Source of the DNA: Zingiber officinale
Lineage: Eukaryota > Streptophyta > Magnoliopsida > Zingiberales > Zingiberaceae
Assembly: GCF_018446385.1 (NCBI RefSeq)
Contig: NC_055986.1
Location: 28,269,593-28,333,592, forward strand
Direction: 5' to 3'
Length of the DNA stretch: 64,000 nt
The position numbers were made by a program, and so were the translations under genes. Shown in pieces: positions 1-64,000 of this stretch (within the stretch, counting starts at the first letter, position 1; the number at the start of each line of letters is the position of its first letter). The notes beneath the pieces were generated by a model. That model searched no databases, was not told the DNA's origin, and was given only the letters and a program-made list of their open reading frames with translations.

Positions 1-660
1 CATTATATAAAATCGAATAAACCAAACCAAAATCCAAAATACAAACCTAAATCAAATTCAAAATCTAAATAGTTTAAAAATCAACAAAATTATCACCAAG
101 TTAACCATAACTATAAAAAGGATCGACACAAGCCTAAAATCAAAATTTATTAAAGGCCAATAATTCAGGGGGAGGCTCCAGAATAGCTGGCACCTCCAAA
201 ACTAACTTACCCGACGGGTAACCCAAAACAAACTAACCCGGCAGGGTAATTAGAATTAGAGACCAAGTTTAACTTGAATCATGGTACTGGTGAAGTTTTT
301 GGATGATAGTACGTTAGGGAAGCTTGGGCATCGCATGTCTAGAAAGATATGGCTTCGATCTGGTGCATTTGGCCAAGTGGAACTGACCGAAGCTACCCTT
401 AAATGAATCCTAACCAGTTAGACCAAGATTTAGTACTAAGTTCCGTGGATAGGACTATTCGGAAAACCTCGAAAGATTGGTTACTTCTAATGATGTCCAT
501 GTGACTCACCAAGCTTAGAAGTTTATCCGAAGAATGCCTATTTGTGGAAACCAAAACTAAATCTGAATCTAACACACGTTAAACCAAAACTCCATAATTA
601 AAAATCCAATTTCATCTCACGAAATCATAGGATTCCCTGATTGAAAATATAGATCGGGTG
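1..660 (+). pseudogene. Decayed gag 3' end and gag-pol spacer of the SIRE-like element
   Basis: No open frame of useful length is present. Bases 160-190 (a CAGGGGGAG motif) align with the gag C-terminus of the related minus-strand element near 32420-32440. Bases 300-545 align with that element's post-gag spacer (reverse complement of about 32060-32310), sharing the blocks GGATGATAGTAC and CTGACCGAAGCTACC. This places the segment just after gag. An inverted repeat TTCATCTCAC (611-620) / GTGAGATGAA (658-667) closes it. Confidence 0.65.
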
Positions 661-661
661 A

Positions 662-1445
662 GATGAATAAGGCTTCAATTTTAATTTTAAAACTTAAAAA
701 TTAATTTCAAAATTTTAATTTTAAACTTAAAAATTAATTTCAAAATTTTAATTTTAAAAACTTAAAAATTAATTTCAAAATTTTAATTTTAAACTTAAAA
801 ATTAATTTCAAAATTTTAATTTTAAAAAACTTAAAAATTAATTTCAAAATTTTAATTTTAAACTTAAAAATTAATTTCAAAATTTTAATTTTAAAACTTA
901 AAAATTAATTACTTAAAAATTAATTTCAAAATTTTAATTTTAAAAACTTTCAAAATTTTAATTTTAAACTTAAAAATTAATTTCAAAATTTTAATTTTAA
1001 AAACTTAAAAATTAATTTCAAAATTTTAATTTTAAACTTAAAAATTAATTTCAAAATTTTAATTTTAAAAACTTAAAAAATTAATTTCAAAATTTTAATT
1101 TTAAACTTAAAAATTAATTTCAAAATTTTAATTTTAAACTTAAAAATTAATTTCAAAATTTTAATTTTAAACTTAAAAATTAATTTCAAAATTTTAATTT
1201 TAAACTTAAAAATTAATTTCAAAATTTTAATTTTAAAACTTAAAAATTAATTTCAAAATTTTAATTTTAAAACTTAAAAATTAATTTCAAAATTTTAATT
1301 TTAAAAACTTAGAAATTAATTTCAAAATTTTAATCTTAAAAACTTAAAAATTAATTCCAAAATTTTAATTTTAAAAACTTAAAAAATTAATTTTAAACTT
1401 AAAAATTAATTTCAAAATCTTAATTTTAAACTTAAATTAATTTTA
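662..1445 (+). repeat. AT-rich minisatellite between gag and pol, about 33-36 bp unit
   Basis: About 23 head-to-tail copies of an A/T-only unit built from ACTTAAAAATTAATTTC followed by AAAATTTTAATTTTAA. Pure 33-bp units run through about 1085-1235; elsewhere one to three extra A residues shift the period. In the pure 33-bp stretch one frame has no stop (11 codons per unit), but the length variants break that frame, so translation is unlikely. The array ends just before the protease motif. A different array sits at the matching place of the element at 30640-31985. Confidence 0.9.
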
Positions 1446-1512
1446 CACTTAAGCAATGCATGCTCAAAAGACTAACTTTAAATCCTACTTACTGTAGGAA
1501 ACCAAGTGGATT

Positions 1513-4476
1513 TTGGACAGTGGTTGCTCCAAACATATGACTGGAGATCACACCAAGTTCACTCAACTCACTTACAAAAGCCTAGGAACAGTTGCCTTTG
1601 GAAACAACGACAAACTCAAGGTAATTGGTATAGGTAATATTGAATTAAAATTAGATTTTATAATTACAAATGTTTTACTTGTTGAAAATTTTAAATATAA
1701 TCTTCTAAGTATAAGTCAATTGTGTGATACTAGGTATAAGGTCAAATTTCTATCTACAGAGTGTTTAATCAAACATCTAGATAATCCTACCATAAGCCTA
1801 AAAGGTTTTAGAAAAGACAACATCTATGCCATCAACCTAACCATTTCTTCCATTAAGTGTTATTTAACACAAAAAGAAGAAACTTGGTTATGGTATAGGA
1901 GGATGTCTCACACCAACTTTAGAAATATAAGTAAACTAAATGGACTTGTAAAAGGCTTACCAAAGCTACCTAACTTAGATTCAACCATATGTAATGCTTG
2001 TCAACAAGGTAAACAAACTAAATCAACCCACAAACAAACAAATCAACCACAAACTAACTCAATCTTAGAACTCCTACATTTAGACCTTTTTGACTCCCAT
2101 GGAGTCAAATCTATAAATGGAAACTTATATTGTTTAGTAATTATAGACGATTATTCTAGGTTTACTTGGGTAAAATTCTTAAAACATAAAGATGAAACTT
2201 TTGAAATTTTTACAAATTTTTGCAAACAGATTGAAAACGAAAAAGATATTAAAATTAAAAGAATTAGGAGTGACAACGGGGGAGAATTTAAAAATCACAA
2301 CTTTAACAGTTTTTGTCTAGAAAATGGTTACCATCATGAGTTCTCATGCCCTAAAACCCCCCAACAAAATGGAATTGTAGAAAGAAAAAATAGAACCTTA
2401 CTTGAAGCTTCTAGAACAATGTTAAATGAGTATAACCTACCTAAATACTTTTGGGCAGAAGTCGTTAGTACAGCCTGCTATATACAGAACAGAACAACAA
2501 TAAATAAAACTCATAACAAAACGTTCTTCGAAATGTTTTATAATAAACAACCAAATATAAAATATTTTAAAGTATTTGGGTGCCCAGTCTTTATCTTAAA
2601 TACAAGAGAACACTTAGGAAAATTCACCTCTAAAATTGAAAATGGAATTTTTGTAGGATATTCCCTAAATAGTAGAGGCTACAGAATTTATAATAAGGTT
2701 ACCTTAAAAATTGAAGAAACTACTAATGTAAAATTTGAAGAAACTAAACAAGACATAGAACCTACACAAACACCTGAGTTTGTTCCAGAAATCAACCAAA
2801 CTCTAAGTCATGAAGAAGAGGAACAACATCAAGAGAGTCAACCCCCTAGAACAATAAGGGTTAACCCAAATCATCCAATTGATCAAATAATCGGTGACCC
2901 AGACTTAAGAGTTCAAACCAGATCATCTTTTAGAAACCTAAGTCAAATTTCATTAATTTCAAAAATTGAACCCAAAACTGTGGATGAATCCCTACTAGAC
3001 CCAGATTGGATTATAGCTATGCAAGAAGAACTAGCCCAATTTGAGCGTAATGAGGTTTGGGACCTAGTCCCACCACCTAAGAATAAGAAAATAATAGAAA
3101 CAAAATGGGTATTCAGAAACAAACTAAGTGAAACTGGGGAAATTACTAGAAATAAGGCTAGGCTGGTTGCCAAAGGATTTAGTCAAGTTGAAGGACTTGA
3201 CTATGATAAAACATATGCCCCAGTAGCCAGATTAGAATCCATTAGAATGTTACTAAGTTATGCAGCCCATAAGGGATTCAAACTATACCAAATGGATGTT
3301 AAGTCTGCCTTTCTTAATGGACTAATTAAAGAAGAAGTTTATGTAGGTCAGCCTCCTGGGTTTGAAAGTATAGAACACCCTGATTATGTTTTTAAATTAA
3401 AGAAAGCATTATATGGGCTTAAACAAGCACCCAGGGCATGGTATGAGAGGCTAACATCTTACTTAACATCTAAAGGATTCAAACAAGGTCAAATTGACCC
3501 AACCTTGTTTGTTAAATCATTAAATACAGACATATTTATTGCACAAATATATGTAGATGATATAATATTTGGCTCAACAAATTCAGAATTTTTAGAAGAA
3601 TTTATTAATCTAATGGAAAAAGAATTTGAAATGAGCTTAGTGGGAAAATTAACCTATTTCTTAGGATTACAAATCAAACAAACAAATGAAGGAAATTATA
3701 TTTATCAACATAAATACACCAAAGAATTACTTAAAAAATTCGGAATGGAAAATACAAAAGAAATAAAGACACCTATGGCAGTAAACACAATCTTAGACAG
3801 TGACCCAAATGGAAAACTAATTGATTTAAAACATTATAGAAGTGCAATAGGTAGCCTACTGTACTTAATTTTATTTGCAGTTAGTATGTGTGCTAGATAC
3901 CAAACTTATGCTAAGGAATCCCATTTGACACAAGTTAAAAGAATTTTTAGATATCTTAAAGGAACAACAAATGTAGGAATCTGGTATCCTAGGATAAATA
4001 ATTTTGAACTAATAGGGTATTCTGACTCAGATTATGCTGGATGCAAATTAGACCGCAAAAGCACAAGTGGTGGATGCCAATTATTAGGTTCATCACTTGT
4101 TAACTGGTTTAGTAGAAAGCAACATTGTGTTGCTCTATCTACAACTGAGTCAGAATACATAGCTATAGGCGAATTTGTTGCACAATTATTATGGATGATG
4201 CATACTCTAAAAGATTTCAACTTAAATATCACAAATGTAAAAGTATTAATTGACAATATAAGTTCAATTAACTTAACCAAGAATCCTGTGCATCATTCAA
4301 GAACCAAACATATTGAAATTATGCACCACTTCATCAGGGATCATGTTACTAAAGGTGATATTGAACTCAAGTACATTGAGTCCAAATCAAATTTAGCTGA
4401 CATTTTTACAAAACCACTCCCTGAAAGTGAATTTAGCAACTTACGGCGAAAATTAGGGATGTGCCTAATAGACTAG
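1513..4476 (+). CDS. pol: Copia Pol polyprotein: protease (partial), integrase, RT, RNase H
   Basis: A 987-residue frame, open from 1498 (stop TAG at 1495) with no ATG; the listed start is a TTG inside the protease motif, so it must be read as part of Gag-Pol or is a decayed copy. Domains in order: aspartic protease signature [10 protein letters not shown] (residues 2-11); GAG-pre-integrase and zinc region with CNACQQGK near 165; integrase core with [13 protein letters not shown] and a GIVERKN glutamate; RT from about 505 with [11 protein letters not shown] and the catalytic YVDD; RNase H with [17 protein letters not shown] and a final IFTKPL. The frame is unbroken to the stop. Odd points: the first zinc-site histidine is Tyr (WYRR instead of WHRR), and after LLYL the usual SRPDI-type stretch is missing (short in-frame deletion near residue 785). 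It is probably recent but may be impaired. Confidence 0.93.
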
Positions 4477-5558
4477 GATTTTTTTAAAAAAACTATTTTT
4501 AAAATAATGTTTTTTCAACTTATAAGTTAAAACTGTATATTTTCAAAACTTTCCATTTTTAGATTTTCAAAAACAGCTTTGGCCTTAGACTAGTTTTGAA
4601 TCCCTAGAAAGCATGTACCCATAGGACTAGTTTTTGAGCATCTCACCAACACCTTAGGCTTACCTTGCTTGTGTTTGAAAAACATAGAAAGGGGTGAGAT
4701 GCATAGGCTAACTGTCTGGACTTAAGATGCTTATTTCAGTGCATCAGCATAAGTCTGGACGTTAAATACAACTCAGATATTAATCAGATTAAAGTTCATC
4801 AGTCAAGTCAAACACTGACTGCTTATAATCAACTTAATCTGACTAACCAAGTGAAAGCTACTATCTTCTGATAGTTAGTTAGTACCTAATTGGTTAGACA
4901 GCTGGTTAAATTTAAGTATCAAGTTCAGGGGGAGAAATTAACTTTGTATGTTTAAAAAATGTTTTTTTTAAACTAACTTATTTTTAAAACACCAGTTTTC
5001 AAAAAGTTAAATTTAACTAAGTTTAATCCCACCTAATTTTTAAACCTGATTTTAAAAGTTGAATATTGCAAATTTAAACTTATTCAGTTTTGTAACATAT
5101 GCTTGAAAATTCAACTTTCCAAACTTAGCTTTTATCAAATTAGCCTTAAAAATTTATTTTACTTCTTGAAAAATTATTCTTACTTGTTTAATTTTTGCTT
5201 TGTTTTGAAAAATCGAAGTTGAAAATTTACCTTTTTGAAAAGTAAATGTTACTTAAACTTGAAAAGAAACTTTGGAAAACCTTATTTAAAATTTTTTTTC
5301 ATGTTTGAAAAATTAAAAACCTTAAATTTATACTTTTCAAAATTCAACTTGTCTCCCCCAAGTCAACTTGATTTTTTCCTTGGATTTAAAAATTGTTTAC
5401 CCTATGATTGTTTACCCTTGTTTTTTGATGAATGTCAAAGGGGGAGGGTTAGGCGGTTAAGTTAGATAAACCAAATTGAAAACACTAAAACTAACTTTAA
5501 AACCAATGTACCTATTTTTTTGCGTTCTTTCACTAACTTAACCAGGTTGTCATTCCAT
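4477..5558 (+). other. AT-rich 3' untranslated region of the copia element, with a 10-bp inverted repeat
   Basis: No credible ORF; an env-like gene as in some SIRE elements is not seen. An inverted repeat GCATCTCACC (4638-4647) / GGTGAGATGC (4693-4702) echoes the one at 611-667 on the other side of pol, with the same CATCTCAC core but different outer pairs. Purine-rich GGGGGAG motifs occur at about 4927 and 5440, besides the true PPT. Confidence 0.7.
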
Positions 5559-5573
5559 CAAAAAGGGGGAGAT
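5559..5573 (+). other. Polypurine tract of the SIRE-like element
   Basis: AAAAAGGGGGAGAT directly precedes TGTTGGTGC, the 5' end of the 3' LTR. This is the expected primer site for plus-strand DNA synthesis. Confidence 0.85.
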
Positions 5574-5681
5574 TGTTGGTGCGGGTAGCACTAACGGTTT
5601 AACCCAGGTTTTGATGAATGACAAATAGGTTAAGTTAGTTTTGTTATTATCTGACACTTTGATCGAGTGTGCAGGAGAAGT

Positions 5682-5837
5682 CCAGACAGGTCGACGGGCT
5701 GACCGGATGTCTGGCACGAAGTCCAGCTAGGTCGACGGGCTGACCGGATAGCTGGCGAGAAGTCCAAGCGGGTCGATGGGCTGACCGGACGCTTGGCGAG
5801 AAGTCCAAACGGGTCGACGGGCTGACCGGACGTCTGG
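5682..5837 (+). repeat. Four 41-bp tandem stem-loops with co-varying outer stems
   Basis: Units start at 5682, 5723, 5764 and 5805, exactly 41 bp apart. Each has the near-constant core GGTCGACGGGCTGACCGGA, with GGTC/GACC as inner stem. The outer arms differ but stay complementary: CCAGACA/TGTCTGG, CCAGCTA/TAGCTGG, CCAAGCG/CGCTTGG, and CCAAACG/CGTCTGG (one mismatch). Function unknown. Confidence 0.92.
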
Positions 5838-6247
5838 CAGGTAAGTGAGGTAAGTCACTGGAGGGGAGTGACTGCGAGGACGCGTTCCCGGGAAGGGAAC
5901 ATTATGCGTCGATCCGGCCTAGATACATTTCGGATGTCTAAGTCGAGATCGTGACTAGATTTCGGTCTCGGAAAGATGGAATCTAAGTCATACTAACTTG
6001 TGCTAATTCATACTATTATAAATGTGCTAATAATCTATGTTGCAGGGTATATATTGCCTCGGACTAACTTTGTTTTGCAGGAAAAGGGAGTTTTCTGGAA
6101 CAAGGTGGTCCGGGCGCCCGGAGGGGATCCGGGCGCCCGGAAGTCAAATTATATCCAAACCAAGCCATCACCACGTGGAGCATCTCGGTTTGAGCAGCGA
6201 CGTCACATTCCAGGCGCCCGGAAGGAATCCAGGCTCCCGGAACAGCA

Positions 6248-6255
6248 TATAAAAG
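6248..6255 (+). promoter_or_regulatory. TATA box of the SIRE-like LTR
   Basis: TATAAAAG lies directly downstream of the GGGCGCCC palindrome cluster. Transcription would start about 30 bp downstream, near 6280. Confidence 0.7.
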
Positions 6256-6627
6256 AAGCCCCAGGCAGGAGCTTCAGACAATAATTCATCTGAGAACTCT
6301 TCTACTGCTGGTATTGCTGCTCGACGTTCAGTGCGACGCCAACAACGCTCCGACAAAGTGCTCCTTCGGTTTTTATTTAATTTCCTTGTCGGTATTGCTT
6401 TATTTTCACTAGCATTTCCTGTATTCATTCTGTAATCATATTTCGACTTGTTAGTGATTGCCCAATGAAAGTGGTCAAGGACCACGGGCCTTCGAGTAGG
6501 AGTCGTCACAGGCTCCGAACGAAGTAAAAAACATTTGTGTCTATTTTACTTTTCCGCTGCGTTTATACTCTAAGTTTTCGAATCGATATTCACCCCCCCC
6601 CCCTCTATCGAATCTAACGGTCCTACA

Positions 6628-7017
6628 CTTCGTACCCCAGATGTACCTTCTTTGTCATCTAGAACCTGCAAAATGGTCTGAAAACACATTTCCTGCCAAA
6701 ACACTGGTTATGCAATCGTATACCGCAAACATATTTAGGAAACTACTTTATTTGTAATATCACTTCTCCTCTATCTTACCAACTCTTTTTCACAGTGTTC
6801 TTATCCTTCCTATTCACCCCTCCTATTTTTGCTATATCAAAGATAGCTTGATGTACTAATGTTTCTTGTCTCAATCGGGACTGGGCCCAGTTAGGTTTGA
6901 TCAATTATTATTACCCCTTACGAGGTTCCTGAGGAAGTGCTCGTCCGAGCTCCTTTATTTATTATTTTAACTAGCATTGGGCTATATTTTATCAAATATC
7001 TTTTCAAGATATTAGTC
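6628..7017. other. Intergenic or old-repeat sequence without a recognisable gene
   Basis: About 390 bp between the LTR end and the 109-bp array. Only short frames are present. The last part runs smoothly into the array, so it probably belongs to the same old gypsy element. Confidence 0.5.
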
Positions 7018-7802
7018 ATCCCGGCCGATATTAGCCTACCCCCTTTGGGACATATGCCAATCGATATGGGTCTTCCTCCTTGGAGGCGTATTTCAGTCGA
7101 TATAGACCTACCTCCTTTTGAAGTATATCCCGACCGATATTAGCCTATCCCCTTCGGGGCATATGCCAATCAATATGTGTCTTCCTCCTTGGAGGCGTAT
7201 TTCGGTCGATATAGACCTACCTCCTTTTGAGGTATATCCCGACCGATATTAGCCTACCTCCTTTGAGGTATATGCCAATTGACATGGGTCTTCCTCCTTG
7301 GAGGCATATCTTGGTCGATATTGTCCTACCTCCTCTTGAGGTATATCCTGGACGATATTAGCCTACCCCCTTTGGGGCATATGCCAATCAATATGGGTCT
7401 TCCTTCTTGGAGGCGTATTTCGGTCGATATAGACCTACCTCCTTTTGAGGTATATCCCGGTCGATATTAGCCTACCTCCTTTGAGGTATATGCCAATTGA
7501 CATGGGTCTTCCTCCTTGGAGGCATATCTCGGTCGATATTGACCTACCTCCTTTTAAGGTATATACCGGCCGATATTAGCCTACCTTCTTGAGAGCATGT
7601 TTCAATTGATACTAGTGTACTCATTCGGTAGTATATCCTGGCCGATATTAACCTACCCCCTTTTGGGCATATGTCAATTGATATGGGTCTGCCTCCTTGG
7701 AGGCATATCCCGGTCGATATTATCCTACCTCCTTAGAGGCATATCTCAGTCGATATTGGCCTACCTCCTGTGAGGTATATCCCGGTCGATATTGACCTAT
7801 CT
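7018..7802. repeat. 109-bp tandem array made of 36-bp stem-loop subunits
   Basis: The motif GATATTAGCC recurs at 7027, 7136, 7245, 7354, 7463 and 7572, exactly 109 bp apart; the right end is less regular. Each 109-bp unit is three diverged subunits of about 36 bp with a short stem and TATATCCCGGTCGATAT-like sequence. The stem occurs as CCCC/GGGG, CCTC/GAGG and CCTCC/GGAGG, so both arms change together. The array lies just downstream (minus strand) of the antisense pseudogene, as expected for the 3' region of Tat-type gypsy elements (inference). Confidence 0.88.
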
Positions 7803-8257
7803 TCTCCGTTTGGTTATCTCCTTTCCCTTCCTTATCGGGGGCCCATGAAACCTAACCCATATCAGCCATCATGAACTCAGGATCCAAATTAGTACTTGGA
7901 AGGGAAGGATCTTCTGATGGTTGAATAGGAGGGGAAGCCAGCATGGGATATAAGGAAGAAAGAGTAGGTTCCGGAAAAGGGGGTGGAATATCTCCTGTGG
8001 GTATATCTTCATGCGCAGAGATAACTCGTTTCTTGGGGAGAGGCGCTAATGTTAACCTCTGTCCAGGGTGTTTTCTTGTGGGAGCAATTTCTGGTGCATG
8101 TTCTTGTGGCTCCAAAGGGGCGTCCTTCGGATGTAAACTTGTGGTTGTCTCCCCAGAAGTAGTATGAGAGCTAGAAGTGAGTGTTGGTTACTTAGAAGGC
8201 TCAGGTAAGGGGGCATCAGAAGCTTGAGCTAATGCAATGTTAAGTTCCGCCTTAAGC

Positions 8258-10660
8258 TGTAACGACCCCACCCTCCACTCTACTAGTCTGTGAGGGTGGG
8301 ACGTTACTGGACTATTAACTTTACTTAACTAGTATTGCTCACATGTTGATAGTTATACTTATAACTCTTTACAAACTCGAAACATGCAATAAGTAATAGC
8401 TGAAACATAAATAACTCATCTATACATTCTACTCAAGCATTTGTTCTCAACTAAAACTATATATCAATCTGAACATGCGTGCACAATAATACAACTCAAA
8501 TAATGGAACTAATGTGCATAGCAATTTAAGTGGAAAAATTCTAAATACATAAAAGCATTTATGCGTAAACCATCAACATGAAAGAATAGTTCTAACAATG
8601 CAAAAAGAACATAATCCACCTAAATTTCACTAATAATCTAAATACAAAATTTTAATAAATTCTTTAAGAAAATCCCAAGGCTTCCATAGTCCAGATATCA
8701 CACATCCATCTCACATCTCCTTGTCGCCTTCCTTCACTATAGCTTTCCTTTCCCTTTATCTGCAGTATGAGGAAAATGCAACTATAAGCGAATGCTTAGT
8801 AAGCGCTGTCTACTCACAAAACTCAATGTGCATGTATATATATATATATATGCCAAAAACTAAAATTGAATGCTTTAAAAGAAAAAAAACTGCTCATGCT
8901 CTTCTACTAGCAAAGGAATCAAAACATACTGAAAATGCTAAACATGTGAAGCTGCTCATCTAATAGCAAATAACAGTAAGGAAACCAAACAACATGCTAG
9001 AATAGAAGAAAACTAACTTGCTGATTTTTAAACTTATGGGAAGCTTATTCCATTTATTCAAAACTTATACTTTTATACTTCAAAATAATAATCTCTTGGG
9101 CTCAAGCTTAGTACCATTTGCGCGCTCCCTAATAGAAACTGAGGTAGCGAGACACCAGTCCTACAAGGGTAAAGACCTTGGTCTTACCAGGGCCGAGACC
9201 TCGAAAATGGTCACATGGATTTATTTAACGACAATCTCGGAAGTCGGGTACTAGCTTCTTCAAGTAAAATACTTGTTACTTGTTAATACTTCTAATAAAA
9301 GATTGCCTCATAAATTAAACAATAAGCTAAAAAAAATATACTGTTCATTCATTGCATAGTACAAACTGAACCCAACAGCAAGGGCTGTTCGTGCCCCTTC
9401 CTTGGCACAAATCTGAACTGCACAACAGCTCCAAGGCTGTTTGTGTCCAGCAAATTCCAAAAGAACCAAAATCTGTAGTGCCAAATACTAAGGCTCTTCA
9501 CACTCAAACCAAACTAGCAACAAAGATAAATCAGCATGGCTACGAACAGGCTGACCACGCCTGTTTACTGTCAACTAAACAAATTTAGAAATGCATACTG
9601 AAAAGAGAAAATTATTCATGCTCAGATTTAACAAGAAAATTCTAAAATTGAAATTCTAAACTACACAACCAATGAATCTAAAAACTGCATGTACATAACC
9701 AATAACAAAAGTTCTAACAACAGGTTACCCAATTAATAACGCAAGGTCTAAATAAGCCACTGCAATCCATTGAACACTTCAGAACTAAAACTATTCATGC
9801 CCTTTCCATAGCACAAGCCGAAACATGCAAAGCTCATCATGAGCCGGCTGTGCCCATTGAGGTAACCACAAATAACAAAATCCAGATATGAGATGCTAAT
9901 TATAAGAACTAAGGAGCCTAAACTACACGCCTAATCCATTCAAATCCCTTTCCATTTTCTTTATAAAACTCACGGCAGCAAGCTTCAAAACACCAATCTT
10001 TACAGCATGCTTCGAAATCAAGAAGAAACAAAGGCTCGAAACTACTCCTACTGCAGGTGAGAAGCACTTACCTTCATTCTTGGACTCACAACCGAACAAA
10101 AAGGCTTCTAGGGTTTTGGAAAACTTGAAATCTCGGCCTCTCCTTCGTGCCTATGAGTTCTTCTCGACGAGAGGGTCTCGTATTTGTGAAGAACTTCATG
10201 AAGATCCCCTTGGCCGGCCGCCGGAGACGAAGCCCTAGTTTCGGCTTCATTTCCACACGAGCAGAGACGCCACATACGCGAGAGAAGGGAGGAATATTTA
10301 GGTCACGGGGAAAAATAATCCCTAATTTCTCTCTTTATCTCCCTTTATAACTAGAGTACTCTATTATCTACTATTGCTTTAATTAATTTTGCTATCGATT
10401 TTATCAGCACGGCCTTGCTGGGTTCCTAGTCATCCGAAACAACTTAAGGCTTTGCTTAACTAGAGGTCTCCGGTTCGAACCTCGGCTCAACCTCTTTATT
10501 TTTTAAAACTTATTTTTTTTGGTAAAAATACCAAACGAACTCCGAAAATTACATAAAAATACTCTAAAAATTCCTAAAAATCTCTAGAATATTTCTAAAG
10601 CATTTCTAAATATTTTTAATTACTATTAGAACTCGAAATGAGAAAATTTGGGTTGTTACA
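8258..10660 (-). mobile_element. Solo LTR, Tekay/Del-like gypsy type (2,403 bp), TSD TAAGC
   Basis: On the minus strand it starts TGTAACAACCCAAATTTTC (10660 downward) and ends GGGGTCGTTACA (8258). TAAGC flanks both sides (8253-8257 and 10661-10665). No internal region, PBS or PPT is present, so this is a solo LTR left by LTR-LTR recombination. The GC-richer segment at 10080-10330 looks like the transcribed leader. A (TA)n run lies near 8825-8850. Chromovirus assignment rests on the termini only. Confidence 0.9.
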
Positions 10661-11380
10661 TAAGCTCCCGTTCCTTAGCTAATAAGGCCTCTTCTTCTAG
10701 GCGAAGTCCCTTGTCAACCAAAGCTCTGAATAATGCATCCTCTACAACAAATAAAGGAGTATTTTAGTTAGCAAAGGAGTAATAGTTAAAATATCAAAAC
10801 TTACCAAAGGAACATTGTAGGCTTTTTTGAACAGGATTTAGGCCAAAAATGTATAGAAGATCATCGCATATCCATTGGTGAATGTGAAAGAGATGACCCA
10901 GTAATTTGTTGGAATATTAAAAAAAACTGGTTGTTGATGAAGCTCTCTTATGTCAGGGAGAGAGGGGAAAGAAGATTGCCACTTAGTAGACCATATGACG
11001 GGCTTAGGAAACTTGATAAAGAAAAAAAAATGTGATTTCCAACCCTTGATGGATGAAGGCATTTTTTCAAAGAACATCATCTTCGGGTGAGATTGAAAGA
11101 GGAATACTCCTGACTTCGATTTTTTAGGATAAGAAAACATGAAAAAAATATTGACGAGTAGGAGGTATACTGAAGAGGCGAAATACCATATACAACCCAC
11201 ATAGATATCTGAAAGCGTTTGGGGCAAATTGTTGTAAAGGAATATCAAAATATTGACTTATATATATCAAGAACAGAGGAATGGGAAAGTGTAAACCCGC
11301 AACTAACTGATATTTGAAGAAGGTAATGCAGTCATCAGGAGGAAGATAGAGATGAGCGTCAGGTTGCGGAACCTTAATAT

Positions 11381-13779
11381 TGTTAGAGTGTATAATGAAA
11401 GCCTAAGCTTTTGTAAACATTTATTTTGAATAAAGAATCACATTTGGTCAAATCATCTACATTTGTTGTAGTTGTTCAATTAATTTATATTATAGATAAC
11501 ATAGTATGTGGTGTCACATACAGAAGATAATGTTATCAGTACCTTATAAATTATAAACAGTAGCTCACGACCAAAATAGAAAGGAACAAGCCATTGGAAG
11601 GTCGTAGTGTAATTAAGTATTAGTTTATCTTAACTATATAATTACACTAGTACACTTAGAGTGTATTGAGTAGGACCATCAGAGGTCGTTTTCTTTTATA
11701 CTGACTTTATAAAGGAACAAAGACCTCAGTTATTATGGAAGTGTGTGCTCTTAATCCTAATATAATAACAAACACATATATTTGATATTTATTTCTTTAA
11801 TTTATCAATGGGTGAGATTTAGTTCGATGAATCAATAAGCCTGATAAATTAGGAAATGATATCACTTATAGTGTGTGTTGTTGATTATAGAAGGAAACTG
11901 TGTCCTAGTAATCTAGGTTGATAATGTCCCCAAGATGAGCTCATAAAGATTGTCATGTTAAACCCTGCAGGTGGACTTAGTCCGACATGACGATAAGGTT
12001 GAGTGGTACTATTCTTGGATTAAGATATTAATTAAATGAGTTGTCAGTAACTCACTTAATTAGTGGGCATTTGACATCTTAAACACAGGGAGACTAACAC
12101 ACTCATAATAAGAAGGAGCCCAAAAATGTAATTTGGGATTGGTGCGGTAGTTCAATAATAGTTCTCTAGTGGAATGAATTATTATTGATAAAATTAAGTT
12201 GTATGTTCGGGGCGAACATGGGATGCTTAATTTTATCGGGAGACCAAAATCAATTCCTCCTCTCGGTCCCTATCGTAGCCTCTTATTTATAGAGTACTAT
12301 ACCCACCTATACCCACCTTCTATACCCACCTAAAGGGGGCCGGCCAAGCTAGCTTGGGAATCAAGCTAGGGCCCGCCTAAGCATGGTTTATGGGTGGCCG
12401 ACCCTAGCTTGAACCCAAGCTAGAGGGGGCCGACCCTAATGAAATTAAAAAGAATTTTAAATTTAAATTTTTATTATGTGGAGGATATAATTTATTAGAG
12501 AGAATTAAAATTAAAATATCTCTTCTACAAAAGATTAAGAAAAGAGATTAGATCTCTTTCCTTATTTGTAGATAGGAAAGATATTTTATTTTTTCTCTTT
12601 GTAAATTATTCACATGTTGAAAAATTAAAATTATAAAAATTTCTTTTTATCAACCATGAAGGGATTTTAAAAGGAAATTTTATTTTTTTTAAATTTTCGA
12701 AGACAAATAAGGAATTTTAATTGTTGATTGAAATTGTCTTGTTTGCTCTTGTTGATGTGGCCGGCCATTACAAGATTAATTGGGAAATTTTATTTTATTT
12801 TTCTCAATTAATTCATGTCAAGGAAAGTTAAGGAAATTTTATTATAATTAAATTTCCTTATTTGACAAAGCTAAGGAATATAAAAGAGGGGGTTGGGGTG
12901 CCTTCATGAGATACAACCTCTATTATTCTCTCCCTCTTTTCCTTGGTGTTGTGGCCGGCCAACCTCTCTCCCTCTCTTCCTCTTTGTGGTGGCCGAAACT
13001 CTTCCATTGCTTGGAGCTCTTGTGGTGGCCGGATACTACTTGGAGAAGAAGAAGAAGAAGGAGAGAAAGCTTTCATCCCTTGGAGTTTGGTTGGTGTTTT
13101 TTCTTCATCCTTGGTGAAGCTTTTGATTTGGCCGAACCTAGCAAGGAGGAGAAGAAGGTGCTTTGGTGGTTTCTCATCTTGGAAGATCATTGCCCACACA
13201 ACGTCCGAGGTTAGAAGAGGAATACGGTAGAAGATCAAGAGGTCTTTCTAAAAGGTATAACTAGTATTTTTCCTTTCCGCATCATACTAGTTATTTTTGG
13301 AAATAAATACCAAATACAAGAGGCATCCGATTCTAGTATTTCGAATTTGTTTTCGATGTTGTGTTCTTTGTTTTTTCTTTTCCTTGTGATTTGATTGTTC
13401 CTTTCGGTTAACCTAAAGTTATTTTAGGAAATTAAATATTAGCTTTCCTTAAAAGGTTTTGTCTAGTCGGTGGTGGTTGCTCCCATATCCAAGAAGGTCA
13501 TGTGCCTCGCCACGTCAGTACTGGGAACCAATTTGGAAAATTAATATTTAATGGAATTAATAACTTAGGTGATTTGGATCAAACGTGTAAAGTTCCGCAG
13601 GAGATCCAAGTCAAAACCTAAAAGAACAAATAGATTAAGTTTTGGATCAAACGTGTTAAGTTCCGCAGGCGATCCAAAATTTAATTTAAAAGAACACATG
13701 GTAGCTAGGTAAAGGTTCAGACCTTTGTACAAAATTTTTGTACAGTGGAACCATTAGATTTACCGAGTAGCAACCAACA
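11381..13779 (+). mobile_element. Solo LTR of the large-LTR copia family (2,399 bp), TSD AATAT
   Basis: It starts TGTTAGAGTGTATAATG and ends AGTAGCAACCAACA, with AATAT at 11376-11380 and 13780-13784. It is the plus-strand relative of the LTRs at 20613, 27817 and 61150. It carries a TATA-like ATATAAAAGAGG near 12878 and the shared block 13451-13529. Short frames inside (12893-13238) belong to the GC-rich leader and recur in its relatives; they are not genes. It interrupts the antisense gypsy-type pseudogene. Confidence 0.92.
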
Positions 13780-13890
13780 AATATAGTATTCTTTAGGGAT
13801 TTCATATAAAGAATGGATAGAAGTTCGATTGGTAGTAGTAAAGGAAGAATGAATTCGAGTGTACCAAGGAAGTAATGACTCTTCAACCAT

Positions 13891-14792
13891 GGTGAAAAAC
13901 AGAAACACTCAAGGAATGAGTGACTTACTGAGTTCTTAAGGAAAGAAAGTCACAGAAGAAGACCAAGGAAGATGAAGAAGCACGGGTTTTTGAAGGGAGT
14001 TGGAAAAGAGAATCACCAAAGAGTAACTGGAGGAAGACGAAGAGTAAGGAGTTAAAAAAGACTTCGGGTTTTAGGGCAATATAAGGATCACCGTTAAACT
14101 AATTCGACAAAGGAGAGTCGTTAATCTGCTAAGAAGAATGTGTGATAAGACACGATCAAAAACATACCCAGGGTTGCTTTGAAAAAGGGGGGAAATGCTA
14201 CGCGACGTCACCTAGGAAGAGGCATTTATGATAGACAAAACAGATCAAATCATATACTGAGTCACCATATCTTTGAACATTCTCTTTCTGTTGAAGGACC
14301 AATTACCAACGAGACCATTTTGAAAAACCGTGCGAATCTCATAATATAGTAAAGAAAAAAACAAATAAACAAATAAAATAAAATAATAACGAGTTCAGTG
14401 AACAAAGTGAAAACTTAAGTTTGGTTAGTGATATATGTTAGAGTGAGCTAATATCTCAAGTGGTAGGATGACTAAAGCCCAGAAGATGTTTACATGATCG
14501 AATGGGAGACACCAGTTGGACTCAAAGGTGTTAGGCCTTAATTAGGATATAACATATGATTGCCTGGGTGAGTATATACCCGGGTCGGTATAAATCCGGC
14601 CGGATTTGAAGGCATGTAGCTTTATCCAGTTCATGACATATGATTTACCAAATTAAACTTGGACGAACCACGAAATACTTGGCGAGGTAAATAGCATAAC
14701 CAGATATAAACATAGAACTTTATATTGTCATCAGTAATTATACAATTGTAACTCCCAAACTTCCGTGAATCTTCCATAAACAGATACAGTAG
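13891..14792 (-). other. 5' flank of the antisense gypsy-type pseudogene; no gene seen
   Basis: On the minus strand this precedes the ATG at 13890. Elements such as CCGGCCGGATTTATACCG and TCATCTTCC-type leader sequence weakly resemble the flank of the second copy (about 50740-51170). It probably holds that ORF's promoter and leader. TATAAATCC-like sequence near 14590 may be a TATA element. Confidence 0.4.
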
Positions 14793-14797
14793 ATAAG

Positions 14798-16732
14798 TGT
14801 TAGGGTTGAATTGTAGCTAGAGGGAGGGGGCTAAATAGCTCGTCGCACTTTGGTGATGTGCTTCTTCGATGATGTGCAGCGGAATAAAGAACAAGAAAAC
14901 ACACTCACAATGCTAACAAGTAGATTTACTTGGTATCCACCTCAAGAAGAAGTGACTAATCCAAGGATCCACACATGACGCTCACTCCATTAATAAAAAA
15001 ACTCCTTCTAGATAACTACCAGAGGTGGAGAAACCTTGTACAACACTCACACATACAACAACTCAACACAAGAAGAAAGATACAATGAATACAAATGAAA
15101 AACATTCTCTTCTTGCTTACTTGTCGCTTGTTGTTACCTCTTAAACCTTGGAAGTACACCATCACTTGTCCCCGAGAGACTTCAAGAACTGGTTGTGAGC
15201 AGTGGAGAAATCATGTGAAGAATCAGGAAGAATCGCGTGTGAAAGCTGCTGAGAAAAACTCTCACAACGGCTATATACTGTGCGCTCCTACGGCTCCTAA
15301 TCGATTGGGCTTCGTCCCAATCGATTGCCACGTCACATCCCAGCCATCGCAGTCATCCATCACCTACATCCTGCGCAACATTCGAATCCCAATAGATCGG
15401 CTGATCGATTGGGGAGGCTTGAATCGATTGGTCGATCAATTCAACCTTCTTCTGTGCTCTCGCGTCTGCATGAGAAAACTTGCCCCAATTAATTGACCAA
15501 TCTATTGGGGAGCCCAATCGATCGGCCGATATATTAGGGAGCATTTTGTGCTCGCGTTTTCACTTCCCAATCGATTGGTGGATCGATTGGGCCAGCCTTC
15601 TTCGCAGCACACCTTCAATCGATCAGCTAATCGATTGAACCACAGTTCAATCGATCGGTTGATTGATTGACTTCCCATTGACTTGCTTAACTCAAGTCTA
15701 GGGTTCCCAATTCGAACATCCAGTCAATCATGACCAGTTGGAATTCGTCATGCCTAGCATCTGGTCAACCTTGACCTGTCGAGACTTCTTCACCAAGTGC
15801 CCGATCAACCCTTTGACCCACTTGAACTTTTCTTCTCGTGCCAAGTGTCCGGTCAACCTTGACCCACTTAGACTTACCGTCTCGTGCCAAGTATCCGGTC
15901 CTCCATGACCCACTTGGACTTCCACTAGATGTCCAGTCACCCTTGACCCATCTGGATTTCCTCGTGCCAAGTATCCGGTCAATCCTTTGACCTAATTGGG
16001 CTTCCCAACACCGGGTGTCCGGTCAATCTTGACCCACCTAGATCTCCACGTGCCAAGCTTCACTCACCAGGTCTTTCCATTTGCCTGGCTTCACTCACCA
16101 GGACTTTCCATCTGCATGACTTCACTCACCAGGACTATCACCTAGCTTCACTCACTAGGGTTTTCACCTAGCTTCACTCATCAGGATTTTCCCACTGCCC
16201 GGCTTCACTCACCGAAACTTTCACCTACCTAGCTTCACTCATTAGGTCTTTCACCTAGCTTCACTCACCAGAATTTTCCATTGCCCGACTTCACTCACCG
16301 GGACTTTCACCTGCCTAGTTTCACTCACTAGGGCTTTCACCTAGCTTCACTCACCAGGATTTTCTAACTGCCTACCTTCACTCACTAGGTCTTTCACCTA
16401 GCTTCACTCACCAAGATTTTCTAACTGCCTACCTTCACTCACTAGGTCTTTCACCTGGCTTCAATCACCAAGATTTTCCCTTATCTAACCTCCAATTAGG
16501 ACTTTCGTAATCAAGTATCCGGTCAACCTTAACCTACTTGACTCTTCTTCACATCTAACTGGTTAGTCCTTGACCAGAAGGAAATTGTATGAACAATCTC
16601 CCCAATCGGACGATTGCATCTGCAATCTCCATGTATTGTCAAACATTGAAACTCAAATATCAAGACTCAAGCTTGAGCCAACTCAAGTTTAGTCAACCAA
16701 GTTAGCTTTGACGTAGGGATATTGCACCAACA
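14798..16732 (-). mobile_element. Solo LTR rich in hairpins (1,935 bp), TSD ATAAG
   Basis: The plus strand reads TGTTAGGGTTGAATTG...GCACCAACA, flanked by ATAAG at 14793-14797 and 16733-16737. Reading by homology with 55746-57194, transcription is on the minus strand. It contains CAATCGATTG palindromes (15298-15660) followed on the minus strand by a TATA-like AGTATATAGCC (about 15270), two-tier hairpins (15720-16040), and a long run of stem-loops with the loop CTTCACTCA (16060-16480). It lies at the 3' side of the coiled-coil ORF, and the same junction is present in the second duplicate (38246). Confidence 0.92.
16060..16500. repeat. Run of stem-loops sharing loop CTTCACTCA with co-varying stems
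   Basis: Roughly twenty units of about 20 bp stem-loop plus spacer (often GACTTTCAC). Stems include CCTGG/CCAGG, CCTAG/CTAGG and CCCG.../CGGG around the same loop. Copies with broken pairing also occur. The same arrangement is at 37630-37990 and 56811-57060. Confidence 0.85.
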
Positions 16733-16737
16733 ATAAG

Positions 16738-17256
16738 TAATTTTATACTTGTCTTGCTTCTTAGAGCTATCAGATTGTTCTACCCATCCCAAGTGTGGGC
16801 ATGTGGTGGAATGATAGCCTAGACAAAGAGGAGATATTTGTCCTGCCCTCTTGCACTTGTGTGATTCACCCTCTTGGGTTTGTGGCAAAGAAGCTAGCTC
16901 TAATCTGACTCGATCTAATTCAGCCTGCAAAAAATTTACCTTAGCTTTCTACCGGTCCAAGTCTTTTTGTTGCTGCAATATCAGTAAACCGTCTACATGA
17001 ACTTTTTTAGTCAAAACAGTTATTTCTGAAGCATGTCGAGATCTCAGATCATCTAATTCTTCAGTCTTCTACTTTAAATCCAAATAAGTTTTTCTCCTCA
17101 AAGCTACTTCAAACCGAACTTGAGACTGAGCTGCTAGTAGACGTACTTCAGCTGTCTTTAGTGTGAGTGATGGAAATCTAAGGTTTGTATAGCCTCTGCC
17201 AAAGACTTCTCTTTCTCGGACAATAGTTGATCCCAAGGAGGAAGATTTGAAGCCAT
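16738..17256 (-). pseudogene. Coiled-coil ORF of the old gypsy element, copy 1, interrupted by the solo LTR
   Basis: The minus-strand ATG at 17256 gives MASNLPPWDQLLSEKEKSL, followed by a heptad-rich Glu/Leu/Arg region and a tail with KRAGQ and a Cys/His-containing stretch (about 180 residues as far as can be followed). Frameshifts and stops are present, and the LTR at 14798-16732 joins its 3' end. It resembles coiled-coil tails of plant gypsy-type transposon proteins, but no catalytic motif is visible. The second copy (38259-38771) has a longer frame. Confidence 0.55.
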
Positions 17257-17574
17257 AACTCTCAATAATATCACTGGAAGAAAGTGAAGCAAGAAAGAGT
17301 AAAGGTTGGTGTTGAAGAAACTAGGATCACACCTTTATTTAACTTGGTCACAAGATATATGCTGAGGGAATCACGGGATCACTGTAGTAGATATGAAATG
17401 TTCAGAAAAATTAATATTTATCAAAGGGGCAGAAGTAGACTTAGGTCTAGTCAATCGGCTATACCTCCTTCGACTATACTTGAGGGAGAGCTTAGTGATA
17501 CAGGTTATGATAGGTCTGCCTGGCTAGTGAAGGAGGGGTCAAGGTCGAGAAAGATAGGAAAAATATATAGCCGG
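17257..17574. other. Leader between coiled-coil ORF and 110-bp array
   Basis: About 320 bp, almost identical to 38772-39090. An open plus-strand frame exists in both copies (117 residues, rich in Arg/Ser) but has no recognisable domain and runs into the satellite, so it is treated as chance. Confidence 0.45.
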
Positions 17575-18538
17575 GCGAGTGAAGGCCTAGCGAGCACCCA
17601 CATTCGGCAAAGTTTGCTTGAACGTAAAGACACTTAGCCTTATCTATGACTTTTAGTACATTACCGACCGACCGAAGGCCGAGTGAGCACCCATGTGCTC
17701 ATATATGCTCGGACGGGCAAAGCCCGCTCGAGCGTAAAGATATTTAGCCTTATATATGATTCTCAACATGTTACAAGCCGACCGAAGGCCGAGCGAGCAT
17801 CCACGTGCTCATATATGCTCGGTCGGGAATATCCCGCCCGAACGTAAAGGCATTTAGCCTTATATATGATTCTCAACATGTTACCAGTCGATCGAAGGTC
17901 GAGCGAGCACCCGTGTGCTCATATATGCTCGAATGGGCAAAGCCTGCCCAAGCGTAAAGGCATTTAGCCTTATATATGATTCTTAACATGTTACTGGTCG
18001 ACCGAACATTGAGCAAGCACCCATGTGGTCATATATGCTAGGTCGGGCAAAGTCCACCCGAGCGTAAAGGTATTTATCCTCATATATGATTCTCAACATG
18101 TTATCGGCCGACCTAAGGCCGAGCGAGTGCCCATTTGTTCATATACGTTCGGCCTAGCAAAGTCCACCCGAGCATAAAGACATTTAGCCTTATATATGAT
18201 TCTCAACATGTTACCGGCGGACCGAAGGCCGACCAAGCACCCACGTGCTCATATATGCTCGGTCGGGAATAGCCCATCCGAACGTAAAGGCATTTAGCCT
18301 TATATATGATTCTCAACATGTTACCGGTCGACCGAAGGCCGAGCTAGCACTCATGTATTCATATATGCTCGAATGGGCAAAGTCCGCTCGAGCGTAAAGC
18401 CATTTAGCCTTATATATGATTCTTAACATGTTACCGGTCGACTGAGCGAGCACCCATGTGGTCATATATGCTCGGTCGGGCAAAGTCCACCCGAGCGTAA
18501 ATGCATTTATCCTCATATATGATTCTCAACATGTTACC
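17575..18538. repeat. 110-bp satellite array, copy 1, left part
   Basis: About nine units of roughly 110 bp. A typical unit has GGCCGACCGAAGGCC, GAGCACCCATGTGCTC, CGGGCAAAGCCCG, AAGGCATTTAGCCTT and ATGATTCTCAACATGTTACC. Each of the first four is self-complementary, so a unit is a chain of short stem-loops. The array is cut after TTACC by the gag-only element and resumes at 35639. Confidence 0.93.
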
Positions 18539-19957
18539 TGATAGATCATTTGGAGCGATAGAGGGGGGGTGAATATCGCGCTTTTTAAAACTATGCTTTT
18601 CTTTCAAATGAAAGTCGTGCAGCGAAAATAAAAGGAGACAAAGTATTTTACTTCGTTCGGAGTCTAGCTCGACTCCTGCTCGAAGGCCCGTAGTCCTTGA
18701 CCGCACCGATGGGCAAAGCACTAAAATCCTTCTTTCCAAAATCCTCGGAAAGAAGCGAATCGTACAGATACAAGAATGTTAAGATAGTAACACACCTACT
18801 ATCTTATGTAAATTAAGTGCAATATAAAATAAGTATACCGACAATAAGATTTGAAAGACGAAGCTTGGTCGACACGAATGAAGTTGCTTGCTGAAATCGT
18901 AGGCGTGAGCAGCTTGCAGAAGAGCACCTGAATTGATTAGAAAATTATTATCCTGCCTCTGACTTCGAGCCTCAATTTATAAGAGTACTGGAGGTTCGGT
19001 CGACCGATCCCTCTTTTTGGTCGATCGAACCAGCTCCATTCCTTCCTCGCTGAAGACTACAGCTGGCTCGATCTGTCGCAGTAAATGCTCATGAATGGTT
19101 CGGTCGACCGAACCCATTTTTCGGTCGACTGAACAGTCTATTTCCCTGTTCATCGAAATCTGCCGAGATCCTCATCAATGTTGTAATTAATTTTGATTGA
19201 ATCGGTCGACCGGTCATCCGGTTCGGTCAACCGATCAACCTTTTCCCTTTTCTGCTGATCGATGTTTGTTAACTTGGTCTGTGCTGAGTCACCAGGGATC
19301 GGTCGACCGATCTTACTGTTCGGTCGACCGATCAAGCTTTGATCGGACTTTGACTTTGATCTGATCTGAGCTGTTTGCTTTCTGATTTTGTCTGTTATGC
19401 TTTGTTCGGTCGACCAATCCAGTCTAACCTGCAGCACAGTGTTAGAACAAAAACTTCCTACAACATAGATGTTAGCACACAGCATAATAATGAATGAGTA
19501 ATAAAAGAATAGTAGAACTGTTCTTGATCTCAACTTGGAAATCATCCCGGTTTCTTCAGTTGGATCAACGACCTAGGGTTGTTCCCTTCTGGAACTCGAC
19601 CTCACAATCGCTCCTCCAGTTTGTTTACCTCAACCCACCTGCCAAACTTTGATCCTCCAGATCTAGTTTGGACTTTTCACTCAGCCTTGATCGGCTCCCC
19701 AGGACTTTTCCTTCGATCTTCGGCCCTCCAGACCTCTCGATCATACCACCAAGCATTGGGTCCCCTTGACCTGCTTGGATTTTCACCTGGGTTCCACGAT
19801 CTGCTAAGATTTCTCTTGCCTAGCCTCCAACTAGGTCTTTCTTGGTTGCGTAAATATCCTGCACACTCAGTCAACTTGTTAGATCATAACAAGACTTAAC
19901 TTGAACCTTTGACAATATCAAAACTCAGGTTTGATTCTGGTGCGGCTTGCACCAACA
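18539..19957 (-). mobile_element. 3' LTR of the outer gag-only element (1,419 bp)
   Basis: The plus strand reads TGATAGATCATTTGG...CTTGCACCAACA. It contains CGGTCGACCG-type palindromes (about 18990-19420), with a TATA-like CTTATAAATTGAGG (minus strand, near 18978) on their transcription-downstream side. Compared with its partner at 34219-35638 it has one palindrome unit more near 19110 and one fewer near 19405. Confidence 0.9.
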
Positions 19958-19973
19958 ATCTCCCCCTTTTTGA
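19958..19973 (-). other. Polypurine tract of the outer gag-only element
   Basis: The minus strand reads TCAAAAAGGGGGAGAT directly before the 3' LTR (TGTTGGTGC). Confidence 0.85.
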
Positions 19974-20612
19974 TGTTTGGCAACCAAGGTTCAAAGTTAA
20001 GTTAAAATATGCAACAAGTAAATAAACAAGCAATTTTTCTCCCCCTGAATTCACTATCTCTCCCCCTTTGACACACATCAAAAATAGGGGAAGACCCAAA
20101 AACCAAGTAAGAATGTTGAAAAATTTTACTAAGTAATGTAAATTTTGAAAAAAAAAAATTGTTTGAAAAATTTACTAAGTAATGTAAATTATGAATAAAA
20201 TTGTTAAAAATTTACTAAGTAAGAAATTGAAATAAAAATGTTGAAAAAAAATTTTACTAAGTAAAGTAAATTTTGAATAAAATTTTTGAAAAGAAAAAAA
20301 ATTTACTAAAATAATTTTGAAAAATATTAAGTTAAATAATCTTGAAAAGGAAGAACATTTCACTAAGACAAAAATAAGTTTGAAAAATTTTGGAAAATAA
20401 AATTTGAAGATTATATAAATTTTTTTAAAATATATTTTGAAAAGGAGTTGGTCACTAAACAAAAAAGATATAAACTTGGAAATCATGTTTGAAGCTCCCC
20501 CTAAAATTGACAAATTCCTAAGAGTCCAAGCATGGGTAGGAAAACTAAGGAAAATTGTCCTTATGATGAAATGCCCAACTTTTGTTCAAGGCTAACTACC
20601 ACTAGATAGTAG
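19974..20612 (-). other. AT-rich 3' UTR of the outer gag-only element
   Basis: No gene. Purine-rich GGGGGAG motifs (about 20040, 20060, 20500) and A/T-rich runs resemble the 3' UTR at 4477-5558. A 112-residue minus-strand frame at 20175-20513 is Phe/Lys/Ile-rich low complexity and not credible. It ends at AGTAG (20608-20612), the target copy of the inner element. Confidence 0.65.
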
Positions 20613-23298
20613 TGTTGGTTGCTACTTGGAAAGCCTAGAGGTTCCACTGTACAAAAATTTTGTACAAAGGTCTGAACCTTTTCCTAGCTACCATGTGTTC
20701 TTTTAAATTAAATTTTGGATCGCCTGCGGAACTTAACACGTTTGATCCAAAACTTAATCTATTTGTTCTTTTAGGTTTTGACTTGGATCTCCTGCGGAAC
20801 TTAACACGTTCGACCCAAATCACCTTAAGTTATTAATTCCATTAAATATTAATTTCCATAATTGGTTCCCAGTACTGACGTGGCGAGGCACATGGCCTTC
20901 TTGGATATGGGAGCAACCACCACCGACTAGACAAAACCTTTTATAGAAATCTAATATTTAATTTCCTAAAATAACTTTAGGTTAACCGAAAAGAACAATC
21001 AAATCACAAGGAAAAATAAAACAAAAGAACACAACTTCGAAAAACATATTCGAAATACTAGAATCGTAAGCCTCTTGTATTTGGTATTATTTCCATAAAT
21101 AACTAGCATGATGCGGAAAGAAAAATTACTAGTTATACCTTTAAGAAAGACCTCTTGATCTTCTACCGTATTCCTCTTCTAACCTCGGACGTTGTGTGGG
21201 CAACGATCTTCCGAGATGAGAATCCACCAAAGCACCTTCTTCTACTTTCTTCAAGTTTCGGCCAAGCACAAAGCTTCCAAAAGATGAAGATCTTTTTCCA
21301 CCAACCAAGCTCCAAGGGATACAAGCTTTCTCTCCTTCTTCTTCTTCTTCTCCAAGTAGTATCCGGCCACCACAAGAGCTCCAAGCAAATAGAGAAGGTT
21401 CGGCCACCACCAAGAGGAAGAGAGGAAGAGAGGTTGGCCGGCCACAACACCAAGGAAAAGAGGGAGAGAAATAATAGAGGTTATTCACCTGAAGCCTTCT
21501 CTACCCCCTCTTTTATAATCCTTGGTCTTGGCAAATAAGGAAAAATTAATAAAACCTTCCTTAATTCTTCTGCCATGAAAAATAAAAATTAATTAAAAAT
21601 TAATTTCCTTTTTCCAACTTATTTGGCCGACCACCTACAATCCACAAATCAAGGAAAGTTTTAATTAAAACAAAAATTAAAACTTCCTAATTTGTTTTTA
21701 GAAATTTATAAAAATTTCTCTAATAATTTTATCCCTTCATGATTGGTTAATAAAAAGGAAATTTAATAAATTAAAATCTTTCTTTTAAACATGTGGATAA
21801 AAAGAAAATTATCTCTAAAAATTAAAATCTCTTTTAATCTACAAATAAGGAAAGATATCAAATCTTTTCTCAATCTTTTGTAGAAACTAATAAAAGAGAA
21901 TTATTAATTTTTAAACTTTCTTTTAAATCATGAACATGGTTAAAAAGGAAAGTTTTCTTAAAATTTAAAATCCTCCTTTAATCAATAAATAAGGAAAGAT
22001 TTCAAATTTTAAACTCTCTTTTAAACATGTAGATGATTTACAAATAAGGAAAGTTTTTACCAAAAATTAAAACCATCCTTTTAATCTACAAATAAGGAAA
22101 GAGATTAATCTCTTCTCTTAATCTTTTGTAGAAAGTTATAAAAGGAAATTTTTAATTTTTAAACTCTCTTTTAAAATCATGATATCCACATAAGAAATAA
22201 TTTTAATAAAAATCCTTTTAATATTCTAGTGGCCGGCCACCTAAGCTTGGGACCCAAGCTTTGGCCGGCCACCTACATGACTCATCCACTTGGTCTTGGC
22301 CGGCCCTAGCTTGGGTTCCAAGCTAGCTTGGCCGGCCCCATTGGATAGGTAAGAAAGTGGGTATGCGGTGGGTATAAATCTCTATATACTAGAGGCTACG
22401 ATAGGGACCGAGAGGAGGAATTAGTTTTGGTCTCCCGATGAAATTAAGCATCCCGTGTTCGCCCCGAACACACAACTAAATTTCATCAATAATAATTCAT
22501 TCCACTAAAGAACTATTATTGAACTACCGCACCAATCCCAAATTACATTTTGGGCTCCTTCTTATTATGAGCGTGTTAGTCTCCCTGTGTTTAAGATATC
22601 GAATGTCCACTAATTAAGTGAGTTACTGACAACTCATTTAATTAATATCTAAGTCCAAGAGTAGTACCACTCAACCTTATTATCATGTCGGACTAAGTCC
22701 ACCTGCAGGGTTTAACATGACAATCCTTATGAGCTCCTCTTGAGGACATTATCAACCTAGTATCTCTAGGACACAGTTTCCTTCTATAATCAACAACACA
22801 CACTATAAGTGATACCATTTCCCAACTTATCGGGTTTATTGATTTATCGAACTAAATCTCACCCATTGATAAATTAAAGAAATAAATATCAAATATATGT
22901 GCTTGTTATTATATTAGGATTAAGAGCACACACTTCCATAATAACTAAGGTCTTTGTTTCTTTATAAAGTCAGTATAAAAGAAACGACCTCTAATGGTCC
23001 TACTCAATACACTCTAAGTGTACTAGTGTAATTATATAGTTAAGATAAACTAATACCTAATTACACTACGACCTTCCAATGGTTTGTTCCTTTCCATTAT
23101 GGTCGTGAGCTACTGTTTATAATTTATAAGGTACTGATAACATGATCCTCTGTGTGTGACACCACACACCATGTTATCTACAATATAAATTAATTGAACA
23201 ACTTCATTTATCATAAATGTAGACATTTGACCAATGTGATTCTTATTTCTAGATAAATGTTTATACCAAAAGCTAGGCTTTTAGTATACACTCTAACA
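20613..23298 (-). mobile_element. 3' LTR of the inner copia element (2,686 bp)
   Basis: Plus-strand ends are TGTTGGTTGCTACTTGG and ATACACTCTAACA. On the minus strand it has a TATA-like TTATAAAAGAGGG near 21515 and then a GC-rich transcribed leader (about 21140-21480) whose short frames are not genes. Several GGCCGGCC sites (22230-22340) and the shared block 20864-20944 lie inside. Confidence 0.93.
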
Positions 23299-26200
23299 AT
23301 CTCCCACTTATACTAAAAGACTAAGCTGTCATATCTACTGCCATACATCTTATTTCCAACCCTTCAACATGCCCATCAAAAGCTCTTGCCTTAAGGACCT
23401 TAGTGAAAGGATCTATATGTCATCATCTGATGCATTCTAGGCAGCAACAACTTCTCCTCGTTTATACGATTTCTCGTATTGGGTGGTACTTGCGCTCTAT
23501 TGTGTTTACTTGCCTTTATAGACTTATGGTTTCTTCGAGTTTACCAATATTATTACAATAAATTGTAATAATCTTTGGACAAACCAGAAATCATATCTAA
23601 GTCTATCTTGAGGTTATTGAGTCATTCAGCTTTTATGGCTACCTCAGAGGCTTGCCATATACTAAACTTCTATGGTGGAGTCCAGAAAAACACCTATGCT
23701 TATCACTCTTCCATAGTTATGACTTTACCTCCTAAAGTAAACACAAAACCCCGAGGTTGACTTATTATTGTCCCTATCCGATTGGAAGTCAAAATCCATG
23801 CAACCCACAAGGACCAAATTAACTGCCTTGTAAGCTAGCATATAATCTCTAGTGCATCTAAGGTACTTCAATATATGCTTTACTACAGTCCACTGTCCTT
23901 GTCCAGAGTTACTTTGATATCTGCCAACTATGCCCTTGGCAAAACAGATTTCTTATCTCGTGCATAGCATTCATTAGGCTTCCGACAGCCGAAGCATAAA
24001 GAACTGCCTTTATTTCCTTTATCTCCTTTAATGTCTACAGAGACATATCTTTAGATAAAGTTACTCCATCCTGAAAAGGTAAGAAACCTTTCTTGGAGTT
24101 TTGCATGCTTTAAAACGAGCAAGGATTTTTCCGATGTATGAAGCTTGGGATAAGTAAAATATTCTTTTTATTGCGATCCCTTATTACTTTGATCTCAAGA
24201 ATATATACATTCTCCCAAGTCCTTTATATCTAATTGTTTGGACAACCATACCCTTACTTCTGACAACATTTTGATATTGTTTCCAACTACAAAAAATGTT
24301 ATCTACGTATAGTACAAGAAATACCACCACGCTTCCATCACACCTTTTGTGTACACAAGACTTATCCGGCTACTAAATAAATCCATAGGTCTGAATTACT
24401 TTGATAAACCGGATGTTCCAAGACCTTGAAGCTTTGCCTCAGTCCATAGACTGATTGAGCTTTACACAAGATGCTCTTAGCCCTTTGCAATGAACCCTTC
24501 TGGTTGCTTTATATGGATGCTTTCTTCAAGACTTCCATTAAGGAATGTTGTCTTGACATCCACTTGCCAAATAGATAAAAGAATCCGGATAGACTTAAGC
24601 ATGGCTACCAGTGAAAAAAGTTTCCTTTTTCATCAAGCCTTGCTTTGAAGGTTTCTACCTTCCTGTCTATCCCTCTTTTCCTATTATAGACCTTTTACAC
24701 CCAAAGGCTTTTACACCACTTGGTGGTTCTACAAGCTTCCAGATTTTATTAGAATACATATATTCTAATTCTATTATTCATTACTCTTTGCCAAGATGCT
24801 GCATATTTATCTTGGAGTGCTTCGTCATATGTCCGGAGATCAGGTTTATGTCCTTCAGGATCGAGTCCAAAAACTCTCCCAAAACATGAACCTATTTAGG
24901 TTGCCTAACAACCCTCCCACTATGACAAGACACTTTATGCAATTGTGTATCATTTGTGATACGTGTTGCATTTTCTTGTGGTATCTCATCTTGTACAGTT
25001 GGTACTAGGTTAGACATGTCCTTTATTATTTCCTTAAGAACAAATTTACTTATGAGCACGTGGTTCATTATATAGTCCTTTTCTAAAAATCAGTCATTGA
25101 TGCTAACAATGACCTTCTGATTTTTAAGACTATAAACCTACTTTTGTTTATCTAGGATAACTTACAAACAAGTGAACTCCTATCCAACTTATCATTGTCT
25201 CTCTTTAACATATGTGCTGGATTACCCGAATCCGAATATGCTTCAAAATAGGTTTTCACCTATTCAGCAATTCTATATGAGTAGAGAGTTCTAACTTGGA
25301 AGGTACTATGTTCACTTTCGTTTTCAGAGTTTATCCTTAAAATAAATTTGGTAATTTTTTGAATAACTCATCATCTATCTAATTATTCCATAAGAGTCCT
25401 TTACCTTCTTTCTACTACACCATTCTGTTGGGGTGTACCAGATGCAGTTAGTTGGGATTGAAATCCAACTTCTGATAAGTGACTCCTAAAATCTCTCAAA
25501 AGGTACTTGCCACTACGATCTTCCATAGTGACTTTTTACTTTAACATTTCTCCGCATCAACCTTGTACTCTTTGAACTAATCAAAGTACTTAGTCTTGCG
25601 GTACATTAAGTAAATTTATTTGTATCTTGAATAGTTATCTATTAAATAGACAAAATATTCAATACTACCTCTTGTCTGGATAGTCATAGGATCACACAAA
25701 TCAGAATAAACCGTTTTCAACATATCTTTGACTCTATACCCCTTGGACTTAAAAGCTTCTTGGTTATTTTCCTTCCAAGTAAGACTCGTAGGTTGGAAAG
25801 ATTTCCACTACCAATGAACCCAAAAGTTCATCAGCTACCAATGAAACCTACTCAAGTATAACCTAGCTTTAGATGCCAAAGATATAATTGGTTCATTTCC
25901 GAAGGTTGCTTTCTCTTAAATTAGAAGATGTGTTACTTATTTCCATTTGTTGCATCGTGGGAGTTTATTGGATTATAAATTGTCAACCATCATACCAGAA
26001 TAGATAACTTCCCTATTTTTCTTGATAACAACTTTGTTATCAAAATAGACACAATATCTATAATAGTTTAGAAACTGAAATCAGGTTCTTTCTAAACTTG
26101 GTACGTAAAGACAATTACTTAAAATCCATATTTTATTCTTATCAAAGGATAAACATCTCCCACTGCAACAGTTACCACTTTTACAGTAGTGCCCATGTGG

Positions 26201-27816
26201 ACGGTGATTTACCTTTCATTTAGTTGTGGGGTTTTTCCTGGAACCCTGCAATGAATTGCAGACATGATTAATGGCATCTTGTATCTACACTCCAGGTTCT
26301 GGTAGATAACACCACTAGACATGTTTCAACTAATGAATTAAATACACCTAAATTGTTCTTAGTTCTAAGAAGACAGTCTACCTTAATGTCCAAGTCTTAT
26401 TTCCAATCATTACAATTGGGACTACTAAGTCTTTTTCTATAGTATGACTACTAGGGATTGACAAATATCCTAAGAATCACAAAAATATTTGGTCAAGATC
26501 AACTCCTTAAAATCTCCATGAATTTTGTGTATACAAAATCAAAGAGAGGAGATTTTATTCATTAATTTTATTATCTCGTCAACTTTACTTTATGACGAAT
26601 AAAATTAATAGTTGATCTGTCTTTGATCAAATATTTGGTCAAAACTCTTTGAATTTAAAATAACATTGATTCCTCAAACAATATTATTTAAATTCACCAA
26701 CAACTCAAACACCGTGAATTTTGCATGCCACGTTAGTGTGGATGTATACAAATTCATCATTTGTAAGAGAAGAGTTTTACCCATTGACTATCTTTTAAAT
26801 ATAACTTTTGACAAATAAAATTACCTCAAACACCATGAATCTTGTATGCCACGTTAGTGTGGACGTATACAAATTCAAACATTTGTAAGAGGGGTTTATT
26901 AATTTTATTATATTGCCAATCTAGTTTTATGACAAATCAATAGTTGGTTTCCCTTTGGTCACACAAGTGATAGTAGTGACTCCGTTGGGGAGGATACTAT
27001 TAAATGTGTCTAAGTGTATACCATTACTTGACACTAAGTCCATTAATAAGATTATGCCCCTTCCGTTGGGGAAGATCACACGCTCTTAATTAACTTCCTA
27101 TAGTCATCCAAAATGAAAGTTCATTTCTAGTGATCCACAAACAAGCTCATCCGTTATGGAGGAAGGCACTCAGAGCCAACGTGCAAGCTTGTTTGCATCA
27201 CTTACAAACCAGTAATGGAGACCATGGGATTTACTTAAAAATCCCTCTCCCACTTAGTTATTTATAAATGAGGAATTTTAACTATGCTAGCCTACTAAAT
27301 ATGTAAACCAACATGCACACACAACACAATATAAAAGCAATAAATAGAAAATCTAATTTTCAACTATTATGGCTTTTATCTCTAGTTGTCCTCCGTGTGT
27401 TGTCATCCCAAGCTGCTGCCATATTTGGCCACCGCCACCAGATCCATCTTGCTCCTAGTTCCACTGCGCCTCTGGTCCTTAGAAGGTTCCACGCTTTGCA
27501 AGATTCGATCCATGACATAAATAGAATTTTACATTTTGATCCTATATTCCATAAAAGGAATGTACATGTATCTAGATCAAAATAAAATCCTAATAAAACT
27601 AAATCTGTATTTTAATACAATCATGCACACACAAATAAATGCCCTTGACATGTCCAAGGGTCCAATCACACACATAATAACTAAAAGCCATAATAGTTGG
27701 ATCCTGCATCCATAAAGTTAGCACATCCTACTATTAACCTGTCTAAATTATGTATGACATGTGCATAATTAAACTAATACCAAATACAGAGGCAAAACCC
27801 TAGCTCTGATACCAAT
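23299..27816 (-). pseudogene. pol: Decayed copia gag-pol of the inner element
   Basis: Minus-strand remnants in order: gag and protease region unrecognisable in 25000-27800; RT around 24540-24600 with a WQVDVKTTFLNG stretch; catalytic box at 24298-24309 reading YVDN instead of YVDD (Asp to Asn); RNase H around 23600-23960 (GQGQWTVVKHILKYL-like and SDRD fragments in shifting frames). No frame exceeds about 90 codons. Bases 23299-23312 are the PPT and 27803-27814 the PBS. It cannot encode working enzymes. Confidence 0.85.
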
Positions 27817-30492
27817 TGTTGGTTGCTACTTAGAGGTTCCACTGTACAAAAATTTTGTACAAAGGTCTGAACCTTTTCCTAGCTACCATGTGTTCTTTTA
27901 AATTAAATTTTGGATCGCCTGCGGAACTTAACACGTTTGATCCAAAACTTAATCTATTTGTTCTTTTAGGTTTTGACTTGGATCTCCTGCGGAACTTAAC
28001 ACGTTCGACCCAAATCACCTTAAGTTATTAATTCCATTAAATATTAATTTCCATAATTGGTTCCCAGTACTGACGTGGCGAGGCACATGGCCTTCTTGGA
28101 TATGGGAGCAACCACCACCGACTAGACAAAACCTTTTATAGAAATCTAATATTTAATTTCCTAAAATAACTTTAGGTTAACCGAAAAGAACAATCAAATC
28201 ACAAGGAAAAATAAAACAAAAGAACACAACTTCGAAAAATATATTCGAAATACTAGAATCGTAAGCCTCTTGTATTTGGTATTATTTCCATAAATAACTA
28301 GCATGATGCGGAAAGAAAAATTACTAGTTATACCTTTTAGAAAGACCTCTTGATCTTCTACCGTATTCCTCTTCTAACCTCGGACGTTGTGTGGGCAACG
28401 ATCTTCCGAGATGAGAATCCACCAAAGCACCTTCTTCTACTTTCTTCAAGTTTCGGCCAAGCACAAAGCTTCCAAAAGATGAAGATCTTTTTCCACCAAC
28501 CAAGCTCCAAGGGATACAAGCTTTCTCTCCTTCTTCTTCTTCTTCTCCAAGTAGTATCCGGCCACCACAAGAGCTCCAAGCAAATAGAGAAGGTTCGGCC
28601 ACCACCAAGAGGAAGAGAGGAAGAGAGGTTGGCCGGCCACAACACCAAGGAAAAGAGGGAGAGAAATAATAGAGGTTATTCACCTGAAGCCTTCTCTACC
28701 CCCTCTTTTATAATCCTTGGTCTTGGCAAATAAGGAAAATTAATAAAACCTTCCTTAATTCTTTTGCCATGAAAAAGAAAAATTAATTAAAAATTAATTT
28801 CCTTTTTCCAACTTATTTGGCCGGCCACCTACAATCCACAAATCAAGGAAAGTTTTAATTAAAACAAAAATTAAAACTTCCTAATTTGTTTTTAGAAATT
28901 TATAAAAATTTCTCTAATAATTTTATCCCTTCATGATTGGTTAATAAAAAGGAAATTTAATAAATTAAAATCTTTCTTTTAAACATGTGGATAAAAAGAA
29001 AATTATCTCTAAAAATTAAAATCTCTTTTAATCTACAAATAAGGAAAGATATCAAATCTTTTCTCAATCTTTTGTAGAAACTAATAAAAGAGAATTATTA
29101 ATTTTTAAACTTTCTTTTAAATCATGAACATGGTTAAAAAGGAAAGTTTTCTTAAAATTTAAAATCCTCCTTTAATCAATAAATAAGGAAAGATTTCAAA
29201 TTTTAAACTCTCTTTTAAACATGTAGATGATTTACAAATAAGGAAAGTTTTTACCAAAAATTAAAACCATCCTTTTAATCTACAAATAAGGAAAGAGATT
29301 AATCTCTTCTCTTAATCTTTTGTAGAAAGTTATAAAAGGAAATTTTTAATTTTTAAACTCTCTTTTAAAATCATGATATCCACATAAGAAATAATTTTAA
29401 TAAAAATCCCTTTAATATTCTAGTGGCCGACCACCTAAGCTTGGGACCCAAGCTTTGGCCGGCCACCTACATGACTCATCCACTTGGTCTTGGCCGGCCC
29501 TAGTTTGGGTTCCAAGCTAGCTTGGCCGGCCCCATTGGATGGGTAAGAAAGTGGGTATACGGTGGGTATAAATCTCTATATACTAGAGGCTACGATAGGG
29601 ACCGAGAGGAGGAATTGGTTTTGGTCTCCCGATGAAATTAAGCATCCCGTGTTCGCCCCGAACACACAACTAAATTTCATCAATAATAATTCATTCCACT
29701 AAAGAACTATTATTGAACTACCGCACCAATCCCAAATTACATTTTGGGCTCCTTCTTATTATGAGCGTGTTAGTCTCCCTGTGTTTAAGATATCGAATGT
29801 CCACTAATTAAGTGAGTTACTGACAACTCATTTAATTAATATCTAAGTCTAAGAGTAGTACCACTCAACCTTATTATCATGTCGGACTAAGTCCACCTGC
29901 AGGGTTTAACATGACAATCCTTATGAGCTCCTCTTGAGGACATTATCAACCTAGTATCTCTAGGACACAGTTTCCTTCTATAATCAACAACACACACTAT
30001 AAGTGATACCATTTCCCAACTTATCGGGTTTATTGATTTATCGAACTAAATCTCACCCATTGATAAATTAAAGAAATAAATATCAAATATATGTGCTTGT
30101 TATTATATTAGGATTAAGAGCACACACTTCCATAATAACTGAGGTCTTTGTTTCTTTATAAAGTCAGTATAAAAGAAACGACCTCTAATGGTCCTACTCA
30201 ATACACTCTAAGTGTACTAGTGTAATTATATAGTTAAGATAAACTAATACCTAATTACACTACGACCTTCCAATGGTTTGTTCCTTTCCATTATGGTCGT
30301 GAGCTACTATTTATAATTTATAAGGTACTGATAACATGATCCTCTGTGTGTGACACCACACACCATGTTATCTACAATATAAATTAATTAAACAACTTCA
30401 TTTATCATAAATGTAGACATTTGACCAATGTGATTCTTATTTCTAGATAAATGTTTGTACCAAAAGCTAGGCTTTTAGTATACACTCTAACA
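27817..30492 (-). mobile_element. 5' LTR of the inner copia element (2,676 bp)
   Basis: Near-identical to 20613-23298. It begins (plus strand) right after the PBS complement GCTCTGATACCA plus two bases, and ends CTCTAACA followed by AGTAG. The shared block is at 28059-28136 and a TATA-like box near 28715 (minus). Confidence 0.93.
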
Positions 30493-30639
30493 AGTAGCTG
30501 ATGACTCAGGTTGGTCAATTTGAGTATTTAGTACTAACTGGGTTTTTACCGGTTAGTTAACCTAAATCGATTCATGTATGTTGTTTTATAGTTGGTTGAA
30601 GTGTATTTATGATTTTAGATTAAATAATTTTTAAGATAA

Positions 30640-31985
30640 TTAAGTTTAAAAAAAATTTATAAATAAGTTTTTTTAATAAGTTTTAAAATAATTTTTAATA
30701 AATTTAAAATAGTTTTTTTTTAATTTTAATAAGTTTAAAATAATTTTTATTAGGTTTAAAATAATTTTTAATAAGTTTAAAAATATTTTTTATTAAGTTT
30801 AAAATAATTTTTATTAAGTTTAAAATAATTTTTATTAGGTTTAAAATAATTTTTATTAAGTTTAAAATAATTTTAATAATTTTTATTAAGTTTAAAATAA
30901 TTTTTATTACGTTTAAAATAATTTTTAATAAGTTTAAAACAATTTTTATTTAGTTTAAAATAATTTTTATTAAGTTTAAAATAATTTTTATTAGGTTTAA
31001 AATAATTTTTAATAAGTTTAAAATAATTTTAATTAAGTTTTTAGAATTTTAAAATAGTTTTAAGTAATTTTAATTAAGTTTTTAGAATTTATAATAGTTT
31101 TAAGTAATTTTAATTAAGCTTTTAGAATTTTAAAATAGTTTTAAGTAATTTTAATTAAAAATTTAAAATAATTTTAAAGTAGTTTTAAATAATTAAGTTT
31201 TTAAAATAATTTTAAAATAGTTTAAAATAATTTTAATTAAGTTTTAATTAATTTTAAAATAGTTTTAATTAATTTTAAAATAGTTTTAAATAATTTTATT
31301 TAAGTTTTAATTAATTTTAAAATAGTTTTAATTAATTATAAAATAGTTTTAAATAATTTTAATTAAGTTTTAATTAATTTTAAATAATTTTAAATAATTT
31401 TAATTAAGTTTTAATTAATTTTAAAATAGTTTTAAATAATTTTAATTAAGTTTTAATTAATTTTAATATAATTTTTAATTAAATTTAAATAGTTTTAAAT
31501 AATTTTTAATTAATTTTAAAATAGTTTTAAATAAGTTTTAATTAATTTAAAAATAGTTTTAAAGAATTTTTAATTAATTTTAAAATAGTTTTAAATAATT
31601 TTAATTAATTTTAAAATAGTTTTAAATAAGTTTTAATTAATTTTAAAATAGTTTTAAATAATTTTTAATTAATTTTAAAATAGTTTTAAATAATTTTAAT
31701 TAATTTTAAAATAGTTTTAATTAATTTTAAAATAGTTTTAAATAATTTTAATTAAGTTTTAATTAATTTTAAAATAGTTTTAAATAAGTTTTAACTAATT
31801 TTAAAATAGTTTTAAATAAGTTTTAATTAATTTTAAAATAGTTTTAAATAATTTTAATTAAGTTTTAATTAATATTAAAATAGTTTTAAATAATTTTTAA
31901 TTAATTTTAAAATAGTTTTAAATAAGTTTTAAATTGAATTAATTAAGTTCGAATTAGATTTGAATTAGATTTCAATTAATTTTGA
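30640..31985 (-). repeat. AT-rich minisatellite after gag in the outer element
   Basis: About 1.35 kb of A/T with a little G. The left part (30640-31000) is built of about 21-bp units (TTTAAAATAATTTTTATTAAG). The right part (31000-31985) uses longer units mixing TTTTAAAATAG, TTTTAAATAA and TTTTAATTAAG. Stops occur in all frames on the minus strand. It lies between the post-gag block and the 3' region, the same slot as 662-1445, but the unit sequence differs. Confidence 0.88.
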
Positions 31986-32397
31986 ATTTATTGAAAGAGG
32001 TTATTGAACTCATGTTAGATTCAAACTTAGCTTTGGCTTAATCAAGTAGGCGTCCTAAGGATAAGTTTTCAGTTCAGTGGCGAGGCATACGACCTACTTT
32101 AATATCATTAGACCACTTGCTGAAGGCTTTCCAAACTGTTCCCGCTCAAAAAACTTAATACTAAATTTTGATCTAACTAGCCCATGTTTGACTGGGGTAG
32201 CTTCGGTCAGATCCACTAAGTCTAGTGCACCAGGTAGAATTCCATATTTAGCCTAGACATGCCTTCGACAAAGTTTCCTTGATGTACTATCATCCCAATC
32301 CATTCCGGTGCTATGTTGTAGGGTTTGGTAAACCTTTTTCATCTAACCGTTCTAAGCAAAAAAATAATCCTAAGCCTAAATATTGAGTTTGGTTTAA

Positions 32398-34081
32398 TCA
32401 AGTTGGTTGGATTGTTTTTCTATTTGCTCCCCCTGAGTCATAGCTTAGATAAGGTCTATCTAAGTAATGGATTTGACTCTTAGGGACCAAGTAGTGGTTT
32501 GGTTTAATTTTTTTGGTTAAAAATTTTGTTTGAACCCATGCTTGGACTTGACTTCTAGTATTTTGACTGATTAAGGATAAGTATGGTTTGTTTGTTTGTT
32601 TGGGTTTGTAACCAAGTCCAGATTTGTTGTACACAGCTCGTTGTGATCCAAGTACCATATTTAGACACTTGGATCCCATTTCGAACCTTTCCAACGTTTT
32701 CTTGAGTCGCTCGACTTGACCTTTCAAGTCGGAATTTTCTTCCTCAAGTTTTTCAACTTGAGTTGAAGTTCCGAGTTGAACTCGGTTAGTCGAGTCACTC
32801 AAGTTAACTTGTTGCTTAAGGTGGTCTATTTCCTTAAGTAACAAGTTATTTTGTTTTTCAGATTTCGACAATTTTTTAAACAAACATTTAACTACTTTAA
32901 GCAAGTTAGACTTTGAATAAATCATTACCATATTTGGATCTTCCGATCCGGGGCTTCTATCGGACTCGATGTCGATCTCAGATTCGTACTCTTCGTCGGA
33001 CTCGGACCCGGACCCGGAATCTTCGTTTCTTGCCATAAATGCAAGGTGGCTCGAGTGCTTCGCTTGCTTCGCGTTAGATTCGTCGGAAGAAGTTTCGTCC
33101 CATGACGCTTGAAGAGCCTTCTTTCATCTTGATGATTTGGGTCCTTCTTCTTTCCGATTTGGACATTCATTTTTAAAATGGCCCTTCTTGTTGTAGCCAT
33201 AACAAATTACTTCTGATTTGTTTTAGATCTGATTTGGTGAGGTCTTTTTGGTGCTTCTACTAACCTTCTTTTTAGTCAACAACCTTCGGACCATGTTGAC
33301 TAATTCTTCTTCGTTTGTTGAGTCCGAGTCTGGTTCACTTTCTGACTCGATCTTTTTTTTTATTTTGTTTCCTTGCTTGATCCTGCATACAAAGCTACAC
33401 CTTTCTCGACATGGCTTGTGTTAGACTGTTTGTGTAATTCCAATTCATAAAATAACTCGTCTAACTTAAGAATTGAAAGATCCTTGGAAACTTTGTACGC
33501 ATCTACAATTGATGCCCACAAAGCATTCCTCGGAAAAGCGTTCAGAGCATACCTTATTGTGTCACGGTTTTCAAGACTATGCCCGATCAGGTGGAGGTCG
33601 TTTAAGATGTCCTTCAGTCGAGCGTGTAGTTGTGAGGTCGTCTCTCCGGGAAACATTTTTATATTCAATAAATTATTTAAAAGTAAATCTCGTTTGTTTA
33701 CCTTTGAGTCGTCAGTTCCTTCGTGTAGCTTGACTAGCGAGTCCCACAATTCTTTAGCGTCGTCGTAGGGACTGATTCAGTTCAACTCCTCCATAGTAAG
33801 CCCGCATTGAATGGTGTTGATCGCCTTGTAGTTCAATTGTGCCTTATTGATCATTTGGGAGTCCATTCTTCTGGTTCTAGTGTTATTTCGTCCTTTGTTG
33901 GGGGAGTATATCCTTTCAAAACAGTGAACCAGAGCTCGATATCGGACTTCAAGTAACACTCCATCCTATTCTTCCAATAACTAAAATTTTCTCCTTTGAA
34001 TAGTGGAGGTCGGACAGTACTATATCCTTCTTGATACGAGTTCGTTATTCTTGCAAGACAAAAATAAAAAAATATTTCCAA
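32398..34081 (-). pseudogene. gag: Copia gag of the outer element, frameshifted
   Basis: Minus-strand pieces: N-terminal region 34081-33851 (PPLFKGENFSYWKNRM), capsid-like UBN2-type domain 33749-33360 (LHARLKDILNDLHLIG, YALNAFPRN), zinc knuckle at about 33163-33204, and C-terminal coiled-coil region 33036-32398 with acidic SESDEE stretch and a Leu/Glu/Lys heptad part. Frames shift between the pieces (near 33870 and 33300). In the CCHC knuckle the second Cys is Tyr (CYGYNKKGHFKNEC), which should disrupt zinc binding. It stops before the post-gag spacer; no pol follows. Upstream is the PBS at 34203-34216. Confidence 0.85.
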
Positions 34082-34202
34082 GACTTTCGTCTTGGGATTA
34101 GTAGTACCTAAAGAAAAAATAATAAAAATATTCTAAAGGAAAAGAAAAGAAATTTTTTAAAAAGATGCTTTGAAAATCGGTTAAGAAATTTCAGAGCTAA
34201 CC

Positions 34203-34216
34203 GGGCTCTGATACCA
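34203..34216 (-). other. Primer-binding site of the outer element
   Basis: The minus strand reads TGGTATCAGAGCCC, the usual complement of the initiator tRNA-Met 3' end, two bases inside the 5' LTR. Equivalent sites are at 27803-27814 and 58159-58171. Confidence 0.88.
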
Positions 34217-34218
34217 AT

Positions 34219-35638
34219 TGATAGATCGTTTGGAGCGATAGAGGGGGGGTGAATATCGCGCTTTTTAAAACTATTCTTTTCTTTCAAATCAAAGTCGTGC
34301 AACGGAAATAAAAAGGAGACAAAGTATTTTACTTCGTTCGGAGTCTAGCTCGACTCCTACTCGAAGGCCCGCAGTCCTTGACCGCACCGATGGGCAAAGC
34401 ACTAAAATCCTTCTTTCCGAAATCCTCGGAAAGAAGCGAATCGTACAGATACAAGAATGTTAAGATAGTAACACACCTACTATCTTATGTAAATTAAGTG
34501 CAATATAAAATAAGTATACCGACAATAAGATTTGAAAGACGAAGCTTGGTCGGCACGAATGAAGTTGCTTGCTGAAATCGTAGGTGTGAGCAGCTTGTAG
34601 AAGAGCACCCGAATTGATTAGAAAATTATTATCCTGCCTCTGACTTCGAGCCTCAATTTATAAGAGTACTGGAGGTTCGGTCGACCGATCCCTCTTTTCG
34701 GTCGACCGAACCAGCTCCATTCCTTCCTCGCTGAAGATTGCAGTTGGCTCGATCTGTCGCAGTAAATGCTCATGAATGGTTCGGTCGACCGAACAGTCTA
34801 TTTCCCTGTTCGTCGAAATCTGCCGAGATCCTCATTAATGCTGCAATTAATTTTGATTGGATCGGTCGACCGGTCATCCAGTTCGGTCGACCGATCAGCC
34901 TTTTCCCTTTTCTGCTGATCGATGTTTGTTAACTTGGTCTGTGCTGAGTCACCAGGGATCGGTCGACCGATCTTACTGTTCGGTCGACCGATCAAGCTTT
35001 GATCGGACTTTGACTTTGATCTGATCTGAGTTGTTTGCTTTCTGATTTTGTCTGTTATGCTTTGTTCGGTCGACTGAACCGCTAGTTCGGTCAACCGATC
35101 CAGTCTGACCTGCAGCACAGTGTTAGAACAAAAACTTCCTGCAACATAGATGTTAGCACACAGCATAATAATGAATGAGTAATAAAAGAACAGTAGAACT
35201 ATACTTGATCTCAACTTGGAAACCTTCCCGGTTTCTTCAGTTGGATCAGCGACCTAGGGTTGTTCCCTTCTAGAACTTGACCTCACAGTCGCTCCTCCAG
35301 TTTCTTTGCCTCAATCCACCTACCAAACTTTGATCCTCCAGATCTAGTTTAGACTTTTAACTCAGCCTTGATCGGCTCCCCAGGACTTTTCCTTCGATCT
35401 TCGGCCCTCCAGACCTCTCGATCATACCACCAAGCATTGGGTCCCCTTGACCTGCTTGGATTTGCACCTGGGTTCCACGATCTGCTAAGATTTCTCTTGC
35501 CTAGCCTCCAACTAGGTCTTTCTTGGTTGAGTAAATATCCTGCACACTCAATCAACTTGTTAGATCATAACAATACTTAACTTGAACCTTTGACAACATC
35601 AAAACTCAGGTTTGATTCTGGTGCGGCTTGCACCAATA
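34219..35638 (-). mobile_element. 5' LTR of the outer gag-only element (1,420 bp)
   Basis: The plus strand reads TGATAGATCGTTTGG...CACCAATA, next to TTACC (35639-35643). CGGTCGACCG palindromes cluster at 34680-35100 and a TATA-like CTTATAAATTGAGG (minus) lies near 34660. The terminal CA is TA here. Confidence 0.9.
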
Positions 35639-36840
35639 TTACCAGCCGACCGAAGGTCTAGCGAGCACCCATGTGTTCATATACGCTCATCCTGGCAAAG
35701 CCCACCCGAGCGTAAAGACATTTAGCCTTATATATGATTCTCAACATGTTACCGGTCGAGCGAGCACCCACGTGCTCATATATGGTCGGCCGGAAAAAAG
35801 CCCGGTTGAACATAAATGCATTTAGCCTTATATATGATTCTCAACATGTTACCAGCCGACTGAAGGCTGAGCGAGCACCCATGTGCTCATATATGCTCGG
35901 ACGGGCAAAGTCCGCCCGAGCGTAAATGCGTTTAGAGCTATATATGATTCTCAACATGTTACCGGCCGACCGAACATCGAGCGAGCACCCATGTGGTCAT
36001 ATATGCTTGGCCGGGCAAAGCCCGCCCGAGCGTAAAAGAATTTAGCCTTATATATGATTCTCAACATGTTACCGGCCGGCCAAACGTCGAGCGAGCACCC
36101 ATGTGCTCATATACGCTCGGACGGGCAAAGTCCACCCGAGCATAAAGGTATTTAGCCTTATATATGATTCTCAACATGTTACCGGCCGGCCAAACGTCGA
36201 GCGAGCACCCATGTGCTCATATACGCTCGGACGGGCAAAGTCCACCCGAGCATAAAGGTATTTAGCCTTATATATGATTCTCAACATGTTACCGGTCGAC
36301 TGAAGGCCGAGCGAGCACCCACGTGCTCATATATGCTTGGCCGGACAAAGCTCGCCCGAGCGTAAAATTATTTAGCCTTATATATGATTCTCAACATGTT
36401 ACCGGCTGACCGAAGGCCGAGTGAGCACCTATGTGCTCATATACGCTCGGACGGGCAAAGCCCGCCGGAGCGTAAAGGCATTTAGCCTTATATATGATTT
36501 TCAACATGTTACCGGCCGATCGGAGGCCGAGCGAGTACCAACGTGCTCATATATGCTCGACCGAGTAAAGCCCGCCGGAGCGTAAAGACATTTAGCCTTA
36601 TATATGATTCTCAACATGTTACCGGTCGACCGAAAGCCTAGAGAGCACCCAAGTGCTCATATACGCTCGGACGGGCAAAGGTCGCCCGAGCGTAAAAGTA
36701 TTTAGCATCATATATGATTCTCAACATGTTATCGGCCGACCGAAGGCCAACCAAGCACCCATGTTTCATATATGTTCGGCCGGGGAAAGCTCGCCCGATC
36801 GTAAAAGTACTTACTTTATAGCAGCTTATAGTATATTACC
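35639..36840. repeat. 110-bp satellite array, copy 1, right part
   Basis: It continues the array interrupted at 18538, with about eleven units. Two neighbours (starting 36071 and 36181) are identical over 110 bp, showing recent local homogenisation. It ends with a divergent tail (GTACTTACTTTATAGCAG) also seen at 41448-41470, then joins directly to LTR sequence at 36841. Confidence 0.92.
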
Positions 36841-38246
36841 GGCTATATACTATGCGCTCCTGCGGCTCCCAATCGATTGGGCTTCGTCCCAATCGATTGC
36901 CACGTCACATCCCAGCCATCGCAACCATCCATCACCTACATCCTGTGCAACAGTCGAATCCCAATCGATCGGCTGATCGATTGGGGAGGCTTGAATCGAT
37001 TGGCATATCGATCAACCTTCTTCTGTGCTCTCGCGTCTGCGCGAGAAAACTTGCCCCAATCGATTGACCAATCTATTGGGGAGCCCAATTGATTGGCCGA
37101 TATATTAGGGAGCATTTTGTGCTCGCGTTTTCACTTCCCAATCGATTGGTGGATCGATTGGGCCAGCCTTCTTCGCAGCACACCTTCAATCGATCGGCTG
37201 ATCGATTGAACCACAGTTCAATCGATCGGTTGATTGATTGACTTCCCATTGACTTGCTTAACTCAAGTCTAGGGTCCTCAATTCGAACATCCAGTTAACC
37301 ATGACCTGTTGGAACTCCTCATGTCTAGCATCTGGTCAACCTTGACCTGTCGGGACTTCTTCGCCAAGTGTCCGATCAACCCTTTGACCCACTTGAACTT
37401 TTCTTCTTGTGTCAGGTGTCCGGTCAACCTTGACCCAATTAGACTTACCGTCTCATGCCAAGTGTCCGGTCCTCCATGATCTACTTGGACTTCCACTAGA
37501 TGTCCGGTCACCCTTGGCCCATCTGGATTTCCTCATGCCAAGTATCCGGTCAATCCTTTGACCTACTTGGACTTCCCAACACCGGGTGTCCAGTCAATCT
37601 TGACCCACCTAGATTTCCACGTGCCTAGCTTCACTCACCAGGTCTTTCCATCTACCTGGCTTCACTCACCAGGACTTTCCATCTGCCTGACTTCACTCAC
37701 TAGGATTATCACTTAGCTTCACTCACTAGGGTTTTCACCAAACTTCACTCATCAGGATTTTTCCATTGCCCGGCTTCACTCACCAGAACTTTCACCTACC
37801 TAGCTTCACTCACTAGATCTTTCACCTAACTTCACTCACCAAAATTTTCCATTGCCCGACTTCATTCACCGGGACTTTCACCTGCCTAGTTTCACTCACT
37901 ATGGTTTTCACATAGCTTCACTCACTAGGATTTTCTAACTGTCTACCTTCACTTACTAGGTCTTTCACCTGGTTTCAATCACCAAGATTTTCCCTTACCT
38001 AACCTCTAGTTAGGACTTTCCTAGTCAAGTATCCGGTCAACCTTAACCCACTTGACTCTTCTTCACATCTAACTGGTCAGTCCTTGACCAGAAGGAAATT
38101 GTATCAACAATCTCCCCAATCGGACGATTGCATCTGCAATCTCCATGTATTGTCAAACATCGAAACCCAAACATCAAGACTCAAGCTTGAGCCAACTCAA
38201 GTTTAGTCAACCAAGTTAGCCTTGACGTAGGGATATTACACCAACA
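36841..38246 (-). mobile_element. Truncated second copy of the hairpin-rich solo LTR (duplicate of 15269-16732)
   Basis: It matches 15269-16732 throughout, including CAATCGATTG palindromes, two-tier hairpins and the CTTCACTCA stem-loops (37630-37990, fewer units), and ends CCAACA at 38246 followed by ATAAG. Its left end is not an LTR terminus but abuts satellite sequence, which marks a duplication junction rather than an insertion. Confidence 0.92.
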
Positions 38247-38258
38247 ATAAGTAATTTT

Positions 38259-38771
38259 CTACTTGTCTTGCTTCCTAGAGCTATCAGATTGTTCTACCCA
38301 TCTCAAGTGTGGGCATGTGGTGGAATGATAGCCTGGATAAAGAGGAGATGTTTGTCCTGCCCTCTTGCGCTTGTGTGATTCACCCTCTTGGGTGTGTGGC
38401 AATGAAGCTAGCTCTAATCTGACCCGATCTAATTCAGCCTGCAAAAAATTTACCTTAGCTTTCTTCCCGTCCAAGTCTTTTTGTTGCCGCAATATCAGTA
38501 AACCATTAACATGAACTTTTTTAGTCAAAACATTTATTTCTGAAGCATGTCGAAATCTCAGATCATCTAATTCTTCAGTCTTCTACTTTAAATCCAAATA
38601 AGCTTTTCTCCTCAAAGCTACTTCAGACCGAACTTGAGACTGAGCTGCTAGTAGACGTACTTCCAGCTCTCTTTGGTGTGAGTGATGGAAATCTAACGCG
38701 TGTATAGCCTCTGCCAAAGATTTCTCTTTCTCGGACAATAGTTGATCCCAAGGAGGAAGATTTGAAGCCAT
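38259..38771 (-). pseudogene. Coiled-coil ORF of the old gypsy element, copy 2
   Basis: The ATG at 38771 gives MASNLPPWDQLLSEKEKSL, then a helical region with RELEVRLLAAQSQVRSEV, an in-frame TAG (just after YLDLK), then LTKKVHVNGLLILRQQKDL and a basic tail KRKRAGQ, ending at a TAG near 38259. Without the single internal stop it would be about 170 residues. No enzyme motif; a long coiled coil is likely. Function unknown; it may be a structural or accessory product of the Tat-like element. Confidence 0.6.
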
Positions 38772-39090
38772 AACTCTCAATAATATCTCTGGAAGAAAGT
38801 GAAGCAAGAAAGAGTAAAGGTTGGTGTTGAAGAAACTAGGATCACACCTTTATTTAACTTGGTCACAAGATATATGCTGAGGGTATCACGGGATCACTGT
38901 AGTAGATATGAAATATTCAGAAAAATTAATATTTATCAAAAGGGCAGAAGTAGACTTAGGTCTAGTCAATCGGCTATACCTCCTTCGACTAGACTTGAAG
39001 GAGAGCTTAGTGATACGGGTTATGATAGGTCAGCCTGGCTAGTGAAGGAGCGATCAAGGTCAAGAAAGATAGGAAAGATATATAGTCGGG

Positions 39091-41478
39091 CGAGTGAAGG
39101 CCGAGCGAGCACCCACGTTCGGCAAAGTTTGCTCGAACGTAAAGGCACTTAGCCTTACCTATGACTTTTTGTACATTATCGACCGGTCGAAGGCCGAGTG
39201 AGCACCCATGTGCTCATATACGCTCGGACGGGCAAAGCCCACCCTAGCGTAAAAGCATTTAGCCGTATATGTGATTCTCAACATGTCACCGGCCGACCGA
39301 AGGCCGAGCGAGTACCCACGTGCTCATATATGCTCGGTCGGGAAAAGCTCATCCGAAAGTAAAGGCATTTAGCCTTATATATGATTCTCAACATGTTACC
39401 GGCCGACTGAAAGCTGAGCGAGCACCTATATACTCATATATGCTCGGATGGGCAAAGCCTACCCGAGCGTAAAGACATTTAGCCTTATATATGATTCTTA
39501 ACATGTTGCTGGTCGATCAAACATTGAGCGAGCACCCATGTGGTCATATATGCTCGGTCAGGCAAAGTCCGCCCGAGCGTAAAGATATTTACCCTCATAT
39601 ATGATTCTCAACATGTTACCGGCCGACCGAAGGTCGAGAGAGCACCCATTTGTTCATATACGCTCGGCTCGGCAAAGCCCGCCTGAGCGTAAAGACATTT
39701 AGAATTATATATGATTCTCAACATATTACCGGCCGACCGAAAGCGAGCGAGCACCCATGTGCTCATATATGCTCGGGCGGGAAAAGCTCGCCCGAACGTA
39801 AAGGCATTTAGCCTTATATATGATTCTCAACATATTACCGGTCGAAGGCCGAGCGAGCACTCATGTGCTCATATATGCTCGAATGGGCAAAGCCCACCCG
39901 AGCGTAAAGGCATTTAGCCTGATATATGATTCTTAACATGTTATCGGCCGACCGAACATCGAGCGAGCACCCATGTGGTCATATATGCTCGGTCAGGCAA
40001 AGTCCGCCCGAGTGTAAAGACATTTATCCTCGTATATGATTCTTAACATGTTACCGGCCGACTGAAAGCTGAGCGAGCACCCATGTGTTCATATACGCTT
40101 GGCCTGGTAAATCCCGTCCGAGCGTAAAGACATTTAGCCTTATATATGATTTTCAACATGTTACCGGCCGACCGAAGGTAGAGCGAGCACCCACGTGCTC
40201 ATATATGCTCGACCGAAAAAAAGCCCGCTCGAACTTAAATGCATTTAGCCTTATATATGATTCTCAACATGTTACCAGCCGACTGAAGGCCGAGCGCGCA
40301 CCCATGTGCTCATATATGCTCGGGCGGGCAAAGCCCGCCCGAGCGTAAATGCATTTAGAGTTATATATGATTCTCAACATGTTACCGGCCGATCGAACAT
40401 CGAGCGAGCACCCATGTGGTCATATATGCTTGGCTGGTCAAAGTCCGCCCGAGCGTAAAAGCATTTAGCCTTATATATGATTCTCAACATGTTATCGGCC
40501 GACCAAAGACCGAGCGAGCACCCATATGCTCATATACGCTCGGACGGACAAAGTCCACCCGAGCGTAAAGGTATTTAGCCTTATATATGATTTTCAACAT
40601 GTTACCAGTCGACCGAAGGCCAAGCGAGCACCCACGTTCTCATATATGCTTCGCTGGGCAAAGCCCGCCCGAGCGTAAAGATATTTAACCTTATATATGA
40701 TTCTCAACATGTTACCGGCCGACCGAAGGCCGAGCGAGCACCCACGTGCTCATATATGCTCAGCCGGGCAAAGCCGCCTGAGCGTAAAGGCATTTAGCTT
40801 TATATATGATTCTCAACATGTTACCGGCCAGTCGAACGTCGAGCGAGCACCCATGTGCTCATATACGCTCGGACGGGCAAAGTCCACCCGAGCGTAAAGG
40901 TATTTAGCTTTATATATGATTCTCAACATATTACCGGTCAACTAAATGCCGAGCGAGCACCCACGTGCTCATATATGCTTGGCCGGGCAAAACTCGCCCG
41001 AGCATAAAGGCATTTTGCCTTATATATGATTCTCAACATGTTACCGGCCGACCGAAGGCCGAGCGAGCACCCATGTGCTCATATACACTCGGACGGGCAA
41101 AGCCCGTCGGAGCGTAAAGGCATATAGCCTTATATATGATTCTCGACATGTTACCGATCGACCGGAGGCCGAGCGAGTACCCACATGCTCATATATGCTC
41201 GACCGAGTAAAGTCCGCCTGAGCGTAAAGACATTTAGCTTTATATATGATTCTCAACATGTTACCGGCCGACCGAAAGCCTAGCGAGCACCCATGTGCTC
41301 ATATACGCTCGGACGGGCAAAGGTCGCCCGAGCGTAAAAGCATTTAGCCTCATATATGATTCTCAACATGTTATCGACCGACCGAAGGCCAAGCAAGCAC
41401 CCATGTTTCATATATGCTCGGCCGGGGAAAGTCTGCCCGATCGTAAAAGTACTTACTTTGTAGCAGCTTATGGTATAT
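39091..41478. repeat. 110-bp satellite array, copy 2
   Basis: About 21 tandem units of the same family as 17575-18538, uninterrupted. Units vary in the stem-loops (e.g. CGGGCAAAGCCCG against TGGGCAAAGCCTGCCCA) and a few lack several bases. It ends with the same divergent tail as copy 1, then passes into 41479-42245, which gives the original right boundary of the array. Confidence 0.93.
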
Positions 41479-42245
41479 TACCGGCCAACACCTTATAGTC
41501 AAAATGCACTCGTCTGGGTAAAGTCTGACCAAACGTAAGGGCACCCAGCCTCCTAAAGTTCATAAACATTTTCGGCCAAAACATGCTTAGCAGGAGGCAT
41601 TCTCAATATATATATACAACCGGCTTAAACGACCGGCCAAGATATGTTCAACAAAAGACATTCTTAATATATGTAGCAGGCTTGAACGATTGGCCGAGAC
41701 ATGCCCAATAGAATATTTGACGGGAAATATCTTCTAGAAGTTTCTTCAGTTATAATGGTGTGCCCCCATCATAAATATAAGCCATAAACGACAGAATGAG
41801 TATATTTGGAGTACAAAAAATATTCCTTAAAAGATTATTACACAAAGTATAGAAAATGACTTCATCTCCTAACAAGCCCTAACTAACCGGGGACTAATTC
41901 ACGACTACAGAGGTTATATAAGGTCATATAAAAAGGGGAATCCCCTCCGTTGGCAAGGTACGCAAATTCTAGCTTCTAAACTCTGTTTCCAAATATTTCA
42001 GTTACTGTTCTTCTTCTTCTTCCTTCCACCTTTGAGAAAAAATTGACTTGAGCGTCGGAGGGTCTAGCCAGGGATCCCCACCCCGGTCTTAGGTCACTAA
42101 CGCTTTTTTTGTTTGTCTCACTATGCGTAGGATCGTGGAAAAGTTCTTTTAGGTTTCTAGGAGGCTATTTTCATCAAGGATTAATGTTCACTGGAGCCAG
42201 TGCACATCTTCGTAGATTTCAGACAAGATCAATCGAGTATAACAA
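41479..42245 (+). mobile_element. Probable LTR (3' part) of the old Tat-like gypsy element
   Basis: It contains a TATA region (TATATAAG 41915-41922, CATATAAAAA 41925-41934), then a pyrimidine-rich leader and TTGACTTGAGCGTCGGAGGG (about 42041-42060). The 'ACTTGAGCGTCGGAG' phrase is characteristic of plant Tat/Athila-type gypsy LTR leaders (established knowledge, from memory). Degenerate repeats with CGGCCAAAACATG, CGGCCAAGATATG and TGGCCGAGACATG occur at 41570-41705. The left LTR edge could not be fixed; the right edge may be ATAACA near 42245. Confidence 0.55.
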
Positions 42246-42364
42246 AAATAATAAATTCATTTTTATTCTCTTTTTTTTTTTAAAAAAAATAATAAGTTTC
42301 CAATAAATTTATCTTTAACCACGTTTAAGATTTTTTAAATTATTTTTTCCCAATTAATCACATT

Positions 42365-42374
42365 TATAAATAAA
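42365..42374 (+). promoter_or_regulatory. TATA-like box of the Agenet-type gene
   Basis: TATAAATAAA lies about 85 bp before the ATG at 42450, in an AT-rich stretch just ahead of GC-rich coding sequence. Confidence 0.5.
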
Positions 42375-42449
42375 ACTCATATTATTATTTTTTTAAACGT
42401 GCTCGAGCAACGAGCGAATGATCGTTCGATCGTCGTCGTCGTGCGCGAG

Positions 42450-43128
42450 ATGGCGACGTCGATCGTGAGGATGAAGATGCGGCTGAGCAAGGGGAGCCAG
42501 GTCGAGGTCCAGCGGTGGGACGGTCAGTCGTCCTACTCCTGGCGCTGCGCCGACGTCGTCTCCGGCAATGGCCGGTACTACCTCGTCCGTATCCACGGGG
42601 CCACCGCGTCCCCGGCCGCGGTGCTCGAGCGAGTCCCCCGCAAGTTTATCAGGCCGCAGCCGGCCCCGATTGGCCTCCGCGCCCTCTACTCCTGGAGCCC
42701 TGGTGACGAGGTGGAGGCGCTCGTTGACCACGCCTGGTGGCCGGCTGTGGTTACCGCCGTCGGCTACGGGAAGGTCGTCGTCTACCTCCTCGGGAAGATG
42801 AGGAAGGTCAGAGTCCGCGCGTGCGAGCTTCGGCTGAGGAGGCAGTGGGTCGACAACCAGTGGACGCTAGTCGATAAGGTAAATCGATCGCATATAGATT
42901 CTAATTAACGATATATTTCTGATTTGTGATCGTTATTAAGATTCAGGGTGTATCGTGCAGGAACCTAGGGAGGCCATAATTTCCAGTGGATTTTCGGCGG
43001 CGGCTGAGTCATGCAACGTTGCCGGCCGACAGAGCAGAATCATCAAAGAAGATGAGGAAGAAGAGCAGAGGGGGGGCGTTGTTTTAAGAGATTCTGGTTG
43101 TTGTTCCTCCGTTGGAAGTTGCAGTTGA
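42450..43128 (+). CDS. Agenet/Tudor-like domain protein, two exons, about 198 residues
   Basis: Exon 1 is 42450-42878 (143 codons); the intron 42879-42960 starts GTAAAT and ends GTGCAG; exon 2 is 42961-43128, ending TGA. ATG 42450 (MATSIVRMKMRLSKG) is the first in-frame ATG; the frame is open further up only with a GTG. The protein has two Agenet-like barrels: GSQVEVQRWDG...YYLVRIHG (about 17-60) and GDEVEALVDHAWWPAVV with VVVYLLGKMRKVRV (about 80-130). Plant Agenet proteins are Tudor-family chromatin or RNA-associated readers. The C-terminus (exon 2) is Glu-rich then Ser/Cys-rich with no domain. Exon 1 is very GC-rich against an AT-rich background, usual for monocot genes. It is short compared with typical multi-domain Agenet proteins and could be a small family member or a gene fragment. 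It lies directly downstream of LTR sequence. Confidence 0.8.
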
Positions 43129-44399
43129 GTAATTAGGGTTCATGTTAACTAACTCTTTCAGATTCTCATTATTCTTCCACTTTGTAAGTTGTTGTAATTA
43201 GTTAGGGTTTCGAGTATCATTCTTCCTTGGTAGGAAGTTATCATCATCCTTTGATTTATAAAAGATTAATGAGCGCAAGTTTTGGCAAACATGCGATCGA
43301 TCTGTGTTCGATCTCCTTTAATTTGCTTGGCATTTTAATCTTCCAAGAACGAAATAACTTTGTTTTTATAAATTAATTTATTTTGGAGAATCATTGTCTT
43401 CCAAATTATATTTAGTTTTTACACAAAGGCTTCATGTTCCATTATTAATTAAGGGATGAACAAGCTTATGTATGTGTTTGTTTGTTTTGTCTTTTTTTCT
43501 TAGCCATGACGGCCTTGTAGGATCTAAATTAATGCTATTAATTATACGATTTCAAAACCCTAAAATTGATTTTGATCATGGACTCTAAAGCTTGTAAAAT
43601 TTGATAATATGTGATCGGATCTAAAAGACGGTGAAGTATCAATATAAACAATTATTATTATATTAAAAAAACTAAAACATCTATATACATTAAAAATGGG
43701 TCGACCTAGGTTCGGGCCTAGGTTGGCATTGGCATAGGCTCGGATGACCCGTGCCAATGCCCAGCAACATTAACGAAGTCACGGCCATGTTTACACACAT
43801 CGAAATCGAATTTAGACATACACAGCATGATGCAATACAATTCTAAGGTTATTTAATAGTATCAAAGGCAATTATAATCTAATTTCAAATGTTTTTTTAA
43901 ATTGTGGTTGGTATGTATTTAATCCAAAAAACATCATTTAACCTAAGTGACAATTTTTCCAAAACATCATCATTCACAAAACATCATCATACTTTCAAAG
44001 GAGAAGTAATTTACCATGAAACCATACTACCAGACTGTTTGGAATAAGTAATATCAACTTTTAATTTGTATATCATATATAGTTGAAGAAAATACTTTCG
44101 TTTAATGGCCTAAATTCAACACAAATTGACAAAGAAAAGTGTTTTTTTTTTGTTAATGCAAATATATTTAACCTCCAGCCTTTTCTTTGATATCGTTCGC
44201 TGTGGCCCAAGAAAGTTCCGGCGACTGCTTAATTACTTTACTCTTTTTTTGTATATATGAACATTTCTGAATTGGATTAGTTTCCATATGATCAATCTCT
44301 AAATTACTAAACTGCTGCTAAACAGCATTTAAGCTTTGTTCCTTTCTTCTAACGCTAATATTCGTCGATATTGAGATTGTTTATTTGAATAGCTCAGGT
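43129..44399. other. Intergenic sequence between the two host genes
   Basis: AT-rich, with 3' UTR of the Agenet-type gene at its left. A GC-rich island at 43696-43765 holds inverted copies of CCTAGGTTCGGGCCTAGG- and TTGGCATTGGCAT-type sequence, perhaps a small repeat. No convincing ORF, transposon end or RNA gene. Confidence 0.5.
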
Positions 44400-45240
44400 A
44401 CAGTTAAATCTTATACAGAGCTTAGTTGGTTAACCAGTACATTATTAACCAGCCGCCACACTAACGATTCATGATCTTAGCAACTGAGTTACTAGGTTGC
44501 AACTAAGTTAAATGCAACTGTGTAAATAAGACCCAGGAAATCCTACAGCCCGACTGAACCCAATCGGATTGTCCTAGCAAACGCCCTTCACAACAACAGA
44601 GGCCCCTTGAGCCCCGACCTTCTCTACCCAAGTGACCTTAGTCGAGCAAGCAGTCTGGAACACCAACCTCTGACATATCCTAACAAAAAATCAATTACAA
44701 CAAGGTTAAACACAGAGCGACGTCAAGTTAACGATCAGATAACACCAATAGTCCAGATGGATGGTTGCCACCCCTTATGCAACAGCCTGCTTGTGTAGTT
44801 GGCTGGTGCCTCGCTTATACAATTGTCCACATAACCTGCTTAAGGCTCTATATGGATCGATCTCCCACGCCCATGGCTATATACGATTCTACACAGGTAA
44901 ATAAAAATATGATTTTCTTCTCCTAATCATTCTCTGTGAGCTTTTGAAACTCCCTCGCGTACACGAGCCTTCCCTACTCACCCCATCTCTAACTTAACCA
45001 TCGGAGCAACTACGCCAACAACATCAACTCTCAACCGACAAGCTTCAATTCACAAGACACACCGGAGGACGAATGCCACCACAATCCAGGAGGAAGGAGA
45101 GGGAAATCCTGCGCGAGTGGAAATGACTCCATCACTACCCATCATCACTTGTACATCATGAAGGCAATTTACCTTCTACAAATGGCCTCTTCCATGTTAA
45201 CTTGCCAGGAGTATCAAGCATAGTGAATTTTTATATAAAT
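44400..45240 (+). mobile_element. Possible gypsy-type LTR fragment
   Basis: Sequence style changes to GC-richer. A TATA-like CTCTATATGG (about 44848) is followed by a leader with CTCTAACTTAACCATCGGAGCAACTACGCC split across 44989-45018, which resembles the 'ACTTGAGCGTCGGAG' leader of Tat/Athila LTRs. No clean TG...CA ends or target duplication were found. It lies beyond the 3' end of the FEN1 gene. Confidence 0.35.
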
Positions 45241-45605
45241 AAAAATGTATATACAGAACCAACACAATATATAATGTGGTTAAAAATTTTGCCCATTGAT
45301 GCCAACCAAAATAGGTCACAGTTGACCTATCCCTTACAACAGGGTTTAACTCTTAAAATGTTTCATCTTGGTTAAACTTTAGAATGGTTACAATACAAGG
45401 CAACAAAAAATAATAATAAAATGACACTAAACAAATATTATCTAGCCACAAGTATCCTCTCTCTCTCTATGTATATCTTGACCACCTATCATAGAAAAGA
45501 TCATAGATGACCAATACAAGCAAAATTTTCATTCTAATCATATGAAAGAGCAAAATGATTACATTGATCATAAGCAACACAGTTCAGACAAGATAGCAAA
45601 AGATC
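45241..45605. other. 3' flank of the FEN1 gene
   Basis: AT-rich, including a CT run at 45460-45472. On the minus strand it follows the stop at 45606-45608 and would hold the 3' UTR or a final intron. No sequence coding the usual LESFF-type end of FEN1 was found here. Confidence 0.5.
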
Positions 45606-48600
45606 CTACCGGCCCTGGGAAGATTTGTTCTTGGCCGATTTAATTTTTTCTATTGCCTAGAAAATTTTAGGAGCTGAGATTAACAAACAGTTTAATATAG
45701 GGACTTCCATAATCAACTATTAGCAAAGAAGAAATCACTATGAAGAGGACCAATACCTTAGCAACTCGATCACTGTTGAATCCATTTTCATTCACCAGAA
45801 AGCTCAGAAGACCCTGATAAGAGAGAGGAATACTGGGTAAAGATGCCTAATGGACTTATTGGCACGTAATTAATTTTCATTACTACCTCCTCATCTGGAG
45901 CTATCCACTTTAGTTCTGGAACGTCCATGGTCACATTTGGTTCTTTGAACAAACGTCGAGTTTCTTGATACGGCCACTCTTCAGGAATTTTATATCTATA
46001 ATTATACCAAGTTTTATAAGAGAAACCACAAGGACCACATCAAAATCCTGATGGATCTTAATTTTTACAAAACCACAACAATTGAAGGTGATGCAACTAA
46101 ATCTTTTGGAGCACCTTTCTTTGTTTATGTTCTCCAAGATATGCTCTATGCAACTATGCTGACGGATGAGCTTCAAAGCAGTTTGTCCTCCAATGCCTGA
46201 CAGAGTCATTCGTTTAGCAACATTGCAAAGAAAGTTACAAAAGAAAATAGTAATAAAAAAAGCTGCTATGTATATTATTTACATATTAAAAAATATACAT
46301 TCTAGGGAGAAGAAATAAAAAAACCAATGAATGTCTAACGCACATAAAGATGAGTTCTGGAAACAAAGACCATAACAAAAATGCATAAAGAACCTAAAAC
46401 CTAAAATGCTACTATAGAAAGGTTAGCAACATTATTTTGTTTTTGTTGACACAACTTCTAGATGCTCAAATCATGAAAAAGGATAACTAGCATAACCGAG
46501 GATGGTATCACACAATTTTAAAGGAGAGTACAAACATGGCATAAAACTTGGCAATATAATAAAATTGCTTTTACAGAATGATGCAATTTCGATCATCAAA
46601 CCCAAAAGAGTTGTAATGGATCAAATCTTTTGTAGGAAAAATAATAAACGATAGCATAAACAAATCAATAAAAACAATACCAATTAAATAGAAAGGTTGT
46701 GAAAACATTTTTGAAAATAGCATCACTGTATGATGTGTATAATTTATTTCATGGAACATCAAATGCAGAAGCAGAGTTTTTTTTTTTCCTTCAACCAAAC
46801 ATTTTTAAAAAAATAGAAATTTCCAAAGCATGAAATAACTACCCAAATCTGTGTTGGATATAAATACTTGGATAATGACACTCAAACAGTGACACTAAGA
46901 GTGAACAATCACTAATCCTATTGAACACATGTACAAATTTGTAAAAATAGCCATGTCAAAGATTGCGAACATACTCATGTTGAACACTATATCAAGTCCA
47001 AGTGACATAGACATGGAACAGTTGCAGTACTGACACCATATTCAACTACACAAGCATTATCATACTAGAGATTTGAATGAACATTAGTTATCAAATTTTG
47101 TACACAGTAAACGGTAGAGTACTTGCCTTGTATGTTAAACTTGTTGAATGTACAATATCTCATAAGAAAGTTTACCTTTAATGCTATCACAATAATCACA
47201 TCCAGAGAGAATACACAAATCAATGAACTGATCCATAGTGAGTCTTAGCTCTTCAAGAACCTGAAAAACAAGGATGAGAATAAATACAGTAATTCAATTA
47301 GCAATAAGCAGAATAAATATACCTTTGAAACTTCAAATTCCATCACAGGGATTTTTCTGGAACTAGGATCCATTAAATAACGGAGAAACCTCGGTGCCCC
47401 AAAAGTTAAAGTATCCATGTCTTCTGAGGCAACCGCAAACACCTAGAGATTGATAATAAACAAATACATTTAGGATATTAAAGTTAAAAAAACAAAATAG
47501 AATGTGTTACATTGCATCATTTTACCTTGTCACTTTTGCAAAGAGCTGTGCATTGAGCTTCTGCTTCACACGGTGCCTTTAGATCAGAAAGATGAGTTTA
47601 GCTTCTAAAATAAGAGATACAATACTTGTATATTAAGCAATTGCATGCAGTTTTAGGAAATGTTGCGAGAGAAAGCAAAACTGTGTCATTGTTAGTTCAA
47701 ATTCTTGTAGCAAGGATAAAGAATTCAATAAGTGAAAGTGGACTAGTTTACCTCAATAGTAGGCACACCCATCAGTCTTAAGAGACGTTTACAATCTTCA
47801 TGATGTTGCTTGGTTACCTGTGAAAAAACTCAGCTACTGGAATCAAATTCTTCAAGTAATTTGAAAGTTCAAAATATATTTAAAGAAAAAACTATGTTAC
47901 ATATGAAGGAAACAGATAATTAGCATGCTAACTTCATGCTAATTGCATCATAATCAATAAGATCCTCATGATAATTTCCAATAAAATAGCAATATCAAAG
48001 ATTACCTTGACAGTCCTTTTGCTGTGCTTTTCAATTCCCTCCAGATCACTAATCTGCAAACAGCAAATGTAACCAACTAAGACAGCAAAAAAAATTTTAG
48101 CACACTAAAGAGTCCCAATAAAGGTACTTGTTATGCACAATCAATGACCTCAATTGCTGTGTTCAGATCGTTAGTTGCATCTTCCCTCTTTGAATATCTA
48201 AAGAATAAAATAAGCTTCCAGATTATCATTATCTTGCAATATTAAAAAAGGAGAGGGACAATTACAAAACTGTAAAGACTAGCCTTTTGGCAAATTCTTG
48301 TTTCTTCAGCTCTGGAGGTTGACCGTCAAATACATATCTGGCATCACAAAGATGATAATAAAATATGGTGGCTAAATGAGAAACAAAATGATATTTAGAC
48401 ATGCAAATGGACTTACACTGGCTCGATACCTGCTTCTAATAATCTGATAGTTCGATTGAACATCCCTTGCAAATGACTTATCGGCCATACAAAATGTCAA
48501 GAGTAGAAGAAGAAATAAAGAAGTCCAAGTCAAGCATAGATTTTTCTCAAAATTAGAGCACTTTTAACATTTATCATCAACAACAAGATGGAATAGAAGT

Positions 48601-49072
48601 GTAAGATCACCGTGTAACTTCACCAGTCTGGTTAGTGAGAGTGTTCATGCCAGTTCTTCCGACAACAATCTGGGCGCAAGAAAATGGCATCAAGTTATAA
48701 ATTTGAGGGAGGGAAGTGTGGGTACAAACAGGAGCCAAAAGCTCAATAGCCACTATCTAAAACCTTAAACCCTAACTCGAGAAGAGGATGGCATATCCAA
48801 AAGCATAATTCAAAAAATAAGAAGAAAAAAAAGACTAAACATAAGTCACGGACAAGGAACTGGTACACGCTCATGCTAGCGTCAATTGCAATCTTCCGGC
48901 CGAAATAACTCTCAAACTTCTGTTCCTTCATAGCTTTGGGAGCGTGGTCCGCAAGGAGCTTCGTCAAACCCTACCGGCAAAGCGACAGCGAGCAATAACG
49001 ACGCCATGGCAAAGTAAGTGAGGGTGACAATCGAAGAGGCATATGGATGCGAAAGCCTACCTTTATCCCCAT
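45606..49072 (-). CDS. FEN1: Flap endonuclease 1, 15 coding exons, C-terminal tail missing
   Basis: FEN1 is a nuclear 5'-flap endonuclease acting in Okazaki-fragment maturation and long-patch base excision repair, with PCNA. Minus-strand exons: 49072-49061, 48970-48854, 48669-48611, 48476-48417, 48337-48284, 48197-48149, 48053-48006, 47817-47752, 47576-47526, 47442-47323, 47260-47176, 46196-46115, 45995-45887, 45813-45757, 45656-45606; phases fit at every junction. The product has 339 residues starting [15 protein letters not shown]. Active-site acids are intact: D34, D87, E159, E161, D180, D182, D234. The GIGGQTA helix-turn-helix element is present. Introns are GT-AG except the one after exon 5, which starts GC (48283-48282). 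The frame stops right after SSQGR, where the PCNA-interacting motif and basic tail (about 40 residues) should follow. The last bases CCGGTAGGAT could be a splice donor to an exon I could not find. Confidence 0.93.
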
Positions 49073-50549
49073 GGCGATCTCGAGGGAGAGGCTTGGGTGT
49101 AGCTCACGGAGGAGACGGCGATGGAGATGGTGAAAATGGGAAAGAAGAGTTGCTATCTTTGGGCCTTTCCCGCCTCGTTCTGGTCTCTTGTGATCTTCAA
49201 CCCCTGCCCTTCCTCCCCTTTCAATCCGAAGGTCCAAATCGAACGGAACCCTAGCAGACTAAGCAGTTTGAGTGCGATGCCAACTCCAAATGATCCGTTA
49301 ATTCACAATAAACCGCGATTTTGCCACTGCGGCCCAATTAGGCCCAATTAACCTCTGATGTCGCACCATGGACTACACTATCTAATAGAACAATTGAATT
49401 AGTAGACTGAAATTAATAACAATTGAATCATCTAATAGAAATGAAATAATAGTCATTCATCTATAATTTATTAATTTTGTAGTTAGGAGAGACAAAATAC
49501 TAACTTATTCACATTCATTGCCTCTTCTTCTCTTCTAAAATTTTAAATTCAATTTAGGGATGATAGTAAATTTGATAGAATTTGATCATATAATTTTTTT
49601 TTTTCATATAATCTAAAGATAAATTGTGAGAGACGTGTGAATAAATATAACTCTCTTTTACTATAATAAATTAATTTAGCTTCCCCATCTCAAACTCTTG
49701 AGATACTCTGTAACAATTTTGCACATACAAATTCACATATTAGAGTGATTCTTCAACTCATTCGATGATTTATTTAGCTTAAGAATGATTTGTTTAACTT
49801 AAAAGAACAGTTGGCTACCATCATGTCCTCTTGCCTCTGGATGGTGATACGGATGATGGACTCTTAGATGCTCCCTTAGATGCTCTTTTAGATGCTTCCT
49901 TGAGAGAAATTTCTAATCTACTCTTACCCTCGAGGATATTTCACATTCCTCAAGATCAAATAGTGTTAATTACTCTTCTATGAATATGAAATCAAAATAA
50001 TTGTCCCTTGTCGAGCTATGTAGTTAGATTTTTTAAATAATTAATCAGATATTTAAGATTTGAATTCTAACTATATTGTACCATAGAAATTTTTCTCTAA
50101 TGGAATAATAAATGAACATTAACTGTTTGAATGAATCTTTATAAGAGATTTATCTTAGTGGCCAATAGAAAATTTTTATAGGATCAAATCAGTCATCTTC
50201 ATTTACTCACGGAGCTGAGGGGGCTATAGAACAACTAAGGGAGAAGGGATATTTGGTATCTGAACATCCTATTAATTTTCCAGATCATAGAAGGTTATTT
50301 AGGAACAGACTCTCTGACCTATTTCCTAAACTGATGTAATTTCCTATGTATTGTTGTATCAAGAAATCCTTCAGTAATTCAAACACTACCATTTTCATAA
50401 CTTCTGATAATATTTCAGATACCAATATGATTCACTACTAACTTTCAAACATTAACAAATGAAAATTTAGATAATTAAGCAAAGATAAATTAATTTTTCC
50501 TTAAAGTTTGTTTAACTTACTATGTATTTATTTTTTACTAGCTAAACAT
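49073..50549. other. FEN1 5' flank and intergenic AT-rich sequence
   Basis: 49073-49260 is the GC/pyrimidine-rich leader and promoter side of FEN1 (minus); frames on both strands here are overlaps, not genes. 49350-50549 is AT-rich with no gene. A short imperfect repeat (GATGCTCCCTTAGATGCTC, 49869-49890) and old gene- or transposon-like wording at 50190-50340 are too decayed to name. Confidence 0.5.
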
Positions 50550-51171
50550 AGTTATTCATACTTATACCTATCCTCATTTAGAATTAACTTTCACTCGACT
50601 CTTAACATCTAAAGACTTCATTTCAGCCCGAGTTTGTTTTTGCTAGGGCCTATAGTTCACTTTACCGCTAACTACTAACCGAGTTTATTCTTACCCATGT
50701 AAATTTTTACCCAGACTTGGCACCTGCTTAGCTTTTAACGGCTGGCCGGGTTTATCCCTATACTCATAGAATATAAAGATTATAATATGTGTTATTCATC
50801 TGAGAATATTAAAGGTCAGTAACTTCTATAACCATTCAATGTCCATCCGACTTTTGATCCTTAAACTTACTCCCGGTCATCTAAGCGGTGACGCGTTGCC
50901 TCGATTATCGGCATCGACTTCCTATTGGTGGCACATGTGTACTTGACATCATATATGTACCTTTGGTATTGTATCCACCGCCTTACTTGATCATCTAACG
51001 GCTCATAGTTGATCCCGCCCTTTACACTGTTAGGATCCAACGACTTTCCTTAACTAGTCTTTTTGAAGAATCTTTATAAACATTTGAGAAAAAAATCCTA
51101 AGACCTCATCATCTTTCCCCCGACTCTTTATTCTTCTCCTTTTTAACCTTAACAATCCTTTCTCTCCAATA
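50550..51171 (+). other. 5' flank of the second gypsy-type pseudogene
   Basis: It shows a weak match to the flank of the first copy (reverse complement of 14080-14640), including GGCCGGGTTTATCC near 50750. It ends in a pyrimidine-rich leader before the ATG at 51172. It probably carries that ORF's own promoter. Confidence 0.4.
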
Positions 51172-53585
51172 TGTCGAGGTATAGTGAGTGATATACTCAA
51201 TTTTCTTCCAGTTTCACCCTCCATAAAGCTTATGAACTCCAGACGAACTATGACATTCCTTCCTACATAGACCTACCTACCCCAGAAGACCGCCCTCACC
51301 GTCGTCCACCAGAGAGCATTGCGATCTTCAAGGAACAAGTCCTATCTGGCCTTCAATTTCCTCTACATCCCTTTTTTGTTGATGTTATCCGCTATTTCAA
51401 GCTTCCCTTACACCAACTTATTCCCCAATCTTTTAAGATCTTGAGTGGTGTTGTTATTACCTTCTACTTACTCGATGTCCCTTTATCACCTCATTTATTG
51501 TAAAATACCAAATCAGATAATAATTAAATAATAAGGGTTATTGGACGAATAACCTTAATGGAATTTTTAAAAATTTTCTAAGATTTAATTAGAGCTCGTA
51601 TGACGTATTTAGAGAGTGTGCACTTATGGGCTCGAGAAAAAATCCTGTTTGGAATACCCGGAGGTGGAAGTTGTTTGAGAAACAAATCTAAGGTTTAATT
51701 TACAAGTCCTAAGTTATAAAGTTTAATTTTCGTGCCCTAACTTCCAAAACCCCTGTCAAACTCCATCTTCCCCAACCCCATCACCGACACCGCTGTCTTT
51801 CCCCTCTCCCTCTCGCGAGATCCCACACCAGTACCGGCGATCTCTCCCTCACGCGGCTTCCCCTCTCGCGATCCCCTCGCCTCTAGCCGCTAAGCCACAG
51901 CCGCAATCCTCTTCCCCTCTTCGCCGTGCCCTAACCTCCGCAACTTCTCGCTAATGATGACCGTCGCCACTTCCTCTCGCTGCTTCAAAACCCGCTGCTG
52001 CCGTGACCCCGACGCCACTGTCGGAGTTGCGACCACCCTCTCTTCCTGGCGTCTTCGCAAGGTACGGCACAACCGACCCACCATGCTGCCATCTCGATGA
52101 TTTCCTCCTTGCTCCTCGGTCATCGGATCCCTTTGCCTCAGCTTCTCACCTCTGCGCCGACCACCATATTTTCTCTACCCACGTGCAACCAGCCGCCCTC
52201 CCATAGTGTCCTTTCCTGGTTGGTCAGAAATCAGTGTTGCCCTCTTTGCCAATCGCATCTGCTATGGCTATGGAACATAGTTGTGCTCGTTGCCGCATTG
52301 CAACCGCGAGCAAATCCTAACTTCACCACCGACCACCGTGAACTACCATCGAAGGAGAGGTCATAAGGTAATAACTTCAGTTTACCTAAGTTTGTCGTTC
52401 AAGCTAATTAACTAGGTTATATTACTAAGTCGAATTAGGATCTGAAATTTGGAAGGTGGTTTGATTGGGGGGGAGGGGTAAGATATAGAATTTTGGTTTA
52501 ATGCAGGGAAGAATTTGGTTTGGTTGCATTGGATTAATTATAGTTCTAGAAATGGGAATTGTTATCAATGGATGATAGATCGATTAGTGTTGAACTGATT
52601 TAACTCTAGTCTAAGTGATGAATCATATTAGTAAAACCTAAACATTGAGTAGGGGAGGTTAATCGAATGTTATGTTCGATTAAGGTTTCCCCTAATTAGA
52701 ATGAGATTTAGTTTAGCTAGTCGTTGCATATGTGAATAGTTAAATTGTTTAGTATGTGATTTGCAGGACGTCGATTCGATACGAGCATCTCGACATGGGA
52801 GTTGTGTCAGCATGATCTACATATTAAGGCGGGTACTTCTTATCTTGATTCTTTAGTTACTTGAACTTAGTGCATGAGCTATTTTTAATAAGGACTGCTT
52901 TACCTTGACTCCACTTGTAACTTTTCCTATGCTTAATACTTCTACTCAAAACCTTTGAGATATTCGTTTCTATATCTATACAGTCTCATATTGTTGTCTA
53001 TATGATATTTAGCAGATACTAGACACCAGATACTAGATATTAGATAATGGATATATAGGTAATAGATACCATGTTTATTTGCTTTGAATGTTGTATGTTT
53101 ATATACCTTATTGAGCATGTTGGCTTTATGTAGCATACTCCGTTTCCTGTTTATATATATATGATGACTGCTGCATTGTGCGCGTCATGTCATTGTATGC
53201 ATGCAGGCGACCACTTCTTCCTAGTGGGGGAGTGAGTCGTCGGGCCGCGCCGCACACTCGGCCACTCATGGGTAGTGGTAGCTGGAGGAGATATCGCTTG
53301 TCCTGTCGTGCCACACTCAGTCACTCTTGGGTAGTGGTAGCTAGAGTTACGAGTAGCAGGGACTCCCTTCGCTGTGTAGCTAGTTAGCTACTCAGCACCT
53401 GTCCATCCGGTCACTCGAGAGAGTGGCGGCCTTTGGGTGGTACAGTTATCATCAATCCGGCCTCTCGACCATACAGGGGTCATGGTGCAGAGAGGTGGGC
53501 GGGGTGATCATCCGTGCATACGCTGTTATCGTTATATTTGCTGATGCTGTTGTTGCTACTTTTGTTGCTGTTACTAGCTTATGCT

Positions 53586-54578
53586 TGTAGGACCGTTGGG
53601 CCGGCTAGAAGGGGGGGTTGAATAGCCCTGAGGAAATCAAAACACAAGCCAACCCTTCTCGAACTCTTAAACTGACACTTGCATAAAATAAGAGAAATAA
53701 CTAAAAGCAGAAGAGTAAAAGGCACACCGAGATTTACTTGGTTACAACCGGGAAGGTTGTTAATCCAAGAAAGCGTAGCACTAGTATCTCCTTCAGGCGG
53801 AGAAGCATTTTACAGCAATGAAGCGCACAACAGAAGCTTAAAACAGAAAAGCGTACAAGTGTAGAAAGAATGCTTGAGTTCTCAGTTGTTGAAAAGCTTC
53901 TGGACCAAGGCTATATTTATAGCCTTGGTCGGGGCGCCTGGAAGGGTTCCGAGCGCCCTGGGGGGATAAATTTTATCCCCCAACGGTCGGATCGAGTCAA
54001 AACTCGATCCTGTTGAAAAGTCGATTCCGGGCGCCCGGAGTCCTAAGGTCAACATAAGTTGACTTTTCGACTCCGGTTCAACTCGTCTCAGTTCGGCTCG
54101 TCTTGGTCCGGGTCTGTTCGCTCCGACTCCGCTAGCTTAGGTGATCTCGGCCTTCCGGAATAGGGCTCACCCGAACCCATCTTCCGGTCTTCTCGAGCGT
54201 GCTTCCCTCCGGCTTCTCGTCCCTCGGAATTACCGCGTGTTCCTTCTCGTCCACCAGGGTACTCATCCGTAGACTTCATCCCTCGGTCGCACCCCGTGCC
54301 GACCTTCGCGCTAGCTGCGTCTCTTGCACCCCGAGCAATCTTCCGCTCCGGCTTTCGTACCTCGGAACCACCGCGCGCACTTCCTTCTCGTCCGCCGGTG
54401 TACTCTTCCGCAGCACCTCATCCCTCGGAAGCACAGAGTGCGGTCCTTCTCGCTTGCTGCGTCTTCCGCTCGAGTACCTGTGCTCCTAAGCTCCTGCACA
54501 CTTAGACACAAGGTTAGAAACAACGTAGGACCTAACTCAACTTGTTGATCACACCAAAACAACCTTGGGGTTCCAACA
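53586..54578 (-). mobile_element. 3' LTR of the second gag-only element (993 bp)
   Basis: The plus strand reads TGTAGGACCGTTGGGCC...GGTTCCAACA. TATA-like CTATAAATATAGCC (minus, about 53915) follows the GGGCGCCCGG palindromes, of which fewer are present than in the partner LTR. Frames between 54060 and 54500 are GC-rich LTR sequence, not genes. Confidence 0.9.
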
Positions 54579-54594
54579 ATCTCCCCCTTTTTGG
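54579..54594 (-). other. Polypurine tract of the second gag-only element
   Basis: The minus strand reads CCAAAAAGGGGGAGAT directly before TGTTGGAACCCC, the start of the 3' LTR. Confidence 0.85.
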
Positions 54595-55328
54595 TGTGAT
54601 CAACCCAAGTTAAGATAGGGTAAAATAGACTTTAAGTAACTTAACTTAAGTTGCAATTTAAGTACAAAAAGATAGAAAAAAAAAAAAAAATCTATCTACC
54701 TCCCCCTAGACTTATACTTTCCCTTCTCCCCCTTTGATCACAAAAAAATGGGGTTCCAAAAAACAATCTAAGGATTAAAGAAAAAATATTTAAAATAAAT
54801 TCATGATAATAATTTTAAGTTTTTGCAAGAATTATTTTGAAAAATATTTCTAAAAAAATTTCTAAGTAATTTGAGCATAAATTTATAATTTCAGAAAAAT
54901 CTTTTAACTTAAGAAGAAATGATTTTTGAGAATTTTTAAGCACATTTTTTTTTTAAAAAAAACAAATGACTAAGTAAAAAAAATTCTAAGTAAATTTCTA
55001 AATTGAAATAAAATGTTTTGAATAACCCTTTTTAAAGCACTAATTAATTCTTGTATTAATGCTTTATTAGTAAGTTAATTAAACATTTATTTCAATATTT
55101 TGGCTTCCAGGTCGTGGCGAGGCACTAGGCCTTCTTGGTTATTGGAGCAACAACCACTTCCTTGACAAAACCTCATAAAGAAATTCTTTGTTTAATTTTC
55201 TCACTGAAAAGCGCTAATTTTAATTATAAAATTTAGATTAAGCAAGATTTAGGAACCCAATAAAGGTTCCAGCCTACTGGATTAATTAAAAATTTCTTAG
55301 GGACATATTTTCTAGAGATATTCTTAAT
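54595..55328 (-). other. AT-rich 3' UTR and conserved post-gag block
   Basis: No gene. Bases 55105-55190 contain the block with GTGGCGAGGCAC and AACCACTTCCTTGACAAAACC (plus strand) that is shared with other families. The remainder is A/T-rich with a poly(A) run at 54677. Confidence 0.7.
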
Positions 55329-58155
55329 TTATCTCGGGTGATATCTATAATACCAATTTAAATTTTTTATTTTTCTAGAATTAGATGAACAAGCATAATT
55401 TTTCAAATTATCTACTTGAATTTTCAAATCATTATTTTCAAGTTTCAATTTTTCATTTTCCAAATTTGATTTATCTAATTCTTCTAGAGGGCAGGATTTA
55501 GCTAAAATTATTTTTAAATTTTTTATTTCTCTTTCTAATTTACAGCAGTCTTTAGTTAATAACTTAATAAATTTATAAAGTTTATCCGGAGGAAGAGAAC
55601 GTACCTGACTTACCTTGTCGAGTTCGTTGTCCGTATCTCCCCCTGAACTACTGCTTTCTTCTGACGAAGCTCCCCCTTCATCGATGCTCTCGATGCTCAT
55701 TTCGGAAGAGGTCGACTCGCAGTCTTCGTCTTGATGACTTGCCATTGTTAGGACCAAAAGTAGCTAGAGGGGGGGTGAATAGCTCGTCGCTTGGCGTTGC
55801 TTGTTTCTTCAAGGATATGCAGCGGAAAATACAGAAACAAATCACACAACGCTAACAAGGTTGGTTTACTTGGTATCCACCTCACAAGAGGTGACTAGTC
55901 CAAGGATCCACACCACGCACGCACCCTCCACTATGAAACACTCCTTTTCGGTAACTACCGAGGGCGGAGAAGCCCTACAAGACTCTCAGTACAAGAAGAA
56001 GAAAGGGAAATACAAGTTAAGCAAAAGCTTACAAGATGTGCAGTAAAAACCCTAACCCTAACTTCTTCCTCTTGCAATAGATCCGCCTCTTGACTTGGAA
56101 AGCCTCCAAGAACCTTCAAGAACTGGCGATCACGTGCTTGTAGAGAGTTGTGGAGGAGCTGGAATGAATCTGAGAAGAGCTCGTAGCGATGCCGAAGACC
56201 ACGCTCGCTTTAAACCAGCGCCAGCGGTCGGATCCCGATCGATTCAAATGATCCGAATCGATCGGGAGGCTGGATCGATCCACGGATCGATCCGACCATT
56301 TCAGAAGCTCCGATCGATCCACGGATCGATCCGGCGCTTATCGCGCGCGAAGATCGCCCGATCGATCGGCCGATCGATCGGGACCTGGATCGATCCACGG
56401 ATCGATCCGGAAGTTCGATTGGAATGATCGGATCGATCCACCGATCGATCACCTGGATCGATCCACGGATCGATCCGACCTGGTTTTGCCCAAAATCAAG
56501 TCCCAATCCTTCCTAACCAACATCCGGTCAACCTTGACTGTTGGTACATCATGCCTCGCATCTGGTCACCCTTGACCTGCTAGGACTCCCCACCAAGTGT
56601 CCGGTCAATCCCTTTGACCCACTTGGACTTTTACTCGTCGTGTCAAGTATCCGGTCCATTGACCTACTTGGAGTTCCACCGGATGTCCGGTCAACCTTGA
56701 CCCATCTGGACTTCCTTCCTTGCCAAGTATCCAGTCAATCCTTTGACCTACTTAGACTTCCCAACACCAGATGTCCGATCATCCTTGATCCATCTGGATT
56801 TCCTTCCTTGCCTGGCTTCACTCACCAGGACTTTCACCTAGCTTCACTCACTAGGGTTTTCCATCTGCCTAGCTTCACTCACTAGGACTTTCACCTGGCT
56901 TCACTCACCAGGACTTTCACCTAGCTTCACTCACTAGGATTTCCTTCTGCCTAGCTTCACTCACTAGGACTTTCACCTAGCTTCACTCACTAGGATTTCC
57001 TTCTGCCTAGCTTCACTCACTAGGACTTCCTTCTGCCTAACTTGACAGTTAGGACTTCCCAGTCAAGTATCCGGTCAACCTTGACCTACTTGACTCTTCT
57101 TCGATCAATATCTTATTGTCAAACATCTAAACCCAAACCAAGACTCAGCTTGGTTAACCAGGTCAACCTTGACCTGAGGGATTTTGCACCAACAGCCATT
57201 AGAGCAAGTCCGGAGAATGCCTCAACTTCCGACTCCGACGACGTATCGTCCCACGTCGCCTTTAGGGCCTTTCGCTTCTGGATAGGCTTCTTACCCTTCT
57301 CCTTGTCCTTGTTCTTCAGCTTGGGGCAGTTGTCCTTGACGTGCCCTTCTTCGTCGCAGTGGTAGCAGCGGATCGTTCTTCTCTTCTTTCCCTGCGGATG
57401 GTTAGTAGATCTGGATTTACAAAGTTTCTTGAATCTTCTTACCATCATTACCATTTCCTCGTCGTCGAGAGAGGATTCAGATTCTGGTTCGTCTCTCGAG
57501 GCTTTGAGGGCGACGTTGTTTTTAGGCTCCTTCATTCCTGCACATCTTGACTCATGCACTTCAAATGGTGAAAAGAATTCTTCTAATGAAGTCTTTTCTA
57601 AATCTTTAGAAATGTAAAATGCATCTACTAGTGATGCCCATTTTGAATTTCTAGGGAAGGAATTTAAAGCGTACCTGAGCGAATCTCGGTTACTTACCTC
57701 TACTCCGAAATTCGTGAGTCCGGTGATGATTTCTTTTATTCTGGAGTGCAGATGTACGACTGTCTCGTCTTCCCCAAGTCGCAGGCTGGTGAGCTGATTT
57801 CGAAGCAGATCTCGTCTAGCGAGCTTGGCTTCGGACGTACCTTCATGCAGCTCGAGGAACTTCTCCCAAAGTTCCTTTGCGGAGTTATATTTACCGATCC
57901 TGTTGACTTCTTAAGGCGGAAGGACACTTAGCAGATGGTACTCTGCTTTGCCGTTCGCCACGAAGTCGGCCTGCTCCTTTTTTGTCTATTTATCTATTTC
58001 CTTGTCCTCTGGAGCTTCAAAGCCAAATTTCATTGTTAAAAATAATTCAATATCTGTAGTAAGAAATACCTGCATCAGTTTTTTCCAGGTAGCGAAGTCC
58101 CCTTCATATTTCGGCGGGTGGATGCTTCGTTCGGCGGTTAGTCCTCCTGAAGCGT
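55329..58155 (-). pseudogene. gag: Copia gag, mostly open, split by a solo LTR
   Basis: The minus strand from about 58155: N-terminal part with PPKYEGDF-type start and two in-frame stops (near 57985 and 57925), then a long open stretch with a capsid-like UBN2-type domain (LHSRIKEIITGL, RYALNSFPRN), zinc knuckle CYHCDEEGHVKDNC (57367-57326, all four ligands intact), Lys-rich linker, and after the solo LTR (57194-55746) the acidic Ser-rich and coiled-coil C-terminus (55745-55329). The solo LTR lies between two codons' worth of duplicated GCCAT, and the two sides are in the same frame. It stops at 55329. Confidence 0.87.
55746..57194 (-). mobile_element. Solo LTR rich in palindromes and hairpins (1,449 bp), TSD GCCAT
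   Basis: The plus strand reads TGTTAGGACCAAAAG...TTTTGCACCAACA, flanked by GCCAT at 55741-55745 and 57195-57199. It is related to the LTR at 14798-16732. It contains GGATCGATCC palindromes (56270-56480), two-tier hairpins with GGTCAA/TTGACC cores (56520-56800) and CTTCACTCA stem-loops (56811-57060). TATA-like GGTTTAAAGC (minus, near 56210) follows the palindromes. It interrupts gag of the surrounding element. Confidence 0.94.
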
Positions 58156-58158
58156 CTC

Positions 58159-58171
58159 GGCTCTGATACCA
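58159..58171 (-). other. Primer-binding site of the second gag-only element
   Basis: The minus strand reads TGGTATCAGAGCC, initiator tRNA-Met type, two bases from the 5' LTR. Confidence 0.88.
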
Positions 58172-58173
58172 CT

Positions 58174-59224
58174 TGTAGGACCGTTGGGCCGGCTAGAAGG
58201 GGGGGTTGAATAGTCCTGAGGAAATCAAAACACAAACCAACCCTTCTCGAACTCTTAAACTGACACTTGCATAAAATAAGAGAAATAACTAAAAGCAGAA
58301 GAGTAAAAGGCACACCGAGATTTACTTGGTTACAACCGGGAAGGTTGTTAATCCAATAAAGCGTAGCACTAGTATCTCCTTCAAGCGGAGAAGCCTTTTA
58401 CAGCAATGAAGCGCACAACAGAAGCTTAAAACAGAAAAGCGTACAAGTGTAGAAAGAATGCTTGAGTTCTCAGTTGTTGAAAAGCTTCTGGACCAAGGCT
58501 ATATTTATAGCCTTGGTCGGGGCGCCTGGAAGGGTTCCGGGCGCCCTGGGGGGGATAAATTTTATCCCCCAATGGTCGGATCGAGTCAAAACTCGATCCT
58601 GTTGAAAAGTCGATTCCGGGCGCCCGGAAGGGTTCCGGGCACTCGGAAGGGTTCCGGGCGCCCCGGTCGGTTCCAGGCGCCCGGAGCCCTAAGGTCAACA
58701 TAAGTTGACTTTTTGACTCCGGTTCAACTCGTCTCAGTTCGGCTCGTCTTGGTCCGGGTCTGTTCGCTCCGGCTCCGCTAGCTTGGGTGATCTCGGCCTT
58801 CCTGAATAGGGCTCACCCGAACCCATCTTCCGGTCTTCTCGAGCGTGCTTCCCTCCGGCTTCTCGTCCCTCGGAATTGCCGCGTGTTCCTTCTCGTCCAC
58901 CAGGGTACTCATCCGTAGACTTCGTCCCTCGGTCGCACCCCGTGCCGACCTTCGCGCTAGCTGCGTCTCTTGCTCCCCGAGCAATCTTCCGCTCCGGCTT
59001 TCGTACCTCGGAACCATCGCGCGCACTTCCTTCTCGTCCGCCGGTGTACTCTTCCGCAGCACCTCGTCCCTCGGACGCACAGAGTGTCGTCCTTCTCGCT
59101 TGCTGCGTCTTCCGCTCGAGTACCTGTGCTCCTAAGCTCCTGCACACTTAGACACAAGGTTAGAAACAACGCAGGACCTAACTCAACTTGTTGATCACAC
59201 CAAAACAACCTTGGGGTTCCAACA
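58174..59224 (-). mobile_element. 5' LTR of the second gag-only element (1,051 bp)
   Basis: Nearly identical to 53586-54578 except for about 58 extra bases at 58622-58690, made of further GGGCGCCCGG-type palindrome units. Frames on both strands between 58730 and 59210 are GC-rich LTR sequence repeated in the partner LTR and are not genes. Confidence 0.92.
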
Positions 59225-61149
59225 ATGCTATCATTGTTTGCTTCTGCTGCTGGTATTAGTTTATGTGGCTATTGCTCACTTATATTGCTATGCTTGCTTA
59301 TGTTGAGATATGTCCTCGTTGTAGGTGTTTAGTCCTTAGTTTACTTATTGGAAGTTTGTATATACCTTACATATTTTCTCTGTAGTTATGAGCAGTATTG
59401 TAGCAGATTAGTACTACTTCTGACCTTCTATTACTAGCCTAGGTTATGGTTTTAGGTATGAGCATTTATTATGGTTCTATTTTAGTACCTGCTATTTCCT
59501 TTATAAGACTGTATACTCTTGGCTCATTTTCTATTTGTATATTATGTTCATGCACTATCTTTCTTTTACCCGCTAAGTTCCAATATTCACCATCTCGCAA
59601 ATTGGTTTTCTTTCACCAAGTAACAGGTAGATGAGTCATGGATGCTTGGAGAGTCCCGGCTACCAGTCCAACGTCACACTAAAGGATAGTTTTCTGTTTG
59701 GTTTTGTTATTGTTTGGGTGGTATGTTGATTCTGTGTATTTTGTTTTTCAATAAGTCGATGTGAATTTTAGAGTCAAGTCTGGTGATTGCAGGTATTTTT
59801 GTTAGTGTCGTTGTTAGTCTTATGTTCGTATTGTTTTGTGTTTTCCGTTGTTGTGTGTTTACGTTCAGCCGTGTAGGCTTATTAAACTACGTGATTGTGT
59901 TTATTTTGTTCCAGCCTAGTGGGCTGATGATATAAACTGCGTGTTATGTTATTTCTATTTTATGTATGTTCCTAACCATGTGGACTGATGGTTATATAGA
60001 TGTATTGTGTGTATTTATTGCTTCAGATTGTCACCCGTACAGGGGAGATGTTGCCGGATTTTTGTCTGACAGAGACTCCTCTGGGGCGTGACATTTATTC
60101 CATCATTTTTTCTATCTCCGTCAGATAGACAATGATCTGTTCAAATTTCAAGCATGTCCTAAGGTCATTCTATTCAATAGGGTTCCTTCTCGAGGGGAAT
60201 GGAGAGACAACTTCTTCTTCATATGCCTTCCTTTTCCTCCACCTTATCCTGTAAACTGGCAGCAAGACCTTCCTTCCGTTCCCAACTTGGGCAATATCTC
60301 CAGGGATCCTTCCTTCTGTACTTCGATGAAAAAACTAAAAGGTGTCAAGTCTAACTTGCCCACATTGATCGTAGAAGGTTTACTATCTATTTTTGGATTT
60401 AGTCTCGCCAACATAGAATTGAGCGCCTCCTTTGGTAAGCTCAATTTCCTTATAAATGTTTGCTTATTACTTTTTTGATCATTTGTTATATGAGTTTTTA
60501 ATCCTCACTCATTTTCCTAGTTGAGACTATTATCTCAGTCTTTTTGTATAAGAATACTCGATTGACAAAAGCAGTTTTGACCGAAACTGGGAGAGGACTT
60601 ATTGAGGGAATGTTGTTTTAATCAACCTTCTTTCTCCCTTGGTTTGCTTCTTTCAGCCACGCCAACATGAGAACCATCTTCCGGCTCCTCAGGACAAGGC
60701 ACTCCTTTTGTCTTCAGGCCTAAAAAATCTCGATCAGAAGCTTCGGGTTCAAATTTACTCATATTATCCAACGTTGAACAAATTCCCATCACTGCGGCCA
60801 AAATTTCCTATGACCGAGGTAAAGAACTTATGTCCTCAACATGCAATCGTTCTCATTTTGCACTTGGTATGATGAGGCTTGTCCTTCTTATACCTATGTT
60901 TCATGCACTTCCTTAATAATTCCTTCTATTGAGACAACCTCCGATGTCCCTTCGCCAATTTCTTTACCGACTTTAGCTCCCCCTCCAACTATACCTCATG
61001 CGAAGCGGATTCCTTGTAGGCAATCTGCCAACCCAGGATCCAAAAGACTAGCATATGAGCAAAGTCCTGAATTAGTTGAGCCAACATCCTCCACCCAACC
61101 CTCTTTTGCTCCCTCACAATCACCCGATCTTTCCCTTGCTCCTCCTCCA

Positions 61150-63499
61150 TGTTGGTCGCTACTCAGAATTCCGTTATGTTTCCCTTGTACAAAAAATTTG
61201 TACAAGCACAGAACTTTCCTAACAACCTATGTGTTCCTCATGAGTTAAACTTGAATTGGAAACATAACTTAACATTCTTACTTCAAGTTCAACTCATGTA
61301 TTCTTCAGTAGTTAAAACTTGGATTGCAAACGATACTTAACATTATTAATCCAAGTTCATCCTATGTTACAGAAGTTGATTAAATATCTATTTCAAGGAT
61401 TGACTTCCAGGTTAAATATGGCGACGCACTTGACCTTCTTGGGTATGAGATCATCCACCACTTCCTAGACAAAGCCTTTCAAAGAAATTGGATATTTAAA
61501 CTCCTTATAGTAACCCTAGGTTTAACTACAAAGACATCAATAGAAGCACAAGATCAAAACACTAAATCGAAACACAAAAACGAAACATGAAATTGCTAGC
61601 CTCTTGTGTTGGTATTTCAGGATCCATACAAAGAACACAAACTAATTAATTTGAAGCGGAAATAATTAATTAGTTATACCTTTCTTTGTAAACAAAGACC
61701 TCTTGATCTTCTGCTGTATTCCTCTCCTCCTCTAGGATGTCGTGTGGGCGACGATCTACTAAGATGAAATCCACCCAAATCACTTCTTCTCCTCCAAGAA
61801 AATCTAACCACCAAAGAATGCCAAAATAGGAAACTTCCTTCTCTTCTCCTTCCTCTCCCAACAACCGGTCACAAGAAGATGCCACTTGATGTGCCACCGG
61901 CCCTAAGGAAACAAAAAGAATAGGAAGGGAAAAAGAGAGAGTGCCGGCCACCAAGGAATAGAATAGAAAGAGGAGGAGCCGACCCTTATGGAGCAAGAGA
62001 ATTAAGAGATGTGTGCTCTCCCATAAGGCACCCTCTACCTCTCTTTTATAATCTTTAGTCATGGCAAAAAAAGGAAATTTTAATAACAATTAAAATCTCT
62101 CTTTTAAATTTCCTATTGTGATGGCTATAAAAGGAAAGTTATAAAATTAATCTCTCGCTTTTAAACAATATAGAAGGCTACAAAAAAGGAAAGATTAAAA
62201 TTAAAACTTCTCTTTTAACTCATGGTTATAAAAAAGGAAAGCTTTATCAAAATTAAAATCTCTCTTTTAAACATTATAGATAACTACAAATAAGGAAAGA
62301 TTTTAACAAAATTAAAATCTCTCTTTTAATCCTTTGTAGATAGCTATAAAAAACATATTTTAAAATTTAAAACTCTCTTTTAAAACCATGCGGATGGCTA
62401 TAAAAGGAAAGATTTTAATAAAATAAAATCCCCTTTTAATCTTAGTGGTTGACCCCTAGCTTGGACACCAAGCCATGCTTTGACCGGCCACTTCTTGGGC
62501 TCCAAGTTAATGCTTGGCCGACCCCCTTGCACCAAGCAAGGATGTGTCCGACCCATTACTTGGGTAAGAAGTGGACTTTGTGGATATAAGGCTTTATAGA
62601 GGCTATAATATAGACCAAGAGGAGGAATTGGTTTTGGTTTCCCGATGAGCTTGAGCTTCCTGTGTTCCCCCCAAACACCCAACTCAAGTTCATCAATAAT
62701 AACTCATACCACTAAAGAGTTATTATTGAACTACGCACCAATCTCATATTACATTATGAGCTCCTTCTTATTATGAGTGTGTTAATCTCCCTGTGCTTAA
62801 GATATCGAATGCCCATTAATTAAATGAGTTACTGACACTCACTTAATTAACATCTAGCTCCAAGAGTAGTACAACTCAATTTCATTGTCATGTCGGACTA
62901 TGTCCACCTGTAGAGTTTATATGATAATCCTTATGAGCTCCTCAAGGGAACATCATCAACCTAGATTACTAGGACACAGTTTCCTTCTATAATCAACAAC
63001 ACACCATATAAATAATATTATTTCCCAACTTATCGGGTCTATTGATCCAACTGAATAAATCTCACACATTGATAAATTAAAGAAATAAATACTAAGTATA
63101 TGTGTTTGTTATTATATCTGGATTAAGCGCACATACATCCATAATAACAGAGATCCTGTTCTTTTATGCATTCAGTATAAAAAGAACAACCTCAAATGGT
63201 CCTGCTCAATACACTCATAGTGTACTAGTGTAATTTTATAGTCAAGATAAACTAATACCAAATTACACTACAATCATTCCAATGGTTTGTCCCAACCCAT
63301 CTTGGTTGTGAGCTACTATTTATAATTTATAAGAAACTGATAATATAATCTTCTATGTGACACCACACACCATGTTATCTATAATATAAATTAAATAGAC
63401 AACTACATTTTACATAAATGCAAGCATTTGACCAATGTGATTCTTATTTCAAAATAAATGTTCATACAAAAAGTTAGGCTTTTAGTATATATCATAACA
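61150..63499 (-). mobile_element. 3' LTR of a large-LTR copia element (2,350 bp)
   Basis: The plus strand reads TGTTGGTCGCTACTCAG...TATATCATAACA. It is the same family as 20613-23298 but clearly more diverged, with the shared block at 61405-61490 and a TATA-like TTATAAAAGAGAGG (minus, near 62045). It is followed by a PPT (63500-63513, minus AAGTGGGAGAT) and pol-end sequence. Its far LTR lies beyond the window. Frame 61670-62089 is the leader region. Confidence 0.9.
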
Positions 63500-63628
63500 A
63501 TCTCCCACTTATACTAAAAGACTATGTTGTCATATATGCTGTCATACATCTGATTCTCATCCCCTCAACATGCCCATCAAAAGTTCTCGCCGGAAGGGCC
63601 TTAGTGAAAGGATCTGCCAGGTTATCTT
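63500..63628 (-). pseudogene. Copia pol 3' end fragment
   Basis: It matches 23299-23425 (end of RNase H region and PPT) of the inner copia element, e.g. CCTCAACATGCCCATCAAAAG and GTGAAAGGATCTG blocks. It is cut at 63629 by another LTR. Confidence 0.7.
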
Positions 63629-64000
63629 TGTTAGAACTTTCGAGCCGCAAAAACCGCTTTTTGCGTTACGGAAACCCCAAAGTTCTTAGCCGCTGGATCC
63701 GTGCGAAGATAAAAAATTTCATGTACTTAGTTTTTCTACTCTAGATCTACTTTAGATCTACATGATCAGGAGTATACCTTTGAAGCGAAGCCCTTCGCAA
63801 TCCCGCAAGTCCAAGGTTCTTCGGATCTCAAGTGTATTCAAACGTACACACCTCTAGTAGTATCCACACGAACAAGAAGTGATTCTCAAACCACTCTAGA
63901 TGGAGAAGAGAGCACCACAAGTGTGCTAGCACTCCCTAGGGCTCTCGGGTAGGATTGAAAAAGTGAGAAAAGAGAGAACGTAAGAAGAAGCAATGAATCT
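63629..64000 (-). mobile_element. Edge of a further LTR inserted in the copia element
   Basis: It begins TGTTAGAACTTTCGAGCCGC within copia pol-end sequence that is otherwise collinear with 23299 onward. The orientation by analogy is minus (TGTT...ending of copia LTRs). It runs off the window, so length and target duplication are unknown. Confidence 0.55.

Follow-up and report, generated by a model that had tools for sequence, protein, structure and literature searches.

Tandem two-tier hairpins with covarying outer arms in the LTR of a Zingiber officinale Copia retrotransposon with Sirevirus hallmarks

Results and Discussion

A stretch of 64,000 nucleotides of the Zingiber officinale genome (contig NC_055986.1), referred to here as the window, carries four tandem hairpins in the long terminal repeat (LTR) of a Copia retrotransposon. 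The outer arms of these hairpins differ from unit to unit and match each other within each unit. Together with related arrays of the same genome, these results revealed, in more than one family, a near-constant core flanked by arms that covary, so that pairing persists as the letters drift. It is tentatively proposed, as the leading candidate though short of being probable, that a DNA-level fold is maintained by selection across transposition cycles in a palindromic and likely cis-regulatory region of a Sirevirus-type LTR. The coordinates of all features are displayed in Table 1.

Table 1. Features of the window that are discussed in the text (position 1 is the first nucleotide of the window).
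Feature	Position	Strand	Details
Hairpin unit 1	5682..5714	+	arm CCAGACA 5682-5688, core 5689-5707, arm TGTCTGG 5708-5714; 7/7 arm pairs
Hairpin unit 2	5723..5755	+	CCAGCTA / TAGCTGG; 7/7 arm pairs
Hairpin unit 3	5764..5796	+	CCAAGCG / CGCTTGG; loop C>T within the core; 7/7 arm pairs
Hairpin unit 4	5805..5837	+	CCAAACG / CGTCTGG; one A.C mismatch, 6/7 Watson-Crick
3' LTR of the Copia element	5574..6627	+	followed by the target-site duplicate CTTCG, 6628-6632
Polypurine tract (PPT)	5564..5573	+	AGGGGGAG + AT; Sirevirus-type AT/TG junction (cf. PMC2829016, in part)
Inverted repeat around the PPT/LTR junction	5532..5639	+	arms 5532-5555 and 5616-5639; 24 nt, 88%
Four G+C-rich palindromic boxes upstream of the TATA box	6109..6241	+	TCCGGGCGCCCGGA at 6109 and 6128; variants TCCAGGCGCCCGGA at 6209, TCCAGGCTCCCGGA at 6228
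TATA box, likely	6248..6255	+	TATAAAAG
pol frame of the same element	1498..4476	+	integrase core and Copia-type reverse transcriptase (RVT_2)
GGTC...GACC array, more decayed, in another LTR	15719..16034	-	PPT-like TGGGGAGATTGTT 570 bases upstream
GGTC...GACC array in another LTR	37290..37605	-	PPT-like TGGGGAGATTGTT 513 bases upstream
GGTC...GACC array	56523..56790	-	PPT-like word absent from the 1.8 kb upstream
Second hairpin type, loop TGAGTGAAG	16066..16441	-	
Second hairpin type, loop TGAGTGAAG	37637-37955	-	
Second hairpin type, loop TGAGTGAAG	56824-57019	-	

The hairpin array

Each unit is a 33-nt two-tier dyad in which outer 7-bp arms enclose an inner GGTC/GACC stem with a loop of 8 nt and a GGA bulge on one side. 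The units start exactly 41 bp apart, as the initial annotation had stated, and are separated by 8-nt spacers (CACGAAGT or CGAGAAGT). The outer arms that it had described as individually matched in every unit were likewise found, unit 4 with its single mismatch. The core that it took to be kept throughout is identical in units 1, 2 and 4 (GGTCGACGGGCTGACCGGA), and unit 3 departs from it by one substitution, beginning GGTCGATGGG. The array begins 108 bases into the 3' LTR and hence lies in U3, where it had been placed.

The motif GGTCNANGNNNTGACCGGA has eight matches in the window with at most one mismatch, four of them being the array units, and none in 100 shuffles. These shuffles, together with the arm-dealing test and the by-rule cluster test given below, rule out chance as the origin of the array and its pairing. 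A search of Rfam with window positions 5560-6640 gave three matches of 22.9, 20.5 and 16.8 bits, below the gathering scores of 72, 58 and 35, and a known Rfam family was discarded as the identity of the array since no match reached the gathering score. An exact scan of viral contigs for a 24-base motif returned 0 stretches.

The host element

The element presents the Copia-type domain order, with Retrotran_gag_2 in the gag frame and gag_pre-integrs, rve and RVT_2 in the pol frame. Its 5' LTR was found at positions 4115-5224 of locus L049, directly preceded by the same 5-bp CTTCG that follows the 3' LTR. A primer site (TGGTATCAGAGC), which we take to be of the tRNA-Met type, stands after the 5' LTR at position 5227 of that locus. 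The terminal PPT is followed by the AT/TG attachment site (AGGGGGAG AT TG, 5564-5575), and further GGGGGA runs are visible in the sequence.

The inverted repeat at the PPT/3' LTR junction, with arms of 88% identity, is a feature described for Sireviruses in excerpts of PMC2829016; almost half of the other Copia elements also carry it there, so it is not exclusive. The AGGGGGAG-AT/TG junction and this inverted repeat both fit the Sirevirus description in the available part of that article. Regarding the palindromic motifs of Sireviruses, palindromes and their placement before the TATA box are present here. A CGG-CCG core is clear in two of the boxes at 6109-6241 and partial in the 41-bp units (A/G GGTC...GACCGG). 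The motif copies amount to four units of one type and four boxes of another, whereas the excerpts of PMC2829016 give at least eight of one motif per element.

It should also be noted that the two LTRs of this element hold different numbers of units, five in the 5' LTR (L049 4230-4412) versus four in the 3' LTR (window 5682-5837), which indicates unit gain or loss at or after insertion. The five units of the 5' LTR lack the unit 4 mismatch and carry mutations of their own in two arms.

Covariation of the outer arms

Four units are too few to establish covariation, and the claim is therefore carried by related arrays. The core motif was searched in the window and in 20 arbitrary 10-kb genome stretches, one per contig (C1-C20). 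One fixed rule gave 13 clusters with 60 units, a set that includes one unrelated cluster (L046); eight genuine arrays were found in six of the 20 arbitrary stretches and four more in the window. The related arrays present other perfect arm pairs, such as CCAAGTA/TACTTGG, CCAAGTG/CACTTGG and CCAGATG/CATCTGG, as well as TCAAGTA/TACTTGA, CTTAGCA/TGCTAAG and ACCAACA/TGTTGGT. Concerning their context, among 13 arrays (these 12 genuine ones and that of L049) seven have a PPT-like GGGGGAGATTGTT with at most two mismatches within 1.8 kb upstream and two others have the primer site downstream; four have neither, one of them having 842 bases upstream.

Pairing was assessed in two ways. In the dealing test, the 3' arms were reassigned among the units within each cluster. 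In the tree-based null, parsimony events on a FastTree tree were re-placed on the branches, which is a simplified version of the R-scape idea and not R-scape itself. In the by-rule set, 334 of the 420 arm positions pair, versus 248 ± 10 in the deals (largest 290; 0/10000 reached the observed value), and the tree null was also exceeded (G = 268 versus 103 ± 27, 0/1000). Hence, the arms covary beyond duplication and drift, as had been suggested from the four units.

A second set of 12 arrays was chosen by eye, in which clusters resembling other repeats were omitted, as was a real but truncated array (L045 420-524), and L044 was widened. Its 74 candidate units showed 409 of 518 paired positions versus 286 ± 11 (largest 340, 0/10000). 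Of these units 69 were kept, 64 of them distinct, and five were dropped for three core mismatches, one of which (in L044) had 6/7 arm pairs; units one base out of register, e.g. TACCAAC in L041 and at window position 56539, were kept and scored as mismatched. The tree null gave G = 295 versus 105 ± 31 (0/2000), with 0/1000 for each of two more seeds. The result held without the GGTCGA family of the window and L030 (G 230 versus 95, largest 215, 0/1000), with the arbitrary stretches alone (219 versus 67, 0/1000), and in the subset with at least three pairs per unit (0/1000), whose selection is partly circular. Pairings shifted by -2, -1, 1 or 2 fell below the null mean.

Considered per position, arm pairs 3 and 5-7 were individually significant (p < 0.05) and pairs 1, 2 and 4 were not, pair 2 being nearly constant C-G. 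The inner-stem pairs are conserved and showed no significant covariation in the tree-null test on the hand-chosen set. The type of covariation that marks conserved RNAs is present in the outer arms and not in the inner stem; it does not distinguish RNA from DNA. A Watson-Crick pair was swapped for another on a single branch 11 times, with 77-79 one-sided changes.

The outer stems stop sharply at 7 bp. In the hand-chosen set, 53-61 of the 69 units pair at each arm position, versus 9/69 one base further out and 4/69 two bases out; in the by-rule set, the values are 43-52 of 60, 7/60 and 5/60.

A first alternative is that the arms are not kept up at all, differently armed palindromes having been built once, long ago, and their unit types then shuffled and inherited. 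This is distinctly improbable, because the tree null, which takes inheritance into account, was exceeded in all runs (one partly circular), and these tests disfavour simple inheritance as the sole cause. Moreover, the last unit of L030 carries CCAGATG/CATCTGG where the window family has CCAGACG/CGTCTGG. The copies of the window family, on the other hand, offer this alternative some points in its favour.

Copies of the window family

With window positions 5600-5900 as the query, 40 scored copies out of 2151 candidates were obtained and all 40 were compared; this set contains LTR pairs as well as probable allelic copies. In 16/40 copies the four arm pairs are all exact and identical. Most differences are unit chimeras or private mutations of one arm; shared arm pairs and one-sided differences are what inheritance without upkeep would leave. 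Perfectly paired units number 126/160 (36, 32, 34 and 24 of 40 at unit positions 1 to 4). Unit 4 is the perfect CCAGACG/CGTCTGG in 24/40 copies, and the mismatch of the window (CCAAACG) recurs in 3/40, namely L001 (the window itself), L009 and L010, on three chromosomes. As for the comparison of family copies that the initial annotation had recommended, the arms barely covary within these 40 copies; covariation sits between unit types and between families, and barely inside the young family.

Six of the 160 units (in L023, L024, L027, L057, L059 and L060) are chimeras with at least three mismatches, in which the 5' arm comes from one unit and the 3' arm from another, with the shared core between them. 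This indicates that a broken stem is tolerated at least temporarily. Two chimera types occur in two copies each (L027/L060 and L024/L057), which argues that matching is not essential in every round; L027 and L060 share the same chimera at different insertion sites, as their pre-LTR flanks differ. The partner LTR of L027 was not found in 1.7 kb at one expected distance. The chimeras can be explained by the loss of one unit from five-unit arrays such as those of L049 and L028, with exchange inside the core. In L028 (1290-1944) two hairpin arrays, of four and five units, lie 472 bases apart, which could reflect partial duplication of an LTR or the insertion of one element into another. Furthermore, L021/L022 and L006/L017 have identical pre-LTR flanks on different large contigs, and the assembly seems to hold both haplotypes.

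Among the variants of the 40 copies, 71/121 are C>T or G>A. Singletons occur at similar rates in stems (27 at 88 sites) and elsewhere (54 at 213 sites). The lower stem variation that a selected fold would leave is seen for variants in at least five copies, with 0 at the 88 stem sites versus 11 at the 213 others (Fisher p = 0.030, with cut-offs set after seeing the table). It disappears when all shared variants are counted (16 versus 27 singletons in stems; 24 versus 54 elsewhere), and the stem depletion of widely shared variants is therefore weak evidence of selection. Variants in two to four copies number 16 in stems and 13 elsewhere, being in part chimeras and probably recurrent deamination; that such low-frequency shared variants are not depleted in stems also agrees with arms that are inherited and not kept up. 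No repaired pair was seen by eye among the private changes of the family copies, which argues against the mending of resident copies.

The folding molecule

The strands of the window array differ in their predicted folding. The sense RNA is predicted to fold otherwise (z -0.78), whereas exactly four hairpins are predicted for the antisense RNA (z -2.84); with DNA parameters, three of the four hairpins are predicted for the sense strand (z -1.13). The mean arm-pair probability of this array is 0.06 for sense RNA, 0.54 for antisense RNA, and 0.65 and 0.91 for the two DNA strands.

The genomic RNA carries U3 at its 3' end, and hairpins are used elsewhere by retroelement RNAs. Selection of the fold in the sense genomic RNA (for packaging, dimerisation, export or stability) could therefore be considered, and sense-RNA folding is indeed predicted for three other arrays, with arm-pair probabilities of 0.98 (L045), 0.70 (L030) and 0.69 (L041). 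Nevertheless, this reading has only a slim chance of being right. The antisense arm-pair probability equals or exceeds that of the sense RNA in 12/12 arrays (one tie, at 0.98), the same holds for 11/12 arrays with DNA parameters, and the antisense z is more negative in 12/13 arrays (60 shuffles each). Two decayed arrays fold poorly on all strands.

The mismatches point in the same direction. Mismatches of the G.T type (G.U in RNA) number 20, 12 in the arrays and 8 in the family, versus 25 of the A.C type (13 and 12), in a count that omits 8/160 family units (six chimeras and two gapped units) and the units of other arrays with more than two mismatches. No sense-strand wobble excess is found among these arm mismatches. 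This, with the predicted misfold of the sense strand, argues against sense-RNA selection without proving DNA, and sense RNA was rejected on these grounds as the lead explanation. Regarding the conserved-RNA features, the counts give no sign that wobble pairs are preferred, and the window array lacks the predicted sense-strand fold, even though such a fold is predicted for certain other arrays. It seems that the strand evidence leans to DNA over genomic RNA; an antisense transcript is also possible as the folding molecule.

Selection and templated correction

Under the favoured explanation, selection on a DNA-level fold, the array would be part of the repeated-motif region of the Sirevirus-type Copia LTR, which is palindromic and likely cis-regulatory. 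The inner GGTC/GACC stem would stay nearly constant and the 7-bp outer stem would be free to drift provided that its arms match. Mismatched arms may be continually generated by cytosine deamination and by unequal exchange through the identical cores, and active elements would retain or regain matched arms. The folded state would most likely be DNA. It could form within U3 of the integrated promoter, as a hairpin or cruciform, or alternatively in the minus-strand cDNA while this is single-stranded, immediately after the PPT at the start of plus-strand synthesis.

That same location could favour a possible, if unlikely, alternative in which matching is a by-product of replication. Each unit of the minus-strand cDNA would fold, and the reverse transcriptase would switch strand during plus-strand synthesis and copy one arm onto the other. 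Plus-strand synthesis begins at the LTR start, and the array lies only 108 bases past it; a clean minus-strand fold beside this start favours copying, and the fold predicted for the antisense (minus) strand is the cleaner one (12/12 arrays with RNA and 11/12 with DNA parameters). In addition, the last two arm letters of the 29 perfect units are CG, TG, CA and TA in 1, 12, 5 and 11 cases, as copied deaminations predict.

However, repeated copying should erase both the outer T.C or T.T mismatch, which is kept in 52/69 units, and the one-sided GGA/AGA bulge, which is kept in 64/69, the latter count being partly built in since the bulge belongs to the search motif. The sharp outer limit at 7 bp also speaks for an architecture under selection more than for copying. 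Separate insertions retain mismatched chimeras, and the G>A change of unit 4 occurs on three chromosomes, which recurrent deamination could explain, and is absent from the 5' LTR of the window element. Both a selected fold and arm correction, the two options of the initial annotation, stay in play; of the forms of the former, the sense-RNA one is the least supported by wobble counts and predicted folding.

A further idea, which we consider quite unlikely, is that each transposition proofreads the arms through a self-templating minus-strand cDNA past the PPT. The boxes of the LTR promoter could in this manner drift fast and escape sequence-specific silencing while keeping the fold.

Another alternative is that a dimeric DNA-binding protein reads both halves of the dyad, with the GGTC...GACC core as its site. 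The inner core is a palindrome with hardly any variation, and some unit types contain an inverted TTGACC, presumably a W-box-like word. Mainly stress-related sites are reported among Sirevirus motifs in the excerpts of PMC2829016. This explanation is highly improbable, as the variable arms offer no fixed half-site, so that one protein leaves their mutual matching unexplained, and TTGACC is absent from the units of the window family.

Relation to known LTR palindromes

The initial annotation knew of no described function for such hairpins. Palindromes in Sirevirus LTRs have nonetheless been published: as far as the available text goes, it is established that the upper LTR half of Sireviruses contains palindromic repeated motifs (RM boxes; PMC2829016), and in maize the palindrome-rich LTR region is a small-RNA hotspot that is thought to be cis-regulatory (PMC10760457, PMC5311732). 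The kind of structure is already known, and what is added here is the measurement of covariation and the two-tier covarying form.

Like the RM boxes of the PMC2829016 excerpts, the units are multi-copy palindromes that contain G+C-rich dyads and precede the TATA box in the upper LTR half, and their inner GGTC...GACCGG core is similar to the published motifs CGGTCGACCG and CGGTCTGACCG. However, the RM boxes described there are short, at 10-20 bp, share a single consensus within an element and start 200-400 bp into the LTR, whereas the array found here starts at 108 bp, and each of its 41-bp units holds a 33-nt dyad whose arms vary from neighbour to neighbour and match within the unit. The maize cluster is similarly hairpin-forming, located in a cis-region and highly variable in sequence; small-RNA mapping and predicted folding are reported for it in the accessible parts of PMC10760457 and PMC5311732, and unit-level covariation and a strand comparison are not among the analyses given there. 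The U3 tandem repeats of Tnt1-like plant Copia elements can also regulate transcription, but paired variable arms are not described for them in the excerpts of PMC3601003. Among the matches listed from the open-licence literature, no title or abstract opening mentions covarying arms in LTR hairpins.

Template switching that turns a quasipalindrome into a palindrome would yield matched arms, yet simple copying ill fits the sharp stem limit and the kept bulge observed here.

The prior Sirevirus accounts, as far as they extend, do not decide between conservation of the fold and conservation of the sequence. The array makes selection versus templated correction directly testable, with a bearing on how the host may recognise such LTRs through small RNAs.

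A second hairpin type and other repeats

A second hairpin type, with the loop TGAGTGAAG, mostly adjoins the first and was found in 12 clusters with 113 units. Its arms pair beyond chance, with 452/565 positions paired versus 409 ± 6 in the dealing test without a tree (largest 432, 0/5000), the commonest being CCTAG/CTAGG (28) and CCTGG/CCAGG (22).

Other repeats were also noted. Another palindrome cluster, of the GATCGGTC...GACCGATC type, is located at L045 5579-5722, downstream of a hairpin array. The window contains 110-bp tandem repeats with several small palindromes (GAGCACCCATGTGCTC, GGGCAAAGCCC) at 39188-41447, 35757-36805 and 17623-18538; the first of these precedes an LTR, given the orientation of that element, and is possibly similar to the boxes of the Sirevirus linker domain. 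Finally, a 2.66-kb direct repeat (20636-23299 and 27831-30493) has copies that are 99.4% identical and separated by 7.2 kb. A primer site TGGTATCAGAGC lies nearby, at 27803-27814 on the minus strand, and the two copies probably represent the long LTRs of an element that inserted recently.
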